Positions 1 to 64,000 of a DNA stretch of 64,000 bases are shown here, piece after piece. Within the stretch, counting starts at the first letter, position 1. The number at the start of each line of letters is the position of its first letter. Source of the stretch: Pelagibius sp. CAU 1746 (GTDB lineage: Bacteria > Pseudomonadota > Alphaproteobacteria > Kiloniellales > Kiloniellaceae); contig NZ_JBDOQT010000001.1 of the NCBI RefSeq assembly GCF_039839785.1, forward strand, positions 1,612,001-1,676,000. The letters are read 5' to 3'. The translations under genes and the position numbers were made by a program. Under the pieces are notes generated by a model. It did not search any database, was not told the origin of the DNA, and saw nothing but the letters and a program-made list of their open reading frames with translations.

Positions 1-896
1 ACTTCGCCGCTTTCGGCCTGCTGGCGGCGGTGGAGGTGATGGGCACCATCGGCATGGGCGCCCAGCGCTGGATCGACCTGGGCATCATCCGCCTGCAGCC
101 TTCGGAAATGATGAAGGTGGCGCTGATCCTGGCGCTGGCGCGCTATTTCCACGGCATCGCCAACGAGGACATCGGCCGGCCGACCTACCTGATCCTGCCG
201 ATCATGCTGGCCGTCGCCCCGGCCGGCCTGGTGCTGAAGCAGCCCGACCTGGGCACGGCCGGCATGCTGCTGCTGGCCGCCGGCGCGGTCTTCTTCGCCG
301 CCGGCGTGCGCTGGTGGAAGTTCGCCCTGGTGATCGTCGCTGGCCTGGCCGCGATCCCCATCGGCTGGCAGTTCCTGCACGACTACCAGAAGGCCCGGGT
401 GCTGACCTTCCTGAACCCGGAGAACGACCCGCTGGGCGCCGGCTACCACAGCCTGCAGGCGATGATCGCCTTCGGCTCCGGCGCGGTCACCGGCAAGGGC
501 TTCATGCAGGGCACCCAGAGTCACCTGAATTTCCTGCCGGAGAAGCAGACCGATTTTATTTTCACCATGCTGGCCGAGGAATTCGGCCTGGTCGGCAGCC
601 TTGGCCTGCTGGGTCTCTACTTCCTGCTCCTGGCTTACGGCTTCGCCATCTCTTTCAGGGCGCGGAACCAGTTTGCGCGCCTGCTGGCCCTGGGGCTGAC
701 CACCAACCTCTTCCTCTACGTCTCCATCAACATGGCCATGGTGATGGGCGTCTTCCCGGTGGTCGGCGTGCCGCTGCCCCTGGTCTCCTATGGCGGCACG
801 GTGCTGCTGACGGTGATGATCGCCATGGGCCTGATCATGTCCTGCTACATCCACCGGGATATCCGCATCTCCCGCCGCGGCACGGCGGAGGTCTAG
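1..896 (+). CDS. rodA: Rod shape-determining protein RodA (MrdB), C-terminal part
   Basis: SEDS-family peptidoglycan polymerase of the elongasome, an inner-membrane protein that works with PBP2 in lateral wall synthesis. The gene enters from the left edge, reading frame from base 3, so about 80 N-terminal residues of a protein usually near 380 aa are missing. Visible family marks are the GAQRWIDLG segment followed by QPSEMMK, a run of hydrophobic helices, the periplasmic segment with NPENDPLGAGYH and the C-terminal GVPLPLVSYGG motif. It is followed by about 240 bp with no gene before the tRNA. GC content is high, as in the rest of the chromosome and unlike the island that follows. Confidence 0.95.
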   Translation, partial: FAAFGLLAAVEVMGTIGMGAQRWIDLGIIRLQPSEMMKVALILALARYFHGIANEDIGRPTYLILPIMLAVAPAGLVLKQPDLGTAGMLLLAAGAVFFAAGVRWWKFALVIVAGLAAIPIGWQFLHDYQKARVLTFLNPENDPLGAGYHSLQAMIAFGSGAVTGKGFMQGTQSHLNFLPEKQTDFIFTMLAEEFGLVGSLGLLGLYFLLLAYGFAISFRARNQFARLLALGLTTNLFLYVSINMAMVMGVFPVVGVPLPLVSYGGTVLLTVMIAMGLIMSCYIHRDIRISRRGTAEV

Positions 897-1136
897 GGGG
901 CACTCCAGGGAACCGCCCCAGGAAGCCACCCCGCGGGTCACCGCCGGAATGCCCCTTTTTTTGCAGATTTTTCGCACCTGGGGCCTCGACAAAGGGGCCG
1001 TGACTTGCTATCACCCCGCATCCCGGCGGTCTTGCCGTTTTCCGGCCCGCTACTGTCGACCCCCTCCTCGGGGCTAAGTCCAAGGTTTTCCAAGGATTTC
1101 GGCGGGCAGAGAGACCTCTCGGGCCACCCTTCATGG

Positions 1137-1215
<79 letters not shown>

Positions 1216-1865
1216 TCTCCCGCAGATAGTCAAGGTTTTCTAGGCACATACCCCGTGCTGGTGACCTGATTATCTCTTTCCAGATTCTCGCAGACAAGGC
1301 TTTTGGGCGCGAACCGTCACAGGCGGTGTGACAGGAGTGTGCCACCTCGCCTGTTGGAGAGGGGGCGCAGGGGCCACCCGGGTACCCGGGGTATAGTATG
1401 CATGGGCTCCCCATAAAATTCCTGATTTGAAAGTGTTAAGTACCTGTCGGAGACCTCGGATCGACTGAACCAGCTTGATCAAACCAAGCCGTTAAGTACC
1501 TCAGCCAGACCGTCCGCCGCTTTAAAGGCTGCGCCATTCAGCCTCCTGGGTAGATAGATACTCAAGTTGTCCCCAGGCTCGGTTTTCTGAAAACCGTTAA
1601 GCCAAGCATTTCGAGAGTGCGCCAGATCTTCAGGACCTAGTCCGAGACTGGGTCGCCCATTCAAGATATTGATTTCGCCACGTTACAGGAACGATCTTTC
1701 GCAAATCCCTATATAGGAGTCATAAAGTTTCGTTCAAGAATTGTAGTCTGGTGTTCTAGGTCATATTTATTGGTCACGCAGAAGGTTCACCTTCTCGCGA
1801 TGCGCCATTCGGTCTCTCGTTTAGTGGCTGACTGGATGGCGCCGATATTGTATCACGAGGAAAAA
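1216..1865. other. Left-end noncoding region of element 1
   Basis: About 650 bp without a convincing gene. It holds an inverted repeat GTCACA-N5-TGTGAC (1316-1332), the presumed arm-type site (1326-1344) and a perfect 14-bp palindrome CCCGGGTACCCGGG (1377-1390). A 61-codon minus-strand frame at 1479-1664 has no ribosome binding site and no recognisable motif. The prim-pol frame is open from 1770, but its best start is at 1866. Confidence 0.55.
1326..1344 (+). promoter_or_regulatory. Putative integrase/excisionase arm-type site, left end
   Basis: GTGTGACAGGAGTGTGCCA here matches GTGTGACAGCTGTGTGCCA at 17425-17443 in 17 of 19 positions and in the same orientation. Each copy lies just inside an att repeat, 110 bp from the left one and 34 bp from the right one. 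Position and conservation suggest binding of integrase or excisionase arms. This is inferred, not shown. Confidence 0.45.
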
Positions 1866-4121
1866 GTGAGAGAGACCAGTAGTTTAGTCCCTACATATAC
1901 TCCCGCCTACAGCCAACCGGCTGACTACGTACAAACACCCAAGACGGCCCTCGAATGGGCCAAGCATTACAGGTCTATGGGCTACCGGCCCATTCCAATT
2001 CCATACAAGGACAAGGCTCCTCGCCTGAAGGGCTGGGGAGAGCTTGCGCTTGACGGTAAGGAGCTCGAAGCAGCTTTCCGAGCAGAGCAGATGAATATTG
2101 GCATCAACCTCGGCGAAGCGTCTGGAGGACTTGTCGATATCGATCTCGACTGCGAGGAAGCGATTCGGCTAGCTCCCGCGTTCCTACCCCCAACTGAAGC
2201 GATCTTCGGTCGTTCCTCAAAGCCAAAGAGCCACTGGCTCTACAGGGTGACGGATTGCGGCGACCGGACCGCATTCAGTGGCCCTGATGGTGCGGGAATG
2301 CTGTTGGAGTACAGGGCCAATGGTAGCCAGACCGTCTTTCCGGGTTCGGTTCATCCTTCAGGTGAGAGAGTCGAGTTCGACTGCAAGGGTGATCCTGCTC
2401 ACGTCTCAAGAGACGACCTGCTATCTGCCGTCAGGAAGTGCGCAGCTGCATCCCTAATCGCCAAGTATTGGGCTAAGGGCTCTCGGCATGATCTTGCATT
2501 GGCTCTTTCAGGCACGTTGCTCAAGGGCGGTTGGTCTTCGGAAAACGCCGTCCAGTTCGTTGAAGCTGTGTGCCATGCTGCAGAGGATGAGGATGTCGAG
2601 GACCGGAAGAGATGCATTGCCGATACCGTCGCTAGGTTGGCTCGCGGTGAGCCAGTTGCCGGACCTTCTCGGTTGGCCGAACTGATTGGTGATCGATCCT
2701 GTAGCTGTGTCCAGGACTGGCTTGGGTTGAAGGTGTCAGTGATTTCCGCTTCGAGAGTATCTCATTCCGTGATGAATTCCGATTCGGGAGAGCTCCCGGT
2801 CTCAGATTCACACAATGGCCTTCTATTTGCCCAAAAGTGCTCAAGCAGGGCACGCTACTGCTATGAGCATGGCTGTTGGTATCTATGGATGGGTAAACAG
2901 TGGAAGCAAGACACCACAGATCAGGTGATTCTGGTGGGGCAACAGCTCGTCTGGGACTATGGCGGCTATCTTCGCAACCAGGTGTTACCAGAAAACCAGC
3001 AGCAGGTTTCAAGGTGGATGACGCAAACCCTCGATCAGCGAAAGCTCCGGAGCATGCTTGAACTGGCAAAGCCCCACTTGGCTGTAGGAGCGGATGAACT
3101 CGATAGCGATCCGTGGCTACTGAACTGTGAGAACGGCACCTTGGACCTCAAGACAGGAGCGCTGAGACCCCATAGCCCAGCAGACCTGATCACTAAGATC
3201 GTTCCGGTCTCCTACGACCCGAAGGCAGAGTGTCCAAAGTGGAACAACTTCCTGGACGGTGTCTGTGGCGGTGATCAAGAACTCGTCAGCTACCTCCAGA
3301 GGGTGATTGGCTACACGCTGACTGGTAGCACTTCCGAGCAATGCATGTTCTTGCTGCACGGGACGGGCGCTAACGGCAAGACGACATTCTTGAACGCGAT
3401 CAAGGATATCCTCGACCCCTATGCTCGTCAGGCGCAGGCAGAAAGCCTCATGGTCCGACGCTCCGAAGGGGCGCGGTCGGACATCGCGAGACTTGCTGGG
3501 GCGAGGTTGGTCGTAACGTCAGAGTCGGAAGCGAACCACAAGTTCGCTGAAGGTTTGGTCAAGCAGATGACCGGAGGAGATCCGATTACCGCCCGCTACC
3601 TCTATCAGCAGGAGTTCGAGTTCGTTCCTCAGTTCAAAATCTTCCTTGCGACGAACCGGAAGCCGAACATCGAAGGTACTGATGAAGGGATCTGGCGGCG
3701 AATTCACCTCATTCCTTTTGACGTGACGTTCCCTCTGGAAAAGAGGGACAAGGGTCTGCCTGAGAAGTTAAGAGCTGAGCAGCAGGGCATCTTGGCTTGG
3801 GCAGTTAAGGGGTGCTTGGCGTGGCAGAATGATGGGCTTCAGCCTCCCGAGAAAGTGCGCGCAGCGACCAAGGAGTACCGAGCCGAATCGGATCAGGTGG
3901 CTAAGTTCATTGACGATTGCTGTGAGCTGGCTCCTGAGCGCTTCAGCCCTTCGAAAGAGCTCTACGCTGCATACGAGGACTGGTGTGTCGAGACTGTCGA
4001 GACCCCTCTTCCGAAGTCAGAGTTTGCTAAGCGACTTGGTGGCCGTGGTCTACAACAGGGCAGGACGAAGAGCGAGCGGCGCTGGTATGGGATTCGGCTG
4101 AAAGACCAAACTGAAGCGTGA
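1866..4121 (+). CDS. Bifunctional DNA primase/polymerase - SF3 helicase (P4-alpha/D5 type) replication protein
   Basis: Initiates replication of the mobile element. The N-terminal third is a prim-pol (archaeo-eukaryotic primase) domain: ALEWAKHYRSMGYRPIPI, then GINLGEASGGLVDIDLD with the catalytic acidic pair, then a conserved SHWLYRV strand. The C-terminal half is a D5/P4-type SF3 helicase with Walker A GTGANGKTT near residue 499, a Walker B-type RLVVTSESE segment and ATNRKPNIEGTDEGIWRR (sensor/arginine region). The frame is open from 1770 (TTG) with an ATG at 1800. I chose GTG 1866 because GAGG sits five bases upstream, giving 751 aa. Such proteins are typical of P4-like satellites and integrative plasmids. 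Lower GC than the chromosome. Confidence 0.9.
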   Translation: MRETSSLVPTYTPAYSQPADYVQTPKTALEWAKHYRSMGYRPIPIPYKDKAPRLKGWGELALDGKELEAAFRAEQMNIGINLGEASGGLVDIDLDCEEAIRLAPAFLPPTEAIFGRSSKPKSHWLYRVTDCGDRTAFSGPDGAGMLLEYRANGSQTVFPGSVHPSGERVEFDCKGDPAHVSRDDLLSAVRKCAAASLIAKYWAKGSRHDLALALSGTLLKGGWSSENAVQFVEAVCHAAEDEDVEDRKRCIADTVARLARGEPVAGPSRLAELIGDRSCSCVQDWLGLKVSVISASRVSHSVMNSDSGELPVSDSHNGLLFAQKCSSRARYCYEHGCWYLWMGKQWKQDTTDQVILVGQQLVWDYGGYLRNQVLPENQQQVSRWMTQTLDQRKLRSMLELAKPHLAVGADELDSDPWLLNCENGTLDLKTGALRPHSPADLITKIVPVSYDPKAECPKWNNFLDGVCGGDQELVSYLQRVIGYTLTGSTSEQCMFLLHGTGANGKTTFLNAIKDILDPYARQAQAESLMVRRSEGARSDIARLAGARLVVTSESEANHKFAEGLVKQMTGGDPITARYLYQQEFEFVPQFKIFLATNRKPNIEGTDEGIWRRIHLIPFDVTFPLEKRDKGLPEKLRAEQQGILAWAVKGCLAWQNDGLQPPEKVRAATKEYRAESDQVAKFIDDCCELAPERFSPSKELYAAYEDWCVETVETPLPKSEFAKRLGGRGLQQGRTKSERRWYGIRLKDQTEA

Positions 4122-4726
4122 CCTTTTCTCTTGTCCTGGGGTGACAGGGTGACAGGGGTGATACAGGAAATCGGGAAGTAGCTCATGTCTTGCTCATGAG
4201 AGAGTTTCCAGAAATCCATGTCATCATCTGTCACCTGTCATCGCTGGCAACTAAATTCACTTCTCACATTTGGGAGCTTACAGGCTTGCCTTGGAGGTGT
4301 TTTTGAGGGGAGTTGGATCTGCCTCTCGAAAATGCTGAGAATTTCCTGGCGCTTACATCTAGGGTTAAATGTATCTATGTAAAATCAATCTTTAGGCGTA
4401 TCAGTTGCAATCCATAGGTTTATGCTGGTCTCAGAGCACGTGGACAGCGGTAGGGCGCCAACAATTGGTGAAGTCAAAGTGTTACAGCAAACGTTCCCAT
4501 TCTGTTCTTCGCCTGATATATTCTTCTTGGTTGAACTACCCCTAGACGATTCGGCATTCTGCGACACTGTTGTGGGAAGATTCGGCATCCCGTTCCATCG
4601 TTGGCCGTCTGCGCCGAATGGACGAATGGTAGTTTGGTCGAATCGTTTTTGCAGTCGCTTCGGGGGAACCTGTTTGTGGAGAGGACTCTGCTGACTTGCG
4701 GCCTTTCTCGGGAAAGGCAAAGGTAG
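4122..4726. other. Intergenic region between replication gene and methyltransferase
   Basis: About 600 bp without a believable gene. The first 120 bp carry the TGACAG repeats described separately. The middle (about 4350-4390) is AT-rich and could hold the promoter of the defense cluster. A 90-codon frame at 4422-4694 (+) and frames on the other strand lack ribosome binding sites and family motifs. I see no small C-protein-type regulator ahead of the methyltransferase. Confidence 0.5.
4138..4242 (+). repeat. TGACAG direct and inverted repeats downstream of the prim-pol gene (possible origin)
   Basis: Two direct copies of GGGTGACA and a related GGGGTGATACA lie at 4138-4167. An inverted counterpart, CTGTCACCTGTCATC, lies at 4228-4242. 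The two sides can pair over about 13 bp with one bulge and a loop of roughly 75 bases. Iteron-like repeats next to a P4-type replication gene fit an element origin. The same TGACAG core occurs in the presumed arm sites near both ends. Confidence 0.4.
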
Positions 4727-6022
4727 ATGAGTAGGCGTGCCGTTAATCGGGATCCGGTGTTCATCGATGTCTTTGCGGGTTGCGGTGGATTGAGCCTTGG
4801 CCTCCTTCGAGCAGGCTGGCGCGGCCTATTTGCCGTCGAGAAGGACGCTTTCGCATTTGACACGTTGCAATCCAACTTGCTTGGGCCAAACGCGCGCTAC
4901 GGCTACAACTGGGCGAGTTGGTTAGAGCAAAAGCCCTGGGCTATCGAGGAACTTATTTCGGCGCACTACGAGCGCTTGTCCAAGCTTCGCGGCCAGGTTG
5001 ATCTTCTTGCAGGGGGGCCGCCTTGCCAGGGCTTCTCTAGCGCCGGCAGGCGACGCCACAAAGACCCTCGTAATCGGCTCGTCGAGCGATACCTCGAGTT
5101 TGTCGACTTGGTACAACCCCGGATCGTGCTGATCGAGAACGTGAAGGGCATTACTTATGACTTCGCGGCAAGTAGCAGTTCGACCTCTCGACGAAATTTC
5201 GCAAACGAGCTCATCGCGCGCCTCGAAGAAAACTACCATGTCTACAAAGACACGGTTCCGTGTTCCGCATATGGCGTGCCTCAGCGACGACCGCGTTTCT
5301 TCCTTGTAGGCATTCTCAAAAATGACCTCGACCTACCTAACCGCGGCGATCCTTTTGCTCATCTCCAATCTGCAAAGGATGACTTCTTGTCGGCTAGGCG
5401 CCTTCGCGCAAAGGTAAGCTGCCAGCAAGCGATTTCCGATCTCGAAGTTGCGCGCGCAGGAACCTGGGAATGCCCTGACTCGAAGGGCTACGACGCAGTT
5501 CGCACGACCAAGCCACGCACAAATTTCCAACGCCTGATGCGCGACGGATACGACGGTCCTATCTCAGATACCCGTCTGGCAAAGCACAGGCCACACATAG
5601 TCAAACGGTTCGCCAAGATTATTGACGAATGCAAGAAATCGGACCGCCTCGACGTGCAAATCAATCGCGAAATGCGGGAGCGCTACGGCATCAAGAAGAT
5701 GGCAACACGTGTGTTGGACCCTGCGAAAGTCTCACCAACGATCACCAGCATGCCGGACGACCTATTACACTATTCAGAACCGCGTACGTTGACAGTGCGC
5801 GAGAATGCACGTCTCCAGACCTTTCCTGATTGGTTCTCCTTTCATGGGAAGTATACCACAGGCGGAGACCGGCGCGCACGAGAGGTACCTAGGTTCACGC
5901 AAGTCGCCAACGCGGTGCCGCCCTTGTTGGCGGAAATGTGGGGAGAGGTTCTACTGAAGTATCTCCGCCCTCAGAGACGAGCAAAGGCACAAAGAGCAAT
6001 CGCCAGAAGAGAGGCGGCCTGA
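4727..6022 (+). CDS. C5-cytosine DNA methyltransferase (Dcm/M.HhaI family)
   Basis: Transfers a methyl group from SAM to cytosine C5 in a specific DNA site. Motif I is FAGCGGLSLGL (residues 16-26). Motif IV is GGPPCQGFSS with catalytic Cys100. Motif VI is IENVKG (E137-N138-V139), motif VIII is VPQRRPRF (Q186-R187-R188), motif IX is RENARLQTFP and motif X is QVANAVPP. The span between VIII and IX is the target-recognition domain; its specificity cannot be read. The start has AAAGG just upstream. At 431 aa it is slightly long for a monospecific enzyme. No conventional type II endonuclease gene is adjacent. Instead it leads the DptFGH-like trio on the same strand, so I infer it protects self DNA from that trio. 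Confidence 0.95.
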   Translation: MSRRAVNRDPVFIDVFAGCGGLSLGLLRAGWRGLFAVEKDAFAFDTLQSNLLGPNARYGYNWASWLEQKPWAIEELISAHYERLSKLRGQVDLLAGGPPCQGFSSAGRRRHKDPRNRLVERYLEFVDLVQPRIVLIENVKGITYDFAASSSSTSRRNFANELIARLEENYHVYKDTVPCSAYGVPQRRPRFFLVGILKNDLDLPNRGDPFAHLQSAKDDFLSARRLRAKVSCQQAISDLEVARAGTWECPDSKGYDAVRTTKPRTNFQRLMRDGYDGPISDTRLAKHRPHIVKRFAKIIDECKKSDRLDVQINREMRERYGIKKMATRVLDPAKVSPTITSMPDDLLHYSEPRTLTVRENARLQTFPDWFSFHGKYTTGGDRRAREVPRFTQVANAVPPLLAEMWGEVLLKYLRPQRRAKAQRAIARREAA

Positions 6023-6148
6023 ATGAGGCATGGCCTTCTATACCTGGCGCCTGGACAGGTTGACGCTCCACAACATGATTAAAGTCAGCCAAGACCCTTG
6101 TCTCCACCGTTGGTCAGAATGCTAGTGACCGACTATCCGGTATAGGAA

Positions 6149-8272
6149 ATGGCTGAGACAGAAGATCTGCAACAATTTCCCGAGGGCTTGATCCGCTGGA
6201 GCGGATATCGCCACGGAGGAGTGCGGAAACCCTTCCAGCGGAACACCGGCCGTCCAACTGGAGACCAGTTCGAAACTCCGGTCGTCTTGCGCCTTAGGAG
6301 CTGGGTTGAAGGACTTGTTGCGGGAAATGATGTTCCGCGCGCGATCTTCCTCGTCGGCGGCCCAGGGAACGGTAAAACCGACGCCGTTGAAGGATGCATC
6401 GAGGCCCTTGATAGAGAGCTGAATGCTCGTGGGGCACTCTACGAGGCGTTCGCCACCCAGTACCATTCCCATAGAGACGAGCTACCACCACGCAAGACCG
6501 TAGTTGACCTGTCTTCGATAGGCGTGATCTTGCCAAGCCATCTACAGGTCTCTGTCTCACTCGTCCAAGACGCTACAGAAGGCGACCAGTCAATAGGCGC
6601 GTCTGCCGAACAGCTGCTCCTCGACGACATTGCAGGACATGTGGATGCCGAATCGGCTGGCATATACATATGCTGCGTGAATCGCGGCATCCTTGCTCAC
6701 GCTGCTTCGATAGCGGAAGAAAGCGGTGACTACTTCATTTCCGCAGACCTGCTCTCTAAAATTACAATGTCTGTTACCAGCGGTCCTACCGCCCCGTCTT
6801 GTTGGCCTCTCGAAGGCTATTCACATATCGGGGTGTGGCCCATGGATGTTGAATCTCTGGTAGCACCATCCGACACGGGCTTCGAGCAGTCAGTCGCTTA
6901 CAAAATCTTCGAATCGGCCCTCGAAGAGAAGCGGTGGAACGAGCCCTGTGAGCTTGGAACTCGGTGCCCGTTTTGCCAGAATCGTCGCCTTCTTACGCGC
7001 AAGGGCGTATTGGAATCGCTCGTTCAGCTCCTCTACTACTACGAGGTTAGCTCGGGTAAGAGATGGACGTTTCGCGATCTATTTTCGCTCGTCCCATACC
7101 TAATAGTGGGGGATTACTCTGAACTCGAGATTCGTGGGAAACGATTGTCCCCTTGTGATTGGGCAGCTGAACAGTATCGGATTGCCCGCGAAGGGCCGGC
7201 AAATAGTGTGGAACGCGATAGGGCTCCATTCTTGCTCATGTCGCGCTTGTTCCACCACCGCCTTTTCCCAAGATGGCCTGGTTTCGATCGCGGGGAACAC
7301 AGAAGTGCCAAGCGCGAGCTGTTCAAGGAAAAGCATTCAGATGAAGGTTTGCTAGCAGCCAGGGGCTATTTTCGGTTCGCGTCAAAAGCCCAAGAAATCA
7401 TTTCCCGTGCGAGCGGAGATATCCCTGATCGCATTCGTGACTCGCTTGGCCCAGCGCTGGAGCCAGCACTCTCTCCAAGCGAGAGGGTTCTGTTCTCCAA
7501 GGATGGTCAAGACTACGCCGTTGCAGATGTCGAAAACAGGTTGAGCCTATCTGTCCGAAACGGACTTGAGCTGGTTGGCACCCAAATCGAAACGCTTGAG
7601 AGAGACATTCTGCAGACGCTAGTCCTCGCAGATGAGGCTCTTGTCGAAGACAAGTTCCCTAGAAACCGGACTCGCCAGGCCCGCCTTCTCCAGTCCACTA
7701 TTCGACAATTCGCGGCGCGACTTGTGAAGCGCAGCCTGGGGGTTCGGCGGGCGGTATGTCGCGATGTGGATCATTTTGAGCGATACGTATCAGCAGCCCG
7801 TCAAACCGCTGCACAGAATGACGTGAGGAAGGAGCTTAGGAACCTCTTGCACGACTCGAACAACAAGTTTCGAGCGGGGCTAGCGACAACTTTTGGACAG
7901 CCAATTGCGGAACGATCTCGAGACGTGGCACTTCTCCTTCCCAAGATGGTGGCTGTTCAGCCTGTCCTGGCCGAAGACTCCGACAAGCGCCCAGCCGAGA
8001 ACCTCCCGTACTTTCGAATCGAAGGGCACTACGTCGCTCTGACATACGAGCTGTTTCGAGTGCTGGAGGAAGTCTCAGATGGCTTGCATGAAGCTTCGCT
8101 GCCCAGCGAGATCTATTCCCTTTTGGATCGTGTGAAATCCCTGGTGGCCGGGCAGGTGGTTCGAGACGAGCAAATCCTCAACGACGAGCCACATATCGTG
8201 CTGGGGTCTTCTCTCGACACCATTGAGTACGTGGGTGGCCAGTTCCACTTCTCAAGGGGAGGGCGCCAATGA
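6149..8272 (+). CDS. DptF-like P-loop ATPase of the defense cluster
   Basis: A 707-aa protein with Walker A GGPGNGKT (residues 70-77), a Walker B-like LLLDD near residues 155-160 and a following YICCVNRG strand that may be a sensor. A small cysteine cluster, C267-x5-C273-PF-C276 followed by QNR, may bind metal. It is the first of three genes with 4-bp ATGA overlaps. Size, fold and gene order resemble DptF of the DptF-G-H restriction module that acts beside DNA phosphorothioation. The likely role is an ATPase that couples sensing or loading to the large HerA/nuclease protein. The assignment rests on order and motif memory, so a different AAA+ defense ATPase remains possible. It starts 126 bp after the methyltransferase. 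Confidence 0.7.
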   Translation: MAETEDLQQFPEGLIRWSGYRHGGVRKPFQRNTGRPTGDQFETPVVLRLRSWVEGLVAGNDVPRAIFLVGGPGNGKTDAVEGCIEALDRELNARGALYEAFATQYHSHRDELPPRKTVVDLSSIGVILPSHLQVSVSLVQDATEGDQSIGASAEQLLLDDIAGHVDAESAGIYICCVNRGILAHAASIAEESGDYFISADLLSKITMSVTSGPTAPSCWPLEGYSHIGVWPMDVESLVAPSDTGFEQSVAYKIFESALEEKRWNEPCELGTRCPFCQNRRLLTRKGVLESLVQLLYYYEVSSGKRWTFRDLFSLVPYLIVGDYSELEIRGKRLSPCDWAAEQYRIAREGPANSVERDRAPFLLMSRLFHHRLFPRWPGFDRGEHRSAKRELFKEKHSDEGLLAARGYFRFASKAQEIISRASGDIPDRIRDSLGPALEPALSPSERVLFSKDGQDYAVADVENRLSLSVRNGLELVGTQIETLERDILQTLVLADEALVEDKFPRNRTRQARLLQSTIRQFAARLVKRSLGVRRAVCRDVDHFERYVSAARQTAAQNDVRKELRNLLHDSNNKFRAGLATTFGQPIAERSRDVALLLPKMVAVQPVLAEDSDKRPAENLPYFRIEGHYVALTYELFRVLEEVSDGLHEASLPSEIYSLLDRVKSLVAGQVVRDEQILNDEPHIVLGSSLDTIEYVGGQFHFSRGGRQ

Positions 8273-9810
8273 CCACGGAGGAATTCCTAAAGAAACCCTG
8301 GGCACCGGCGAACATCCATGAAGCCTATGACAACAGCTTCCTGCACATGCGCCCTGCTCCTGAATACGCATCTGGCGAAGTTATACTGGCCTCAACATAT
8401 CGGGAAGTTGGTTTCAAAGGAGACGCGGTTTCCGAAGGTCGTACTCCAAAAAATGGCAGAGAGTTCCAAAAGAACCTCGACAAGGGAAGACGTCCTCGAG
8501 CGGATGCGGTAGGCACTGACATCGATATTGAGGCATGGCGGCGAATCATAACTGGGACACTTCGCAGTCCAAAACAGCCAAACCAAGCGGCCAAGCGTTT
8601 TCTCCAAATTAGCCCGGTTGTTCCCGACGCCGCCCTTTACACACTTTCGGCGAGACTCTCGGCAAATTCGTGGAACCCAGGTGCGCTGGTCGCCCGGATC
8701 ATACTCCTGGGGAAGCACAGCGAAGCCGACGCAAAGGAGCTTTGGAACCAGCTATTTCACTCGCTCTCAGTCAGCGAAGATGACGACATTTGGGCTCGTT
8801 TCCTACAAGAAGAGTTCGAATCTTGGCGCAACAAGCTCCATATGGCTTCCTGGTCAAGACCTAGTGATCTCTCGGACAGCCTCGCCACATCGGCATGGCG
8901 TAAGGCTTGGCTACCGACACCGGCTGCAAGGTTTGTCATTGATCTTGAGTACACTCTTGCGCTCAAGATTCATCTTACGCGGCGCCAGTGGATTAGCATG
9001 GTCGAAGCTATGCTCCGTCTTGGCACCGCTTCTTACATCCTATGGATCTGCAACGCGAACATGCAGTGTTTTGCCATTTTTCGACAGATCCTGAATGGTG
9101 CTCAAGCCCCTACACGTGCGGAACTTGAGCAGCACCTCAGCGTCGGATCCGGATATTGGCGATATGGGCAGTTAGCAGCAGGAACAATTACCGATTTCTC
9201 CACGGGATTCGTTAAGGCACGAGCTGGAATCAACCTGCTCCTTCACTACCTGAATGGCTCTTACAAGCACCTTTCAACGTGTCTTGGAAACCTCGAGGAG
9301 TTGGAAGCTTTTTGCCAATGGCTGCGCGAGAATCGCACGTGCATCAACGAGGAAGACTTCAGGCATGACTACCAAGATATCTTGGAGAGTGATCAACGCC
9401 TGATGGCGGGAAAAAAGGGCATCTCCGCCAACGTGAAGGAATTCTTGCGCCACGCACTTGGCCAACGGCAGACTGCGGAGCCTGGTCTCGACAGCTACGA
9501 CCAAGGTTACTTCTTAGCGAAGAAGGGAGGTTACCGGACAGCGCCATGGATCGTGTCGCTTGGCCCAGTGTCAGTTCTGTCGCTAGTCAATGCATGCACT
9601 CATAGCGCAAAGGGTCCTCGCACAGTCGAGGATCTATGCCGTCATCTCGGTGAATACGGAATCGATGTTCAAGCTCAAGCAGTGCCCGGGTCCCAACTAG
9701 GCCAGACACTTCGCAACCTGGGTCTGGTTTTGGATAGCCCGGACGCAGAGGGTGGCATGGTGGTGATTAACCCATTTGAACATGTCGCCAAGGAACAAGC
9801 TAAATCATGA
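8269..9810 (+). CDS. DptG-like component of the defense cluster (no enzymatic motif)
   Basis: A 513-aa protein with no catalytic motif that I recognise. It is mostly alpha-helical in appearance and soluble. A conserved-looking C-terminal stretch contains DQGYFLAKKGGY, APWIVSLGPVSVLSLV and a probable winged-helix-like end (TVEDLCRHLGEYGIDV). The start codon overlaps the previous stop (ATGA) and is preceded by GGAGGG, so translation is coupled. Its own stop overlaps the next start in the same way. The position between an ATPase and a giant HerA-type protein matches DptG of DptFGH modules, which is the basis of the call. Confidence 0.6.
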   Translation: MTTEEFLKKPWAPANIHEAYDNSFLHMRPAPEYASGEVILASTYREVGFKGDAVSEGRTPKNGREFQKNLDKGRRPRADAVGTDIDIEAWRRIITGTLRSPKQPNQAAKRFLQISPVVPDAALYTLSARLSANSWNPGALVARIILLGKHSEADAKELWNQLFHSLSVSEDDDIWARFLQEEFESWRNKLHMASWSRPSDLSDSLATSAWRKAWLPTPAARFVIDLEYTLALKIHLTRRQWISMVEAMLRLGTASYILWICNANMQCFAIFRQILNGAQAPTRAELEQHLSVGSGYWRYGQLAAGTITDFSTGFVKARAGINLLLHYLNGSYKHLSTCLGNLEELEAFCQWLRENRTCINEEDFRHDYQDILESDQRLMAGKKGISANVKEFLRHALGQRQTAEPGLDSYDQGYFLAKKGGYRTAPWIVSLGPVSVLSLVNACTHSAKGPRTVEDLCRHLGEYGIDVQAQAVPGSQLGQTLRNLGLVLDSPDAEGGMVVINPFEHVAKEQAKS

Positions 9811-12800
9811 GCAACTTGGCAATCGCCCTTGCTGAATACCTCGAACGTGAACTACGGGTGTCAGCAGAGACTTCATCGGACGACACGCTTCGAGTGCTTT
9901 TCGCCGGGCCTCCCATGAGGCAACTACAGCAGGTCTTCGAGCAGCTAACTGGCGATCACGGCGGAATGAGAATTGAAACTGCTCGAGGAGCAATCGAGGT
10001 CCCAGTATACCTCGTCGACGCAACAACTAAAGATCCTTCCGAGAGAACCTCGGCCGCTCGCTGTACTCCCAACTACCTTGTCCAGGTACGCACTCATGGG
10101 CATCCTGTATTCCTCGCGTTGCACGAGGTTGGGATTGCCATGAGTCAGTCCCTCACAACTTCGGTTAAGCCGCTAGGCATCCGTAGTGAAACAGAGAGCT
10201 TTGACGATTGGTTTCGAGAACCATTGATTGATGAGCTCATCCGAAGGGCAATTGGCAATGCCTTCGGCAGCGCTCACTCTGATAGTGCCCGCGCTGTAAT
10301 CACACACTCGCTCAGCCAGGCCTGGAATGCCGACGAGCGACACCGAAACAAAGCCGCTACGTGGGCAATTCTTGAAAAGCTCCTGGAGTTTCAGCCGGCA
10401 GCCAGCACTCCTTCCGAAGCGCTCTCGGCTGTACTTGGTTTGCCTTCGTGTTCCACCTCCGAATTCGGAAGCAAGACGCATTTGCAGCTCCTCGATCGCC
10501 TCGCCGAGATGATGCAAGCGCATGGTCTCAGGAAGGGTTTCGAAGAGCTTCAAGAAAACGCTGGTGACAACTTATCATCATCCTTGCAATCTTTCCGTCA
10601 ACACGTTGAAGATCAGGCAATCTTCGAGGCCAGCGAATTCGCACGTAATCCACTGCAGATCTACTCTCCCCTGCGCAGCAAGGAAGAGGAAATTCCGAGT
10701 TGGTGGCGAGACCTCGATGTCGAGGCGTGGATAACACTACTTGATTCCAGCGACGAGGCCGAGCCAACCGGGAAGCTCGGCGTCAGGGTCACAAATCAGG
10801 TGGCGGCGGCTCCTCGTGGCATGCCGCTCCTTACCCGTGACCGAGTCGATTTTGAAGTCTCAGTAGACGATGCCGAAAACCCCGTAGCCGTCACAATAAG
10901 CCGCGCAAGTGGCCAATCGAGACTTGAGGAAATAGGTCAGGTCACGATTGGTACCGATGCTTCACAGACATACTCGGACAAACACGTGCCTACTCATGAG
11001 CGGTTTGTGCGTTATAAGTTGGAAGCTGACGGATACTCGCCGGTAAGCATAAAGGTGATCATTCTTGATGAATATGGCCCTGGGGTCGTCGTGTCCTGTC
11101 GGGGTGCCAAAAAGGCGACCCCATTCAAGCTGAACAAGAAGGCCAAGGACAACGAAAATCGAACGATCAAACGCTACGAGTGCGATCTTGAACTGCCCGG
11201 AATGGGGGCGCACACCTTAGACTTCTACACGTCCAGCCGCACAACGCTAGGCGAATTAGTTATCGGCTACGAAGTGGACTCTGGGCAAGAGGATGCAGTC
11301 GAGCGACCTATACAAAGATCAGACGAGCACCATTCGACTAGTCTCATTGAGTCCGATGAGGAGTGTTTCTACGACTTCTTAGCTGATCCAGCGCAATCTG
11401 GAGAGCGGGTCCCTTTCAGAGTTTACCTATCCGCCGACGACGTCGAGCCAACCGGTGCGACCAGCGAGTTCGATAGACTGGTGATTGCGAACCGGGCATC
11501 AGCAAGACGCGAGCACGTTAATGCGCGCGTCGAGTCCTCGCATTCCCGCGTGACGAATCTAGAGGAATGGGCCCTCGAAGATTCAGAGTCATTTCGACCA
11601 CTTGTTTTGGGACCGGATTATTTGGACGCGTGGCACAAGCCCGATTGGAAGACTCACGACTCGATTTCTAACTTAAGCATGCCAGTAGACCCGCGCCCGT
11701 CACACGAACAGTTCCAGGCTCCGGAGAGGTACCTGTCCGCGCGCTCCAAGATATTGGACCTTCTCCGACCTTCCGGCGACGAACCGACTCCTGCTGCCGG
11801 AACGTTTCTCCTTCACGAGCTCATGCAGAATGCTTCATTCTCAAAAGCTCTCACTGAACTTCTAGACTCCTACCTCCATTGGCTGGAGGCAGACTATGAT
11901 CTCGCCGCGTGGACCGACTTGATCTCGATCCACGAGTCGCAGGCTGGCGTCCAGGCTCTGAATCCCACTCCCTATGCAATTCTCCTCACCCCTCTGCACC
12001 CAATTCGGTTAGCCTGGCAATGCCGAGCGCAGGAAGTCCTCCAAGAAGCAGTTCGCAAGAACTCCCGGTGCCCGGCGGCCAGCATGCTGAACCCTTCTTA
12101 CTTTCCTGATTGCATGCTCCTTCCTTGCCGAACCGGAGCTGGTCAAGTGACTCGGCGACCCTTCGCGGCCATGGCTAGTTCGTCGGATTATTGGAGCGTG
12201 CTTTGGTCGGTGAACGCCATCGGAAAGCTCGGCGGAGCGAAAGAAGACCCAGTCTTAGGAGCCGAATTTGGAATCAACGTAGATGGATTGGCAAGTGGAT
12301 TCAGCTCTCAACAGGTAATCCGGGCGCTCGACGAAGCTTCTAGACTACTCTCGGCCAAGTCTTCACTGCGAGTTGGTGTCTCAAGCGATACTACGGGCGC
12401 CGGGAGCTGCAACGATGGAATCGACGCGTGGTGTACAGCAAACCTAGGGCCCGAAGAAGACTACTGGTACACGGCAGGACAGCGCACGCTGGCTGTCATA
12501 GATCACCGGCCACAGTCCCTTCATCCTGAACAGGCTGCAATGGCTTCGCTTACGCATCGTACAAACGGTGCAGTCCAATGGTTCAAGCGGCGAGAGATAG
12601 ATACCACACAACAAAAGTACGACCTTTCCATAATCGCTCATCTCGGAACGATGAACCACGAGTTCACAAAACAAGGAATCAGGTCTGCGATTGATCCGAC
12701 GTCACTCGCCCGTTGGCGAGTACGCAAACAGCTACCTAACCAGAGCACTGCGTTCATTGCAGAGTCGAGAATAGGAGAAGTGCCTGCAAACGTCGACCGC

Positions 12801-15305
12801 GAGGCTACCGTTGGCAAGCTCTTGGGCTGCGTAGACGCCATCGAGCGAAGCTGCCGAGATGAGTTCGATAGCTACGTTTTTGCACCAAACATGAGCGTTC
12901 TTTCGAGTGTAGTTGATTCATCATTTTACAGCGCCGTGTCTTCCTCGAATATCGACGCCGCATGCTTCTTCGGATCAACTGGCAGGGCATATCTTTGGGA
13001 CTACGAACTCCCGTCGTATGCTCGACGCGCAGGTGAAAACAGTGGTTACTTTCTGCTGGCCCGAGAGACGGAAGGAATGCTCGTCTCAGTAAGGTCAGCC
13101 CTTGCCTTGCTTGGAGGTCACGGCGAGTTGGAAGATGAAAGAATTTCCGACCTACTTGAGGAAGTATCCCGTCGTGGAATGCCTACACTGAAGCGACTCA
13201 CTGCGGGCGGCTCAATGTCACTCGGTGAGGTTGGGATGCTCGTGGCGCTGCGGGTGTTCCAATCGGAATTCGAGCGCTCACCAGCTGGCCCAGGCTTGCT
13301 CCCTATAAAGGGAGAAGATGAGACACTAAATCTCGTCATTCCTGCTGATCCATTCAGGAATCACTTTGAGGACCTCCGGGTCGCATTGGAAAACAGGCAA
13401 GGCGAACGACCCGATTTGCTTGTGCTCAGTCTGAGCTTTGTCTCGGGCATTCCCATGAAGCTCAGAATTACGCCTATCGAAGTGAAGGCGAGAGGTGGGC
13501 TACTGTCGGAGGCGGATCGAAAAGCCGCACTACTCCAAGCAAGCCTGTTTGGTCGCTTCTTGACAAAAGCCCAACAGCATGCGGCAGACACCGAGCTTTG
13601 GGGTGTTGCATGGCGGAGCTTATTGTCAACTCTCCTTGACTACGGTTTTCGCGTATACGGCCAGTTAGACCAGTTTATGAAACAGAGCGAGTGGGCCTTT
13701 CAGCACTCAGCGACCCTTCGGTCCCTTGCAAATGGCGAACTCGATGTTGAGATTGACGAACGCGGACGGTTGATTGTCATCGAAAAAGTTGCGGCATCGG
13801 CACCCAAAGATACTGATAGAGACGGCTTTCAAGAAACCATTTCCTTGTCGCACTCGGATGGGTTCTCGGTCCTCGCACAGGGCAATTCCCCACTCCTAAA
13901 AGCGATGCGAGAGCAGCTTAAGGATTGGATGCTCAAGCCAGAGGCCGAAAAGCCTTCATCGGAACCGATTGGCGACGTGCCTGATTCGGAAGGACCTATT
14001 TCGCCCGCTTCTGTGCCCAGTGAGTCGCCGTGCGAACCAGTACAGAACGACGGGACCTCGGAGCCCTCCTTTGCTGGTAGTGGCGCCACCGTTCCAGAGG
14101 TCACTCCCTCAGAGGCCACCACTGAAAGTGATCGGGAAAAAGGAGGAAAGGGCACAAGTTCAGGTGAGTTCGTTGCTGGGTCAGAATCGGGAATCCAGTT
14201 CCAGGTCGGACATACAATTCATAGCTTCAATTCGGAAGACGCGTACTTCTTCCCGGGCAATACCGCCCTTAACCAGCTCAACGTGGGAATTGTTGGAGAT
14301 CTTGGCACGGGCAAAACTCAGCTAATCCAAGCCCTCGTTTACCAGCTGCGGCAGCGACCGGAGACAAATCGAGGGCACCGGCCGAACGTGCTAATCTTCG
14401 ATTACAAGCGAGACTACACGAAGCCGGATTTCGTGGAAGCGACTGGGGCTCGAGTGATTAGCCCATTCGACATGCCCCTGAATTTGTTTGACATCAGCAA
14501 TAGCTCGCAGCGAAGAAACGCATGGTTGGAACGATCAAAGTTCTTCTCGGATATTCTAGACAAAATCTACACCGGCATCGGGCCGGCGCAACGCCAACGG
14601 ATCAAGGGGGCGGTTAAACAAGCTTACGATGCTGCATCAGACGCCGGTAGATCCGCGCCGACGATAGATGACGTCTTCAACGCTTACGCGGCCGCCAACA
14701 AGGGCAACATAGATTCGCCATACTCGATTATGAGCGACCTAATTGATGGCGGCTACTTTGTTGCTAACCAGGGAGAGGTTCAGCCTTTCTCCGAGTTCAT
14801 CAAGGGCGTAGTGGTCATTGACCTTGCGGAGGTCGGTCAAGACGACAAGACGAAGAATATGCTCGTCGTCATATTCCTGAATCTGTTCTATGAATACATG
14901 CTTCGCATCGAAAAAAGGCCATTCATTGGTGCGTCGCCACAGCTTCGCTTCATCGACACCATGCTCCTAGTTGATGAAGCAGATAATATCATGCAATATG
15001 AGTTCGACGTTCTTAAGAAGATCTTGCTACAGGGTAGAGAGTTCGGTGTGGGTGTACTGTTGGCCTCGCAGTACCTATCGCACTTCAAAACTGCCCACGA
15101 GAATTACCTTGAGCCGCTTCTAACCTGGTTCCTCCACAAGGTGCCAAATATCAGCGTCAAGGATCTCGAGGGGATCGGCTTGACAAACGCAAGCGCCGAC
15201 ACTGTAAACACGATCAAGTCGCTGGAAAGCCACCAGTGCCTATACAAGACACTCGGCGTCGACGGAAAATTCATTCGGGGCATTCCGTTTTACACGCTTC
15301 GATAG
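9807..15305 (+). CDS. DptH-like giant protein: PD-(D/E)XK nuclease plus HerA/FtsK-type ATPase
   Basis: An 1832-aa protein, the probable restriction effector. The N-terminal 1200 residues contain no motif I can name, apart from a TPLHPIRLAW segment. A PD-(D/E)XK-type nuclease site is visible: P1202-D1203 on a strand, then E1225-V-K1227, followed by an LLQASLF helix that may carry the usual glutamine. A linker rich in Ser, Glu and Pro (about 1375-1452) leads to a HerA/FtsK-like motor. That motor has Walker A GDLGTGKT (1497-1504), Walker B LLVDEAD (D1723-E1724) and the C-terminal LLASQYLSHFK and HKVPNISVKDLEGIGLT segments. The ATPase end and total size match DptH of phosphorothioation-dependent restriction. 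The gene is coupled by ATGA to the preceding one. Confidence 0.72.
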   Translation: MSNLAIALAEYLERELRVSAETSSDDTLRVLFAGPPMRQLQQVFEQLTGDHGGMRIETARGAIEVPVYLVDATTKDPSERTSAARCTPNYLVQVRTHGHPVFLALHEVGIAMSQSLTTSVKPLGIRSETESFDDWFREPLIDELIRRAIGNAFGSAHSDSARAVITHSLSQAWNADERHRNKAATWAILEKLLEFQPAASTPSEALSAVLGLPSCSTSEFGSKTHLQLLDRLAEMMQAHGLRKGFEELQENAGDNLSSSLQSFRQHVEDQAIFEASEFARNPLQIYSPLRSKEEEIPSWWRDLDVEAWITLLDSSDEAEPTGKLGVRVTNQVAAAPRGMPLLTRDRVDFEVSVDDAENPVAVTISRASGQSRLEEIGQVTIGTDASQTYSDKHVPTHERFVRYKLEADGYSPVSIKVIILDEYGPGVVVSCRGAKKATPFKLNKKAKDNENRTIKRYECDLELPGMGAHTLDFYTSSRTTLGELVIGYEVDSGQEDAVERPIQRSDEHHSTSLIESDEECFYDFLADPAQSGERVPFRVYLSADDVEPTGATSEFDRLVIANRASARREHVNARVESSHSRVTNLEEWALEDSESFRPLVLGPDYLDAWHKPDWKTHDSISNLSMPVDPRPSHEQFQAPERYLSARSKILDLLRPSGDEPTPAAGTFLLHELMQNASFSKALTELLDSYLHWLEADYDLAAWTDLISIHESQAGVQALNPTPYAILLTPLHPIRLAWQCRAQEVLQEAVRKNSRCPAASMLNPSYFPDCMLLPCRTGAGQVTRRPFAAMASSSDYWSVLWSVNAIGKLGGAKEDPVLGAEFGINVDGLASGFSSQQVIRALDEASRLLSAKSSLRVGVSSDTTGAGSCNDGIDAWCTANLGPEEDYWYTAGQRTLAVIDHRPQSLHPEQAAMASLTHRTNGAVQWFKRREIDTTQQKYDLSIIAHLGTMNHEFTKQGIRSAIDPTSLARWRVRKQLPNQSTAFIAESRIGEVPANVDREATVGKLLGCVDAIERSCRDEFDSYVFAPNMSVLSSVVDSSFYSAVSSSNIDAACFFGSTGRAYLWDYELPSYARRAGENSGYFLLARETEGMLVSVRSALALLGGHGELEDERISDLLEEVSRRGMPTLKRLTAGGSMSLGEVGMLVALRVFQSEFERSPAGPGLLPIKGEDETLNLVIPADPFRNHFEDLRVALENRQGERPDLLVLSLSFVSGIPMKLRITPIEVKARGGLLSEADRKAALLQASLFGRFLTKAQQHAADTELWGVAWRSLLSTLLDYGFRVYGQLDQFMKQSEWAFQHSATLRSLANGELDVEIDERGRLIVIEKVAASAPKDTDRDGFQETISLSHSDGFSVLAQGNSPLLKAMREQLKDWMLKPEAEKPSSEPIGDVPDSEGPISPASVPSESPCEPVQNDGTSEPSFAGSGATVPEVTPSEATTESDREKGGKGTSSGEFVAGSESGIQFQVGHTIHSFNSEDAYFFPGNTALNQLNVGIVGDLGTGKTQLIQALVYQLRQRPETNRGHRPNVLIFDYKRDYTKPDFVEATGARVISPFDMPLNLFDISNSSQRRNAWLERSKFFSDILDKIYTGIGPAQRQRIKGAVKQAYDAASDAGRSAPTIDDVFNAYAAANKGNIDSPYSIMSDLIDGGYFVANQGEVQPFSEFIKGVVVIDLAEVGQDDKTKNMLVVIFLNLFYEYMLRIEKRPFIGASPQLRFIDTMLLVDEADNIMQYEFDVLKKILLQGREFGVGVLLASQYLSHFKTAHENYLEPLLTWFLHKVPNISVKDLEGIGLTNASADTVNTIKSLESHQCLYKTLGVDGKFIRGIPFYTLR

Positions 15306-15430
15306 ATTGCCAGTGTGAGTGTATGTTGAGAACTAGCTAGCTTAGTTGCCAAACTGAAGGTCGCCTACAGGATACATGCCCCTCGGGTCGGGCAAATCTA
15401 CTAGGGCAATGCAGCTTTAGCCAGATCACT

Positions 15431-16147
15431 ATGCCAATGTCGGCACCTTCTTCGACCAGCTTACCCAGGATACCCTGGAACCGCGTTCAGCGATTCCAGG
15501 AGGACATTCTTCGTTGGTTCAAAGTGGAGGGCCGCCACTTTTCTTGGCGGGCTCCTTCAGCAACTACCTATCAGGTTGTTGTTTCTGAGATGCTGCTCCA
15601 GAGGACTCGCGCAGATACCGTTGAGCGATTCCTCCCGAATTTCTACAGAAGGTTCCCCTCTTGGTGGCATTTAGCGGAGGCTCAAGAATCGGAACTTCAA
15701 AAGTTCTTGGAACCGATTGGCCTTTCGCATCGGCGCGCGGCGTCTTTCAATGCACTCGCCAAAGAAATCGTCAGCAGAAACGGCCACTTTCCATTCGAGC
15801 GGTCGGAAATCGAAGCGTTGCCGGGGGTCGGTCAGTATATAGCCAATGCAATCCTGCTTATGGCCCACGGAAAGCGAGAGCCTCTCCTAGACGTGAACAT
15901 GGCGCGTGTCGTTGAAAGGTACTTCGGTCCGCGTAAGCTTGCGGACATTCGCTATGATCCCTACTTGCAGAAGCTCGCACGGAGAGTTTCGGATCACGAT
16001 TCGCCCAAAGAAATCAACTGGGCAATCCTCGATCTGGCCGCCAAGATATGTACACCTCGTCATCCACATTGTGAGAACTGTCCGCTGAAACTTCGTTGCC
16101 GATTTGCGCCGGATGTCTTCGCAGAAGGACGAGATAGCACATCCTAA
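15431..16147 (+). CDS. MIG-type T:G mismatch DNA glycosylase (HhH-GPD, 4Fe-4S)
   Basis: A 238-aa member of the EndoIII/MutY superfamily. The helix-hairpin-helix LPGVGQYIAN holds Tyr136 where EndoIII has its catalytic Lys. Asp154 follows in LLDVNMARVV. The C-terminal 4Fe-4S loop is C207-x6-C214-x2-C217-x5-C223. It lacks the NUDIX-like C-terminal domain of MutY. Tyr at the EndoIII-Lys position is the mark of the MIG thymine-DNA glycosylase, which removes T from T:G and is encoded beside a 5mC methyltransferase in Methanothermobacter. The same association occurs here, so I infer repair of deaminated 5-methylcytosine made by the element's own methylase, the job done by Vsr elsewhere. A MutY-like adenine glycosylase is the alternative. 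Confidence 0.85.
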   Translation: MPMSAPSSTSLPRIPWNRVQRFQEDILRWFKVEGRHFSWRAPSATTYQVVVSEMLLQRTRADTVERFLPNFYRRFPSWWHLAEAQESELQKFLEPIGLSHRRAASFNALAKEIVSRNGHFPFERSEIEALPGVGQYIANAILLMAHGKREPLLDVNMARVVERYFGPRKLADIRYDPYLQKLARRVSDHDSPKEINWAILDLAAKICTPRHPHCENCPLKLRCRFAPDVFAEGRDSTS

Positions 16148-16353
16148 CGGAAAGCATTTGGGACACGTGGCGCGCTTGCGGGCCTCTTTCCCGATCTACT
16201 TCCTTTTGTTGGAGTGGCCTGAACATAACTTAGCGTTAGAGATCGACCGGGCTTCTTAGCTCGACGAGCTATGTCGCCGGACAGTGGTAACTTGCCAGCT
16301 TCGAGAAACTCCTCAGGGTACAAGCATTGTAGGAGCTGGGCATAAATTTTCAT
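16144..16353 (-). CDS. Possible small hypothetical protein next to the integrase
   Basis: A 69-codon minus-strand frame beginning MKIYAQLLQCLYPEEF. A strong AGGAGG lies about ten bases upstream of the ATG at 16353. The frame follows the integrase gene on the same strand and overlaps the glycosylase stop by 4 bp. Basic residues are frequent in its second half. I recognise no family. Small genes by an integrase often encode excisionases, but nothing in this one shows it. Confidence 0.3.
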   Translation of the reverse strand: MKIYAQLLQCLYPEEFLEAGKLPLSGDIARRAKKPGRSLTLSYVQATPTKGSRSGKRPASAPRVPNAFR

Positions 16354-16428
16354 GCATTGCTCGCCTCCTACTTTGATAGAAAGTCGTAACACAGTTCATC
16401 CTCGTGGAGAATCTCTCTTCTCATTAAC

Positions 16429-17412
16429 TCAGTCTGTGAATTGATTGAGCTTCTTTGCAACTTCTTCGGGCCGAAGATGGGTGTACCTGAACAGCATTCG
16501 GTAGTCCTTGTGGCCGCTGATCAAGGCTACTTCTGGAACGCTTAACCCTCGCTCAAACAGCCTGCTGATTGCTTCGTGGCGAAGATCGTGAAAGCGAAGA
16601 TCCTCGATTTGCGCTCTGCGGACCAGTCGGTCCCAGTTCATTCGAACCGCGGCCTCTGTCATCGGGAAGATTCGTGACGAACTTGCCGGAAGACTATCCA
16701 GTATGATTTGAGCTCGATTTGATAGGGGGATCAGACGGTCATCACCATTCTTGGTGTCCGTGATCTTGAGTAGGTGATTTGTCTGGTCCCAATTGTCCCA
16801 TCTAGCTTTCAGGAGCTCTCCTCGACGCATAGCCGTTTCCAGGGCGACTTCGATCAGGGGAAGCATCAGCGGATTGCGGCACCGCCCTGCAACCTTGAAC
16901 AAACTTTCTTCCTCTTCTGGGGTGAGGCGGCGTTCCCTTGGCTTTGGACCTTTGGGCAACCGTACCTTCTCGAACGGCTTGTGCGGGCCCTCAATGTCCC
17001 ATTCATCACGGGCAATCTTCAGCACATGCCGGAGGAGTATCAAGTCGTACTGACAGGTTCGCTGGCCGTCGTTCAATCTTCTGTCCCGGAAAGCCGCCAA
17101 TTGAGCTGAGGTAAGCTCGGTCAGGCGCAAGGATGCAACGGGATCTTTGAGGAGCCTCCTGATGCGTCTTGTCTCACCTGCAGCCGATTTCTTGTGGGGC
17201 GTGACCTCCTGAAGGTACCTTTCCAGAAGGGTCTGCAGATCGCAATCTAGGGGCTCTTTACGGGCGAAGTCTCCCAGTTCGATCTGCGACTCAATGACTC
17301 CGCCCCATCTTCTGGCGTCTGAAAGGGTGCTGAAGGACTTGGTAACAGGGCGGTGCCCCTTCCGGCGAATCTGGACCTGGTACCGGCCTCCACGTTTGCG
17401 AATCGTTGCCAT
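16429..17412 (-). CDS. int: Tyrosine site-specific integrase of element 1
   Basis: A 327-aa phage-type integrase that presumably recombines the element at tRNA-Lys. The N-terminal region (MATIRKRGGRYQVQIRRKG) is an arm-type DNA-binding domain, followed by a SAM-like core-binding domain. The catalytic set is visible: Arg196 in AMRRGEL, His275-x2-Arg278 in HDLRHEA, His301 in SGHKDY and nucleophile Tyr310 in RYTHL. A longer frame runs back through the att repeat, but ATG 17412 is preceded by GGAGAGCC and gives the normal N-terminus. The gene starts only 66 bp from the right att repeat and reads into the element. Confidence 0.95.
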   Translation of the reverse strand: MATIRKRGGRYQVQIRRKGHRPVTKSFSTLSDARRWGGVIESQIELGDFARKEPLDCDLQTLLERYLQEVTPHKKSAAGETRRIRRLLKDPVASLRLTELTSAQLAAFRDRRLNDGQRTCQYDLILLRHVLKIARDEWDIEGPHKPFEKVRLPKGPKPRERRLTPEEEESLFKVAGRCRNPLMLPLIEVALETAMRRGELLKARWDNWDQTNHLLKITDTKNGDDRLIPLSNRAQIILDSLPASSSRIFPMTEAAVRMNWDRLVRRAQIEDLRFHDLRHEAISRLFERGLSVPEVALISGHKDYRMLFRYTHLRPEEVAKKLNQFTD

Positions 17413-17424
17413 TTTGGCTCTCCA

Positions 17425-17443
17425 GTGTGACAGCTGTGTGCCA
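17425..17443 (+). promoter_or_regulatory. Putative integrase/excisionase arm-type site, right end
   Basis: GTGTGACAGCTGTGTGCCA, the partner of 1326-1344 (17 of 19 identical). It lies between the integrase start and the right att repeat and inside a CCAGTG/CACTGG inverted repeat (17422-17450). Bound integrase could also repress its own gene from here. Confidence 0.45.
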
Positions 17444-17477
17444 GCACTGGGGTATCGCCCGCTAAGTCCTTGATATC

Positions 17478-17554
<77 letters not shown>

Positions 17555-18359
17555 CCCCAGATATTTCAGTTGGTTAGATGACTGAGTATGTGCGAGCGGC
17601 TCGCATTTGGGAACCCGCTTGAATGGCGTTTGGGAAAAACGATCCGGCTTGCTGACTCCAGGCGGAATTCCAGGAGCGATGAAGCTCAAATTCAGCCTGT
17701 TGAAGCCCGGTGGCGGCGGCTGCCGCGGCGAAGACAGTAGGGCTATCATCCGGCCGGTGGGAAGGCTCCCCAGTACCTTGACGGATCGCAGCCACTGGGG
17801 AGGCCCGACCAGGTCGGGCCAGGGTCCGCATGGTGGCCAACACCGAAAGGTGCCCCTGAATGGGTTGCGGGGTTTCCGGGGCTAGGGGCAAACCGAGCCC
17901 CGTAGATGGAGAGGAAAGCCGGCCCACACGCCACTAAGGTTCCTCGGGTTCGGGCAGCATGTTGCTCTGGAGTTCAGAGGTTCTGACATGAATTCCCCCT
18001 TCGTTGAAGGAGAGCAAGAGTGCCAGTGATCTCGGTGAGGGGGCGGCAAGGTCAGCTGTCAAAAGCAGCTCAGTCATTTACGCCGACTGTCGCTACAAGA
18101 GATGCCTCAACCTAACTCAACTGAAACCTTCAGAGGGGTCACCATCGAGCGCTATTGCAGACGCCGGCGACAGGGGAGAGGTGAATATTTGTTCAGGAGT
18201 GCTCAGTATCGGCCGCAAATAGAGGGAGTTTGCGAGTTTATGTTTGGGATCTGATGCAGATTACTTGAGGCCCGGCCGCGGCCGCCCTGGGAAAATCGCC
18301 CCAAGGGGGCCGTTAAACGGGATTTAGCGGGCCACCCCGAGGATCAAGGTCCCCGGCGC
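17555..18359. other. Noncoding stretch with several strong hairpins
   Basis: About 800 bp without a supported gene. Perfect inverted repeats follow one another: CTCCCCAGT/ACTGGGGAG (17766-17774 with 17794-17802), GGCCCGACC/GGTCGGGCC (17802-17820) and CGGGGCT/AGCCCCG a little further on (about 17875-17910). The first 110 bp are a diverged copy of the DNA that follows the third tRNA fragment at 23632. The rest matches nothing I know. A structured RNA or a degenerate gene are both possible. Confidence 0.4.
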
Positions 18360-18380
18360 TACATCGCACAGTCCCTGAAT

Positions 18381-18665
18381 GTGAGCCGGAGCAAGCGCTT
18401 TGACGACTTCACAGAAGATGAGCTTGCGCATTTTGCGGCCAAAGCGCGGCTCCCCGAAACGCTGGTGCTCCATACCGCACGCGAGACCGTGGCGCTCTTT
18501 CATCAGCATTGGCAGTCAGAAAGAGCCAACCTGCCGCTATCACCGGCCGCCATCCTGGCAATCGAGAATCATCTGAAGACAGTACCCCTCGCCAGGGCTT
18601 GCCCGTTCAAAAGAGAAGTAGGGCGGTATCCGTTGACGGAATCGATACCCTTGTCACGTCATTGA
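18381..18665 (+). pseudogene. HipA-type toxin kinase, C-terminal fragment
   Basis: About 75 residues (SKRFDDFTEDELAHFAAKARLP, then WQSERANLPL and AIENHLKTVPLA) match the extreme C-terminus of HipA serine/threonine kinases of type II toxin-antitoxin systems. The kinase domain and any hipB partner are absent, and the frame continues into unrelated residues after VPLA. It has no activity as it stands and is a relic of an earlier toxin-antitoxin gene on island 2. Confidence 0.5.
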
Positions 18666-18850
18666 CTCCCAAGCCGATAACCTTTTGGTAGTCGAAAGCC
18701 GCATCCGACAGGGCGCTTAGTCATGCGCCTATTGCAGACGCGCGATGGATTGTCCGAGGAGGTGAGGCCCGTGCGTTCTACGTCGCGTTATCAGTCTCTG
18801 GATCCAGGCATACCCGCCTGACTGTATTAGCTATTGTGTAGGAACATGAC

Positions 18851-19171
18851 ATGACCAAGGTATAAGAGTCGAAAGATGCCCCGCTGACTCTCACCAAGCC
18901 TAATTCCCAGTCTAACCTGGAGGTGGCATACCAGTTCGTGAATGATATCGGAGACCATATGCTCCATTTAGGCGAGGCTCACGAGGCAATTCTTGAAATC
19001 GCGAACTCAGATGGCGTAACCGATCAGACTTGCTCCGCCTTGAGGGTCATTGCGCGAGACATGGAACGCAGCCTCGGGACGATCGACCAGATGACGATTA
19101 ACGTGGGTGGGGCTTACCTGAAGGAACGCGGCACTAATCGCAAAGCCGGCTCCGCCGCACAGTTGTTTTGA
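18851..19171 (+). pseudogene. Hypothetical small gene, interrupted by a stop codon and truncated by an IS
   Basis: ATG at 18851 with AGGA upstream opens a frame that meets TAA at codon 5 and then stays open for 102 more codons (TLTKPNSQSNLEVAYQFVNDIG and onwards). A GTG at 18923 could restart translation. The closing TGA at 19169 is formed by the first bases of the IS3-type end. The protein family is unknown to me; the length and charged helices suggest a small soluble protein. Confidence 0.4.
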
Positions 19172-19525
19172 CCTGCCCCCGGACTTAGTACCACTCGCTA
19201 GTTTAGACTGCTGCGGTCTGCGTGTAAGCGTCGATCTGCTTCGTATCGACCCGCTGGAGCCAGGTGCGAACCGCATTGGCCGTGAACTCTGCGCCATTGT
19301 CGGATCGCATGTGATCGGGCGGCCCATGCCGGACAAGGAGCCCGGCCAGGACCTGCAGCACGTCGTCAGACCGCAGACGCCGGGCGACCTCGATGGCCAG
19401 GCACTCACGGCTGTACTCATCGATCACTGTCAGCATGCGAAATACACTGCCGTCATGGGTTCGGGCCTGGACGAAGTCGTAGGCCCAGACATGGTGTTGC
19501 CAGCTGGGCCGCCGCTTCGGGTCCG
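19169..19525 (-). mobile_element. IS3-family insertion sequence fragment (OrfB integrase core)
   Basis: Minus-strand coding for HHVWAYDFVQARTHDG, VIDEYSRECLAIEV and HMRSDNGAEFTANAVRTWL, the middle of the rve (DDE) domain of IS3-group OrfB with two of the catalytic acidic residues. The C-terminal third with the last Glu and the upstream OrfA are missing. A terminal sequence TGACCTGCCCCCGGACTTAG lies at 19169-19188. The fragment is joined to trbB near 19525 with no second terminus, so it is a deletion remnant. Confidence 0.75.
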
Positions 19526-20207
19526 CGCACCTCACCGATGGGGATACGGTCGGGGCCAATCGCAGCGATGAGCGCGAGGTCGGAGAGCGTCGCGACGCCG
19601 TCCTTGGTACGCAGGGCCACGAGGTTCGGCGTCAGGCATTGCAGTTCGCGCGTGTCCTCGATCAGCACCACACGGTCTGAGGTCTTGGCGACTTCTGGGA
19701 GGAGCGCATTGGTCAGCGTGGTCTTGCCGGTTGATGTGCCGCCGGCGACGAGGATACTGGCGCGCATGGCGATCGCTTCGCGCAAAGCGTCGGAGGCTCT
19801 CACATCCAAAATGTGGGCGCGATATAGTCGTCGAGGGTGAAAACGGCGACAGCAGGTTTACGGATCGCGAAGGTGGGTGCCGCGACGACAGGCGGCAGCA
19901 ACCCCTCGAACCGCTCTCCCGTCCCAGGCAGTTCTGCAGACACACACGGCGCTCCCGCATGAACTTCGGCGCCGACATGATGCGCGACCAGCCTGACGAT
20001 CCGCTCACCATCGGCGGCGGAAAGCCGCTCACCGGTATCGGCAAGACCTTCACTGAGCCGATTCACCCAGAGCCGTCCCTCGGGGTTGAGCATAACTTCG
20101 ACGACGGTAGTGTCATCGAGTCATGAGGTGACATGCGGCCCGAGCGCCGTGCGAAGCAAGCGGGAGCCGCGCTGGATCGCTTCTATCTGGAAATGTTGGA
20201 CGGTCAT
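19526..20207 (-). pseudogene. trbB: TrbB-type conjugation ATPase, broken
   Basis: The VirB11-like ATPase of a P-type conjugation system. It begins MTVQHFQIEAIQRGSRLLRT at 20207. It shows the NPEGRLWVNRL and [21 protein letters not shown] segments, Walker A GGTSTGKTT and the IEDTRELQC and DRIPIGEVRG motifs. It is inactive for three reasons: a TGA replaces the expected Trp at codon 29 (20121-20123), a frameshift occurs near 19805, and the C-terminal third is replaced by the IS3 fragment. Neighbouring trb/tra genes are absent. It indicates that island 2 descends from a conjugative element. Confidence 0.85.
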
Positions 20208-20386
20208 TCGCGGCCCCGCAATTTGTTACGAGGCGCATCAAGAAGACCGTTATCTGGTCAGCGGCAACAGTGTTGAGGGCGTAGTAGGGCTGTGGCGGGT
20301 AAAGGCAGGGAGTAGTGCGAACGGTCTCTGGTGATCCACGGTCGTGCCGTCGGCTCCTTGGGGCGTAGCCTATCGGTGAAGCGATT

Positions 20387-21007
20387 TCATCGTTCCATCG
20401 CGCCTTTGCCTGCCAGAATACGGTCTCGAAACTTTCCGATCCGTGCGACCCTTGTGGATGCCTGCTTCGCCCCATTGAGATTGATGATGTAACTTCGTTG
20501 CCGTCCAGGCGTCAGGCTATGAAACGCTTCGGCGAGTTCGAGATCGTTGTCCAGCGCCTCTACTAATTCGTCTGGAAGTTCGATTTCTCCCGGCTGTTTC
20601 TTTGGTTTGATTCCGGCGTCCGCATAGCTCATTGCCTCCTTCAAATAGGCGTTGACAGTTCGCGCCATTTCCTCTGCCTGTTTGCTTGCGGTGAAGCGGA
20701 TGACGCCCCGATGCTGCGTGTTGGGTCCGTTCTTCTCCAGGATTCCTTCGGGATCCTTCAGGAGCGCGGCGTCCATGAAGGAGAGGCGGAAATCGCCACG
20801 GAACGCGCCGATCAGAGCGATGTTACGCCCCGCATGCATGTAGCAGGGGTGGCCCCATTTCACCGTCTCGGCAAGCCCGGCGTCCAAGCATATGCGGCGC
20901 AGGGATTCAAGACCAGCTTCCCATTTCCTGGTCGAACAATCAGGCGTCGCGAAACGATCGCATCGACCGCATCCCTTCGTGAAGAAATCCTCGATATCCG
21001 TAATCAT
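20387..21007 (-). CDS. YdeI/DUF1801-type family protein
   Basis: A 206-aa protein with an N-terminal DUF1801 (YdhG-like) domain (WGHPCYMHAGRNIALIGAF, then FRLSFMDAALL) and a C-terminal YdeI extension (IELPDELVEAL, then AFHSLTPGRQRSYIINL and ARIGKFRDRIL). The biochemical function of the family is not established. It is the last gene of the leftward operon that begins with the ArsR-type regulator at 22903. The frame is intact, unlike most of island 2. Confidence 0.85.
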   Translation of the reverse strand: MITDIEDFFTKGCGRCDRFATPDCSTRKWEAGLESLRRICLDAGLAETVKWGHPCYMHAGRNIALIGAFRGDFRLSFMDAALLKDPEGILEKNGPNTQHRGVIRFTASKQAEEMARTVNAYLKEAMSYADAGIKPKKQPGEIELPDELVEALDNDLELAEAFHSLTPGRQRSYIINLNGAKQASTRVARIGKFRDRILAGKGAMER

Positions 21008-21095
21008 TCGCCTCTCCCATCATGGCGGATGTTGCCGACCACCGACACTGCTTAGGTAGATTGAAAGATATCAGATATCACCGGACAATTGGAGT

Positions 21096-21563
21096 TCAGA
21101 CGGTATCGGCTGGAATGTCGAAATGCAGCACATCCTCGCGGTTACCGAGCTTGGAGTAGAGCGCTATCGCTGGATCGTCGCCGTGATCGGCCTGAACGAA
21201 CACGACGGAACCACCGCGTACTTTCGCGATAGCCCGCATCGCGTCGACCAGCGCGGTTGCGATACCCCGGCGCCTGCTCTTCTCATCGACGGCGAGATCA
21301 TAGATGTAGAACTCCGACCGGGCTTGCTCGAATTTGGGCAATTCATAGCCGGCCAGTGCGCCCACCAGTTCTCCTTCTTCGATCGCAACGAGCGCGATGA
21401 AGGCCGGATTTGCCAGCAGGTGCGCCACATAAATCTCATCAGGTCGGTTGGCGCCATAGGTGATTTCATCGTCGAATGCCGCGCCGAAGAGGTCGAGCAT
21501 CTTTCTAAAAAGATCACTGTCTCCCGCCTTAAGGTGCCGCATGGTAATGCTCATTCCAGCCAT
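21096..21563 (-). CDS. AAC(3)-I-like aminoglycoside 3-N-acetyltransferase (GNAT)
   Basis: A GNAT fold of about 155 aa with the AAC(3)-I landmarks in order: DLFGAAFDDEITY, ANPAFIALVAIEEGELVGALAGYELPKFEQ in overlapping blocks, EFYIYDLAVDEKSRRRGIATALV (the acetyl-CoA loop with RRxGIA), FVQADHGDDPAIALYSKLG and VLHFDI. Close resemblance over the whole length suggests acetyl-CoA-dependent modification of gentamicin-class drugs, but an environmental homologue with another amine substrate is possible. ATG 21563 lies five bases after the previous stop; ATG 21554 is an alternative start. It is the fourth gene of the ArsR-led operon. Confidence 0.8.
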   Translation of the reverse strand: MAGMSITMRHLKAGDSDLFRKMLDLFGAAFDDEITYGANRPDEIYVAHLLANPAFIALVAIEEGELVGALAGYELPKFEQARSEFYIYDLAVDEKSRRRGIATALVDAMRAIAKVRGGSVVFVQADHGDDPAIALYSKLGNREDVLHFDIPADTV

Positions 21564-21567
21564 CCGG

Positions 21568-21984
21568 TCAACCGGCTTCCACATGGCGTTTGAAATTGTT
21601 CAGGATCGCCTGCCAGCCGTCCCGCTGAATGTCGATCGGGTTCTGGTCTTCCGCATCGAACGTGGTCGTGACTTTGGTCTGTCCGCCGGAGGATTCGAAT
21701 GTCGTCCGGGCCTTGCGCCCATCGCTCATGGCGAGGGTGAGCGCCTTGTGAGGGTCGACCTCATCGTAGACTGCCTCGAAATCGAAGCCGAAGCTGCCGT
21801 CCTTGGCTTCCATGCGTGCTTTGTAGGCGCCGCCGACCTTCAAATCGGCCTCGGCGCTCGGGCAGCACCAATCGTCCGACGCGAAATTCCATTGTGTAAT
21901 GTCGGCAGGTGTCGAATAAGCCTGCCATACACGTTCAACGGGCGCGTCGATAATGGTGTCGATGGTGATTTGATTGTTGGTCAT
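21568..21984 (-). CDS. SRPBCC/AHSA1-domain protein (second in operon)
   Basis: A 138-aa START-like fold. TIIDAPVERVWQAYSTPADITQW is the classical N-terminal AHSA1 signature, and DGWQAILNNFKRHVE closes the C-terminal helix. These proteins bind hydrophobic ligands in a helix-grip cavity; the ligand here is unknown. AAAGGA precedes the ATG. It is paired with a second AHSA1 protein and an ArsR-type regulator, a combination common in alphaproteobacteria. Confidence 0.88.
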   Translation of the reverse strand: MTNNQITIDTIIDAPVERVWQAYSTPADITQWNFASDDWCCPSAEADLKVGGAYKARMEAKDGSFGFDFEAVYDEVDPHKALTLAMSDGRKARTTFESSGGQTKVTTTFDAEDQNPIDIQRDGWQAILNNFKRHVEAG

Positions 21985-22067
21985 GATTGGTTGTCCTTTC
22001 TGAATGCTCAGCTATGACGGCCTTTAGTGCCGCGATGTGCCAAGGATGTCGCCGGCAATCCTTCGGT

Positions 22068-22568
22068 TCAGGCCAGTTTCCTCAACAGCTTGTCGAGTGC
22101 GTCGAGAGTCGCTTCCAGACCCTGCTGCATGCCCATGTCTATGACCTGTTGCAGCGCCTCGGGTGTCTCGTAGGTCGAGACGATCTGCACGAGCGTGTGC
22201 GGGGATGCGTCCTCGAACGTCACCTCCCAGATCGAGACGGGAAGGTCACGATTTATGCGTCCTTCAGCGTCGCTGAAGGCGTCTTGGGCGCGATAGCCGT
22301 CCTTCGGCGTGATCTTTTCATAGTCGAAGCGGGCCCAGTGCTCGTTTCCGCCAGGATCGACCATGGCGAAATGCCAATACCCGCCCTCCTCGAAGGCCAT
22401 GGATTTGGTTTTCGCGGTGAAAGGTTCGGGGGCGAACCATTGGTCCAGTAATTCAGCTTTTGTATAGCAGTCCCAGACAAGGTCCTTGGGCGCATCAAAT
22501 TCGCGCCGGATCGTGAGCCGGTTGGTCTGCATGTTGGCCTGGAAGCTGTAGTGGAGGTCGGGTTTCAT
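22068..22568 (-). CDS. SRPBCC/AHSA1-domain protein (first in operon)
   Basis: A 166-aa AHSA1-type protein: RREFDAPKDLVWDCYTKAELLDQWFAPEPF at the N-terminus (in two contiguous signature blocks) and a C-terminal ligand-cavity helix with LEATLDALDKLL. Its start overlaps the regulator's stop by 4 bp, so the two are translationally coupled. Function beyond hydrophobic ligand binding is unknown. Confidence 0.88.
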   Translation of the reverse strand: MKPDLHYSFQANMQTNRLTIRREFDAPKDLVWDCYTKAELLDQWFAPEPFTAKTKSMAFEEGGYWHFAMVDPGGNEHWARFDYEKITPKDGYRAQDAFSDAEGRINRDLPVSIWEVTFEDASPHTLVQIVSTYETPEALQQVIDMGMQQGLEATLDALDKLLRKLA

Positions 22569-22903
22569 CTGTTCTTGCCCTTAAGTTGTTCGAGGAGTTG
22601 GTCGAGTTTTCGGTAGCGCGAGGCCCATTGTTTGCGCTGACCTTTGAGCCATTCTTCGACGGCTGCATATTTTTCGGGATTGAGTTCGCAAATCCTGACC
22701 CGTCCCACCTTCCTGGTGGTGATCAGGCCCGCATTCTCCAGCGTCCTGATGTGCTTCATAAACGGCGGTAAAGCCATGTCGAAAGGTGCGGCCAGATCGC
22801 TGACCGAGGCCGGGCCATCGCCAAGCTGCCGCAGGACTGCCCTGCGGGTGCTGTCCGCGAAAGCGTGGAACACGGTATCGAGTTCGGATGAATTGTTATC
22901 CAT
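22565..22903 (-). CDS. ArsR/SmtB-type winged-helix repressor of the SRPBCC operon
   Basis: A 112-aa wHTH protein: FHAFADSTRRAVLRQLGDGPASVSDLAAPF is helix 1-3 (two adjoining blocks), HIRTLENAGLITTRKVGRVR is the recognition helix and wing, and EEWLKGQRKQWASRY is the C-terminal helix. No Cys metal site is present, so it belongs to the non-metal SdpR-like group usually found with AHSA1 proteins. ATG 22903 is preferred over TTG 22927. GGTAAGT repeats directly upstream probably form its operator, suggesting autoregulation. Confidence 0.88.
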   Translation of the reverse strand: MDNNSSELDTVFHAFADSTRRAVLRQLGDGPASVSDLAAPFDMALPPFMKHIRTLENAGLITTRKVGRVRICELNPEKYAAVEEWLKGQRKQWASRYRKLDQLLEQLKGKNR

Positions 22904-22906
22904 ATA

Positions 22907-22948
22907 GGTAAGTATAAGGCGCATCAAAACTTACCGCAAGAGGTAAGT
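22907..22948 (-). promoter_or_regulatory. Operator of the ArsR-type repressor
   Basis: A perfect inverted repeat ACTTACC-N6-GGTAAGT lies at 22929-22948, and a third GGTAAGT at 22907-22913. All sit within 45 bp upstream of the repressor start, on its promoter. Dyads of this kind are the usual targets of dimeric ArsR proteins. Confidence 0.6.
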
Positions 22949-22979
22949 GTTGGTTGCCTTCCAAAAGATAGGATTCCGC

Positions 22980-23366
22980 AGAATCAGATCCCAACCTGCG
23001 ACTGTCGCTGCAGATGTGTTCGACTTTCCGAAGCCGTCTTATGTGTAGAGCGCAGCATCGGTCAACCGGTCGCACCGAAGCGCCTTCCTTGCTGTCTTTC
23101 AGGCGAAGGCAGCTGCCCTCAATGTCGATCTCACTCCACCGCAGACCGATGATCTCGCCTCGCCGACAGCCGGTCAGGGCGATGAGGCGGAGGATTTCAG
23201 CGTGGATGCTGAAGTGGGCATCATGCTGAACGCCTTTCAGAATGCCGCCGAGCGTCCGGTACTCCACTTCGCTCAACTTCGGGTGACTGATCCGCGCATA
23301 ACGCTTCTTATGCAAGCAAGCGCAATCTAGATCTCTGGAGCGCATCCCAAAGGTGCCCGTTCGCAA
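22980..23366 (-). pseudogene. Tyrosine integrase fragment of island 2
   Basis: Minus-strand coding for HPKLSEVEYRTLGGILKG and LIALTGCRRGEIIGLRWSEID, the box I region with the catalytic Arg, then LRLKDSKEGASVRPV. Box II (HxxR, H and Tyr) and the N-terminal arm domain are missing, and the frame degenerates after SVRPV. It lies about 220 bp from the third tRNA fragment, the position an integrase would have. Confidence 0.75.
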
Positions 23367-23583
23367 TGAGCCGAACTCTGGTCTTTCGATTGGCGATTCT
23401 GTTGTTGATCACTGATAGTGCAGAGGTGCAGCGGTTGACGGCATCCTCAGATAGAATTTACCGCTATTTATATCTCTCAAATGTTGAGTATCCATTTGGA
23501 ACCCCAGGCAGAACATTACGGGCTTCTATGGCGAAATTCGGCAAATCTCTTCCAAATATTGGCGGAAAACTGCGCCTTTCCGG

Positions 23584-23638
23584 TGACTCTTAATCAGCGG
23601 GTCCAAGGTTCGAGTCCCTGTACGCCCACCATTTCCCC
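23584..23638 (+). repeat. Third tRNA-Lys fragment (right attachment site of island 2)
   Basis: It matches 17504-17558 from the anticodon stem (TGACTC) through the encoded CCA and the following TTTCCCCA, with one change in the T-stem (CCCTG for CCTTG) that breaks a base pair. The 5' half of the tRNA is absent. It is the ancestral chromosomal 3' end displaced by the oldest integration. Confidence 0.85.
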
Positions 23639-23856
23639 AAGATATCTCAATTAGATAGAATAGACGGCGCGCAGCGCTTCCGGGTTTGGGGAAGCCCTCT
23701 TAGGCCGCTTTGGGAAACCGCGAGGCCTTGCTGGCTTGCGGCGGCCCCGCCGGCCTGGCCGCGGTCCCTGGTCTCAAGGGACTTGCCGGAGACGGTCGGC
23801 TTGGCGGGGCACAGCAGCGGTTCCGCTCGCATGCGATCAATAGAACGGCCCTTGCC

Positions 23857-24732
23857 TTAGAGCGCCGCTTCGAAGGTCTCGGCTCCCGGACTCTCGACCC
23901 TGGCGATGAAGACCGACCCCGCGTCCGGATCGCTCGCGAGCGCGTCGTCGTCGAGCGTGACGCTGGCCGTGGTGATCAGCAACGACCGCATGTCCTCGCC
24001 GCCGAAAGCGACACTTGTCACCAAAGGCGTCGGAAGCGAAAGCCGGGAGATTTCGGCGCCGTCGGGCGCATGGCGCGTAACGCATGCCCCTTCCCAGTGC
24101 GCGACCCACAGGCAGCCCTCCGCATCGCATGCCAGGCCGTCGGGGAGCCCGTCCTTTTCATCGAAGCGGATGTGGACGCGGCGCCGGACCAGGCGGTCGG
24201 CCGCGGGATCGATGTCGTAGGCCAGGACGGTCCGCTCAAAGGAAGAGGAGAAGAAGAGCGTCTTCCCGTCGGCCGAAACGGCGGGGCCGTTGGGAACGAT
24301 AAAGCCGCTGTCGGCGATGCTCTGGGTGCCGGTTCTCAGGTTGCAGCAGTAGAGGACGCCGAAAGGACCCGCCTCGTCCACATGGTAGCTGCCCAGCCAG
24401 ATCCGGCCCTGCGCATCGACGCCGGCGTCGTTCAAGTACATACCTTCGCGCCCCGTTTCGAACGGCATGACCGGCGTGTGCGCGCCGCTGGACAGATCCA
24501 GGGACGCCAATCCCGTCGCGCAGGTCAGCAGAGCGCGTTCCGGCTCGCCCGTCGCAAGCAGCGCGCCCAGGGGACCGGGCGCGTCGACGGCTACGGACTC
24601 GATGGAGCCCCCGTCGGGAGCGGCGAAGAACAGGCGCCGTTCCATGAGATCCATCCACGCAAAGCGGCCTTGGGCCGGCAGCCAGCGCGCCGATTCGCCC
24701 AAGACCAGACGCGGGTGCTCGAGTCTTTTCAT
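23857..24732 (-). CDS. SMP-30/gluconolactonase-type sugar lactonase
   Basis: A 291-aa six-bladed beta-propeller of the SMP-30/LRE family. Landmarks are LGESARWLPAQGRFAWMD (first metal Glu), GMYLNDAGVDAQGRIWLGS (Asn and Asp region), FIVPNGPAVSADGKTLFFS and DGLPDGLACDAEGCLWVAHW (metal Asp). These enzymes hydrolyse sugar-acid lactones using a divalent metal. The gene is last of a two-gene leftward unit with the mutarotase-like gene and belongs to the sugar cluster through 34194, so it most likely opens the aldonolactone made by the SDR at 29855. GAGG precedes the ATG. Confidence 0.88.
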   Translation of the reverse strand: MKRLEHPRLVLGESARWLPAQGRFAWMDLMERRLFFAAPDGGSIESVAVDAPGPLGALLATGEPERALLTCATGLASLDLSSGAHTPVMPFETGREGMYLNDAGVDAQGRIWLGSYHVDEAGPFGVLYCCNLRTGTQSIADSGFIVPNGPAVSADGKTLFFSSSFERTVLAYDIDPAADRLVRRRVHIRFDEKDGLPDGLACDAEGCLWVAHWEGACVTRHAPDGAEISRLSLPTPLVTSVAFGGEDMRSLLITTASVTLDDDALASDPDAGSVFIARVESPGAETFEAAL

Positions 24733-24745
24733 GTGGTGAAACCTC

Positions 24746-25597
24746 TCATGTCGTTCGCAAGGGATGTTGGTGGCCGGTCAACCCGGGGAGAGAAATAGCG
24801 ATCCGGTAGCTCACTTCGCCAGCCGGCGGCAGCCAGGCGGCCATGCCGCTTGCGATGCACGTATCGAGCGCGTCGTGAGCCGCCGAGAATGGCTCTATGC
24901 AAAGCGCACGGCGGCCGAACAGGAAGCCGTCGCTCACCCAGACGTGCAGCCATGGCAGTTCCTGCGGGTCGAAGCCGATCTCGATGGCCGGCTTCCCGGG
25001 GCTCCGCACTCCAATGCGCCCCGCCGGCGGCGCGGCGAAGATATGAAGCGCGTGGTCGCCCGTCGGCAGGCCCTCCCGCGGCCAGGGCGCGGGCGGCCAG
25101 GCATCGGGAAGCGGGTCGCCCCCGAGGTCGAAGATCGTGTCCGGCCCAAGCGGCAGGCCGATGTGCGCGCCCCAGATCAACGGAAGCCGCTCGGCTGAAA
25201 GGTTGCGTATGACATGCCGGGTTGTGAGGGTTGAGTCGGGCGAGAGCTCAAGCTGACGGCGGACGTGGATCGGGTAGCCGGCGGGTCGGCACTCCACCTC
25301 GGCCGACGATGTGCTCAGCGCAGCGAGCGTCCATTGCTCGTGCCACAGCACCCCGTGATCCTCCAGCCGCCTTGCGCCGACCGTTGCGGCCGCGCCGGTC
25401 GGGCAGATCTCGTCGAATCCCCCGATCCAAGCCGCGTCGTAGTCGCCAAGCCCGGCTTCGGCCGCTTCCGGGTTCTCCAGAAGAACGTTTTGAGCCGCCT
25501 CGGCCGGCCGCAGGGCCGAAATGCAGGCGCCACGGTCGAGACGGATTTCCGCAACGGCTGATCCCGAGCGCAGCAGCAGCAGGTTCTGATCCGGCAT
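24746..25597 (-). CDS. Aldose 1-epimerase/mutarotase-like protein
   Basis: A 283-aa galactose-mutarotase-fold protein. It shows the beta-sandwich pattern: WIGGFDEICPTG, then LWHEQWTL, RHVIRNLSAERLPLIWGAHIG, LPWLHVWVS and CIEPFSAAHDAL, the last with the Glu expected to act as base. Probable role: anomer interconversion of the imported sugar before dehydrogenation. It is transcribed divergently from the ABC transporter operon, and the operator-like word at 25612 lies between them. The family could also be the DUF4432 branch. Confidence 0.78.
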   Translation of the reverse strand: MPDQNLLLLRSGSAVAEIRLDRGACISALRPAEAAQNVLLENPEAAEAGLGDYDAAWIGGFDEICPTGAAATVGARRLEDHGVLWHEQWTLAALSTSSAEVECRPAGYPIHVRRQLELSPDSTLTTRHVIRNLSAERLPLIWGAHIGLPLGPDTIFDLGGDPLPDAWPPAPWPREGLPTGDHALHIFAAPPAGRIGVRSPGKPAIEIGFDPQELPWLHVWVSDGFLFGRRALCIEPFSAAHDALDTCIASGMAAWLPPAGEVSYRIAISLPGLTGHQHPLRTT

Positions 25598-25611
25598 CTG
25601 ATATCACCAAT

Positions 25612-25653
25612 AAGTAATACTACTTGACAAAGGGACTGTATCACGACTGTATT
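25612..25653 (+). promoter_or_regulatory. Divergent control region of the sugar cluster: operator and promoter
   Basis: AAGTAATACTA at 25612-25622 is part of a near-palindrome AAGTAATACTACTT (12 of 14 symmetric). The identical 11-mer occurs, inverted, at 33395-33405. TTGACA follows at 25624-25629 with a weak TGTATT-type -10 about 18 bp later, so a repressor here would block RNA polymerase. The likely binder is the GntR/FadR protein at 30577-31338. Confidence 0.6.
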
Positions 25654-25703
25654 GCCAAGACCGCACCGAAATGCGGCAAATGCAAATTGGGAGGACGTTG
25701 ATC

Positions 25704-27032
25704 ATGCGAAGCATGAAGAGGAGATTCGCACCCAGCCGCCGCGCGGTGCTGGGTGGCATGGGCGCTGGCATGGTGACCCTGGCCTTGGGGCCGAGAGCAA
25801 TCGCGCAAGGTGCAAATCTCGACTTCTGGTGGTGGGGCGAGCAGGAACTGCCGGGCCTGCAATCGTTCGTTCAAAAGGCCGTGGCCTCTTTTGACGGCGG
25901 CAACGTCTCTCCGCTCCTGCAAGACACGAACGCCGTTATCACGCAGTTCCAAACGGCGGCAGCCGCGAAAGAGGCGCCCGACATCCAGTACTTCTGGAAC
26001 GGCATTTACCACATGGAGAGCGTCTGGCTCGGCTACGCGCGGCCTGTTTCGGGGCTTGTCGCCGATGCTGTGGTCGAAGCATCCTCGCCAACCGTGCTGT
26101 CGCGTTACGAGGGGCAGACCTACCGCGTCGGTTGGTATCCGATCCCCATGGTTTGGTATTACAATAAGAAGGTTTTCGAGGAAGCCGGCCTGGATCCCGA
26201 GGCGCCGCCCGCCACTTGGCCGGAATTCCTCGCTGCCTGCGAGGCCATTCGAGGCATCGGCAAAATGCCCTTTGGGGGCGGCATCCAAGATGGGTATTTT
26301 GGCGAGTGGTACTTGGCCCACGCGCTGGTTCAGAACCTGGACAGCCCGGCTGAGGCGCTGGGCCTCTTCACCGGCGGTCTCGATTTTCGGGAGCCGCGAT
26401 ATCATGAGCACTGGACACGGCTGGCCGAGCTGCGTGACGGAGGTTTCGTGAATCCGAGCATCTCCTCCCTGGAGCTGTATCCGGGCATCGACTTGATCGT
26501 CGCGGGTGAAGTGGCCATGGGGCCGTCGATCGGCACCCGGCTGCCGGCCGACAGCGCGGCGACGAAGGGCGGAATCGGCGTGATGACGATGCCGGTTTAC
26601 GGCAAGGGTGCGATGGCGGGTAAGCCGATCCTCGACGTCCAGGGCCTCGGTATCTCCGCGGGGAGCGAACACCCCGAGCTCGCGGCGCGGTTCCTGGAGC
26701 ATCTCCACGCGCCGGAGCAGCTTGCACTGTTTTGGGAGGAGACCGGCTGGCTGCCGTCCAACACCAACTTCGACGCTTCCGTTATCGAAGATGCCTCCGT
26801 CCGGGACCTCTGGCAGCGCTGGGGCTTGTCGGAGAACATTCCCCACGTGGCCAACCTTACGCCTGGCCAGTTCTACGAGCAGGCCATGGTGCCGATCGCG
26901 CAGCGTATCCTTGCGGGTGAGATCGGCGGCGAGGAGGCCGGAGAAATCGCAGCAGGCGTCGTGAAGGAGTGGCGGGCCTTCAATCCCGATCTTCTCGAAT
27001 CCTATGAAACCTGGGCCAAAGACCTGAGCTGA
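25704..27032 (+). CDS. Sugar ABC transporter, periplasmic substrate-binding protein
   Basis: Family 1 extracellular solute-binding protein, 442 aa. The N-terminus has a twin-arginine-like signal (RRAVLGGMGAGMV, ending near AIAQGA). The mature part begins LDFWWWGEQELPGLQSFV and has the usual WYYNKKVFEEAGLDP hinge region and a late WLPSNTNFD segment. ATG 25704 is chosen because GGGAGG lies nine bases upstream and it gives a proper signal peptide. First gene of an ABC operon with two permeases and an ATPase. The substrate is probably the sugar degraded by the surrounding enzymes. Confidence 0.92.
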   Translation: MRSMKRRFAPSRRAVLGGMGAGMVTLALGPRAIAQGANLDFWWWGEQELPGLQSFVQKAVASFDGGNVSPLLQDTNAVITQFQTAAAAKEAPDIQYFWNGIYHMESVWLGYARPVSGLVADAVVEASSPTVLSRYEGQTYRVGWYPIPMVWYYNKKVFEEAGLDPEAPPATWPEFLAACEAIRGIGKMPFGGGIQDGYFGEWYLAHALVQNLDSPAEALGLFTGGLDFREPRYHEHWTRLAELRDGGFVNPSISSLELYPGIDLIVAGEVAMGPSIGTRLPADSAATKGGIGVMTMPVYGKGAMAGKPILDVQGLGISAGSEHPELAARFLEHLHAPEQLALFWEETGWLPSNTNFDASVIEDASVRDLWQRWGLSENIPHVANLTPGQFYEQAMVPIAQRILAGEIGGEEAGEIAAGVVKEWRAFNPDLLESYETWAKDLS

Positions 27033-27093
27033 ACCGGAACCAAGCTGGAAATCCGCCGGTGCGTACAGTGCGCACCGGCGTGAAGGAAATCTC

Positions 27094-27957
27094 ATGCGAT
27101 CCCGCCTCGAACCCTATCTCTATGTCACTCCCCTCGTGGCGCTCCTGCTCTTCGTGTTCGGATATCCGGTCGCCAAGATGGTGGAGTTCAGCCTCAAGAT
27201 GGTTCGCGGCATCGATGGGCCTTGGGTGGGGTTCCAGAACTTCAAGCTGGTGCTCGGCCAGGACCTTTTTTGGACCTCCGTCGGCCACAACCTTCAGCTT
27301 CTGCTCGCGATTCCGGTTTTGCTGGGCTTGTCGGTTTTTGCGGCGGCGCTGCTCAACGAGCAGCCCGCCGGCTGGAAGATGATGCGCTCGATCGTCTTCC
27401 TTCCCTTCATTCTCGCGATCCCGGTCGTCGCCGTGATTGCGAAGCAGATGCTGCAGTTTGACGGTCCCGTGAACGAGACCTTGCGGGGCACCGGGCTCGA
27501 GGGCGTTGCGCTCGATTGGCTCGGATCGCCCGATGTCGCATTGTTCACTCTGGCGAGCGTCATCACATGGCGCGAAGCCGCTCTCGGGACGATCCTCGTC
27601 CTGGCGCGCATGATGAGCATCGACGAGAGCCACACCGAGGCCGCGCGGCTGGAAGGCGCGAACTGGTGGCAGAGGTTGCGCCACGTCATCGTTCCGCAGA
27701 GCTGGAGCGTCATCGAGTTTCTCGGCGTCCTCGGTATCATCACCATGGTCTCCGCCATCTTCGCTTACGTCTACATGATCGGCGGCGGGCGCGGCGGGCC
27801 GGGCACCTCGACCATGGTGCTCGAACTCTACGTCTTCAACGCGCTGACCCGCATGAGCCTGCCGGGCATCGCCGCCGCGGTCTGCATCATGCTTCTCGCA
27901 GTCTGCCTGGTGGTGATGGTGCCCTATTTCGTCTTCCGCAGAAGGGGGCAAGACTAG
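27094..27957 (+). CDS. Sugar ABC transporter permease (MalF/UgpA type)
   Basis: A 287-aa inner-membrane protein with six predicted helices, beginning RSRLEPYLYVTPLVALLLFV. It carries a MalF-type EAA loop (SHTEAARLEGANWWQRLRHV) that contacts the ATPase. Its stop overlaps the start of the second permease. It works with the binding protein at 25704 and the ATPase at 28776. Confidence 0.92.
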   Translation: MRSRLEPYLYVTPLVALLLFVFGYPVAKMVEFSLKMVRGIDGPWVGFQNFKLVLGQDLFWTSVGHNLQLLLAIPVLLGLSVFAAALLNEQPAGWKMMRSIVFLPFILAIPVVAVIAKQMLQFDGPVNETLRGTGLEGVALDWLGSPDVALFTLASVITWREAALGTILVLARMMSIDESHTEAARLEGANWWQRLRHVIVPQSWSVIEFLGVLGIITMVSAIFAYVYMIGGGRGGPGTSTMVLELYVFNALTRMSLPGIAAAVCIMLLAVCLVVMVPYFVFRRRGQD

Positions 27958-28766
27958 TGCGGCCGTCCTGGACACACTTTCCGCTTGCCCTGATCGGCGT
28001 CATCGCCCTGGCTCCGTCGGTCTTCATGGTGGTGACATCCCTCCGCAGCGCAGGCGAGTATGCGGCCCGGAAGGTGGCCTTGCCGTCCGACCCGAGCCTC
28101 GGAAACTACATCTCCGCTCTGGTGGAACATCCCTTTCTCCGCTGGGGACTGAACAGCCTGCTGCTGACCGGCGGCGCCGTGCTGCTCAGTACGGTGGTCG
28201 CAGTGCTCGCCGCCTATGCGATCGCGAGAATGCGCTTCCCCGGCCGCAACGTGCTCTTGGGCGTCAGCACGTCTCTCATGGTCGTGCCGCCCGTGACGAT
28301 GATCGTTCCCCTCTTCGTGCTCTACACGCAGCTCGGGCTGATCAACACCTTCGGAGGAACGATCCTCATCTATGCGGGGCTCATCACGCCATTCGGCGTC
28401 TTCCTGCTCACGACGTTTTTCCGCACCTTGCCCAACGAACTCTTCGAGGCGGCGACCCTCGATGGAGCCGGTTCGTTTCGAACTCTCCTGAGCGTCGTCC
28501 TGCCGCTGTCGATGCCCGCGCTGCTGTCGCTGGTCGTGGTGAACGCGCTTTACGTCTGGAACGACCTGCTGGTGGCCATCATCTTCCTGCAGGACGACGA
28601 CCGCCGGACGCTGATGGCCGGGATCAGCGTCTTTCAAGGGCGCTACAACAACAACGTGCCGCTGACCATGGCGGGCCTGACATTGGCCAGCCTGCCGATG
28701 CTCGCGCTTTACCTCGCGTTTCAGCGATACTTCATCCGCGGCCTCATGGCCGGCGCCGTCAAGTAA
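27957..28766 (+). CDS. Sugar ABC transporter permease (MalG/UgpE type)
   Basis: A 269-aa inner-membrane protein with the MalG-type EAA loop (ELFEAATLDGAGSFRTLLSV) and six hydrophobic segments. A longer open frame runs back into the previous gene. The GTG at 27957 shares its first base with the preceding TAG stop and gives the normal length, so translation is coupled. Confidence 0.92.
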   Translation: MRPSWTHFPLALIGVIALAPSVFMVVTSLRSAGEYAARKVALPSDPSLGNYISALVEHPFLRWGLNSLLLTGGAVLLSTVVAVLAAYAIARMRFPGRNVLLGVSTSLMVVPPVTMIVPLFVLYTQLGLINTFGGTILIYAGLITPFGVFLLTTFFRTLPNELFEAATLDGAGSFRTLLSVVLPLSMPALLSLVVVNALYVWNDLLVAIIFLQDDDRRTLMAGISVFQGRYNNNVPLTMAGLTLASLPMLALYLAFQRYFIRGLMAGAVK

Positions 28767-28775
28767 GGAGACTTA

Positions 28776-29858
28776 ATGGAGGGACTAACGGCAAGCGCCG
28801 TGAGGAAGAGCTTCGGCGCCGAGCAAGTCATTAAGTCTGTCGATCTGAGCATCGAACCGGGTGAATTCGTGGTTTTCGTCGGTCCTTCCGGTTGCGGGAA
28901 ATCGACGCTGCTTCGTATGATCGCCGGGCTCGAGAGCGTCACGGCGGGGCAGATTCATCTGAACGGCCGGCGGATCGATGGACTGGCGCCGGCCGACCGG
29001 CGGGTCAGCATGGTGTTCCAGACTTATGCCCTCTATCCCCACATGTCGGCGCGGCGGAACATCGACTTCGGCCTCCGCATCAGGGGCGTTCCGAAAGACA
29101 GGCGCGAAGCCGAAGTGAACGCTGCCGCAGCGATGCTGTCTCTGACGGACCTTCTCGAGCGCAGGCCGGGAGCGCTCTCGGGCGGGCAACGCCAGAGGGT
29201 CGCGATCGGCCGGTCCATCGTCAGCCACCCGGAGCTCTTCCTGTTCGACGAGCCGCTCTCGAACCTCGACGCCGCGCTTCGGGGAAAGATGCGCGTCGAG
29301 CTGGCGCGGCTTCAGAAGGAGCTGGGAGCGATGATGATCTACGTGACCCACGATCAGGTGGAAGCTATGACCATGGCCGATCGCATCGTCGTGCTGAACG
29401 CCGGCCGCGTGGAACAGGCCGGCGCGCCGCTGGACCTTTATCACCGGCCGGCGAACAGGTTCGTCGCCGGCTTCCTCGGAGCGCCGCCGATGAACTTCAT
29501 TCCTGCCGAAGCGGACGGCGCCTCGCTCCGGCTTGGCGCCGATGGGGCGGTCGACGCGGCGCGCTGGCCGGGGCGTCCCGCCCATGGTGCCCTGACGCTG
29601 GGGGTCCGTCCCGAGGCGGTTACGCTAGGTCCGCCCGAAGACGGATTGATCCGTGCCGAGGTCGCCGCCGTCGAGCGGCTGGGAAGCCATTCGCATGTGC
29701 ATTTGAATGTCGGCAGCGACGATCCGATGGTTGTCGTCGTTTCCGGGACCGCTTCGGAACGCGCCGGCGACCGGGTGGGCGTGCGATTTGACGTCGAGGA
29801 CGCGCACCTTTTCGACGCGGCGGGCACGACGGTCGCGCCGGTGGAGAACCCCGCATGA
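28776..29858 (+). CDS. Sugar ABC transporter ATPase (MalK/UgpC family)
   Basis: 360 aa: Walker A GPSGCGKST, Q-loop VFQTYALYPHM, signature LSGGQRQRVAIGRS, Walker B LFLFDEPLSNLD and H-loop YVTHDQVEAMT. A C-terminal TOBE/MalK regulatory domain follows (from about residue 240). It powers the importer encoded just upstream. The next gene starts inside its stop codon (ATGA). Confidence 0.95.
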   Translation: MEGLTASAVRKSFGAEQVIKSVDLSIEPGEFVVFVGPSGCGKSTLLRMIAGLESVTAGQIHLNGRRIDGLAPADRRVSMVFQTYALYPHMSARRNIDFGLRIRGVPKDRREAEVNAAAAMLSLTDLLERRPGALSGGQRQRVAIGRSIVSHPELFLFDEPLSNLDAALRGKMRVELARLQKELGAMMIYVTHDQVEAMTMADRIVVLNAGRVEQAGAPLDLYHRPANRFVAGFLGAPPMNFIPAEADGASLRLGADGAVDAARWPGRPAHGALTLGVRPEAVTLGPPEDGLIRAEVAAVERLGSHSHVHLNVGSDDPMVVVVSGTASERAGDRVGVRFDVEDAHLFDAAGTTVAPVENPA

Positions 29859-30631
29859 GTAAGGAACACGGCCCGGAGTTTGAAGGGCGCTTCGCCGTCG
29901 TCACGGGCGCGAGCCGTGGAATTGGCGCCGCGACCGCCCGCGTTCTGGCGGCCCGGGGCGCGCGTGTGGCGCTGGTGGCGCGGCCTTCGGAAGAGCTGGA
30001 CCTGATGGCGGCGGAACTGCCGGGCGCAGTTGCCGTGGCTGCCGATCTTTCCGACCGCTCGGCGGTTGAAGGGGCGTCTGAAGCGATCCTAAGCCGCTAT
30101 GGGGCGCCGTCCCTGTTTGTGAACAACGCCGCCATTGCGGCGGAACTCCCGACGGAGGCCTTCGATGCCGAGGTCTGGAGAAACGTGCAGGCCGTGAATA
30201 TCGAGGCCTATGCCTGCCTGGTCGGCGCCTTCGCCCCGGGCATGATCGCAAAGGGCGATGGCCGCATCGTCGCCGTCTCCTCGATCCACGCGGCCGCGAC
30301 GGAGCCCGGCGCAGCGGCCTATGCGGCCTCGAAGGGCGCGATCGAGGCCGCAACGCGGGGCTTCGCCATCGATCTGGCCCGGCACGGCATTCGTGCGAAT
30401 GTCGTCGCGCCCGGCTTCGTGCGCACCGCCATGTCCGTCGTCGACGGGGTCGACGAAACGACCACCGACGCCTTCAATAGGTTTTACGTGGAGGGCGGCC
30501 GGCTGCCGCTTCGCAGGCCGGCACGGCCCGAAGAGATCGCGGACGTCATCGCGTTTCTCTTGTCGGATGCCGCCAGCTATGTCACCGGCGCGGTGCTGAC
30601 GGTCGATGGCGGATTGACGGCCACCTTCTGA
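29855..30631 (+). CDS. Short-chain dehydrogenase, probable sugar (L-fucose-type) dehydrogenase
   Basis: A 258-aa classical SDR: TGASRGIGAATARVL cofactor loop, NNAA strand, catalytic Ser in VSSIHAAA with YAASK (Tyr-x3-Lys), and the C-terminal VTGAVLTVDGG. It is coupled by ATGA to the transporter ATPase, so the enzyme acts on the imported sugar. In this pathway context it probably oxidises the pyranose at C1 to the lactone. The exact substrate cannot be read. Its last 54 bp overlap the convergent regulator gene. Confidence 0.88.
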   Translation: MSKEHGPEFEGRFAVVTGASRGIGAATARVLAARGARVALVARPSEELDLMAAELPGAVAVAADLSDRSAVEGASEAILSRYGAPSLFVNNAAIAAELPTEAFDAEVWRNVQAVNIEAYACLVGAFAPGMIAKGDGRIVAVSSIHAAATEPGAAAYAASKGAIEAATRGFAIDLARHGIRANVVAPGFVRTAMSVVDGVDETTTDAFNRFYVEGGRLPLRRPARPEEIADVIAFLLSDAASYVTGAVLTVDGGLTATF

Positions 30632-31338
30632 AGGCTGCGCTCAAGAGCCCGCTTGCCGCTCATGATGATGCGGCGGCATTCGCGCCGTGCTTCTTCCGCC
30701 TCACCGGTCTCGATCAGGTCGAGAAGCCGGCGGTGCATCTCGACTTCCTCCTGAATGGTGCTCTCGTCGACGTTCGCTTCCTGGAGCCGGAACGAGATGT
30801 CGAGGTAGGTTTGAGACGCCCGGCCGAGGCCTGCCACAAAGGGGTTGGTGCTGGCTTTCAGAAGCGCGAGGTGGAAGTGGACGTCGGCGTCATGGAAGCG
30901 CGCCAGGTCCCCCGACGCGTTCTCCATTGCGTCCACGCTCGTCCGAAGGGGGGCAAGGTCTTCCTGTGACGCACGCTCGGCCGCCAGGGCTGCGGCGTCG
31001 GGCTCGACCATGAGACGGAACTCGACGAAGGCCGTCAGGAAAGCACTGGCGCCGCCTTCGGCCATGACCCAGGCGAGAACCTCCTCGTCGAAGAGGTTCC
31101 AACCGGCCCGCTCGGCGACGCGGGTCCCCATCCGGCGCCTGCTGTACACCAAGCCCTTTGCCCCAAGCGTCCTGATCGCCTCCCGGACGATCACGCGGGA
31201 CGCCCCGAATTGCTCCCGGAGTTCCTCCACACCGGGCAGCAGCGCGCCTTCGGCGATCTGGCCGCTTACGATGTCACGCCCGAGTCGCTCCGCGATACGG
31301 GCGTGCAGACTTGAGCTTACTGGGCTTGGCTGAGGCAT
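30577..31338 (-). CDS. GntR/FadR-type regulator of the sugar cluster
   Basis: A 253-aa regulator. The wHTH domain contains RIAERLGRDIVSGQI, GVEELREQFGASRVIVREAI and GLVYSRRRMGTRV. The FCD ligand domain has FVEFRLMVEPDAAALAA, DADVHFHLALLKAS and EEVEMHRRLLDLIE, with metal-binding His and Asp residues typical of the family. ATG 31338 has AGGA five bases upstream; a longer frame would overlap the preceding gene. It is the third gene of the leftward FAH-dehydratase-regulator operon and is the likely binder of the shared 11-bp word, hence autoregulated. Confidence 0.9.
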   Translation of the reverse strand: MPQPSPVSSSLHARIAERLGRDIVSGQIAEGALLPGVEELREQFGASRVIVREAIRTLGAKGLVYSRRRMGTRVAERAGWNLFDEEVLAWVMAEGGASAFLTAFVEFRLMVEPDAAALAAERASQEDLAPLRTSVDAMENASGDLARFHDADVHFHLALLKASTNPFVAGLGRASQTYLDISFRLQEANVDESTIQEEVEMHRRLLDLIETGEAEEARRECRRIIMSGKRALERSLQKVAVNPPSTVSTAPVT

Positions 31339-31345
31339 TGGCGTC

Positions 31346-32518
31346 CTAGATTGGAGGCGTTCGATAGAGAGTTTCGCCGTTGATCTCGATTGCGACATCC
31401 TGAATGTAGGGTTTCAGCGCCGCAAGGTCCACGGACACGCCCAGGCCCGGCGCATCGGGGGCCCTGACGCGACCTCCGTCCTCGAGCGGCAGCGCCGGGG
31501 CGATGTCTATGGCGAGCTGCTTCGGCGCGGCAGGATATTCGCAAAGATCGAAGGACGCATAGCCCGCGAAGGGCTGCAGCGATGCGCTGAGCGCGAGCTG
31601 CGACGTGAATGTATGGTTGACGAAGCGCAGGTCCCTGCCGGCCGCCAGCTCCGCGACGCGCGCGGCGGGGGCGATGCCCCCGATGCGGCCGGTGTCGATC
31701 TGAATGAAATCCACCTGGCCGAACTCTATGGCGTGCTCGGCCATCTCGAAAGAATGCGCCGCTTCGCCGCCGGCCAGCGGCACGCAGCCGCCGCGCCGCT
31801 TAAGCTCGGCATACTGGGCATGGCACTCGCCGCCGAACGGCTCCTCCAGCCATCCGACCTTCGCTTCCGACAGGGCGGCCATCCGGGCGTGGGCTTTGTC
31901 GACATCGCGTCCGAATGCCTGGCCCGCATCGACCAGGAGCAGGGCATCGGGGCCGAGGCCTTCGCGCGCGGCCTGTACGTGGTCGCGGTCTTCGGTAACG
32001 GAACTCATGCCAAAAGGCCCCCAACCGAACTTGGCGGCGCTGAAGCCGGCCCTGATGGCGGCCTGCGCGTTCTCCAGCGTACCCTGAGGGTCATCTGCGA
32101 AGAGCGCCGAGGCGTAAGGCCGTTTCGGATGCGAGGCGGCGTGCCCCAGCAGCGACCAGACCGGCGCTCCGCGAGCCTTGCCCAACAGATCCCACAGAGC
32201 AATCTCGATTCCCGACCAGGTATGCGGTGCTTGAAGATGATCCATGCACGCCCGGCGCTGACGGTCGGTGAGGCGGTGGATATCCGAAGGGTCATTTAGC
32301 TCCGCGCCAATGACACCGTCAAGCACCGGCTTGCACGCCTCGTGCGACATCGGCGCGAAGGCCGCCGCGATCGAGGTCAGGGGGGCCGCCTCGCACTCCC
32401 CCCAGCCTTCGTGCCCGCCGCCGCGCGCCCGTACCAGCAAGGCGTCCTGGCTGCCGTCCCCGATGTTCTCGACGACGGGCATCCGCAGGTACCAGAAATC
32501 GACCGTTTCGATCTTCAT
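31346..32518 (-). CDS. Enolase-superfamily sugar-acid dehydratase (MR/MLE type)
   Basis: A 390-aa member of the mandelate racemase/muconate lactonizing group. An N-terminal capping domain is followed by the barrel. Probable metal ligands are in LLVDAGQAF (Asp), GWLEEPF (Glu) and PLAGGE (Glu), and a late RFVNHTFTSQL strand supplies a catalytic His. A Lys on the second strand occurs in AAKFGWG. Likely reaction: dehydration of the aldonic acid (for example L-fuconate) to the 2-keto-3-deoxy acid. Its start overlaps the stop of the FAH gene by 4 bp. Confidence 0.85.
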   Translation of the reverse strand: MKIETVDFWYLRMPVVENIGDGSQDALLVRARGGGHEGWGECEAAPLTSIAAAFAPMSHEACKPVLDGVIGAELNDPSDIHRLTDRQRRACMDHLQAPHTWSGIEIALWDLLGKARGAPVWSLLGHAASHPKRPYASALFADDPQGTLENAQAAIRAGFSAAKFGWGPFGMSSVTEDRDHVQAAREGLGPDALLLVDAGQAFGRDVDKAHARMAALSEAKVGWLEEPFGGECHAQYAELKRRGGCVPLAGGEAAHSFEMAEHAIEFGQVDFIQIDTGRIGGIAPAARVAELAAGRDLRFVNHTFTSQLALSASLQPFAGYASFDLCEYPAAPKQLAIDIAPALPLEDGGRVRAPDAPGLGVSVDLAALKPYIQDVAIEINGETLYRTPPI

Positions 32519-33366
32519 TTGGCGCCGCCCTTCGACCGGACGACCTGCCGCTGCTCGCCGAGCCCATCGATGCCGAGGCGGACGACGTCGCCATCGGAGA
32601 GGTATCGGGGGTGGGGTTTCAGCCCCATGCCCACGCCCGGAGGGGTGCCTGTGGAGATGATGTCGCCGGGTTGCAGCGACATGAACTGCGATACGTAGGA
32701 TACCAGATAGGCGACGCCGAAAATCATGGTCGCGGTCGACCCGTCCTGCATCCGCTCACCGTTCACTTCCAGCCACAGGGCCAGGTTCTGGGGGTCGCCA
32801 ACCTCCTCCGGCGTGACCAGCCACGGGCCGATGGGGCCGAAGGTGTCGGCGCTCTTCCCCTTGACCCACTGACCGCCGCGATCAAGCTGAAAGTCGCGGG
32901 CGGAAACGTCATGAACGATGCAATAGCCCGCAACATGGCCGAGGGCGTCGGCTTCCGAAACCTCCGAGGCGGTACGACCGATGACCACGCCGAGCTCCAC
33001 CTCCCAGTCGGCTTTCTCCGTGCCGCGCGGCAGCAGGACGTCGTCGTTCGGGCCGCAAAGCGCGCTGGTCGCCTTCATGAAGATCACCGGCTCGTCCGGC
33101 ACCGGCATCCCTGCCTCGGCGGCATGGTCTGAGTAATTCAAACCGATGCAGACGACCTTTCCCACGTTGGCGACGCAGGCGCCGGTCCTTTCGTCCTCCG
33201 CCAGCCTGGGGAGCGCCGACAAGTCGATGTCTGCGAGCCGCCCAAGGTCGCCGAGCGCGTCACCTCCGATGTCGCCGAGATGCGCGGAAAGGTCTCGGAT
33301 ACTTCCATCCGCGGCAATCGCAGCAGGGCGTTCGCGCCCTGGGGCTCCCACTCGGACAAGTTTCAT
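32515..33366 (-). CDS. Fumarylacetoacetate hydrolase-family protein, probable 2,4-diketo-3-deoxy acid hydrolase
   Basis: A 283-aa FAH-fold enzyme: VGKVVCIGLNYSDHAAE, PVIFMKATSALCGPND, DWEVELGVVIG (metal Glu residues), YCIVHDVSARDFQ and GDIISTGTPPGVGMG. Close relatives cleave 2,4-diketo-3-deoxy-L-fuconate or -rhamnonate to pyruvate and lactate. With the two SDRs, lactonase and dehydratase this completes a non-phosphorylating route. AGGAG lies seven bases before ATG. First gene of its operon, divergent from the SDR at 33454. Confidence 0.88.
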   Translation of the reverse strand: MKLVRVGAPGRERPAAIAADGSIRDLSAHLGDIGGDALGDLGRLADIDLSALPRLAEDERTGACVANVGKVVCIGLNYSDHAAEAGMPVPDEPVIFMKATSALCGPNDDVLLPRGTEKADWEVELGVVIGRTASEVSEADALGHVAGYCIVHDVSARDFQLDRGGQWVKGKSADTFGPIGPWLVTPEEVGDPQNLALWLEVNGERMQDGSTATMIFGVAYLVSYVSQFMSLQPGDIISTGTPPGVGMGLKPHPRYLSDGDVVRLGIDGLGEQRQVVRSKGGAK

Positions 33367-33394
33367 CTTGATCTCCTGTAAAATGATGTTCTTA

Positions 33395-33405
33395 TAGTAT
33401 TACTT
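33395..33405 (-). promoter_or_regulatory. Second operator word of the sugar cluster
   Basis: TAGTATTACTT here is the exact reverse complement of the 11-mer at 25612-25622. It lies in the 87-bp gap between the divergent FAH and SDR genes, in an AT-rich stretch otherwise unusual for this chromosome. Sharing between the cluster's two divergent promoters supports a common repressor. Confidence 0.55.
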
Positions 33406-33453
33406 TTTATACGACAGGACAATCAAGCACGGAGTCAGGAAAGTGGGGAAGCG

Positions 33454-34194
33454 ATGAATTCATACGATCTGTCGGGGCGCGTCGCGGTGGTCACCGGCGG
33501 GGCGCAGGGCATAGGCCTCGCCGTCGCCGAGCGGCTCGCGGCCGGCGGGGCAAAGGCCGTTCTTTGGGACCTCGACGCCGAGCTTGTGGCCGCAGCGGCC
33601 GAGCGCCTGGGCTGCGAGGGCAGGGCCGTCGATGTGACGGATGCCGAGGCCGTCGAGACGGCGGCTGCGGATTTGGTGAAGGATCACGGCCGTGTGGACG
33701 CGCTGGTTGCGAGCGCGGGCCTGGCGGGCCCGAACGCGCCGCTGCATGACTATGGGCTGGATGACTGGCGCCGGATCATGAAGGTTAACGTGGACGGGGT
33801 CTTCCACTGCTGCCGGGCCGTGCTTCCCTATATGCGAAAGGCCAACTTCGGCCGGATCGTGACCATTGCCTCGGTTGCGGGCAAGGAGGGCAATCCGGGC
33901 GCGAGCGCCTATTCCGCCTCCAAGGCAGCGGTGATCGGCATGACGAAATCCATGGGCAAAGAGAACGCGGACTTGGACATCGCAGTCAACTCGGTCACGC
34001 CGGCAGCCGCGCGGACGCGCATCTTCGATCAGATGTCGCAGGAGCATATCGACTACATGCTTTCGAAGATCCCCCGCGGGCGGTTTCTCGAGGTCGATGA
34101 GGCCGCATCCATGATCGCCTGGCTTTGCACCGCCGAGAACTCCTTTTCGACCGGCGCGGTCTTCGACCTCTCGGGCGGGCGCGCCACTTACTGA
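33454..34194 (+). CDS. Short-chain dehydrogenase, probable 2-keto-3-deoxy-L-fuconate-type dehydrogenase
   Basis: A 246-aa SDR: VTGGAQGIGLAVAERL, then LWDLDAE (Asp after strand 2, suggesting NAD preference), a Ser in IASVAGKEG, YSASK catalytic pair and GAVFDLSGGRATY end. Residues after the catalytic pair (SMGKENADLDIAVNSVTPAAART) resemble sugar-acid dehydrogenases next to FAH hydrolases. It would oxidise the ketodeoxy acid to the diketo acid. It is read divergently from the hydrolase. Confidence 0.85.
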   Translation: MNSYDLSGRVAVVTGGAQGIGLAVAERLAAGGAKAVLWDLDAELVAAAAERLGCEGRAVDVTDAEAVETAAADLVKDHGRVDALVASAGLAGPNAPLHDYGLDDWRRIMKVNVDGVFHCCRAVLPYMRKANFGRIVTIASVAGKEGNPGASAYSASKAAVIGMTKSMGKENADLDIAVNSVTPAAARTRIFDQMSQEHIDYMLSKIPRGRFLEVDEAASMIAWLCTAENSFSTGAVFDLSGGRATY

Positions 34195-34248
34195 GGCGGC
34201 TGGCCCGGAACTACCGGGAGAGTAGTGCCGGGAAGCCGAGCGGTGGCG

Positions 34249-35142
34249 TCACGCGCTTCCCGATGCCTCCGGCAGCATGGCGATGAAGGCCTCCGTCGCA
34301 TGGCTGCGGGACCGTTCGCGATGCCACAGAAGATGGAAAGGCCGCGAGGGAAAAGGAAAGTCCAGCTCGTGCAAGGCACCGGAGCGCAGGCTGGCCTGGG
34401 CGACCAGACGCGAGATCGCGGTCGCCCCGGCCCCGCCCTCGACCGCCGCTCGAACGGCCTCGTTGGAGGGCAGTTCCAAGGTGACCGGGAGCCGGTCAAC
34501 CCCGAACCCTAGAGACCGTAGCGCCGAATCGAACTCGGCGCGCGTTCCAGATCCCGGCTCGCGCAGCGTCCAATCGGACTCGGTGAGACGCGCAGGGTCG
34601 AGCCGGTCGAGCCGCGCCCAGGGATGGCCGGTCCCCACCACAAGGGTGAGGGTATCGCCCGCCAGGGGGCGGTCGGCCAAAGCGGGTTCGTCGATCGGGC
34701 CCTCGACGAAACCCAGATCGGCACCGCCCTCGATGACCTGCTCGGCAACCTGGCGCGAGTTGCCGATCGTCAGGCTGGCCGCGATCTTGGGATAGCGCTG
34801 CCGGTATCTGTGGAGGATCGGCGGCAGCCAGTAGTTGGCGATGGTCTGGCTCGCGTGAATGGCGAGCGAGCCGCGCTGGAGCTCCGAGTGCTCGATCAGG
34901 GCGCGCTCGGCGGCCGCCGCGCGGGCCAGAACCGCCCTGGCCTCGGAGAGAAGAAGCTTTCCGGCCTGGGTCAGTTCGATGCGCCGCCCGATGCGGTGGA
35001 AAAGGCGCACGCCGTGGCGGTTCTCGAGGGCGGCGACAGCCGCGCTCACCGCCGATTGCGTGAGGTTGAGCTCGCGTGCGGCGCGGGTCATGTGCAGCGT
35101 GTCAGCCACCGCCACGAAGATGCGCAACTGTTCCAATGTCAA
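34249..35142 (-). CDS. LysR-family transcriptional regulator
   Basis: 297 aa with the N-terminal LysR HTH (RIFVAVADTLHMTRAARELN, then LTQSAVSAAVAALE) and a periplasmic-binding-like effector domain. The first codon appears to be TTG at 35142, as no ATG fits. It is followed on the same strand by nothing of its own operon; the YeiH-type exporter gene lies directly upstream on the same strand. Pairing of LysR and YeiH is frequent and suggests the regulator controls the exporter. Confidence 0.88.
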   Translation of the reverse strand: MTLEQLRIFVAVADTLHMTRAARELNLTQSAVSAAVAALENRHGVRLFHRIGRRIELTQAGKLLLSEARAVLARAAAAERALIEHSELQRGSLAIHASQTIANYWLPPILHRYRQRYPKIAASLTIGNSRQVAEQVIEGGADLGFVEGPIDEPALADRPLAGDTLTLVVGTGHPWARLDRLDPARLTESDWTLREPGSGTRAEFDSALRSLGFGVDRLPVTLELPSNEAVRAAVEGGAGATAISRLVAQASLRSGALHELDFPFPSRPFHLLWHRERSRSHATEAFIAMLPEASGSA

Positions 35143-35216
35143 GGCAGGGAGCCCCGGGTCTTGCTAGTGATGCCGAGCCGGCGGGACCATGCCCCTTTTG
35201 CTCGAGGTAGTCGAGG

Positions 35217-36278
35217 CTAATTAAGGAAGGCGAGAATCAGGAGCAGACTGAAACCGGCGATGGAGAGTGAAGAGGCGCCTCCAAGGACCAGCGGACGGAT
35301 CCCCTTGTCCGCCAGCTTTCTGACATTGGCCGCCAGGCCCATGGCGGCAAGCGCCATCGTCAAGAGCAGGCTGCTTGCCGAGGTGATCCAGCTCTTGGCG
35401 TCTGCCGGGATGACGCCAAAACTGTTCAGGCCCACGACCGCGGCAAAGCCCAGCAGAAACCAGGGAAACGGCTGCCGCCCGGCCGAGGGGGCCGTCCCGT
35501 CCCGCCGCCGGGCTTCGCTCATGGAAAGGCACAAGATCAGCGGCACCAACAGCAGCACCCGCAGCAGTTTCACGATCATGCTGTGTTCGCCGACGTCGCT
35601 GGATACCTGGAACGCGGCGGCGGCGACCTGCGCGATCTCGTGGATCGAAGCCCCAACCCAAAGGCCGTAGTGATCGAGGCCGAGGCCCAGCAGCGGCAGG
35701 ACCAGGGGATAGCAGAGCATCGCCACGGTGCCGAACAGGGTCACGCAGGCAATGGCATAGGCGGTGTCTTCCTCGCTGGCGCGTGTCGTCGTGCTGGTGG
35801 CGACGATCGCCGAAGCGCCGCAGATCGCGGTGCCTGCGGCGATGAGCTGGGTCAGCTTCCGCTCCACTCCCAAGGCGCGGCCCAGCGCGATGGTGATGAA
35901 GAAGGTGGCCAGCAAGGTCGCGACGGTCACGATGACGCCGCCGGCGCCGATGGAGAGAAGCTGCGGCAAGGTGATCTGCGCCCCGAGGCAGACGATGGCG
36001 ACACGCAGCAGGGTTCGCATGGAGAAAGTCACGCCGGCGCGCGCGAAGCCCGGCACGCCGATCGTGTTGCCGAAGACGATGCCGATGGTGACCGCCAGGA
36101 TCAAAGGACTCAGACGGTCCATGACCGGCAGCAGGTGCAGGGCAAAGGCCGTGGCGGCGATCCCGGCGGCGATCAGAATGCCGGCCAGAAAGTTGCCGGC
36201 GGCTTGCCATGAAGGGCGAGACGGCGAGGATTGCGGGTCGGAAACAGAAACGTTCGTCGAAAGGTCGGTCGGCGACAT
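35217..36278 (-). CDS. YeiH/UPF0324-family putative sulfate exporter
   Basis: A 353-aa integral membrane protein with about ten hydrophobic helices. Family motifs: LAVTIGIVFGNTIG, TLLRVAIVCLGAQITL, AAGTAICGASAIVATST, YPLVLPLLGL and WVGASIHEIAQVAAAAF. The C-terminal helix pair contains MALAAMGLAANVRKL. Members are annotated as putative sulfate exporters, but the substrate is not firmly known. No clear ribosome binding site precedes the ATG. Confidence 0.88.
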   Translation of the reverse strand: MSPTDLSTNVSVSDPQSSPSRPSWQAAGNFLAGILIAAGIAATAFALHLLPVMDRLSPLILAVTIGIVFGNTIGVPGFARAGVTFSMRTLLRVAIVCLGAQITLPQLLSIGAGGVIVTVATLLATFFITIALGRALGVERKLTQLIAAGTAICGASAIVATSTTTRASEEDTAYAIACVTLFGTVAMLCYPLVLPLLGLGLDHYGLWVGASIHEIAQVAAAAFQVSSDVGEHSMIVKLLRVLLLVPLILCLSMSEARRRDGTAPSAGRQPFPWFLLGFAAVVGLNSFGVIPADAKSWITSASSLLLTMALAAMGLAANVRKLADKGIRPLVLGGASSLSIAGFSLLLILAFLN

Positions 36279-36503
36279 GGAACCAGCTTAGGAGTGTCGG
36301 TGGGAATCGGCGGCGATGTTGACGGCAAGGCGGTCGCCGGTCCAACGCATTGAACTGATCGTTACGACAAGTCCTTTCGATGAAGGAAGCGGGACGGCGG
36401 CCGTCGAGGCTACGCGGCGCGCGCCCACCGGTCTCGCGCCGCGGGCGTGATGGGGCGGCCCGCCGCCGGCGGGATCCGGACGACGGCGGCGGCTGATCGG
36501 TAG

Positions 36504-36528
36504 GGCGTGCCCGCTTGCCGGGCGCGCC
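36504..36528 (-). terminator. Hairpin after the ScfR gene
   Basis: GGCGTGCCCG-CTTGC-CGGGCGCGCC forms a 10-bp stem with one G-T pair, one base beyond the end of the regulator gene. It has no U-tract, so it may be a weak or factor-assisted terminator. Confidence 0.45.
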
Positions 36529-36529
36529 G

Positions 36530-37939
36530 TCAGCGAATGCTATAGGGGACCGCCGTGCGGCTGTTGCGGTCCACCTTCAGCCGGCTCGACAGCGGCGGTA
36601 TGGCGCGTTGTGGACAATTCGTTCGCTCGCAGATACGGCAGGAGATGCCGATAGGGTCGAAGGCGGCCCGGTCGGAGAGGTCGAGCCCATCCCCGTAGAC
36701 GAAGTCGCCGGCAAAGGAGATCTCGCAGCCGAGCGCTATCGCGTAGTGCCGCCGCGGCGCCTGGAAGCCCTGCTCGCCCTTGTTCAGTTCCCTCGCTATG
36801 CAGAGATAGCGCTCGCCGTCCGGCGTTTCCGCCAGCTGGCGGATGATGCGGCCGGGCTTCTCGAAGGCCTGGTGGACGTTCCACAGCGGACAGGCGGCGC
36901 CGAAGCGGGCGAACTGCAGCTTTGCCGCGCTATGGCGCTTGGTGATGTTGCCGGCGCGGTCGATGCGGGCGAAGAATATCGGAACGCCCTTGTGCCTGGG
37001 CCGCTGCAGAGTGCTTAGGCGGTGGGCGACCTGCTCCAGGCCTGCCCCGAAGCGGCCGGCGAGCAGCTCGAGGTCGTGGCGCAGTTCCTTGGCGGCGCGC
37101 AGGAATGTCCGATAGGGCAGGGTGAGGGCGCCTGCGAAGTAGTTGAAGAGCCCGACACGGCAGACTTCGTTGGCTTCCTCGGAATGGAAGTCGGCGTTCC
37201 TGACCAGGGTGTCGACCGTGCCCTCCAGTTCCAACTGACCGATCTGAAAGGCCATCTGAAAGTTCCGGGTGGCCGAAGGCAGGTGAGGATTCAGAAACAG
37301 CAGTTTCGATTTCGGGTCGAACAGCCGGATGAAAGGCCCTGCCGTGCCGTCACGGGTGATGCGGACGCCGTGCCGCTCTTCCAGATAGGCGGCGAGGATC
37401 GTTCCGGGTTCTCCGTTGCCGATGCCGAGTTCGCCGGCCATGCGCTCGGCGGCGGTGTCGATCTCATGGATGTAGTTGTCGACGAAGTGAAAGAAATCGC
37501 GCACCTCTTCATAGGGCGTCGGTTCGGCGAAACCGAGATTCATGCTGATGGACGCGTCCAGGCTGGTGAGCTGTTCGCTGTTTCTTCGGAAGGCCTGGTG
37601 GCAGGAAATCAACGCCCGCGCGATTCCCGGAGCATTCTGAGCGACCAGCTTTACCTCCTGGAGGTTGGGCCTGTAAGTGTCGAACAGCGGGTCCGCCAAG
37701 GCTTCGGAGAGAGCAGACAGCAGCCGGTCTCCGTCGCTGACGGAGAGGGAGGCGATGTCGACCTGCAGGTTTTCCGCGAGCGCCAGCAAGACGGACGCGG
37801 AGACCGGCCGCTGGTTGTTCTCGATCTGGTTGAGGTAGCTGGTGGATATGCCGATAAGCTTGGCGAAAGCGGTCTGCGTCGCCTCGCGCGCTTCGCGGAT
37901 TTCCCGGATTTTCCGGCCGATATAGAGCTTCTTAGACAT
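36530..37939 (-). CDS. ScfR-family (XRE) short-chain acyl-CoA responsive regulator, PccR/RamB-like
   Basis: 469 aa. N-terminal XRE HTH ([20 protein letters not shown] and [16 protein letters not shown]). A middle region (about 150-320) contains an IrrE-like stretch ([11 protein letters not shown]). The C-terminal domain carries a Cys-rich motif ([20 protein letters not shown]). This architecture is the short-chain fatty acyl-CoA regulator group; PccR of Rhodobacter controls propionyl-CoA carboxylase. The gene is divergent from pccB, and the intervening DNA carries TTTGC/GCAAA dyads, so the role is probably the same here. Confidence 0.9.
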
Positions 37940-37941
37940 TG

Positions 37942-37990
37942 TTTCGCAACTTTGCTATTTGCAATTCGCAAAAAGCTATATTTTGCAATC
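37942..37990 (+). promoter_or_regulatory. ScfR/PccR-type operator between regulator and pccB
   Basis: TTTGC-N5-GCAAA at 37958-37972 is a perfect dyad, flanked by TTTCGCAA (37942-37949) and TTTTGCAA (37981-37988). ScfR proteins are known to bind TTTGCAAA-type repeats. The sites begin a few bases upstream of the regulator start and lie about 220 bp before pccB. Confidence 0.65.
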
Positions 37991-38211
37991 GCGCCCTTCA
38001 ATTCTTTTCTTCGCCCTTGGCGGCGGCTAGGTGCATTCCGGCGGGCATGAGATCCGCGGCGAAGTCGGAGGGCGAAGGTGATCTTCTTACGCGAAGTGGT
38101 TCAGCAAGGCGCGGGGTGCGGCCTCCGGCACGGCCCGGCGGCGCCGAAGCGCGGCCGCGGGGGAGCCACCCACGGGGACCGGAGGCACTGTGGCCGGGTC
38201 TGGAGGCGCTG

Positions 38212-39744
38212 ATGCGGGCCATTCTCGAGCAACTCGCCGAGCGGCGGGCCGAAGCCCACCTCGGCGGCGGTCAGGGGCGTATCGATGCCCAGCACGCCAA
38301 AGGCAAGCTCACCGCCCGCGAACGCCTGGAGGTTCTTCTGGACGAAGGTTCGTTCGAGGAATTCGACATGTACGTCACCCATCGGGCGGTCGATTTCGGG
38401 ATGGCGGAGAAGAAGGTCGTCGGCGACGGGGTGGTGACCGGCTGGGGCACGATCAACGGGCGCCTGGTCTATGTCTTCTCGCAGGATTTCACCGTGCTGG
38501 GCGGTTCCCTCTCGGAAACGCACGCCCAGAAAATCTGCAAGATCATGGACATGGCGGCCCGCAACGGCGCGCCCCTGATCGGGCTGAACGACTCGGGCGG
38601 CGCGCGAATCCAGGAAGGCGTCGCCTCGCTCGCCGGCTATGCGGAGGTCTTCAAACGCAATGTCGAGGCCTCGGGCGTGGTGCCTCAGATCTCGGTGATC
38701 ATGGGCCCCTGCGCGGGCGGCGCGGTCTACTCTCCGGCGATGACGGACTTCATCTTCATGGTCCGCGACACCTCCTACATGTTCGTCACCGGGCCCGACG
38801 TGGTGAAGACGGTGACCAACGAAGTCGTGACCACCGAGGACCTGGGCGGCGCCCGCGTGCACACCGAAAAGTCCTCGGTGGCGGATGCGGCTTTCGACAA
38901 TGATATCGAGACGCTGGAGGCCGTCAGGCGGCTGTTCGACTTTCTGCCGCTGAACAATCGCGAGAAGGCGCCGGCCCGGCCGTCCTGCGACGATCCCGAC
39001 CGCATCGAGATGCAGCTCGACACGCTGATCCCGGACAGCTCGGCGAAGCCTTACGATATGAAGGAACTGATCCTTGCGATCGCCGACGAGCAGGACTTCT
39101 TCGAACTTCAGGAAGCCTTCGCCAGGAATATCATTACCGGATTTCTGCGGATAGAAGGCGAGACGGTCGGGGTTGTCGCAAACCAGCCCATGATCCTGGC
39201 CGGTTGCCTGGACATCGATGCGTCGCGGAAGGCGGCCAAGTTCGTCCGCTTCTGCGATGCCTATTCCATCCCGATCCTGACGCTGGTCGACGTGCCGGGC
39301 TTCCTGCCCGGTTCGACGCAGGAGCACGGCGGCGTCATCAAGCACGGCTCCAAGCTGCTGTTCGCCTACAGCCAGGCGACGGTCCCCATGGTCACGCTGA
39401 TCACGCGCAAGGCCTATGGGGGCGCCTATGACGTGATGGCGTCCAAGCATATCGGCGCCGACATCAACTATGCCTGGCCGACGGCGGAGATCGCCGTGAT
39501 GGGGGCCAAAGGGGCCACGGAGATTCTCTACAGGTCCGAGCTCGGCGATCCCGAGAAGATCGCGGAACGCACCCGCGAGTACGAGACGCGTTTCGCCAAT
39601 CCCTTCGTCGCGGCCGAGCGCGGCTTCGTGGACGAAGTGATCATGCCGCATTCCTCGCGCCGGCGCATCGCGCGGGCCTTCGCCGCGTTGCGCGGAAAGA
39701 GCCTCGAGACGCGCTGGAGGAAACACGACACGATACCCTTGTGA
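38212..39744 (+). CDS. pccB: Propionyl-CoA carboxylase beta subunit
   Basis: 510-aa carboxyltransferase subunit that moves CO2 from biotin to propionyl-CoA. Visible: the [20 protein letters not shown] block, [30 protein letters not shown] (N-site oxyanion region), [15 protein letters not shown] and the C-terminal [13 protein letters not shown]. The open frame extends far upstream, but ATG 38212 has GGAGG five bases before it and gives the family length. It is followed by pccA and the mutase. The regulator upstream fits propionyl-CoA control. Confidence 0.95.
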
Positions 39745-39789
39745 GCATCCTCCTTTGCGACTGTCCGGGCCCTTTGTGAGCTTACGTGA

Positions 39790-41802
39790 ATGTTCGAAAA
39801 ACTTTTGATCGCCAATCGCGGCGAAATCGCCTGCCGCATCATCAGGACCGCCAAGAAGCTCGGCATCGCGACCGTGGCCGTCTACTCCGACGCGGATCGG
39901 GACGCGCTGCATGTCAGGATGGCCGACGAGGCCGTGCATCTCGGCCCGCCGCCGGCTAGTCAGTCCTATCTCGACGCCGCGCGCCTGCTGGCGGCCGCGA
40001 AGACGACCGGCGCCACGGCGGTGCATCCGGGCTATGGTTTCCTGTCCGAGAATGCGTCTTTCGCCAAGACGCTGGAGGCGGCCGGCGTCATTTTCGTCGG
40101 GCCTCCGCCCGCGGCCATCGAGGCCATGGGGGACAAGATCACCTCGAAGGGCATTGCCGCCGCGGCCGGCGTCAACACGGTGCCCGGCCACATGGGTGTG
40201 GTCGAGGACGTCGATCAGCTGCTGCGGATCGCGCGCGACATCGGATATCCGGTAATGATCAAGGCCTCCGCCGGCGGTGGCGGCAAGGGGATGCGGATTG
40301 CCTGGAGCGACGCGGACGCGCGCGAAGGCTTCGAGGCCTCCAGGAACGAAGCGCGGGCCTCCTTCGACGACGACCGGATCTTCGTCGAAAAGTTCGTCGA
40401 CCGGCCGCGCCATATCGAGATTCAGGTCTTGGGGGACCGCCACGGAAACCTCATCTATTTGGGTGAGCGGGAATGCTCCATCCAGCGCCGGAATCAGAAG
40501 GTAATCGAGGAGGCGCCCTCTCCCTTTCTCGATCCTGCGACGCGCAAGGCCATGGGCGAACAGGCCGTGGCGCTGTGCAGGGCGGTCGGCTACTTCTCGG
40601 CCGGGACGGTGGAGTTCATCGTCGACGGCGATCGGAACTTCTATTTCCTCGAGATGAATACCCGGCTTCAGGTCGAACACCCGGTTACGGAGTTGATCAC
40701 CGGGATCGACCTGGTCGAGGAGATGATCCGGGTCGCGGCAGGCGAGCGGCTGAGCCTCTCCCAGGCTGACGTGATGCTCGACGGCTGGGCCATCGAAAGC
40801 CGTATTTACGCCGAAGACCCTTACCGCAACTTCCTGCCGTCCATCGGCAGGCTGACCCGTTACCGCCCGCCGGCCGAAGGCGTGCGGGACAGCGGCGCGG
40901 TGGTCCGCAACGACACCGGCGTGTTCGAGGGCGCCGAGATTTCCATGTTCTACGATCCGATGGTCGCCAAACTCTGCACCTGGGCTCCGAGCCGCCCGGC
41001 CGCGATCGATGCCATGGCGGAGGCGCTGGACGATTTCGAGGTCGAGGGCATCGGCCACAACCTGCCGTTCCTGTCGGCAGTCATGCTCCGGGAACCCTTC
41101 CGCCAAGGAGACCTGACGACGGCCTTCATCGCGGAGGAGTTTCCCGAAGGCTTCGAGAACCGCCGGCCCTGTGCCGAGGAACTGCGGCGTCTCGCCTCCG
41201 TCGCCGCCTGGATCCAGCATGTATCGGAGCGGCGGGACGCGCAGATCGCCGGAAGCTTGAGCCGCCGCGCCCGCGCAATCGGCCCGGCACGGGTGATCGC
41301 GCTTCTGGATGCCCGCTTCGAAGTGACGGTAAGGGAGTGTCCTGGCGGACTGTCGGTTGCCTTCGGAGATGACGGCGAGGACGGGATACTCGAAGTGTTG
41401 AGCGACTGGCGGCCCGGGTGCCGGCAGGCCGCCTTTCAGGTCGGGGGCACTTGGATGGGCGTCAAGACGACGCCCGCCGGCGCAGGTTGGCGCCTGCGCT
41501 GGCGCGCCGTGGATGCCACCGCGCAGGTCCGCCGGCCGCGCGTGGCGGAACTGGCGCAGTTGATGCCGGTCAAGGTGCCCCCGGACAGATCGAGGATGCT
41601 GCTCTGCCCGATGCCGGGCGTGATCACGCAGCTCCATGCCCGAGAAGGGGACGCGGTGGAAGTGGGGCAGGCCCTGGCGACGGTCGAAGCCATGAAGATG
41701 GAGAACCTGCTGCGCGCGGAGCGTCAGGGGACGGTGAAACGCGTCGCCGTCGAGACCGGGGCGAGTCTCGCCGTCGACGAAGTGATCATGGAATTCGCTT
41801 GA
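39790..41802 (+). CDS. pccA: Propionyl-CoA carboxylase alpha subunit (biotin carboxylase - BCCP)
   Basis: 670 aa: biotin carboxylase N-lobe ([20 protein letters not shown]), ATP-grasp glycine-rich loop [27 protein letters not shown], then the BT domain (about 500-590). The C-terminal biotinyl domain has EAMKMEN with biotin-accepting Lys636. It makes propionyl-CoA carboxylase with PccB. The pathway continues with the mutase 10 bp downstream. Confidence 0.95.
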
Positions 41803-41812
41803 GGCAGGGACG

Positions 41813-43951
41813 ATGAAGGATGGCAACGCCGCGGACTGGCGCAAGCTGGCCGAAGCCGAGTTGAAAGCGTCGCCCGACGGCCTGCTCTGGCGCACGCCCG
41901 AGGGAATTACGGTCAAGCCCCTCTATACCGCGGAGGACATTCGGGACGCCGGGCACCTGGGCTCGCTGCCGGGGTTCGAGCCTTTCGTCCGTGGGCCGCG
42001 GGCGACCATGTATGCGGGCCGGCCTTGGACGATCCGGCAGTACGCCGGCTTCTCGACGGCGGAGGACTCCAACGCCTTCTACCGCAAGGCTCTGGCCGCG
42101 GGACAGCAGGGCGTGTCCGTCGCCTTCGATCTTGCGACCCATCGCGGCTACGACAGCGACCATCCGCGGGTGGTCGGCGACGTCGGCAAGGCGGGCGTCG
42201 CCATCGATTCCGTCGAAGATATGAAGATCCTTTTCGACGGCATTCCCTTGGACCGGGTCTCGGTGTCGATGACCATGAACGGCGCGGTGATTCCGGTTCT
42301 GGCCAGCTTCATCGTCGCTGGGGAGGAGCAGGGAGTCGCCCGGGCCGACCTTTCCGGGACCATTCAGAACGATATCCTGAAGGAGTTCATGGTCCGCAAC
42401 ACCTACATCTACCCTCCGGCTCCGTCGATGCGGATCGTTGCCGACATCATCGAGTTCACCGCGAAGCAGATGCCGAGGTTCAACTCCATTTCGATCTCCG
42501 GCTATCACATGCAGGAGGCCGGGGCGACCTTGGTTCAGGAGCTGGCTTTCACGCTCGCCGATGGCCGGGAGTACGTGCGGGCCGCCCTGCGCAAGGGATT
42601 GGACGTCGACGATTTCGCCGGGCGCCTGTCGTTCTTCTTCGCCATCGGAATGAACTTCTTCATGGAGGCCGCGAAGCTCCGCGCCGCCCGTCTTCTATGG
42701 GCGCGCATCATGGGCGAGTTTCAGCCGAAGAAGGCGAAATCCATGATGCTGCGGACGCATTGCCAGACCTCCGGCGTCTCCTTGCAGGAGCAAAGCCCTT
42801 ACAACAACATCGTGCGCACCGCCTATGAGGCTCTGGCCGCGGTGTTGGGCGGAACCCAATCTCTCCACACCAATTCCTTCGATGAGGCCATCGCCCTGCC
42901 GACGGAGTTCTCCTCTCGCATCGCCCGCAATACGCAGTTGATCCTGCAGCACGAAACCGGCGTGACCAAGGTGGTCGATCCCTTGGCCGGTTCCTACTAT
43001 GTGGAGTCTCTGACGAAGGATCTGGCCGATGCCGCCTGGTCGCTGATCGAGGAGATCGAGGCGATGGGCGGGATGACGAAGGCGGTGAACGAAGGATTCC
43101 CCAAGCGTCTGATCGAGGAGGCGGCGACCCAACGTCAGGCGGCGGTGGACCGCGGCGAGGAGGTCATCGTCGGCGTCAACAAGTACCGGGCGGATACCGA
43201 GGATGAGGTCAGCATTCTCGATATCGACAACGATGCCGTGCGCCGGGCGCAGGTTGAGAGACTCAAGGACGTCAGGCAGCGCCGCGACGCCCGCCGGGTC
43301 GAAACCGCGCTTGTCCGCCTTGGCGATGTCGCCCGTGGGCAGGAGGGGAACATACTCGAAGCCGCGGTCGAAGCCTGCCGGGCCCGCGCCACCGTCGGGG
43401 AGGTCTCCGATACCTTGCGCGCCGTTTTCGGGGACCACTCGGCGACGCCGGTGGTGGTGAAGGGTGTCTATGGCGCCGCCTGCGAGGACGATCCGGAGTA
43501 CGCGAACCTGATCGGCCGCGTCGGCGCGCTGACCCGGGGGTTGGGCGCGAAGCCGAGGATCATGGTCGCCAAGATCGGCCAGGACGGCCACGACCGGGGC
43601 GCCAAGCTCATTGCGTCCGGTTTCGGCGACGTCGGCTTTGACGTGATCAGCGGCCCGCTGTTCCAGACGCCGGAGGAGGCCGCGGCCATGGCGGTCGAGG
43701 GCGGCGTTCAGGTGGTTGGGATCTCTTCGCTGGCCGCCGGGCACAAGACCCTCGCCCCGCAGTTGCTGGAGGCCCTGAAAGCTCACGGGGGCGGCGATAT
43801 CATCGTCGTGGTCGGCGGCATCATTCCCCGTCAGGACTACCAGTTCCTGACCGACCGGGGCGTGGCCGCGGTGTTCGGCCCCGGGACCACGATTCTGGAG
43901 GCGGCGAACGCGGTTCTCGACCTCCTGCAGGGCCGCCGGCGCAACCAGTAA
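41813..43951 (+). CDS. Methylmalonyl-CoA mutase, single-chain (large) form
   Basis: 712 aa. The N-terminal TIM barrel binds the CoA ester ([20 protein letters not shown], then [12 protein letters not shown] and [14 protein letters not shown]). The C-terminal B12 domain has the base-off motif DGHDRG with His593, followed by [12 protein letters not shown] and VVVGGIIP. It converts methylmalonyl-CoA to succinyl-CoA. Epimerase and MeaB-type chaperone genes are not in the window. Confidence 0.95.
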
Positions 43952-44051
43952 TCCAACTCACAGGGCTGGCCGTTTTTGCAGCCGGGGGTACCCGGCCGCG
44001 GGGAGGGACTTGCGCCTGGAACTCGTTCGAAATCGTTTTGGAGAGATATCG

Positions 44052-46376
44052 ATGCCCCAGTCTTCCTCACCCTACCGGCCGGCGCTTGGCGTTGAAGAAA
44101 CCGGGATCCGACGGGCGGCGGTGATCGGCGCGGGGGCGATGGGCGCCGGAATCGCCGCGCAGTTCGCGAATGCGGGGCTTGCCGTCGATCTGCTTGACGT
44201 GCCGGGCAAGGCGGGGGGACGGAACGCGCCGGCGGAAGCGGGGATCGCGCGGCAGCTCAAGAGTCATGGCTTCATGGCCGAGGAAGGCGCGGCGCTGCTG
44301 AGGGCCGGGAACATCGAGGACGACCTTCACCGGCTGGCCGAGGCCGACTGGATTGTCGAGGCGGTGGTGGAGAACCTGGAGATCAAGCGCAGCCTCTATG
44401 CCAAGATCGATGCGGTGCGGCGCCCCGGCACGATCGTTTCTTCCAACACCTCCACGATCCCGCGCCGCGAGCTCGTCGCGGCCGGTGGCGATCGCTTTGC
44501 CGCCGACTTCGTCATAACGCACTTCTTCAACCCGCCCCGCGTAATGCGGCTGGTCGAAATCGTCGCGGGACCGGAGAACTCGGACGACCTGGTGCGCCGG
44601 GTGGCCAACGCGACGCGCAGCCTGCTCGGCAAGTCTGCGGTGATGTGCCGCGACACGCCGGGGTTCATCGCGAACCGCATCGGCTGCTACTGGCTGGCCG
44701 CCGGCGTCCTGGAGGCCGCGCGCCTCGGTTTGACCGTCGAAGAGGCGGATGCGGTCAATGCGGCGTTGGGAGTTCCCCGGACCGGCGTTTTCGGTCTCAT
44801 GGACCTTATCGGTATCGACCTGGTGCCGGCCATCTGGGGGAGCCTTATGCAGGCCGTGCCGGCGGGGGACCGCTTTCGCCGCTTCGACCTGCCGGGCAGT
44901 CCGCTGATCGGGTCGCTTATCGCCGAAGGCCGTCACGGCCGCAAGACGGGCCAGGGGTTCTACCGCAAAGGAAAGGAGGGGCGCCGGGAGGCCTTGGACC
45001 TGGTCAGCGGCGCCTACCGGCCCGCCGCGGCCGTTGCGTCCAAGGACTTGCCCGGCGGCGGCAGGGATGTCGCGGCTCTGCTGGCGGACGAAGGCCGCCT
45101 GGGTGTCTATGCCGCGTCCCTGTTCTCCGAGGTGTTGGCCTACGCGGCGGCCTGCGGGCCCGAAATCGCGGAGGATGTCGGGTCGATAGATGCCGCCATC
45201 GAGCTGGGATACTCCTGGCGGGAAGGCCCGTTCCGCATGGCGGACCGCATCGGCTTACAGGTCCCGGCGGTGGAGCGCCTGTCGTCCGAGGCCGGACCGT
45301 CGCCCTTGCTGGCGGCGGCGGCGCAGAAGGGTTTCTACTCGCAGGACGGTGCGCTCTTGACCGGCGGTGACGGCCGGACCGCGTCCGCCTCGCCGTCGCT
45401 GCTCGCGGGAGACGCGCAGATCATCGGAAACGCCGGCGCCCGGCTCCGCGATCTCGGCGATGGCATCGCGTGCTTCGAGATCACCTCGAAGATGAACAGC
45501 TTCGCGCCGGAGGTCTTCGACATCCTCGAGGACACGCTGGCGAGAGCGGGGCGGGATTTCCAGGGCCTGGTGCTCGGAAACGACGACAGGCGCGCTTTCT
45601 CCGCCGGCGCCGACTTGTCGTCCATCCTGAAACTTCTGGATGGCGGTGACGAGTTGTCGCTCGAAGACTACCTCGCCCGTGGCCAGCGGCTCTTTCTTGG
45701 CATGAAGTATCTTCCGGTTCCCGTGGTCGCCGCGGTTCATGGTTTCACCCTCGGCGGAGGCTGCGAGTTCATGCTGCATGCCGATGCAAGTGTCGCCCAT
45801 GCCGAATTGAATGCCGGCCTGCCCGAAACGAAAGTCGGCCTGATTCCGGGTTGGGGCGGCGGCACGCAGTTGCTTTTGCGCGGGCTCGAGGGCGCGGACG
45901 GCGAGCGGCCCCCTGCGGTGCTCGCGGCGGTGTTCGACCTGATCCGCTCGGGCGCGGTCGCCTCTTCGGCGCGCCAGGCCATGCGCCTGGGGCTTCTGCG
46001 GAAGGGGGACGGGATCACGATGCACCGCGAAGACTTGCTACCGGCGGCGAAGGCCAAGGCGCTCTCGCTCGTTTCCGGCTATGCCCCGCCGCCAAAAGCC
46101 GCTCTTCCGGCGTTCGAGCCGTCGGCCTGCGGCGGCCTTCTGGTGCCGGTGGCCGAGGGCGTTGCCGCTGGGCGGTTGACGGAGACGGATGAAACCATCG
46201 CAGCCGTCCTGGCTTTCGTACTGACGGGCGGAAAGGCTGCCGAATCCGGCGAAAGCCTGACCGAGGAGGGCATGATGGCGCTGGAGCGCCAGGCGTTTCT
46301 GAAGCTCGTCAGCCTGCCCGCATCGCGCGCCCGGATGGAACATATGCTGAAAACCGGCAAGCCGCTGAGAAACTGA
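44052..46376 (+). CDS. 3-hydroxyacyl-CoA dehydrogenase/enoyl-CoA hydratase fusion (FadN-like)
   Basis: 774 aa with the dehydrogenase first: NAD-binding VIGAGAMGAGIAAQFANAG, catalytic HFFNPPRVMRLVEIV and the two C-terminal helical domains. The hydratase follows (about 470-650): AFSAGADLSSI and GFTLGGGCEFMLHAD with VGLIPGWGGGTQLL. Gene order inside the protein is that of Bacillus FadN, not E. coli FadB. ATG 44052 is preferred over an upstream TTG because GGAGAG lies seven bases before it. Likely beta-oxidation enzyme feeding the propionyl-CoA genes upstream. Confidence 0.92.
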   Translation: MPQSSSPYRPALGVEETGIRRAAVIGAGAMGAGIAAQFANAGLAVDLLDVPGKAGGRNAPAEAGIARQLKSHGFMAEEGAALLRAGNIEDDLHRLAEADWIVEAVVENLEIKRSLYAKIDAVRRPGTIVSSNTSTIPRRELVAAGGDRFAADFVITHFFNPPRVMRLVEIVAGPENSDDLVRRVANATRSLLGKSAVMCRDTPGFIANRIGCYWLAAGVLEAARLGLTVEEADAVNAALGVPRTGVFGLMDLIGIDLVPAIWGSLMQAVPAGDRFRRFDLPGSPLIGSLIAEGRHGRKTGQGFYRKGKEGRREALDLVSGAYRPAAAVASKDLPGGGRDVAALLADEGRLGVYAASLFSEVLAYAAACGPEIAEDVGSIDAAIELGYSWREGPFRMADRIGLQVPAVERLSSEAGPSPLLAAAAQKGFYSQDGALLTGGDGRTASASPSLLAGDAQIIGNAGARLRDLGDGIACFEITSKMNSFAPEVFDILEDTLARAGRDFQGLVLGNDDRRAFSAGADLSSILKLLDGGDELSLEDYLARGQRLFLGMKYLPVPVVAAVHGFTLGGGCEFMLHADASVAHAELNAGLPETKVGLIPGWGGGTQLLLRGLEGADGERPPAVLAAVFDLIRSGAVASSARQAMRLGLLRKGDGITMHREDLLPAAKAKALSLVSGYAPPPKAALPAFEPSACGGLLVPVAEGVAAGRLTETDETIAAVLAFVLTGGKAAESGESLTEEGMMALERQAFLKLVSLPASRARMEHMLKTGKPLRN

Positions 46377-46463
46377 GCCAAGTACACCTCGCCGCGACGG
46401 CCCCCGCGGCCTGGCCGCACGATCAGAAATATAAAAGGATGCGCCCTTGATCATTCCAGCGTT

Positions 46464-46488
46464 GTGAGCCACAATTAAATTGGTTCAC
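46464..46488 (+). promoter_or_regulatory. Operator-like dyad before the GntR gene
   Basis: GTGAGCCA-N9-TGGTTCAC, an imperfect inverted repeat 25 bp upstream of the regulator start. The half-site TGGTTCAC recurs at 47241-47248, ahead of the gamma-glutamyltransferase gene, so the same regulator may act on both. Confidence 0.45.
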
Positions 46489-46513
46489 ATATGGTATAGA
46501 AAAGGAATCGCCG

Positions 46514-47194
46514 ATGTCCGTTCGCGAGGAAGCGCGCAAGGCCGCTCAAAAGCTGCGTGATTCCATTGAGGGTCATATTCGCGAAGGGGGATGGACGATC
46601 GGCACCCAGCTGCCGAACGAACGCGAACTGGCGCAGGATTATGGCGTCAGCAGGAATACCGTGCGCCGGCTTCTCGCCAAGATGGAAGCGGAGGGCTGGA
46701 TCCGGCGGCAAGTCGGCCGCGGCACCTTCGTGAAGTCGATTCCCGGCAGCGCCGGGGAAGCGCAGATCGACGCCAAGTCGATCAATCCGGCCGAGGTCAT
46801 GGAGGCACGGCTGCTCATTGAACCATTGCTTGCAAGACTGGTCGTTCTTCGCGCAAGTGAGCGGGAACTCGAGGCAATTCAGGCGATTCTGAACAACGGC
46901 GGCAGGTCCAAGTCGATGGCCGAGTTCGAGCACTGGGACAACCAGCTGCACCTTGCCATAGCCCATGCTTCGAAGAACCAGTACCTGATCGGCATCCTCG
47001 AAGGGATCTACCGGGCGAGGCAATCCCAAGCCTGGAGCGGGCTCCGGCGGAAGGGGCTCACGGACGAGAGGCGCCGGGTCTATCACCAGCATCACGAGCG
47101 TATCGTAGAGGCTCTGGTTGCACGCGATGGGGAGGCTGCAAGCGCAGCGATTGCCGAACACCTGTCGCGGGTTCAGAGCAACCTTCTTTTCTAG
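46514..47194 (+). CDS. GntR/FadR-type regulator
   Basis: 226 aa: wHTH with KLRDSIEGHIREGGWTIGTQ, ELAQDYGVSRNTVRRLLAKM and GWIRRQVGRGTFV, then an FCD effector domain with EARLLIEPLLARLVV, WDNQLHLAIAHAS and HHERIVEALVARD. AAAGGA is upstream. It reads toward the GGT/TRAP genes and probably controls them. Confidence 0.9.
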   Translation: MSVREEARKAAQKLRDSIEGHIREGGWTIGTQLPNERELAQDYGVSRNTVRRLLAKMEAEGWIRRQVGRGTFVKSIPGSAGEAQIDAKSINPAEVMEARLLIEPLLARLVVLRASERELEAIQAILNNGGRSKSMAEFEHWDNQLHLAIAHASKNQYLIGILEGIYRARQSQAWSGLRRKGLTDERRRVYHQHHERIVEALVARDGEAASAAIAEHLSRVQSNLLF

Positions 47195-47341
47195 TTCCGG
47201 CACTTTTTCCATGGACAGCACGGACTCTCGATGCCCATAATGGTTCACTAAAAGGCATCGAAAGGTACCTTATTGGTATCTTCTAGTTCTCCCGCTCTTT
47301 TTCCGGCGTCAGGCCGGCGGCGGGATGGGGAAGGTGAGCGA

Positions 47342-49156
47342 GTGATCCTTAGGCGTCCGGAAATCCATGGTTGGTTTGGCGTAGCCTCTTCGACTTACGC
47401 GCCTGCAAGTCAGGCGGCCTTGAGAATGCTGGAACTGGGAGGCAATGCCTTCGACGCGGCAGTGGCGGGAGGTTTCCTCCTGCAGGTCGTGGCGCCGCAT
47501 TTGAACGGCCCGGCCGGCGATGTCGCGATGCTCTTCCACGATGCCCGCAGCGGAGAGTCGGCCGCGATCTGCGGCCAGGGGCCGGCGCCGGAATCCGCGA
47601 CGCTGGAGCTCTTTGCCGGCCTCGGGCTCGACATCATTCCGGGCACGGGCCTGCTGCCCGCCGTCGTCCCCGGCGCCTTCGATGCATGGATGCTGCTTCT
47701 GGAGGAAAAGGGCACCCTGCCTCTGCGCACCGTGCTGGAGCCCTGTCTCGACTATCTGAGCCGCGGCATAGTCGTCGATGCGCGGTTGCATGCGACCTTG
47801 GATGCCGCCGCCGGCATTTTCGAGCGCTATTGGCCGAGCTCCGTCGCGACCTTCCTGCCTGGAGGCAAGGTTCCACAGGCGGACGAGACCCTGTCGAATC
47901 CGGTTCTCTTCGAGTTCTTCCAGCGCCTGCTGCGCGAAGCCGAGTCGGCCGGTTCGGACCGTCTGCGCCAGATCGAGGCCGCCCGCGCCACCTGGTCCGA
48001 CGGCTTCGTCGCCGAGACGATCGATCGCTTCTGCCGGCAGACCGAGGTCATGGACGTATCGGGACGGGTGCACGGCGCTGCGCTGCGCGGTTCGGATATG
48101 GCCGGCTGGCGGGCGACCGTGGAGCCCGCGCTGTCGCTCCGCTACGGCGACTTCGAGGTTCTGAAGTGCGATTCCTGGACCCAGGGCCCGGCCTTGCTGC
48201 AGTCGATGACGCTGCTTCCCTTCGATGAAATGGCGGAGTTGGATCCGCTCGGCGATCTCTTCGTCCACCGGCTTGTCGAGGCGATCAAGCTGGCCTTTGC
48301 CGACCGAGAAGTCTTTTATGGCGACCCCCTGAATGCGCGTGTCCCGATGGCCCGGCTGCTGTCGCCGGAGTATGCGGCGGAGCGGAGGAGCCAGATCGGC
48401 GACGATGCCGATAATAGCTGGCGCCCGGGTGCGATCGCCGGTTGTGGCCGGCCGATCGATTACGGGGCGGCCTGCCTGCGAAAGCGCGATGCGGGGCTGC
48501 TGTCGGCCTACGGCGGCGGCGAGCCGACGGTGCAGTCCATCGAGAAGCTGGGCTATCAGGGCAGCATCAGCGGCGATACCTGCCATATCGACGTTGTCGA
48601 TGCGCAAGGCAACATGGTCTCCGCGACGCCTTCGGGAGGCTGGCTGCAGTCTTCTCCCGCAATTCCCGAATTGGGCTTTCCTTTGGGGACCCGCGCACAG
48701 ATGATGTGGCTGGATCCGGATGCGCCGTCGGGACTTGTCCCCGGCCAGCGGCCGCGCTCGACCCTCACGCCCACTTTGGTGCTCGATGGTCAGAAGCGCT
48801 CTTATCTCGCGTGTGGAACGCCGGGCGGCGATCAGCAGGACCAGTGGCAACTGCAGTTCCTGATCCGCCATCTCGTCCACGGCATGGGGTTGCAGGAAGC
48901 GATCGAAGCGCCTGCTTTCCATAGCGAGCATTTTCCGAACTCCTTCTATCCGCGCCATGCGTCTCCTGGCAGGCTCGTCGTCGAAGGGCGGTTCGCCGAT
49001 GAGGTTCAGGAGGGATTGCGCCGGCGAGGTCATGACCTGTCGGTTGCCGAAGATTGGTCGGAAGGGCGCCTCTGCGCAGTAGCTCGCGATCCGGATGGAC
49101 GCCTGCGCGGTGCGGCGAATCCGCGGGGAGGATTGGGCTATGCCGTTGGTCGATGA
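47342..49156 (+). CDS. Gamma-glutamyltransferase-family protein
   Basis: 604-aa Ntn-hydrolase-type protein: SQAALRMLELGGNAFDAAVA and PHLNGPAGDVAMLF at the N-terminus. The autoprocessing region SGDTCHIDVVDAQGN has the presumed nucleophile Thr413. PSGGW and QRPRSTLTPTLVL follow, with CGTPGGDQQDQWQLQ late in the protein. No signal peptide is obvious. GTG 47342 (AAGG upstream) gives the family start; an earlier frame exists. It could hydrolyse gamma-glutamyl compounds or act as an amidohydrolase on a TRAP-imported solute. Its end overlaps the transporter gene by 17 bp. Confidence 0.88.
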   Translation: MILRRPEIHGWFGVASSTYAPASQAALRMLELGGNAFDAAVAGGFLLQVVAPHLNGPAGDVAMLFHDARSGESAAICGQGPAPESATLELFAGLGLDIIPGTGLLPAVVPGAFDAWMLLLEEKGTLPLRTVLEPCLDYLSRGIVVDARLHATLDAAAGIFERYWPSSVATFLPGGKVPQADETLSNPVLFEFFQRLLREAESAGSDRLRQIEAARATWSDGFVAETIDRFCRQTEVMDVSGRVHGAALRGSDMAGWRATVEPALSLRYGDFEVLKCDSWTQGPALLQSMTLLPFDEMAELDPLGDLFVHRLVEAIKLAFADREVFYGDPLNARVPMARLLSPEYAAERRSQIGDDADNSWRPGAIAGCGRPIDYGAACLRKRDAGLLSAYGGGEPTVQSIEKLGYQGSISGDTCHIDVVDAQGNMVSATPSGGWLQSSPAIPELGFPLGTRAQMMWLDPDAPSGLVPGQRPRSTLTPTLVLDGQKRSYLACGTPGGDQQDQWQLQFLIRHLVHGMGLQEAIEAPAFHSEHFPNSFYPRHASPGRLVVEGRFADEVQEGLRRRGHDLSVAEDWSEGRLCAVARDPDGRLRGAANPRGGLGYAVGR

Positions 49157-51056
49157 AATCGTAGAGACAGGTAACCTCGCCGAGGCGCGGGAGGAGCGCG
49201 AGGAGGCGCTGCCCGCGGCCAGGCGTTTGGCCCGCAAGACCTTGGGCGTCCTCGATTCCGTGATCGGGGCGACGGCCACTTGCGCGCTTATCAGCCTGAT
49301 CGTCATCGTGTTTGCGAATGTCGTGGGGCGCTATCTCTTCAGCAACTCGCTGCCCTGGGCCGCCGAGTCCGCTCAGTGGCTCTTCATTGGGGTTATCTTC
49401 CTGGCGGTGCCGCTGGCCCATCGCGGGCGGCGCCATCTCGCGATCGACGTCGTGGTCAAGTCCTTGCCGGAAAGGTCGCAGACCGCCGTCGGCTTCATCG
49501 TCGACATCATCGTGGCCTATGCGACGATCATGCTTCTGTTCGGCGGCACCAAGCTTGTCGCGGCGGTCGGCGGCATGAACTACGTCCTGGGGCTGCCGAC
49601 GTGGCTGAAGTTCGCCTTGATTCCCATCACCTCGGGGTTGGGGCTCGTCTATCTGGCGTTGCAGGGCCTCGACGAAGGCCGCGGCGTTTGGCGTGGACCG
49701 GCGAGCATCGTCGTCGCTTTCGCGCTCTACTGGGCGATGTTGCCGGGCGGTCCGATCAGCCTGAGCGGCGCGAGCCCAGCCGGCATCATGATTCTGACCT
49801 TTCTCGGATCGATGGCGATCGGCACGCCGGTGGCTTTCGCGATGATCTTCGCGGCCTTCATGGCCAACGCCGCCGGCGGCACGCTTCCGCCGGCCGCCGT
49901 GGTTCAGAACATGGTCAACGGGTCGTCAAAGTTCCTGCTGCTCGCCATCCCGTTCTTCATCGCTGCCGGCGCCTTGATGAACATCGGCGGGCTGACCACC
50001 CGGCTGATGGATTTCGCGTTTAGGCTGGTGGGGCACCTGCGCGGCGGTTTCGCCCAGGTCAACGTGCTGTCCAGCGCGTTCTATGCCGGCATCAGCGGCT
50101 CCAGCTATTCCGAGGCGGCGCTGGGCTCCAAGCTCCTGGTCCCGCAGATGATTCGCCACGGCTATTCGCCGGGCTTTGCCTGCGCCGTCACCGCCGCTTC
50201 GGCCACCTTGCCGAACATCGTTCCGCCGTCGATCGCCCTGCTGATCCTCGCCTCGGTCGCCAATCTCTCCGTCGGCAGCCTTTGGCTGGCGGGCGTGGGG
50301 CCGGGCATCCTGATGGCCGGAAGCCTGATGCTGAGCATCTACGTGATCGCGCGCCTGCGCGGCTACGGCACGGCGAACGCGCGCGCGAGCTGGGCCGAAC
50401 GGGGCCGGGCGGGCATCGAGGCCCTGCCGGTTCTGGGCCTCGGCGTGGTGATCATCGGGGGAATTCGCGGGGGCGTTGTGACTCCGACGGAAGCCGGCGT
50501 TCTGGCGGTGGCCTATTCCCTTGTCCTGGGTCTCTTCGTCTATCGCAGCTTCACTTTCGGGGAACTCTGGAAGTCTCTCAGGACCGCGGCCGTCGAATCC
50601 GCGATGGTCGGCCTCCTCATCGGTGCGGCGGCTCCCTTTACCTTCATCCTCGTCACCCAGCAGATTCCCCAGAGTCTCGCGACGGCGATCACCGGATTTT
50701 CGGATAACCCCTATCTGGTTCTGCTGCTCGCTAACCTGGTGATGCTGTTCTTCGGGATGTTCCTGGACATCGGGGCCGCGATCCTCATTCTGACGCCGCT
50801 GCTGCTTCCGCTGATGGTGCAGCTCGGCATCGATCCGATCCACTTCTCTCTTGTGGTGGTCGTCAACCTCATGCTCGGCGGCTTGACCCCGCCGGTCGGC
50901 ATGCTGGCCTACATAACTTCATCGATCTCAGGGACGCCCGTCCATGAGGTGTTCCGGGTGATGTATCCGTTGCTCGGCGTCCTGCTCCTCGCTCTCTTGT
51001 TGGTGACCTATGTGCCGGCGGTTTCGCTCGGTCTCGGTTGGCTCATTCAAGGGTAG
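49140..51056 (+). CDS. TRAP transporter permease, DctQ-DctM fusion
   Basis: 638 aa. The first 200 residues are the small DctQ-type subunit (four helices: VIVFANVVGRYLFSNSLPWA and WLFIGVIFLAVPLAH). The rest is the large DctM subunit with about twelve helices (IPFFIAAGALMNIGGLT, GISGSSYSEAALGSKLLVP, PPVGMLAYITSSI). Fused forms are a regular TRAP subtype. GGAGG lies nine bases before ATG 49140. It imports an organic acid or amino-acid-like solute with the binding protein downstream. Confidence 0.93.
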   Translation: MPLVDEIVETGNLAEAREEREEALPAARRLARKTLGVLDSVIGATATCALISLIVIVFANVVGRYLFSNSLPWAAESAQWLFIGVIFLAVPLAHRGRRHLAIDVVVKSLPERSQTAVGFIVDIIVAYATIMLLFGGTKLVAAVGGMNYVLGLPTWLKFALIPITSGLGLVYLALQGLDEGRGVWRGPASIVVAFALYWAMLPGGPISLSGASPAGIMILTFLGSMAIGTPVAFAMIFAAFMANAAGGTLPPAAVVQNMVNGSSKFLLLAIPFFIAAGALMNIGGLTTRLMDFAFRLVGHLRGGFAQVNVLSSAFYAGISGSSYSEAALGSKLLVPQMIRHGYSPGFACAVTAASATLPNIVPPSIALLILASVANLSVGSLWLAGVGPGILMAGSLMLSIYVIARLRGYGTANARASWAERGRAGIEALPVLGLGVVIIGGIRGGVVTPTEAGVLAVAYSLVLGLFVYRSFTFGELWKSLRTAAVESAMVGLLIGAAAPFTFILVTQQIPQSLATAITGFSDNPYLVLLLANLVMLFFGMFLDIGAAILILTPLLLPLMVQLGIDPIHFSLVVVVNLMLGGLTPPVGMLAYITSSISGTPVHEVFRVMYPLLGVLLLALLLVTYVPAVSLGLGWLIQG

Positions 51057-51110
51057 CGGCGCAAGCGAGTTCAGATTGCTCAAACTAGAACCCTAATCGG
51101 AGGCATAAGA

Positions 51111-52109
51111 ATGGATGTTACAAGGAAAGGCTTGGTTTCGGTGGCTCTCGCGGCCGCGGCTTCCCTGGCGATTGGGATGGGAACCCAAGGGCTAGCGGAA
51201 GCGGCGCCCAAGCAGATCACCGTCGGCAGTATCTATTCGATCGACAAGCCGCAAGGTCAGGTCTGGCTGAAGATGCAGGATCTGGTCGAGAAAGAGGCCC
51301 CGGGAAAGCTGAAGTTCAACGTCGTCCCCGACGGCGCGCTTGGGGGCGAGAAGGAAGAAGTAGAGGGGGTCCGCCTCGGCTCGCTGCAGGCCGGCATCTC
51401 CACGCTCGCCAACATGACCACCTGGGTCCCCGCCGCGGCGCTCTTCGACATGCCGTTCATGTTCCGCGACCAGGCTCACATTGACGCCGTCATGGCCGGT
51501 CCCGTCGGCGACAGGTTCAAATCGCTGTTCGCCGAGCAGGGTTTCAAGGCATTCGGGTTCATCACCTACGGTTCGCGCAACGTGATCTCGAAGGAAGCCA
51601 TCACCGGGCCCGCCGACGTCGACGGCAAGAAGATGCGCGTGCTGCAGAGCCCGCTTCATATCGCGCTCTGGGATTCCCTAGGCGCCAGCCCGACCCCGAT
51701 CCCGATCACCGAGTCCTACAATGCCCTGGAAACGGGCGTCGTGGACTTCATGGACATGACCATGTCGGGATACAACGCGCTGAAGCTGTACGAAGTGGTT
51801 CCCGCTTTCTCCCGCACCTCGCATATCTGGTCGCTGGGCGTCATGTATATGAGCCAGAGCTTCTGGGACAGCCTGGACGCCGAGGAGCAGGCGGCCCTCG
51901 AAGCCGCCGCCGCCGAGGCGATTCCCTATTTCAACCAGCTTGCCGCGGCCGAGCAGGAAGCCGCCCTGCAGCAGGCGATCAAAGGCGGAGCCAAGGTGAT
52001 CGAGCAGGACATCGCCGAGTGGCAGGCCGCCATGGCTCCTTTCTGGGCCTCCTATGCCGATAACGTCGGCGGCATGTCGATGATCGAGGCGATCGTCGAG
52101 ACGAAGTGA
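51111..52109 (+). CDS. TRAP transporter periplasmic binding protein (DctP)
   Basis: 332 aa with a signal peptide (SVALAAAASLAIGMG, cleavage near AEAA). The DctP pattern follows: FNVVPDGALGGEKEEVEGVRLGS, FDMPFMFRD, GSRNVISKEAITGPADVDGKKMRV with the conserved Arg for a carboxylate, PTPIPITESYNALETGVVD and the C-terminal helix. GGAGG lies seven bases before ATG. Partner of the fused permease upstream. The ligand presumably contains a carboxylate. Confidence 0.93.
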   Translation: MDVTRKGLVSVALAAAASLAIGMGTQGLAEAAPKQITVGSIYSIDKPQGQVWLKMQDLVEKEAPGKLKFNVVPDGALGGEKEEVEGVRLGSLQAGISTLANMTTWVPAAALFDMPFMFRDQAHIDAVMAGPVGDRFKSLFAEQGFKAFGFITYGSRNVISKEAITGPADVDGKKMRVLQSPLHIALWDSLGASPTPIPITESYNALETGVVDFMDMTMSGYNALKLYEVVPAFSRTSHIWSLGVMYMSQSFWDSLDAEEQAALEAAAAEAIPYFNQLAAAEQEAALQQAIKGGAKVIEQDIAEWQAAMAPFWASYADNVGGMSMIEAIVETK

Positions 52110-52132
52110 CGTTCTCGGAGGCGAAGCGGGTG

Positions 52133-52154
52133 CCGGCCGGGCTCGCCCGGCCGG
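52133..52154 (+). terminator. Hairpin after the TRAP operon
   Basis: CCGGCCGGG-CTCG-CCCGGCCGG, a perfect 9-bp stem 24 bp after the DctP stop. No U-tract follows. It probably ends or attenuates the GGT/TRAP transcript. Confidence 0.5.
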
Positions 52155-52299
52155 TCGCGGCCTTCGGAGAAAAGGCTGCCGGCGCTTAGCCATCACCACA
52201 GCGACCTAGAGTGCGAGCCACGCTCACGGCGGCATCGTCAGGGGCGTCCGCGCTCTAGGTCGGCCACTTTTTGGTTCTCCTTGGGAAAGGTGACAGACG

Positions 52300-52557
52300 A
52301 TGACAGACCCCAAAATTCCCCCGCTCGAAGGCGGCGACTTCCCGGAGGAAACCGAGCTGCGCGCCGGGCCGATGGATGTCCAGATCATGCGGATCGCCAT
52401 CGAGGCGTTGAACAAGCAGGGTCATCCGGAAATCACCGCGGAGACCTTGAAGACGGACCCGGAACATCGCCGGCTCGTCGCCGAGCTGCTGCGCGACTGC
52501 CGGCCGCTGCCGGTTGTCCTGTCCCTGATTGAAGACCTAGAGCGCCAAGCTGGATAG
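52300..52557 (+). CDS. Small conserved-looking hypothetical protein
   Basis: An 85-aa acidic, soluble protein (MTDPKIPPLEGGDFPEETEL at the start and ALNKQGHPEITAETLKTDPE in the middle). AAAGGTG precedes the ATG and codon use matches the chromosome. It lies between the TRAP operon and the aldehyde dehydrogenase gene, 27 bp before the latter. I do not recognise the family. Confidence 0.65.
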   Translation: MTDPKIPPLEGGDFPEETELRAGPMDVQIMRIAIEALNKQGHPEITAETLKTDPEHRRLVAELLRDCRPLPVVLSLIEDLERQAG

Positions 52558-52583
52558 CAACGGCGCATAGCGGAGTGTTGTGA

Positions 52584-54059
52584 ATGTCTGTAAACGCGTC
52601 TGCAACCGGTGTGCAGAATCTGATGTCTCGCTATCCGAACGGAACCATCTTCGTCGATGGAGAGTTCCGCCGTGGCGAAGGTGCCCCCTTCATGGTTGTC
52701 GGAAAGCAGTTGGGGGAATCCTTGGCGGAGGTGGGATCCGCCGCTGCCGCGGACATCGATGCGGCGGTGGACTCCGCCCGCGCGGCCTGGCCGGCCTGGC
52801 GCGATTTGGCGCCGGCGGACCGGGCCAAGGCGCTGTCCGCCATGGCCGACCTCTTGGCCGCCGATGCCGACTCCTGGATCGCACTGGAAGCGCAGCACGC
52901 CGGCAAACCGCTGGCGGACGCGCGCATCGACATCTACTCGGCGGTCATGACGCTGCGTTGGTTCGCCGGCTGCGCCGAGCGGGTGGATGGCCGTGTCGTG
53001 GCGTCGCCGGCCGGTCTGCACCGCTATGTGAGGCGCGAGCCGCTGGGGGTCTGCGCGCTGATCGTTCCCTGGAACTTTCCGCTGCTCTTGATGATCTGGA
53101 AGGTTGCGCCGGCGCTCGCGGCGGGCAACACCGTGGTGGTCAAGCCGGCCAGCCTGACGCCCTTGACGGCGCTGCTCTTTGCTGAGTTGGCGCAGCGCGC
53201 GGGGCTGCCGCGGGGCGTGCTCAACATCCTGCCGGGGCCGGGCGGCGCCGTGGGAATGGGATTGGTGCGCCACCGCGACGTCGCCAAGGTGAGCTTTACG
53301 GGCTCCACCGAGGTCGGCGCCGAAGTGGCGCGCGAGGCGGCCGGTGGCATCAAGCGGTTGACGCTGGAGCTGGGCGGGAAGTCGCCAACCGTCATCCTTG
53401 ACGATGCGGACCTGGACCGGGCCGTGCCGGCGTCGGTGGCGGGCTGCTTCGGACACGCCGGGCAGAAATGCGCGGCGCGGACGCGGTTGATCGTCACGAA
53501 GCGGAACGCGGACGCCGTGGTCGAAAGGCTGGCTGCCGTCACCCGCGGGCTCAAGGCGGGCGATGTCCTGGACCCGGCGACGCAGTTGGGGCCGGTGATC
53601 GACGCGGCTGCGCAGCAGCGCATCCTGGGAATCTGCGAGAAAGCGGCGGCCGACGGCGCGGAGATGATCTGCGGCGGTCGTGCTGCCGATGTCACGGGCC
53701 CCTATGTGGAAGCCACCTTGTTCGACCGCGTCGACCCGCAAAGCGACCTGGCGCGCGAGGAGGTTTTTGGCCCCGTGCTTGCCGTCTTGCGGGCGGAAGA
53801 CGAGGAACACGCCATCGCGCTGGCCAACGACAGCGACTACGGCCTGGCCGCCACGCTTTGGACGCGCGATGTCGGCCGGGCCCACCGGGTGGCCGCCCGG
53901 CTGGAAGCCGGCAGCGTCAGCGTAAACACGCCTGCGGTGGTGGGCATCGAAACACCTTTCGGTGGGTACAAGAAGAGCGGCTACGGGCGCGAACTCGGCG
54001 TTGAGGGGCTGGATGCCTTCCTTCAGGAGAAAGCCGTGATCATGGACATCAGCAACTAG
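52584..54059 (+). CDS. NAD(P)-dependent aldehyde dehydrogenase
   Basis: 491-aa ALDH superfamily enzyme. Visible are VPWNFPLLLMIWKVAPALAA, KPASLTPLTAL, VSFTGSTEVGAEVA, the catalytic Glu in LTLELGGKSP, the catalytic Cys in GHAGQKCAARTRL and REEVFGPVL. It oxidises an aldehyde to the acid. It is read together with the Fe-alcohol dehydrogenase 11 bp downstream, which suggests stepwise oxidation of an alcohol to an aldehyde and then to an acid. The substrate is unknown. Confidence 0.93.
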   Translation: MSVNASATGVQNLMSRYPNGTIFVDGEFRRGEGAPFMVVGKQLGESLAEVGSAAAADIDAAVDSARAAWPAWRDLAPADRAKALSAMADLLAADADSWIALEAQHAGKPLADARIDIYSAVMTLRWFAGCAERVDGRVVASPAGLHRYVRREPLGVCALIVPWNFPLLLMIWKVAPALAAGNTVVVKPASLTPLTALLFAELAQRAGLPRGVLNILPGPGGAVGMGLVRHRDVAKVSFTGSTEVGAEVAREAAGGIKRLTLELGGKSPTVILDDADLDRAVPASVAGCFGHAGQKCAARTRLIVTKRNADAVVERLAAVTRGLKAGDVLDPATQLGPVIDAAAQQRILGICEKAAADGAEMICGGRAADVTGPYVEATLFDRVDPQSDLAREEVFGPVLAVLRAEDEEHAIALANDSDYGLAATLWTRDVGRAHRVAARLEAGSVSVNTPAVVGIETPFGGYKKSGYGRELGVEGLDAFLQEKAVIMDISN

Positions 54060-54070
54060 GCAGGATCGAG

Positions 54071-55231
54071 ATGCAGACAGCATTCAAGTTCTTTCATTCC
54101 ACCCACTGCATCCAGTACGGCCCGGGTTGCCTGGCGGACCTGCCGGCGATCGCCGCAGCGGAGAAGCGCCGCAAGGCGGCTGTCCTGATGGATGCTTTCT
54201 TCCTGGGCGGCCCGGTGCAGGACCGCCTGGCGGAGAGCCTGAAGGAGTTCTCGCCGAGCTTCCACGCGGTCCCGCAGCACGAGCCGGACACCGACACCGT
54301 GGACGCGGCCCGCAAGGCCCTGATCGACGCCGAGGCCGATCTGATCGTCGCCGTCGGCGGCGGATCGGCGATGGACACGGCAAAGGCGGCCCGGATGCTG
54401 GTCAGCAACCCCGGCCCCATCGAGGACATCGTCGGCGCCATGGGTATGCCCATGCTGCCGCACGAAAGCCTTTTCGTCGCCGTGCCGACAACGGCGGGGA
54501 CCGGCAGCGAGGTGTCGGAGTCGGCCGTCATCGCCAAGGTCGGCACCGACTACAAGGCCGTTTTGCGCTCGGCGAACATGGGCTTCCGGCTTGCCTTGCT
54601 GGATCCCGAGCTGGGTGTGACCGCGCCGCCTCACGTAACGGCGGCTGCCGGCTACGATGCCGTCACCCACGCGGCGGAGGCTTTCACCTCCAAGGTTGCG
54701 AACGTCATGACCGATCCCCTGGCGCGGTCAGCCATGGAACTGCTCGCGCGGTCGCTGCCGGTGGTCTTCGACGAGCCCGGCAACATCGCGGCGCGGGGGG
54801 AATGCCTCATCGGGTCGATGCAGGCGGGAGTGGCGTTCAATTCCGCGCACTTGGGCCTCGCCCACGCGATCGCCGGTGCCCTGGGGGCGCTGCATCATGT
54901 GCCTCACGGACTGGCCAACGCCTTGGCGCTGCCGTGGAGCATGGCGTTCAACGATCCCGCCTTGGGCGACAAGGGAGAAGTCCTGGCCGGCATCTTCGGC
55001 GGCTCCAACGCGGCCGAAGGGCTTTCCGCCCTGCGGCACCGCGTCGGGCTGGACCTCTCGCTTGACGATTACGTTCCCGGCGATGCGGAAAGAGACCTGG
55101 TGGCGGAAGGCGCGAGCAAGAGCGGCCAGCTCAAAGTCAATCCGCGGCCGGCTTCCATGGCGGAGATCCGCGTTATTCTGGAACACATGCGGCACCCCAC
55201 CGGGGGGCGGCAGCCTCACCTCAACCTGTAG
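54071..55231 (+). CDS. Iron-containing alcohol dehydrogenase
   Basis: 386-aa group III ADH: GGGSAMDTAKAARML (cofactor loop), PTTAGTGSEVSESAV, YDAVTHAAEAFTS with metal ligands Asp and His, and GLAHAIAGALGALHHVPHG with the further metal His residues (here in the NSAHLGLAH block). Downstream partner of the aldehyde dehydrogenase. A strong intrinsic terminator follows. Confidence 0.93.
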   Translation: MQTAFKFFHSTHCIQYGPGCLADLPAIAAAEKRRKAAVLMDAFFLGGPVQDRLAESLKEFSPSFHAVPQHEPDTDTVDAARKALIDAEADLIVAVGGGSAMDTAKAARMLVSNPGPIEDIVGAMGMPMLPHESLFVAVPTTAGTGSEVSESAVIAKVGTDYKAVLRSANMGFRLALLDPELGVTAPPHVTAAAGYDAVTHAAEAFTSKVANVMTDPLARSAMELLARSLPVVFDEPGNIAARGECLIGSMQAGVAFNSAHLGLAHAIAGALGALHHVPHGLANALALPWSMAFNDPALGDKGEVLAGIFGGSNAAEGLSALRHRVGLDLSLDDYVPGDAERDLVAEGASKSGQLKVNPRPASMAEIRVILEHMRHPTGGRQPHLNL

Positions 55232-55252
55232 GCGGTCGCGTTGTTTTGATGA

Positions 55253-55288
55253 GCCGCCGGAGCGCAATACCGCGCGCCGGCGGCTTTT
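55253..55288 (+). terminator. Intrinsic terminator after the alcohol dehydrogenase gene
   Basis: GCCGCCGG (55253-55260) pairs with CCGGCGGC (55277-55284); an inner GCGC/GCGC extends the stem, and TTTT follows. It is the best rho-independent terminator seen in the window. Confidence 0.8.
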
Positions 55289-55312
55289 CCGTTCTTGAAA
55301 GGAAACTCGAAA

Positions 55313-55702
55313 ATGACTTCGAAGGCTCATAATCCCGCCAGCATCGGCGCGCCCATCGGGGCCTACGTGCACGGGTTGGAGACGCCGCCCAATGCGCGGC
55401 TTCTGCACGTCTCGGGGCAGGTCGGCATCGCCGACGATGGAAGCGTTCCGCCGGATGCGGAAGGTCAGGCGCGTATCGTGTGGCGGAATATCGAGGCGAT
55501 CTTGGAATCCGCCGGGATGGACATCGGCGATATCGTCAAGATGACGGCCTATCTCACCGACCCCGCCGATCTCGCGGCCTACGGTTCGGTTCGCACGGCG
55601 GTGTTGGGGGATTTCCGCCCGACATCGACCCTCGTTTTCGTGTCGGCCCTGGTCAAGCCGGAGCTGAAGGTCGAGGTGGAGGTCGTCGCCGCCCGCGCGT
55701 GA
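55313..55702 (+). CDS. RidA/YjgF-family protein
   Basis: 129 aa: HVSGQVGIADDGSVPPDAEG, IVWRNIEAILESAGMDIGDI, KMTAYLTDPADLAAY and the C-terminal TLVFVSALVKPELKVEVEVV. Rid proteins hydrolyse reactive enamines or imines; the RidA-defining Arg is not evident, so it is probably a Rid2-7 type member with a pathway role. AAAGGAAA precedes ATG 55313. Confidence 0.9.
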   Translation: MTSKAHNPASIGAPIGAYVHGLETPPNARLLHVSGQVGIADDGSVPPDAEGQARIVWRNIEAILESAGMDIGDIVKMTAYLTDPADLAAYGSVRTAVLGDFRPTSTLVFVSALVKPELKVEVEVVAARA

Positions 55703-55747
55703 AGACTTCTCGAGCAGGCGGCGGCAACCGGATCTCAGGGCTGAGGG

Positions 55748-56686
55748 TTATTCCGCGGCCAGGGATCCCTTCTGGGGGCCGTCGCCTTCGATCTCGGGGA
55801 TCAGCGGGATCGGAACGTCGTAAGGAGCGACGTCTTCACGGATCTGCTTCAGAGCCTGGGTGATGACCTCGACTTCTTCGTCCGGATGGGTGGCCCCAAG
55901 GCCGTATTCCGCCGCCAGCGTTCTGGCCTGGGCCGAGCGCTTGCGTTCGTCCTGCGGCAGGTTGACCACGGAGTAGACGCCGTTCAGCAGGCTGCCACGC
56001 AGCTTCTTCGCGAATTTCGCGCCCAGCATGGCCTTCTCTTCCTGCGACAGGGTGTCGAAGAAGCGGCGCATCAGGATGCGTCCGAACTGAACGTGCCGGG
56101 CTTCGTCGCGCAGGATCAGCTTGCAGGCCTTGCGGATCTCCGGATGCTTCGCGTTCTTGTAGCGCGCGGTCAGGAGCTCGCCGGAAAGCTGCTCGAACAG
56201 GGTGTTCACCGCCATGCCGGCATAGAAGGACATCTGCCTCTCGTCCTTCTCGTCGTGGAACTTGGGAATGATGAGCTGGAAGTAGTCGCTGCGCGGCGAC
56301 GGCTGGTAGCCGCCCAAGGCCTCGGCGATCCGGAAGGAAGCCTCATGGTGGCGCATTTCCTCGACGATGAAATTGACCACGTGCTGCTTCACCTCGAAGG
56401 GCATGTGCTCGAAGATCGCCTGACGCAGCCGCTCGGCGCCGTACGGCGTCGCGCCGTGTTCCATCCAGGCGCGCAGCGACCACCACTCGGCGCCCGCGGA
56501 GCGGACATCTTCCGGCAGCTCGGCCATGTCTTTGGTCAGTCCGGCCCAATCGATGTCGCCGTCGGCATCCCACGCCAGTTCCCGGGCCTGAACGCAGAGC
56601 TGCCAGATGTCGTCATACTGCAGATCCGCGACGACCGGGTAGGGATTGGGGTTCTGTATCGTTTCTTCGAGCATAGAGGCATCCAT
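55748..56686 (-). CDS. Diiron ferritin-like oxygenase-type protein
   Basis: A 312-aa helical protein with two diiron half-sites: EEMRHHEASFRIAEALG (Glu-x3-His) and LRDEARHVQFGRILMRRFF (Glu-x2-His). An early carboxylate is likely in the WWSLRAWMEHG region. The pattern resembles AurF/R2-like monooxygenases. AGGAG precedes ATG 56686; the longer frame to 56737 is less likely. It is divergent from a HutC-type regulator and a 4-hydroxy-acid-like operon. Function is unknown. Confidence 0.75.
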   Translation of the reverse strand: MDASMLEETIQNPNPYPVVADLQYDDIWQLCVQARELAWDADGDIDWAGLTKDMAELPEDVRSAGAEWWSLRAWMEHGATPYGAERLRQAIFEHMPFEVKQHVVNFIVEEMRHHEASFRIAEALGGYQPSPRSDYFQLIIPKFHDEKDERQMSFYAGMAVNTLFEQLSGELLTARYKNAKHPEIRKACKLILRDEARHVQFGRILMRRFFDTLSQEEKAMLGAKFAKKLRGSLLNGVYSVVNLPQDERKRSAQARTLAAEYGLGATHPDEEVEVITQALKQIREDVAPYDVPIPLIPEIEGDGPQKGSLAAE

Positions 56687-56751
56687 GCCTGAGTCTCCTT
56701 TCGACGTGCAAATTTGGCTCTGCGCAAGCGCTTCCATATTGAAAGACCTAA

Positions 56752-56771
56752 AAGTATAGTGTTATAGACTT
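56752..56771 (+). promoter_or_regulatory. Operator-like dyad between the diiron gene and the HutC-type regulator
   Basis: AAGTATAGTGTTATAGACTT has matching ends (AAGT/ACTT) and TATA-like arms in an AT-rich gap between divergent genes. GntR/HutC proteins bind GTnTAnAC-type palindromes, so it may be the regulator's site. Confidence 0.4.
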
Positions 56772-56805
56772 GAGAGTCGAGCAGATAATTCGGGACCCCA
56801 GTCTG

Positions 56806-57579
56806 ATGAGCATGACCCAACTGGACCGCAGTTCGCCTGTTCCGCTGTTCCTGCAGATCCGGCAGGCGCTGATCGCCGAGATAAGGTCGTGGTCCGACCT
56901 GGAGGCGCGCTTTCCCAGCGACCTGGAGCTGGCGGAGCGGTTCGGGGTAAGCAAGATGACGGTGCGCCAAGCGATCGACGACCTGGTCGGGGCCGGGCTC
57001 CTGGTGCGGCATCGCGGCCGCGGCACCTTCGTCACCGAAAGCGCCTATGTCGAGAGGCTGTCCCCTAGCCTGGATATCGACCAGCAGTATGCGCTCTCGG
57101 GCGTGCAGCCGGAGACGCGTGTGCTCGGCTTCGAGGTTCAGCCGGCCGGCGCCGAGGAAAAAGCCGCGCTTTCCGATCCGCAACTCGAGGCCGTCCTGAA
57201 GATCCGGCGCGTGCGCTCCGCCAATGGCGTTCCCGTCGCCTTGGACGAACGGCTCATTCCCGAAGACATCGCCGTGCAGGCCGGCTTCGACCCTGCGGTG
57301 GCGAGCGGCAGCATCGTGGGCAGGTTGCGCGAGCGCATCGGCCTGTCGAAAGCGCAATGGCGGATGAGCGCGCTCACCGCCGACAAGGATTTCGCTCTGG
57401 TCCTCTGCATCCAGGAGTCCGATCCGGTGCTGGAGCGCGCGATGGTTTACCTCGACAAGGAAGGACGGCCGGTCCTCTCGGGACGAACCTGGCATCGGGG
57501 CGACCTGGTGAGCTGCGCTTTCGAGCTGCCGCTGGACCCGAGCGTGCCGGACGATCTTGTCGAGATGCGCCGGAGCTAG
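56806..57579 (+). CDS. HutC-type GntR/UTRA transcriptional regulator
   Basis: 257 aa: wHTH with VPLFLQIRQALIAEI, ELAERFGVSKMTVRQAIDDL and GLLVRHRGRGTFV. A UTRA ligand domain follows (VLGFEVQPAGAEEKAAL, ALDERLIPEDIAVQAGFD). ATG 56806 is chosen; a TTG at 56770 would add 12 residues. It lies directly before the acyl-CoA ligase operon and probably controls it. Confidence 0.9.
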   Translation: MSMTQLDRSSPVPLFLQIRQALIAEIRSWSDLEARFPSDLELAERFGVSKMTVRQAIDDLVGAGLLVRHRGRGTFVTESAYVERLSPSLDIDQQYALSGVQPETRVLGFEVQPAGAEEKAALSDPQLEAVLKIRRVRSANGVPVALDERLIPEDIAVQAGFDPAVASGSIVGRLRERIGLSKAQWRMSALTADKDFALVLCIQESDPVLERAMVYLDKEGRPVLSGRTWHRGDLVSCAFELPLDPSVPDDLVEMRRS

Positions 57580-57612
57580 GCTGACGTGAGTAAGGAAATG
57601 GAGGCTTTCCCG

Positions 57613-59262
57613 ATGAATGCGACTGCGCTGCCGGGGCATTTCGATCAGGGTCTGGAGCGCAGCCCGGCCAACTATGCGGCGCTGACCCCCATCCAGTTCC
57701 TGGAGCGCGCGGCTCTGATCTGGCCCGACAAGGTGGCCGTCATTCATGGCGATCGGCGGCTGACCTACCGGCACTTCTGGGAACGGGCGCGGCGCCTCGC
57801 GTCGGCTCTCGAGAAAGCCGGGGTCGGCCGCGGGGACACCGTCGCCGTGTTCGCGCCGAACGTGCCCGCGCTTCTGGAGGCGCACTATGCCTGCCCGATG
57901 ATCGGCGCCGTGCTGAACGCGATCAATACCCGCCTGGACGCGGCCACCGTCGGCTTCATACTGAAGCACGGGGGCGCCAAGGTCCTGATCGCGGACCGGT
58001 CTCTCTCGCCGACCACCTCGCCCGCCTTGGCGGCGGCTTCGACGGCGCCGCTGGTCATCGATATCGACGACCCCGAAGACCGCTCCGGCGAACTTCTGGG
58101 CGCCTGCGACTACGAGGCCTTCCTGACCGGGGGAGATCCGGATTTCGCTTGGCGGCCGCCAAGCGACGAATGGGAGGCGATCGCCTTGAACTACACCTCC
58201 GGGACGACGGGCGACCCGAAGGGCAGCGTCTATCATCATCGCGGTGCCTATCTGAATGCCCTGGGCAACGTCATTTCCTTCGGGTTGACGCCCGCCAGCG
58301 TCTACCTCTGGACCTTGCCGATGTTTCACTGCAACGGCTGGACGCATACCTGGGCCGTCACGGCAGCCGGCGGCACGCATGTCTGCCTGCGCAAAGTCGA
58401 CCCCGCGCGGATATTCCAGTTCATCGCCGATCACGGCGTTACGCATATGAGCGGCGCTCCGATCGTCCTGAACCTGCTGATACACGCCCCCGAGGAGGCG
58501 CAGCGGGACTTCCCCCATACCGTCCAGGTCGCCACGGGAGGCGCGGCGCCGCCCTCTGCGGTCATTGCCGGCATCGAGCGGCTCGGATTCCACGTGACCC
58601 ACCTCTATGGCATGACGGAGTCCTACGGGCCCTCCACGATCTGTATCGAGCAGGACGATTGGGCGGCGCTGCCGCTGCAAAAGCGGGCCGAGAAGATGGC
58701 GCGCCAGGGGGTACCCCATGTGGGGGTTGCCGCCCAGCAGGTCGCCGACCCTGACAGCGGCGAGCCGGTGCCGCGGGACGGCCGGACGCTGGGTATGCTG
58801 ATGATCCGCGGAAACACCGTCATGAAGGGATATCTCAAGAACGCCGAAGCGACCCGCAAGGCGTTCAAGAACGGCTGGCTCATGACGGGGGATCTCGCCG
58901 TCTGGCACGCCGACGGCTACGTCGAGATCAAGGACAGGGAGAAGGACATCATCATCTCCGGCGGCGAAAACATCTCGTCCTTGGAAATCGAGGAATGCCT
59001 CCATCGCCATCCGGATATCATGGAGGCGGCGGTCGTTGCCGCGCCCGACGAGGTCTGGGGCGAGACGCCGGTCGCCTTCGTCGCCGTGAAGCCGGGCGCC
59101 GACGGCGCTCTCACCGCAGAGCAGGTCACCGGCTGGTGCCGCGATCATCTGGCGCGCTTCAAGGTTCCGCGCCGGGTGGTGTTCGGCCCGCTGCCCAAGA
59201 CCTCGACGGGCAAGGTCCAGAAGTTCGTGCTGCGAGAGAGAGTGTTGGAGGAGAGCGCATGA
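57613..59262 (+). CDS. Acyl-CoA synthetase (AMP-forming)
   Basis: About 549 aa: NYTSGTTGDPKGSVYHHRG (P-loop), YGMTESYGP, LMTGDLAVWHADGYVEIKDR and KDIIISGGENISSLEIEE, ending with the catalytic-Lys segment PKTSTGKVQK. It activates a carboxylic acid to its CoA ester. ATG 57613 has GGAGG eight bases upstream; GTG 57586 is an alternative. It begins a four-gene operon that resembles lvaE-lvaD-lvaC-lvaA(B), so a 4-keto or 4-hydroxy acid is a plausible substrate. Confidence 0.92.
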   Translation: MNATALPGHFDQGLERSPANYAALTPIQFLERAALIWPDKVAVIHGDRRLTYRHFWERARRLASALEKAGVGRGDTVAVFAPNVPALLEAHYACPMIGAVLNAINTRLDAATVGFILKHGGAKVLIADRSLSPTTSPALAAASTAPLVIDIDDPEDRSGELLGACDYEAFLTGGDPDFAWRPPSDEWEAIALNYTSGTTGDPKGSVYHHRGAYLNALGNVISFGLTPASVYLWTLPMFHCNGWTHTWAVTAAGGTHVCLRKVDPARIFQFIADHGVTHMSGAPIVLNLLIHAPEEAQRDFPHTVQVATGGAAPPSAVIAGIERLGFHVTHLYGMTESYGPSTICIEQDDWAALPLQKRAEKMARQGVPHVGVAAQQVADPDSGEPVPRDGRTLGMLMIRGNTVMKGYLKNAEATRKAFKNGWLMTGDLAVWHADGYVEIKDREKDIIISGGENISSLEIEECLHRHPDIMEAAVVAAPDEVWGETPVAFVAVKPGADGALTAEQVTGWCRDHLARFKVPRRVVFGPLPKTSTGKVQKFVLRERVLEESA

Positions 59263-60032
59263 CGCAGGAAGCTTCGCAGAACCCATCGGGTCGCGTCGCC
59301 GTCGTGACGGGCGCGTCTTCCGGGCTCGGCCGGCATTTCGCCCTGACCTTGGCGAAGGCCGGCTACGACGTGGTGGCCGCGGCGCGGCGGACCGAGAGAT
59401 TGAAGGACCTGGCGCAGGAAATCGAGGCGCTGGGCCGCAGGTGCGAGGCGGTCGGCATCGATGTGACCGAAGTGGCCTCGGTGACGGAGGGCCTGGAGAA
59501 CGCATGGCGGCGCATGGGCCGTTTCGACGTCTTGGTCAACAACGCGGGAATCGCGCTGTCGGCAAAGGCGCTCGATCACTCCGACGACGATTGGAACCAG
59601 GTTATCGACACCAACCTGACGGGCGCCTGGCATTGCGCGCAGGCCTTTGCGCGCAAGCTTGCAGAGACCGGGGCGGGCGGCTGCATCGTCAACGTCGCGT
59701 CCATCTTGGGATTGCGCGTGGCCGGGCAGGTCGCGGCTTACGCCGTCTCCAAGGCCGCCGTCATCCAGATGACCAAGGCTCTGGCCCTGGAGCTGGCGCA
59801 GCAGAACATTCGCGTGAATGCTTTGGCCCCCGGCTATATCGAGACCGATCTGAACCGGGGGTTCCTGCAAAGCGACGCAGGCGAGAGAATGCGCCGGAAA
59901 ATTCCGATGAAACGCTTCGGCCGGCCGGAAGACCTCGACGCAGGCCTGCTTTTCCTGGCCGGGGAAGGCGCCGGTTACGTGACCGGCAGCGTGCTGACCA
60001 TAGATGGCGGCCACGTGCTTCCCTTGCCGTGA
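59259..60032 (+). CDS. Short-chain dehydrogenase of the acyl-CoA operon (LvaD-like)
   Basis: 257 aa: VTGASSGLGRHFALTL, VNNAGIALSAKALD, catalytic Ser in NVASILGLRVAGQ, YAVSK pair and VLTIDGGHVLP. ATG 59259 overlaps the previous stop (ATGA) and is coupled. In an lva-type pathway this step reduces the 4-keto acyl-CoA to the 4-hydroxy form. From sequence alone it is only a classical SDR. Confidence 0.88.
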   Translation: MTQEASQNPSGRVAVVTGASSGLGRHFALTLAKAGYDVVAAARRTERLKDLAQEIEALGRRCEAVGIDVTEVASVTEGLENAWRRMGRFDVLVNNAGIALSAKALDHSDDDWNQVIDTNLTGAWHCAQAFARKLAETGAGGCIVNVASILGLRVAGQVAAYAVSKAAVIQMTKALALELAQQNIRVNALAPGYIETDLNRGFLQSDAGERMRRKIPMKRFGRPEDLDAGLLFLAGEGAGYVTGSVLTIDGGHVLPLP

Positions 60033-60161
60033 GCAGGGCGGCGCGCAGGCAGGCTGTTGATCCGATAGACGCGGTTCCGTGCGGGCGCCCGCACCGTTCC
60101 CGAGGGACGGCGCGGCAGCTCGACGGCGATTGACTTGGCTCTGAAGTAAGAGGGGACCTGT

Positions 60162-61367
60162 GTGGGAATGAATTTCGAACTGTCACCGGAGATCGAACGG
60201 TATCGCCAGCGCATTCGCGAATTTGTCGATCGCGAGCTGATTCCGCTCGAAGCCGATGCAGCGTCCTACGATGCGCATGAGAACATTTCGACCACGCTGC
60301 TGCAGTCGATGCGCGCCAAGGCAAAGGCCGAAGGGTTGTGGGCCTTGCAGATGCCCAAGCACCGTGGCGGTCAGGGTCTGCCCGTCGTGGGATTGGCCGC
60401 CTGCTATGAAGAAATGAACAGGTCGATCTTCGGGCCCGTCGTGTTCAACAGCGCCGCCCCTGACGACGGCAACATGATCGTTCTCGAAAAGGTGGCGCGG
60501 GAGGACCAGAAGGCGAAGTGGCTGCAGCCCATCGTCGACGGCACCTTGCGCTCCTCCTTCGTGATGACGGAACCGGCCCCCGGCGGCGGGTCGGACCCTT
60601 CGATGATCCGTACCACCGCCGAGCGGCGTGGCGACCGCTGGGTCGTGAAGGGGCGAAAATGGTTCATCACCGGCGCGGGCGAGGCGGGGCACTTTATCCT
60701 GATCGCCAAGACCAGCGACGATCCGCGCAGGGGTCTCACCGCCTTCATGTTCCACAAGGACAGCCCCGGCTGGCACATCGTCAGGCGTATTCCCATCATG
60801 GGGCCGGAAGAGCACGGCGGGCATTGCGAGCTGGAGTTCGACGGCCTGGAGATACCCGACGAGGACCGCCTGATGGAGGTCGGCGACGGCCTCAAGCTGA
60901 CCCAGATCCGCCTGGGCACGGCCCGCTTGACCCATTGCATGCGGTGGCTCGGGCTGTCCAAGCGGTCGCTGGAGATCGCCAGGCAGTACGTCGAGACCCG
61001 GCAGGGATTCGGCGTCGCCCTGAAGGACAGGGAATCCGTGCAGCTTATGCTGGGGGACGCGGCGATGGCGGTGGAGATGGGCAGGCTGCTGACCATGCGG
61101 GCGGCCTGGTTGCTGGATCAGGGCGACAAGGCGCGCAAGGCGGTCTCGATGGCCAAGATCCAGGTCGCCGACAGCCTGCACCTCTGTGTCGACACGGCGA
61201 TCCAGCTCAACGGCGCCCGCGGGTATTCCAAGGATACCGTGCTGGAGTGGATCTATCGCTACGCCCGGCAAGCCCGCCTCGTCGACGGAGCGTCGGAAGT
61301 CCACAAGATGGTGTTGAACCGTTTCCTCCAGGAAGAGGAGAACGATTTCTGGCGCTGGGGGGTCTGA
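60162..61367 (+). CDS. Acyl-CoA dehydrogenase, ACAD11/LvaC-like
   Basis: 401-aa flavoprotein: VMTEPAPGGGSDPSMIRTTA and RGDRWVVKGRKWFITGAG (FAD region), LTQIRLGTARLTHCMRWLG and the C-terminal ARLVDGASEVHKMVLNRFL. Where ordinary ACADs have the catalytic Glu before Gly-Thr-Ser-Glu, this has Asp375, as in ACAD10/11-type proteins, which eliminate phosphate from 4-phosphoacyl-CoA. GTG 60162 has GAGGGG at normal spacing; ATG 60168 is an alternative. It is six bases ahead of the phosphotransferase gene. Confidence 0.88.
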   Translation: MGMNFELSPEIERYRQRIREFVDRELIPLEADAASYDAHENISTTLLQSMRAKAKAEGLWALQMPKHRGGQGLPVVGLAACYEEMNRSIFGPVVFNSAAPDDGNMIVLEKVAREDQKAKWLQPIVDGTLRSSFVMTEPAPGGGSDPSMIRTTAERRGDRWVVKGRKWFITGAGEAGHFILIAKTSDDPRRGLTAFMFHKDSPGWHIVRRIPIMGPEEHGGHCELEFDGLEIPDEDRLMEVGDGLKLTQIRLGTARLTHCMRWLGLSKRSLEIARQYVETRQGFGVALKDRESVQLMLGDAAMAVEMGRLLTMRAAWLLDQGDKARKAVSMAKIQVADSLHLCVDTAIQLNGARGYSKDTVLEWIYRYARQARLVDGASEVHKMVLNRFLQEEENDFWRWGV

Positions 61368-61373
61368 GCCGGG

Positions 61374-62783
61374 ATGCTTGACCGACTGGAAGCACGCGCG
61401 GCGCTTGCCAAGTGGCTGGCGGAACGCTGGGGCGCCCGGGAAATCGTCGTCAGCAAGGTATGGAAGCTGTCCGGCGGTGCGATACAGGAGAACTGGGCGC
61501 TGGACGTTTCGGTTCGCGGCGGCGCGAAGGAGGGCGACTACCCCTTGGTGCTGCGCACCGACGCGCCGTCCTCGATCGCGCTCAGTCATTCCCGGGCCGA
61601 GGAGTTCGCCCTGGTGTCCGCCGCCCAGGCGGCAGGGGTGAAGGTGCCGGAGCCCTATCTTTTCTGCGCGGACCTGTCCTTGCTCCAGCGGCCCTTCTAT
61701 CTGATGGCCCGCGTGGATGGCCTGGCGCTCGGCCCCAAGGTGGTGAAGGACCGAACCTGGGGCGGGGACCGCAGGGCGCTGCTGGAGGATCTCGGGGTCC
61801 AGCTCGGCCGCATTCATAAGATCACCCCGCAGACGCACGATTTTCCGTTTTTGGAGGCGGCCCCGGAGAATTCCGCGCGCGCCGCGCTGGATGCCCTGCG
61901 CCGGCATCTCGACGCCTTGGGCCGGCGATTTCCGGTCCTGGAGTGGGGCATGGCGTGGCTCGACCGGAACATTCCGGGCGAGCAGGGGGACGTGGTCCTG
62001 TCGCACCGTGATTTCCGGACCGGTAACCTCATGCTCAACGCGGATGGGCTGGCCGCCATTCTGGATTGGGAGTTCGCCGGGTGGTCGGATCCGGCCGAGG
62101 ATATCGGCTGGTTCTCGGCCGCCTGCTGGCGCTTTTCCCGCCGCGATCTAGACGGCGGCGGGCTCGGGGCGCTGGAGGACTTCCTGCGCGGCTACCGGCG
62201 TGAAACGGGGCGCGGCATCGACCCGGACCGCTTGGCCTTCTGGCAAGCCTATGCCCATCTGCGCTGGGCCGTCATCGCTCTCCAGCAAGGAGAGCGATTC
62301 CTGTCCGGTGCGGAAGAGGCGATCGAACCGGCCCTGATCGGACGCCGCGCGGTCGAGATGGAATGGGACCTGCTGACCCTGACCCCGCCGGTCGATCGCT
62401 CCGATTTGGAGGCGCTTCCGGAACTGCGGGGGATCGATGTGCCGACGGAGCGGGACCTGCTGCGCATCGCCGATCGAACCTTGCGCGACGACCTCATCCC
62501 GGCTTTGCCGTCGGAGAAGCGCCTGGCCGGCCTTATGATCGCAAACGCCCTCGGGATCGTCCGGCGCAGCCTGGCGGAGCCGTCGGGAGGCGGCGGAGAT
62601 AGGGCGTTGTCCGAAGGCCTGCGCGCTGGCCGCGTTCCGATGGGGCCGAAGTTATGGCTCCGCTTGCGCGACGACACGGAGCGCCGCCTGACGGTTGCGA
62701 ATCCGCGTTTCCTGGAAAGCGCGAAGGCGATCCCGGCCAGCGGCGGCGACGAGCGGCCGCTGCGCAGCGCCAAGGGCGGATAG
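61374..62783 (+). CDS. APH-type phosphotransferase fused to a DUF6285-like domain (LvaA-LvaB-like)
   Basis: 469 aa. Residues 1-340 are an aminoglycoside-phosphotransferase fold: VWKLSGGAIQENWALDV, VLRTDAPSSIA, catalytic loop LSHRDFRTGNLML with Asp213, and metal-binding ILDWEFAGWSDPAEDIGW. The last 110 residues (DLLRIADRTLRDDLIPALPS, then RLAGLMIANALGIVRRSL) resemble the small DUF6285 partner often encoded separately. In lva and ACAD11 pathways the kinase phosphorylates the 4-hydroxyl of an acyl-CoA. Adjacency to the ACAD supports that role over drug resistance. Confidence 0.85.
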   Translation: MLDRLEARAALAKWLAERWGAREIVVSKVWKLSGGAIQENWALDVSVRGGAKEGDYPLVLRTDAPSSIALSHSRAEEFALVSAAQAAGVKVPEPYLFCADLSLLQRPFYLMARVDGLALGPKVVKDRTWGGDRRALLEDLGVQLGRIHKITPQTHDFPFLEAAPENSARAALDALRRHLDALGRRFPVLEWGMAWLDRNIPGEQGDVVLSHRDFRTGNLMLNADGLAAILDWEFAGWSDPAEDIGWFSAACWRFSRRDLDGGGLGALEDFLRGYRRETGRGIDPDRLAFWQAYAHLRWAVIALQQGERFLSGAEEAIEPALIGRRAVEMEWDLLTLTPPVDRSDLEALPELRGIDVPTERDLLRIADRTLRDDLIPALPSEKRLAGLMIANALGIVRRSLAEPSGGGGDRALSEGLRAGRVPMGPKLWLRLRDDTERRLTVANPRFLESAKAIPASGGDERPLRSAKGG

Positions 62784-62803
62784 ACCCTGCCTGCCGTCCC
62801 GGG

Positions 62804-64000
<1,197 letters not shown>

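Follow-up and report, generated by a model that had tools for sequence, protein, structure and literature searches.

A candidate MIG-type mismatch glycosylase in the Vsr position of a methylase-linked, DndFGH-like cassette on a Pelagibius mobile element

A mobile element in Pelagibius sp. CAU 1746 carries a C5-cytosine DNA methylase, three genes in an order recalling DndFGH, and a short HhH-GPD glycosylase. The question raised by this locus is which lesion the glycosylase removes, and why a repair enzyme should belong to a putative defence cassette at all; the original prediction had read it as a dedicated T:G glycosylase substituting for Vsr. The window is the whole stretch of DNA that was analysed (64,000 nucleotides of contig NZ_JBDOQT010000001.1), and coordinates refer to it unless another locus is named.

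The element and its cassette

The element, of about 16 kb, is inserted in tRNA-Lys. Its genes run in the order primase, C5-cytosine methylase, F, G, H and glycosylase, followed by an integrase on the opposite strand:

1137..1212, + strand: tRNA-Lys(CTT), left attachment copy (ARAGORN)
1770..4121, + strand: P4-type phage/plasmid primase-helicase (TIGR01613, 333.1 bits, over cut-off)
4727..6022, + strand: C5-cytosine DNA methylase (TIGR00675, over cut-off)
6149..8272, + strand: protein F, 707 aa, P-loop GGPGNGKT at 6356-6379 (Walker A Lys in 68/68 rows with the residue)
8269..9810, + strand: protein G, 513 aa, without family match
9807..15305, + strand: protein H, 1832 aa, DndH-like C-terminal part (PADLOC DndH 1.2e-75, residues 1219-1830)
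15431..16147, + strand: predicted MIG-type HhH-GPD glycosylase (Pfam, residue alignment, tree, fold comparison)
16429..17526, - strand: tyrosine integrase of the element (PF00589, 2.3e-24)
17476..17551, + strand: tRNA-Lys, right attachment copy, first two bases changed (74/76 bases as in the left copy)

The claim that the glycosylase closes the cluster holds in that it is the last same-strand gene of the cassette; it fails for the element, where the opposite-strand integrase still precedes the right end. One of the seven other genomes of the genus (G052) has an empty site for the element: its left flank with the tRNA-Lys runs directly into the right flank (matches at C3:195726-196649 and C3:196578-196732, respectively, both at 87% identity). 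The right-flank match at tRNA-Lys barely exceeds the tRNA in the remaining six genomes. Farther to the right lie a third, partial tRNA-Lys copy (23584-23631; 48 bases, 98% identical) and an open frame judged by eye to be an integrase fragment (22896-23366, - strand), probably a second, decayed tandem element at the same tRNA site. Overlapping frames at 19203-19809 (- strand), by eye a transposase piece and a piece of a conjugation-system P-loop ATPase, are perhaps the remains of another mobile element.

The methylase has its GGPPCQG motif at 5012-5032, with the Cys in 60/60 rows, and is matched by generic Type II models of PADLOC. Protein H has a PD-(D/E)XK-like motif at 13407-13493 (Asp, Glu and Lys in 67/67 rows) and a HerA Walker A at 14295-14318 (Lys in 65/65 rows); in the comparison with one canonical DndH (L147) the aligned region is the HerA part only, with a probability of 92.8. 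For F and G no firm family was obtained from PADLOC (2023), Pfam, NCBIfam or profile alignment; hhalign probabilities against the L147 counterparts were 11 for F and 0.4 for G. The P-loop part of F reached 59 (L149) and 92 (L150) against ATPases beside other DndH-like proteins, values that may reflect general P-loop likeness. The DptF family TIGR03238 gave 4 weak matches in 200 genomes, 0 over cut-off. DndH family PDLC02684 was matched in 33 of 398 genomes, mostly weakly and over the HerA part; five such stretches were inspected, among which L148 is the cassette of L024 again.

The cassette thus resembles DndFGH (and HerA/FtsK capture systems) in its three-gene F-G-H order and in the C-terminal nuclease/HerA part that H shares with DndH. 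It differs in having a C5-methylase where classical systems have phosphorothioate genes, and in that a 5mC repair gene is usual in cassettes of the window type. Rakesh, Aravind and Krishnan (2024, PMC10853773) treat DndFGH as a standalone system and place cytosine methylases with another one, CxC-DndE; in the main text of that paper "glycosylase" and "mismatch" occur 0 times, and for "Vsr" the count is also 0. PADLOC is blank for F and G, and 5mC-dependent restriction is the putative role of the cassette.

Residues, tree and fold of the glycosylase

The open reading frame at 15431-16147 is intact, and its 238-aa product matches Pfam HhH-GPD (3.1e-14, above cut-off) and not the Vsr family PF03852. 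Residues assigned by alignment are Glu53, Arg58, Ala61, Tyr136, Asp154, Trp197 and Cys207/214/217/223; the chain stops right behind the Fe-S (four-Cys) loop, so that a MutY C-domain is absent. The HhH-GPD fold, Tyr136, Asp154, the four-Cys loop and the lack of the C-domain are therefore all present as originally claimed. The mutY equivalog model is the top NCBIfam match both for this protein (158.4 bits; cut-off 286.5) and for the thymine/uracil-DNA glycosylase Mig.MthI itself (153.4 bits). The sole glycosylase match in PADLOC is PDLC03398, "Type II nicking endonuclease" (115 bits, residues 21-225), which we guess to be a model for methylase-linked repair proteins of this kind.

The residue alignment comprised 6 glycosylases from the repair slot of such cassettes (the window protein included; slot glycosylases below), 11 MIG-like plasmid proteins, 22 MutY and 13 Nth; the label "MIG-like" was given after sequence retrieval, from length and residues. 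The two positions of MutY that confer adenine specificity are Val and Gln in 22/22 MutY, Ala and Trp in 6/6 slot glycosylases (Ala61 and Trp197 in the window), and Ala (Gly in L115) and Leu or Trp in 11/11 MIG-like plasmid proteins, Mig.MthI (L080) included. The window glycosylase is thus without equivalents of MutY Val45/Gln182, the counterparts in Mig.MthI being Ala50 and Leu187. Trp at the second pocket position is also found in L010 and in the Thermus plasmid relatives L012, L109 and L120. Exchange at the two pocket positions was reported to shift Mig.MthI towards A:G, and conversion of the MutY Val/Gln to the Mig residues to create no T:G activity (PMC2714593); because of the latter result, Ala61 and Trp197 are to be taken as markers and not as proof.

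The position of the catalytic Lys of EndoIII is Lys in 13/13 Nth and Tyr136 in the window glycosylase. Tyr also stands there in 5 of the 22 MutY (L002, which is the host's own, L108, L110, L112 and L117), in the truncated L116, and in MutY of B. stearothermophilus (PMC2714593). Tyr136 was accordingly rejected as the residue that decides for MIG: in the original prediction of a MIG pattern, the Tyr itself stands but, being shared with some MutY, is a weak argument and not diagnostic. The pocket residues, by contrast, are MIG-like.

Mig.MthI (plasmid pFV1, Methanothermobacter; PDB 1kea) is likewise a short HhH-GPD protein with a four-Cys loop and with matching Tyr, Ala, Arg and Asp, whose plasmid gene lies 1.4 kb from that of a C5-methylase. 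It differs in sequence (28% identity to the window glycosylase in the structural alignment), in having Leu in the base pocket where the window protein has Trp, and in its surroundings, pFV1 having an NgoPII-family endonuclease and the window a DndFGH-like cassette. With MutY the window glycosylase shares the HhH-GPD fold, the Fe-S loop and the Glu/Asp catalytic pair; it is set apart by the missing C-domain, the missing Val and Gln, and its place outside the MutY clade.

That place was determined in a tree of 52 rows, from which three sequences were omitted: L003, which is the window gene itself, L004, which has no profile match, and L116, whose Cys loop is broken. The 22 MutY form a single clade (100/100) with the window glycosylase outside, Nth form their own clade (100/100), and the slot glycosylases with L010 form a clade (99/98) outside both and apart from Mig.MthI. 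Phylogeny, proposed earlier as a check, thus did not place the protein inside MutY: in the AU test a grouping of MutY with the slot glycosylases was rejected (p 0.0016), and MIG and slot glycosylases as one group were not rejected (p 0.41). The branching order among MIG-like rows is unsure because several branches are long.

The AlphaFold model of the window glycosylase (six-sequence alignment; mean pLDDT 81.5, both ends low) has 1kea as its top match in Foldseek and in the structural aligner; families missing from the fold search were not counted as evidence. The structural Z was 21.9 over 213 residues for 1kea vs 21.0 for the E. coli MutY core, and because a gap below 1 is a tie, the fold alone leaves the two undecided. 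By sequence the best match among solved structures is MutY (127.9 bits, vs 117.1 for 1kea).

Plasmid records matching the window glycosylase numbered 91, of which 17 were retrieved, chosen from the better tblastn hits and not at random, with pFV1 added by accession. An annotated cytosine methylase lies in the retrieved flanks of 10/11 MIG-like plasmid genes vs 0/6 annotated plasmid MutY genes. Four relatives (L010-L013) adjoin C5-methylases without F, G or H; further plasmid relatives lie beside annotated cytosine methylases, F-G-H there being judged by annotation only. Phage records gave 27 matches to the window glycosylase, and viral contigs one relative (L146), beside an MvaI/BcnI endonuclease. 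L146:1-1867 (a predicted viral contig) and L010:6842-8693 hold close slot-glycosylase relatives outside the cassette, directly after MvaI/BcnI-type endonucleases; the L010 gene (7998-8693) has an in-frame stop near its start and looks broken or misread.

The repair slot across cassettes

Cassettes of the window type numbered 71 (65 from a scan of species genomes, 1 from a scan of viral contigs, the window, and 4 plasmids), and the slot was readable in 65; near copies L037 and L038 and the broken cassette L073 were all counted. The scan alignment consisted of five G proteins, 3/5 from Vsr cassettes, so the Vsr share may be inflated. A C5-methylase was found by profile in 64 of the 65 readable cassettes. 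Vsr is present in 45, a glycosylase in 6 (window, L014, L016, L017, L063 and L070), neither in 14 and both in 0. "Vsr substitute" is thus literally borne out, Vsr occupying the same position in most of the related cassettes and never accompanying the glycosylase; the absence of Vsr from all six glycosylase cassettes has a hypergeometric P of 4.7e-4, kinship being ignored. Vsr stands after H in 42/45 and before the methylase in 3/45. The methylase is downstream and on the other strand in L014 and L017, and L063 has its glycosylase on the other strand. Among the 4 plasmid records with relatives of G, methylase-F-G-H is followed directly by vsr in 3 (Sinorhizobium, Rhizobium, Shinella), and the fourth (Pseudoalteromonas) has neither Vsr nor glycosylase. 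In viral contigs a single-protein search for G gave no match, and the alignment search one cassette, L079.

In-cassette repair is not obligatory, since 14/65 cassettes are without both enzymes. A search for decayed Vsr or glycosylase in these loci (tblastn, E 0.01) gave hits in 7/14, none extending beyond H by more than 10 bases; because the hits stem from query frames overlapping or repeating the end of H, no remnant is recognized. Several individual loci depart from the common arrangement. In L078:17512-19831 methylase and Vsr adjoin each other downstream of H, the Vsr lying 2.3 kb after H, behind the methylase; the place of the repair gene is taken by a GIY-YIG protein in L021:17085-17672 and by an HNH protein in L015:17012-18250. 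L074 and L075 have distant F-G-H (G about 26% identical) with a divergent C5-methylase right behind H, lack both Vsr and glycosylase, and are possibly a separate branch of the cassette system. The Arenimonas cassette L073 looks decayed, each of F, G and H being broken up into several frames.

A tree of F and G was made by a quick method from 66 rows, L038 (near copy of L037), L066, L068, L071 and L073 being omitted. A 50-row, mostly proteobacterial clade holds 41 Vsr cassettes, 7 with neither enzyme and 2 cut; outside it are the 6 glycosylase cassettes (Planctomycetota, Bacteroidota, Gammaproteobacteria and the window), 5 with neither, 1 cut, the Vsr-bearing L020/L077, and 2 outgroup rows (neither). 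L020/L077 are sisters of the glycosylase-bearing L017 (99*). This tree requires at least two changes between Vsr and glycosylase; the glycosylase cassettes show no significant clustering on it, 57/500 shuffles being as low.

Methylases were compared by pairwise identity and in a tree of 58/71 cassettes and 4 plasmid methylases, from which 10 cassettes without a long methylase stretch and L025, L038 and L066 were left out. Between the window and L064 (Bradyrhizobium, Vsr slot) the methylases are 72% identical, with 67% in the variable region, F, G and H being only 34-36% identical; against L014 (glycosylase slot) F, G and H are 56-59% identical and the methylase 43%. The window glycosylase therefore works beside a methylase kind that is found elsewhere with Vsr. 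In L020 and L031 the methylases are 94% and the Vsr proteins 88% identical, with F, G and H at only 31-32%, so that methylase and Vsr, at opposite cassette ends, look to have been exchanged together. L028 and L026 are the counter-case (methylase 43%, Vsr 75%); acceptance of degenerate motifs, reported for neisserial Vsr proteins (PMC12907096), may explain cases of this type. Over 41 Vsr cassettes (820 pairs), methylase identity and Vsr identity had a partial correlation of 0.18 with F-G-H controlled for (partial Mantel p 0.038); between Vsr and F-G-H, with the methylase controlled for, it was 0.31. Strict co-movement of Vsr and methylase was rejected, the overall signal being weak (0.18 vs 0.31) and the two pairs pointing opposite ways.

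Proposed role and meaning

The glycosylase is very probably a MIG-type, monofunctional mismatch glycosylase for T:G (and U:G) that does the job of Vsr in a DndFGH-like, 5mC-marking system. The methylase would mark self DNA with 5mC, and F, G and H (P-loop protein, protein G and nuclease/HerA translocase) would restrict unmarked DNA. Spontaneous deamination of 5mC would leave T opposite G; the glycosylase would flip out and remove the T via Asp154, with Tyr136, Ala61 and Trp197 shaping the pyrimidine pocket, and AP endonuclease, polymerase and ligase of the host would then restore C. With the 5mC mark and its T:G repair in one cassette, the element would carry both the mutagenic mark and the remedy. 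The folds of Vsr and HhH-GPD proteins are not known to be related. The two share the slot, the presumed lesion (T:G from deaminated 5mC) and the kind of methylase served; they differ in family (PF03852 vs HhH-GPD) and in chemistry, Vsr being a nickase that cuts the strand at T:G (PMC12907096), whereas the window protein is predicted to remove the base.

Three other readings were weighed against this one. The protein could be a truncated MutY, a mere passenger in the element that takes A out of A:8-oxoG pairs. MutY is indeed its best solved match by sequence and its top NCBIfam match, though the latter holds for Mig.MthI too, and Tyr occurs in MutY as well. Ala/Trp in place of the invariant Val/Gln, the rejected tree placement, the score far under the mutY cut-off and the missing C-domain speak against it; a full MutY (L002, above the mutY cut-off) is already present in the host, and for a passenger, recurrence in six cassettes at the place of Vsr would be unexpected, so that we consider this reading highly improbable. 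Slightly less credible again is a defence effector attacking modified bases in phage DNA. Such a role would suit a gene in a putative defence cassette, and glycosylase-based phage defence exists, e.g., Brig1; against it, the slot is otherwise filled by a T:G repair nickase that never accompanies the glycosylase (0/65), and relatives adjoin C5-methylases where F, G and H are absent (L010-L013).

The least probable of the three is general repair of deaminated bases, U:G among them, that is not specifically linked to the methylase of the element. Mig.MthI does act on U:G besides T:G (PMC2714593), but cassette position and the exchange with Vsr point to 5mC, and the host already has three UDG-superfamily genes: one of family 4, one resembling 2d3y, a uracil-DNA glycosylase of solved structure, and one resembling 3ikb, which is uncharacterised. 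These might give some backup repair. The host has, in addition, an Nth and a further HhH-GPD protein, its fourth, which gives a weak AlkA-type match; no match to Vsr (PF03852) was found in its assembly (98.6% complete, 5 contigs), and the single PF00145 match is the methylase of the element.

Beyond the MIG-type assignment, a joint reading is possible, if on the whole doubtful: a class of DndFGH-like, 5mC-based restriction system not yet described, with deamination repair as a standard module that would have two interchangeable solutions; a context-dependent Vsr that would tend to move with the methylase despite opposite cassette ends; and a context-free MIG that would stay with F-G-H and free the element to change methylases, as that of the window apparently did. 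It loses some weight because, over all Vsr cassettes, Vsr tracks F-G-H at least as closely as it tracks the methylase.

It is already known that a MIG glycosylase may lie on one replicon with a 5mC methylase (pFV1) and that Vsr may adjoin its methylase; for the cassette itself and the exchange of Vsr and MIG within one system, no description was found in the open-licence literature searched, which is limited evidence. To our knowledge, the MIG family is known mainly from one archaeal plasmid enzyme, and six bacterial MIG-type glycosylases would here be added to it. The locus also draws attention to a DndFGH-like family that is linked to a methylase and for whose F and G PADLOC 2023 offers no model. 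The cassettes amount to a natural experiment in which one cassette and one kind of lesion are served by two different repair enzymes in the same slot, an arrangement suggesting that mobile defence elements bear a real burden from the mutations that 5mC causes.
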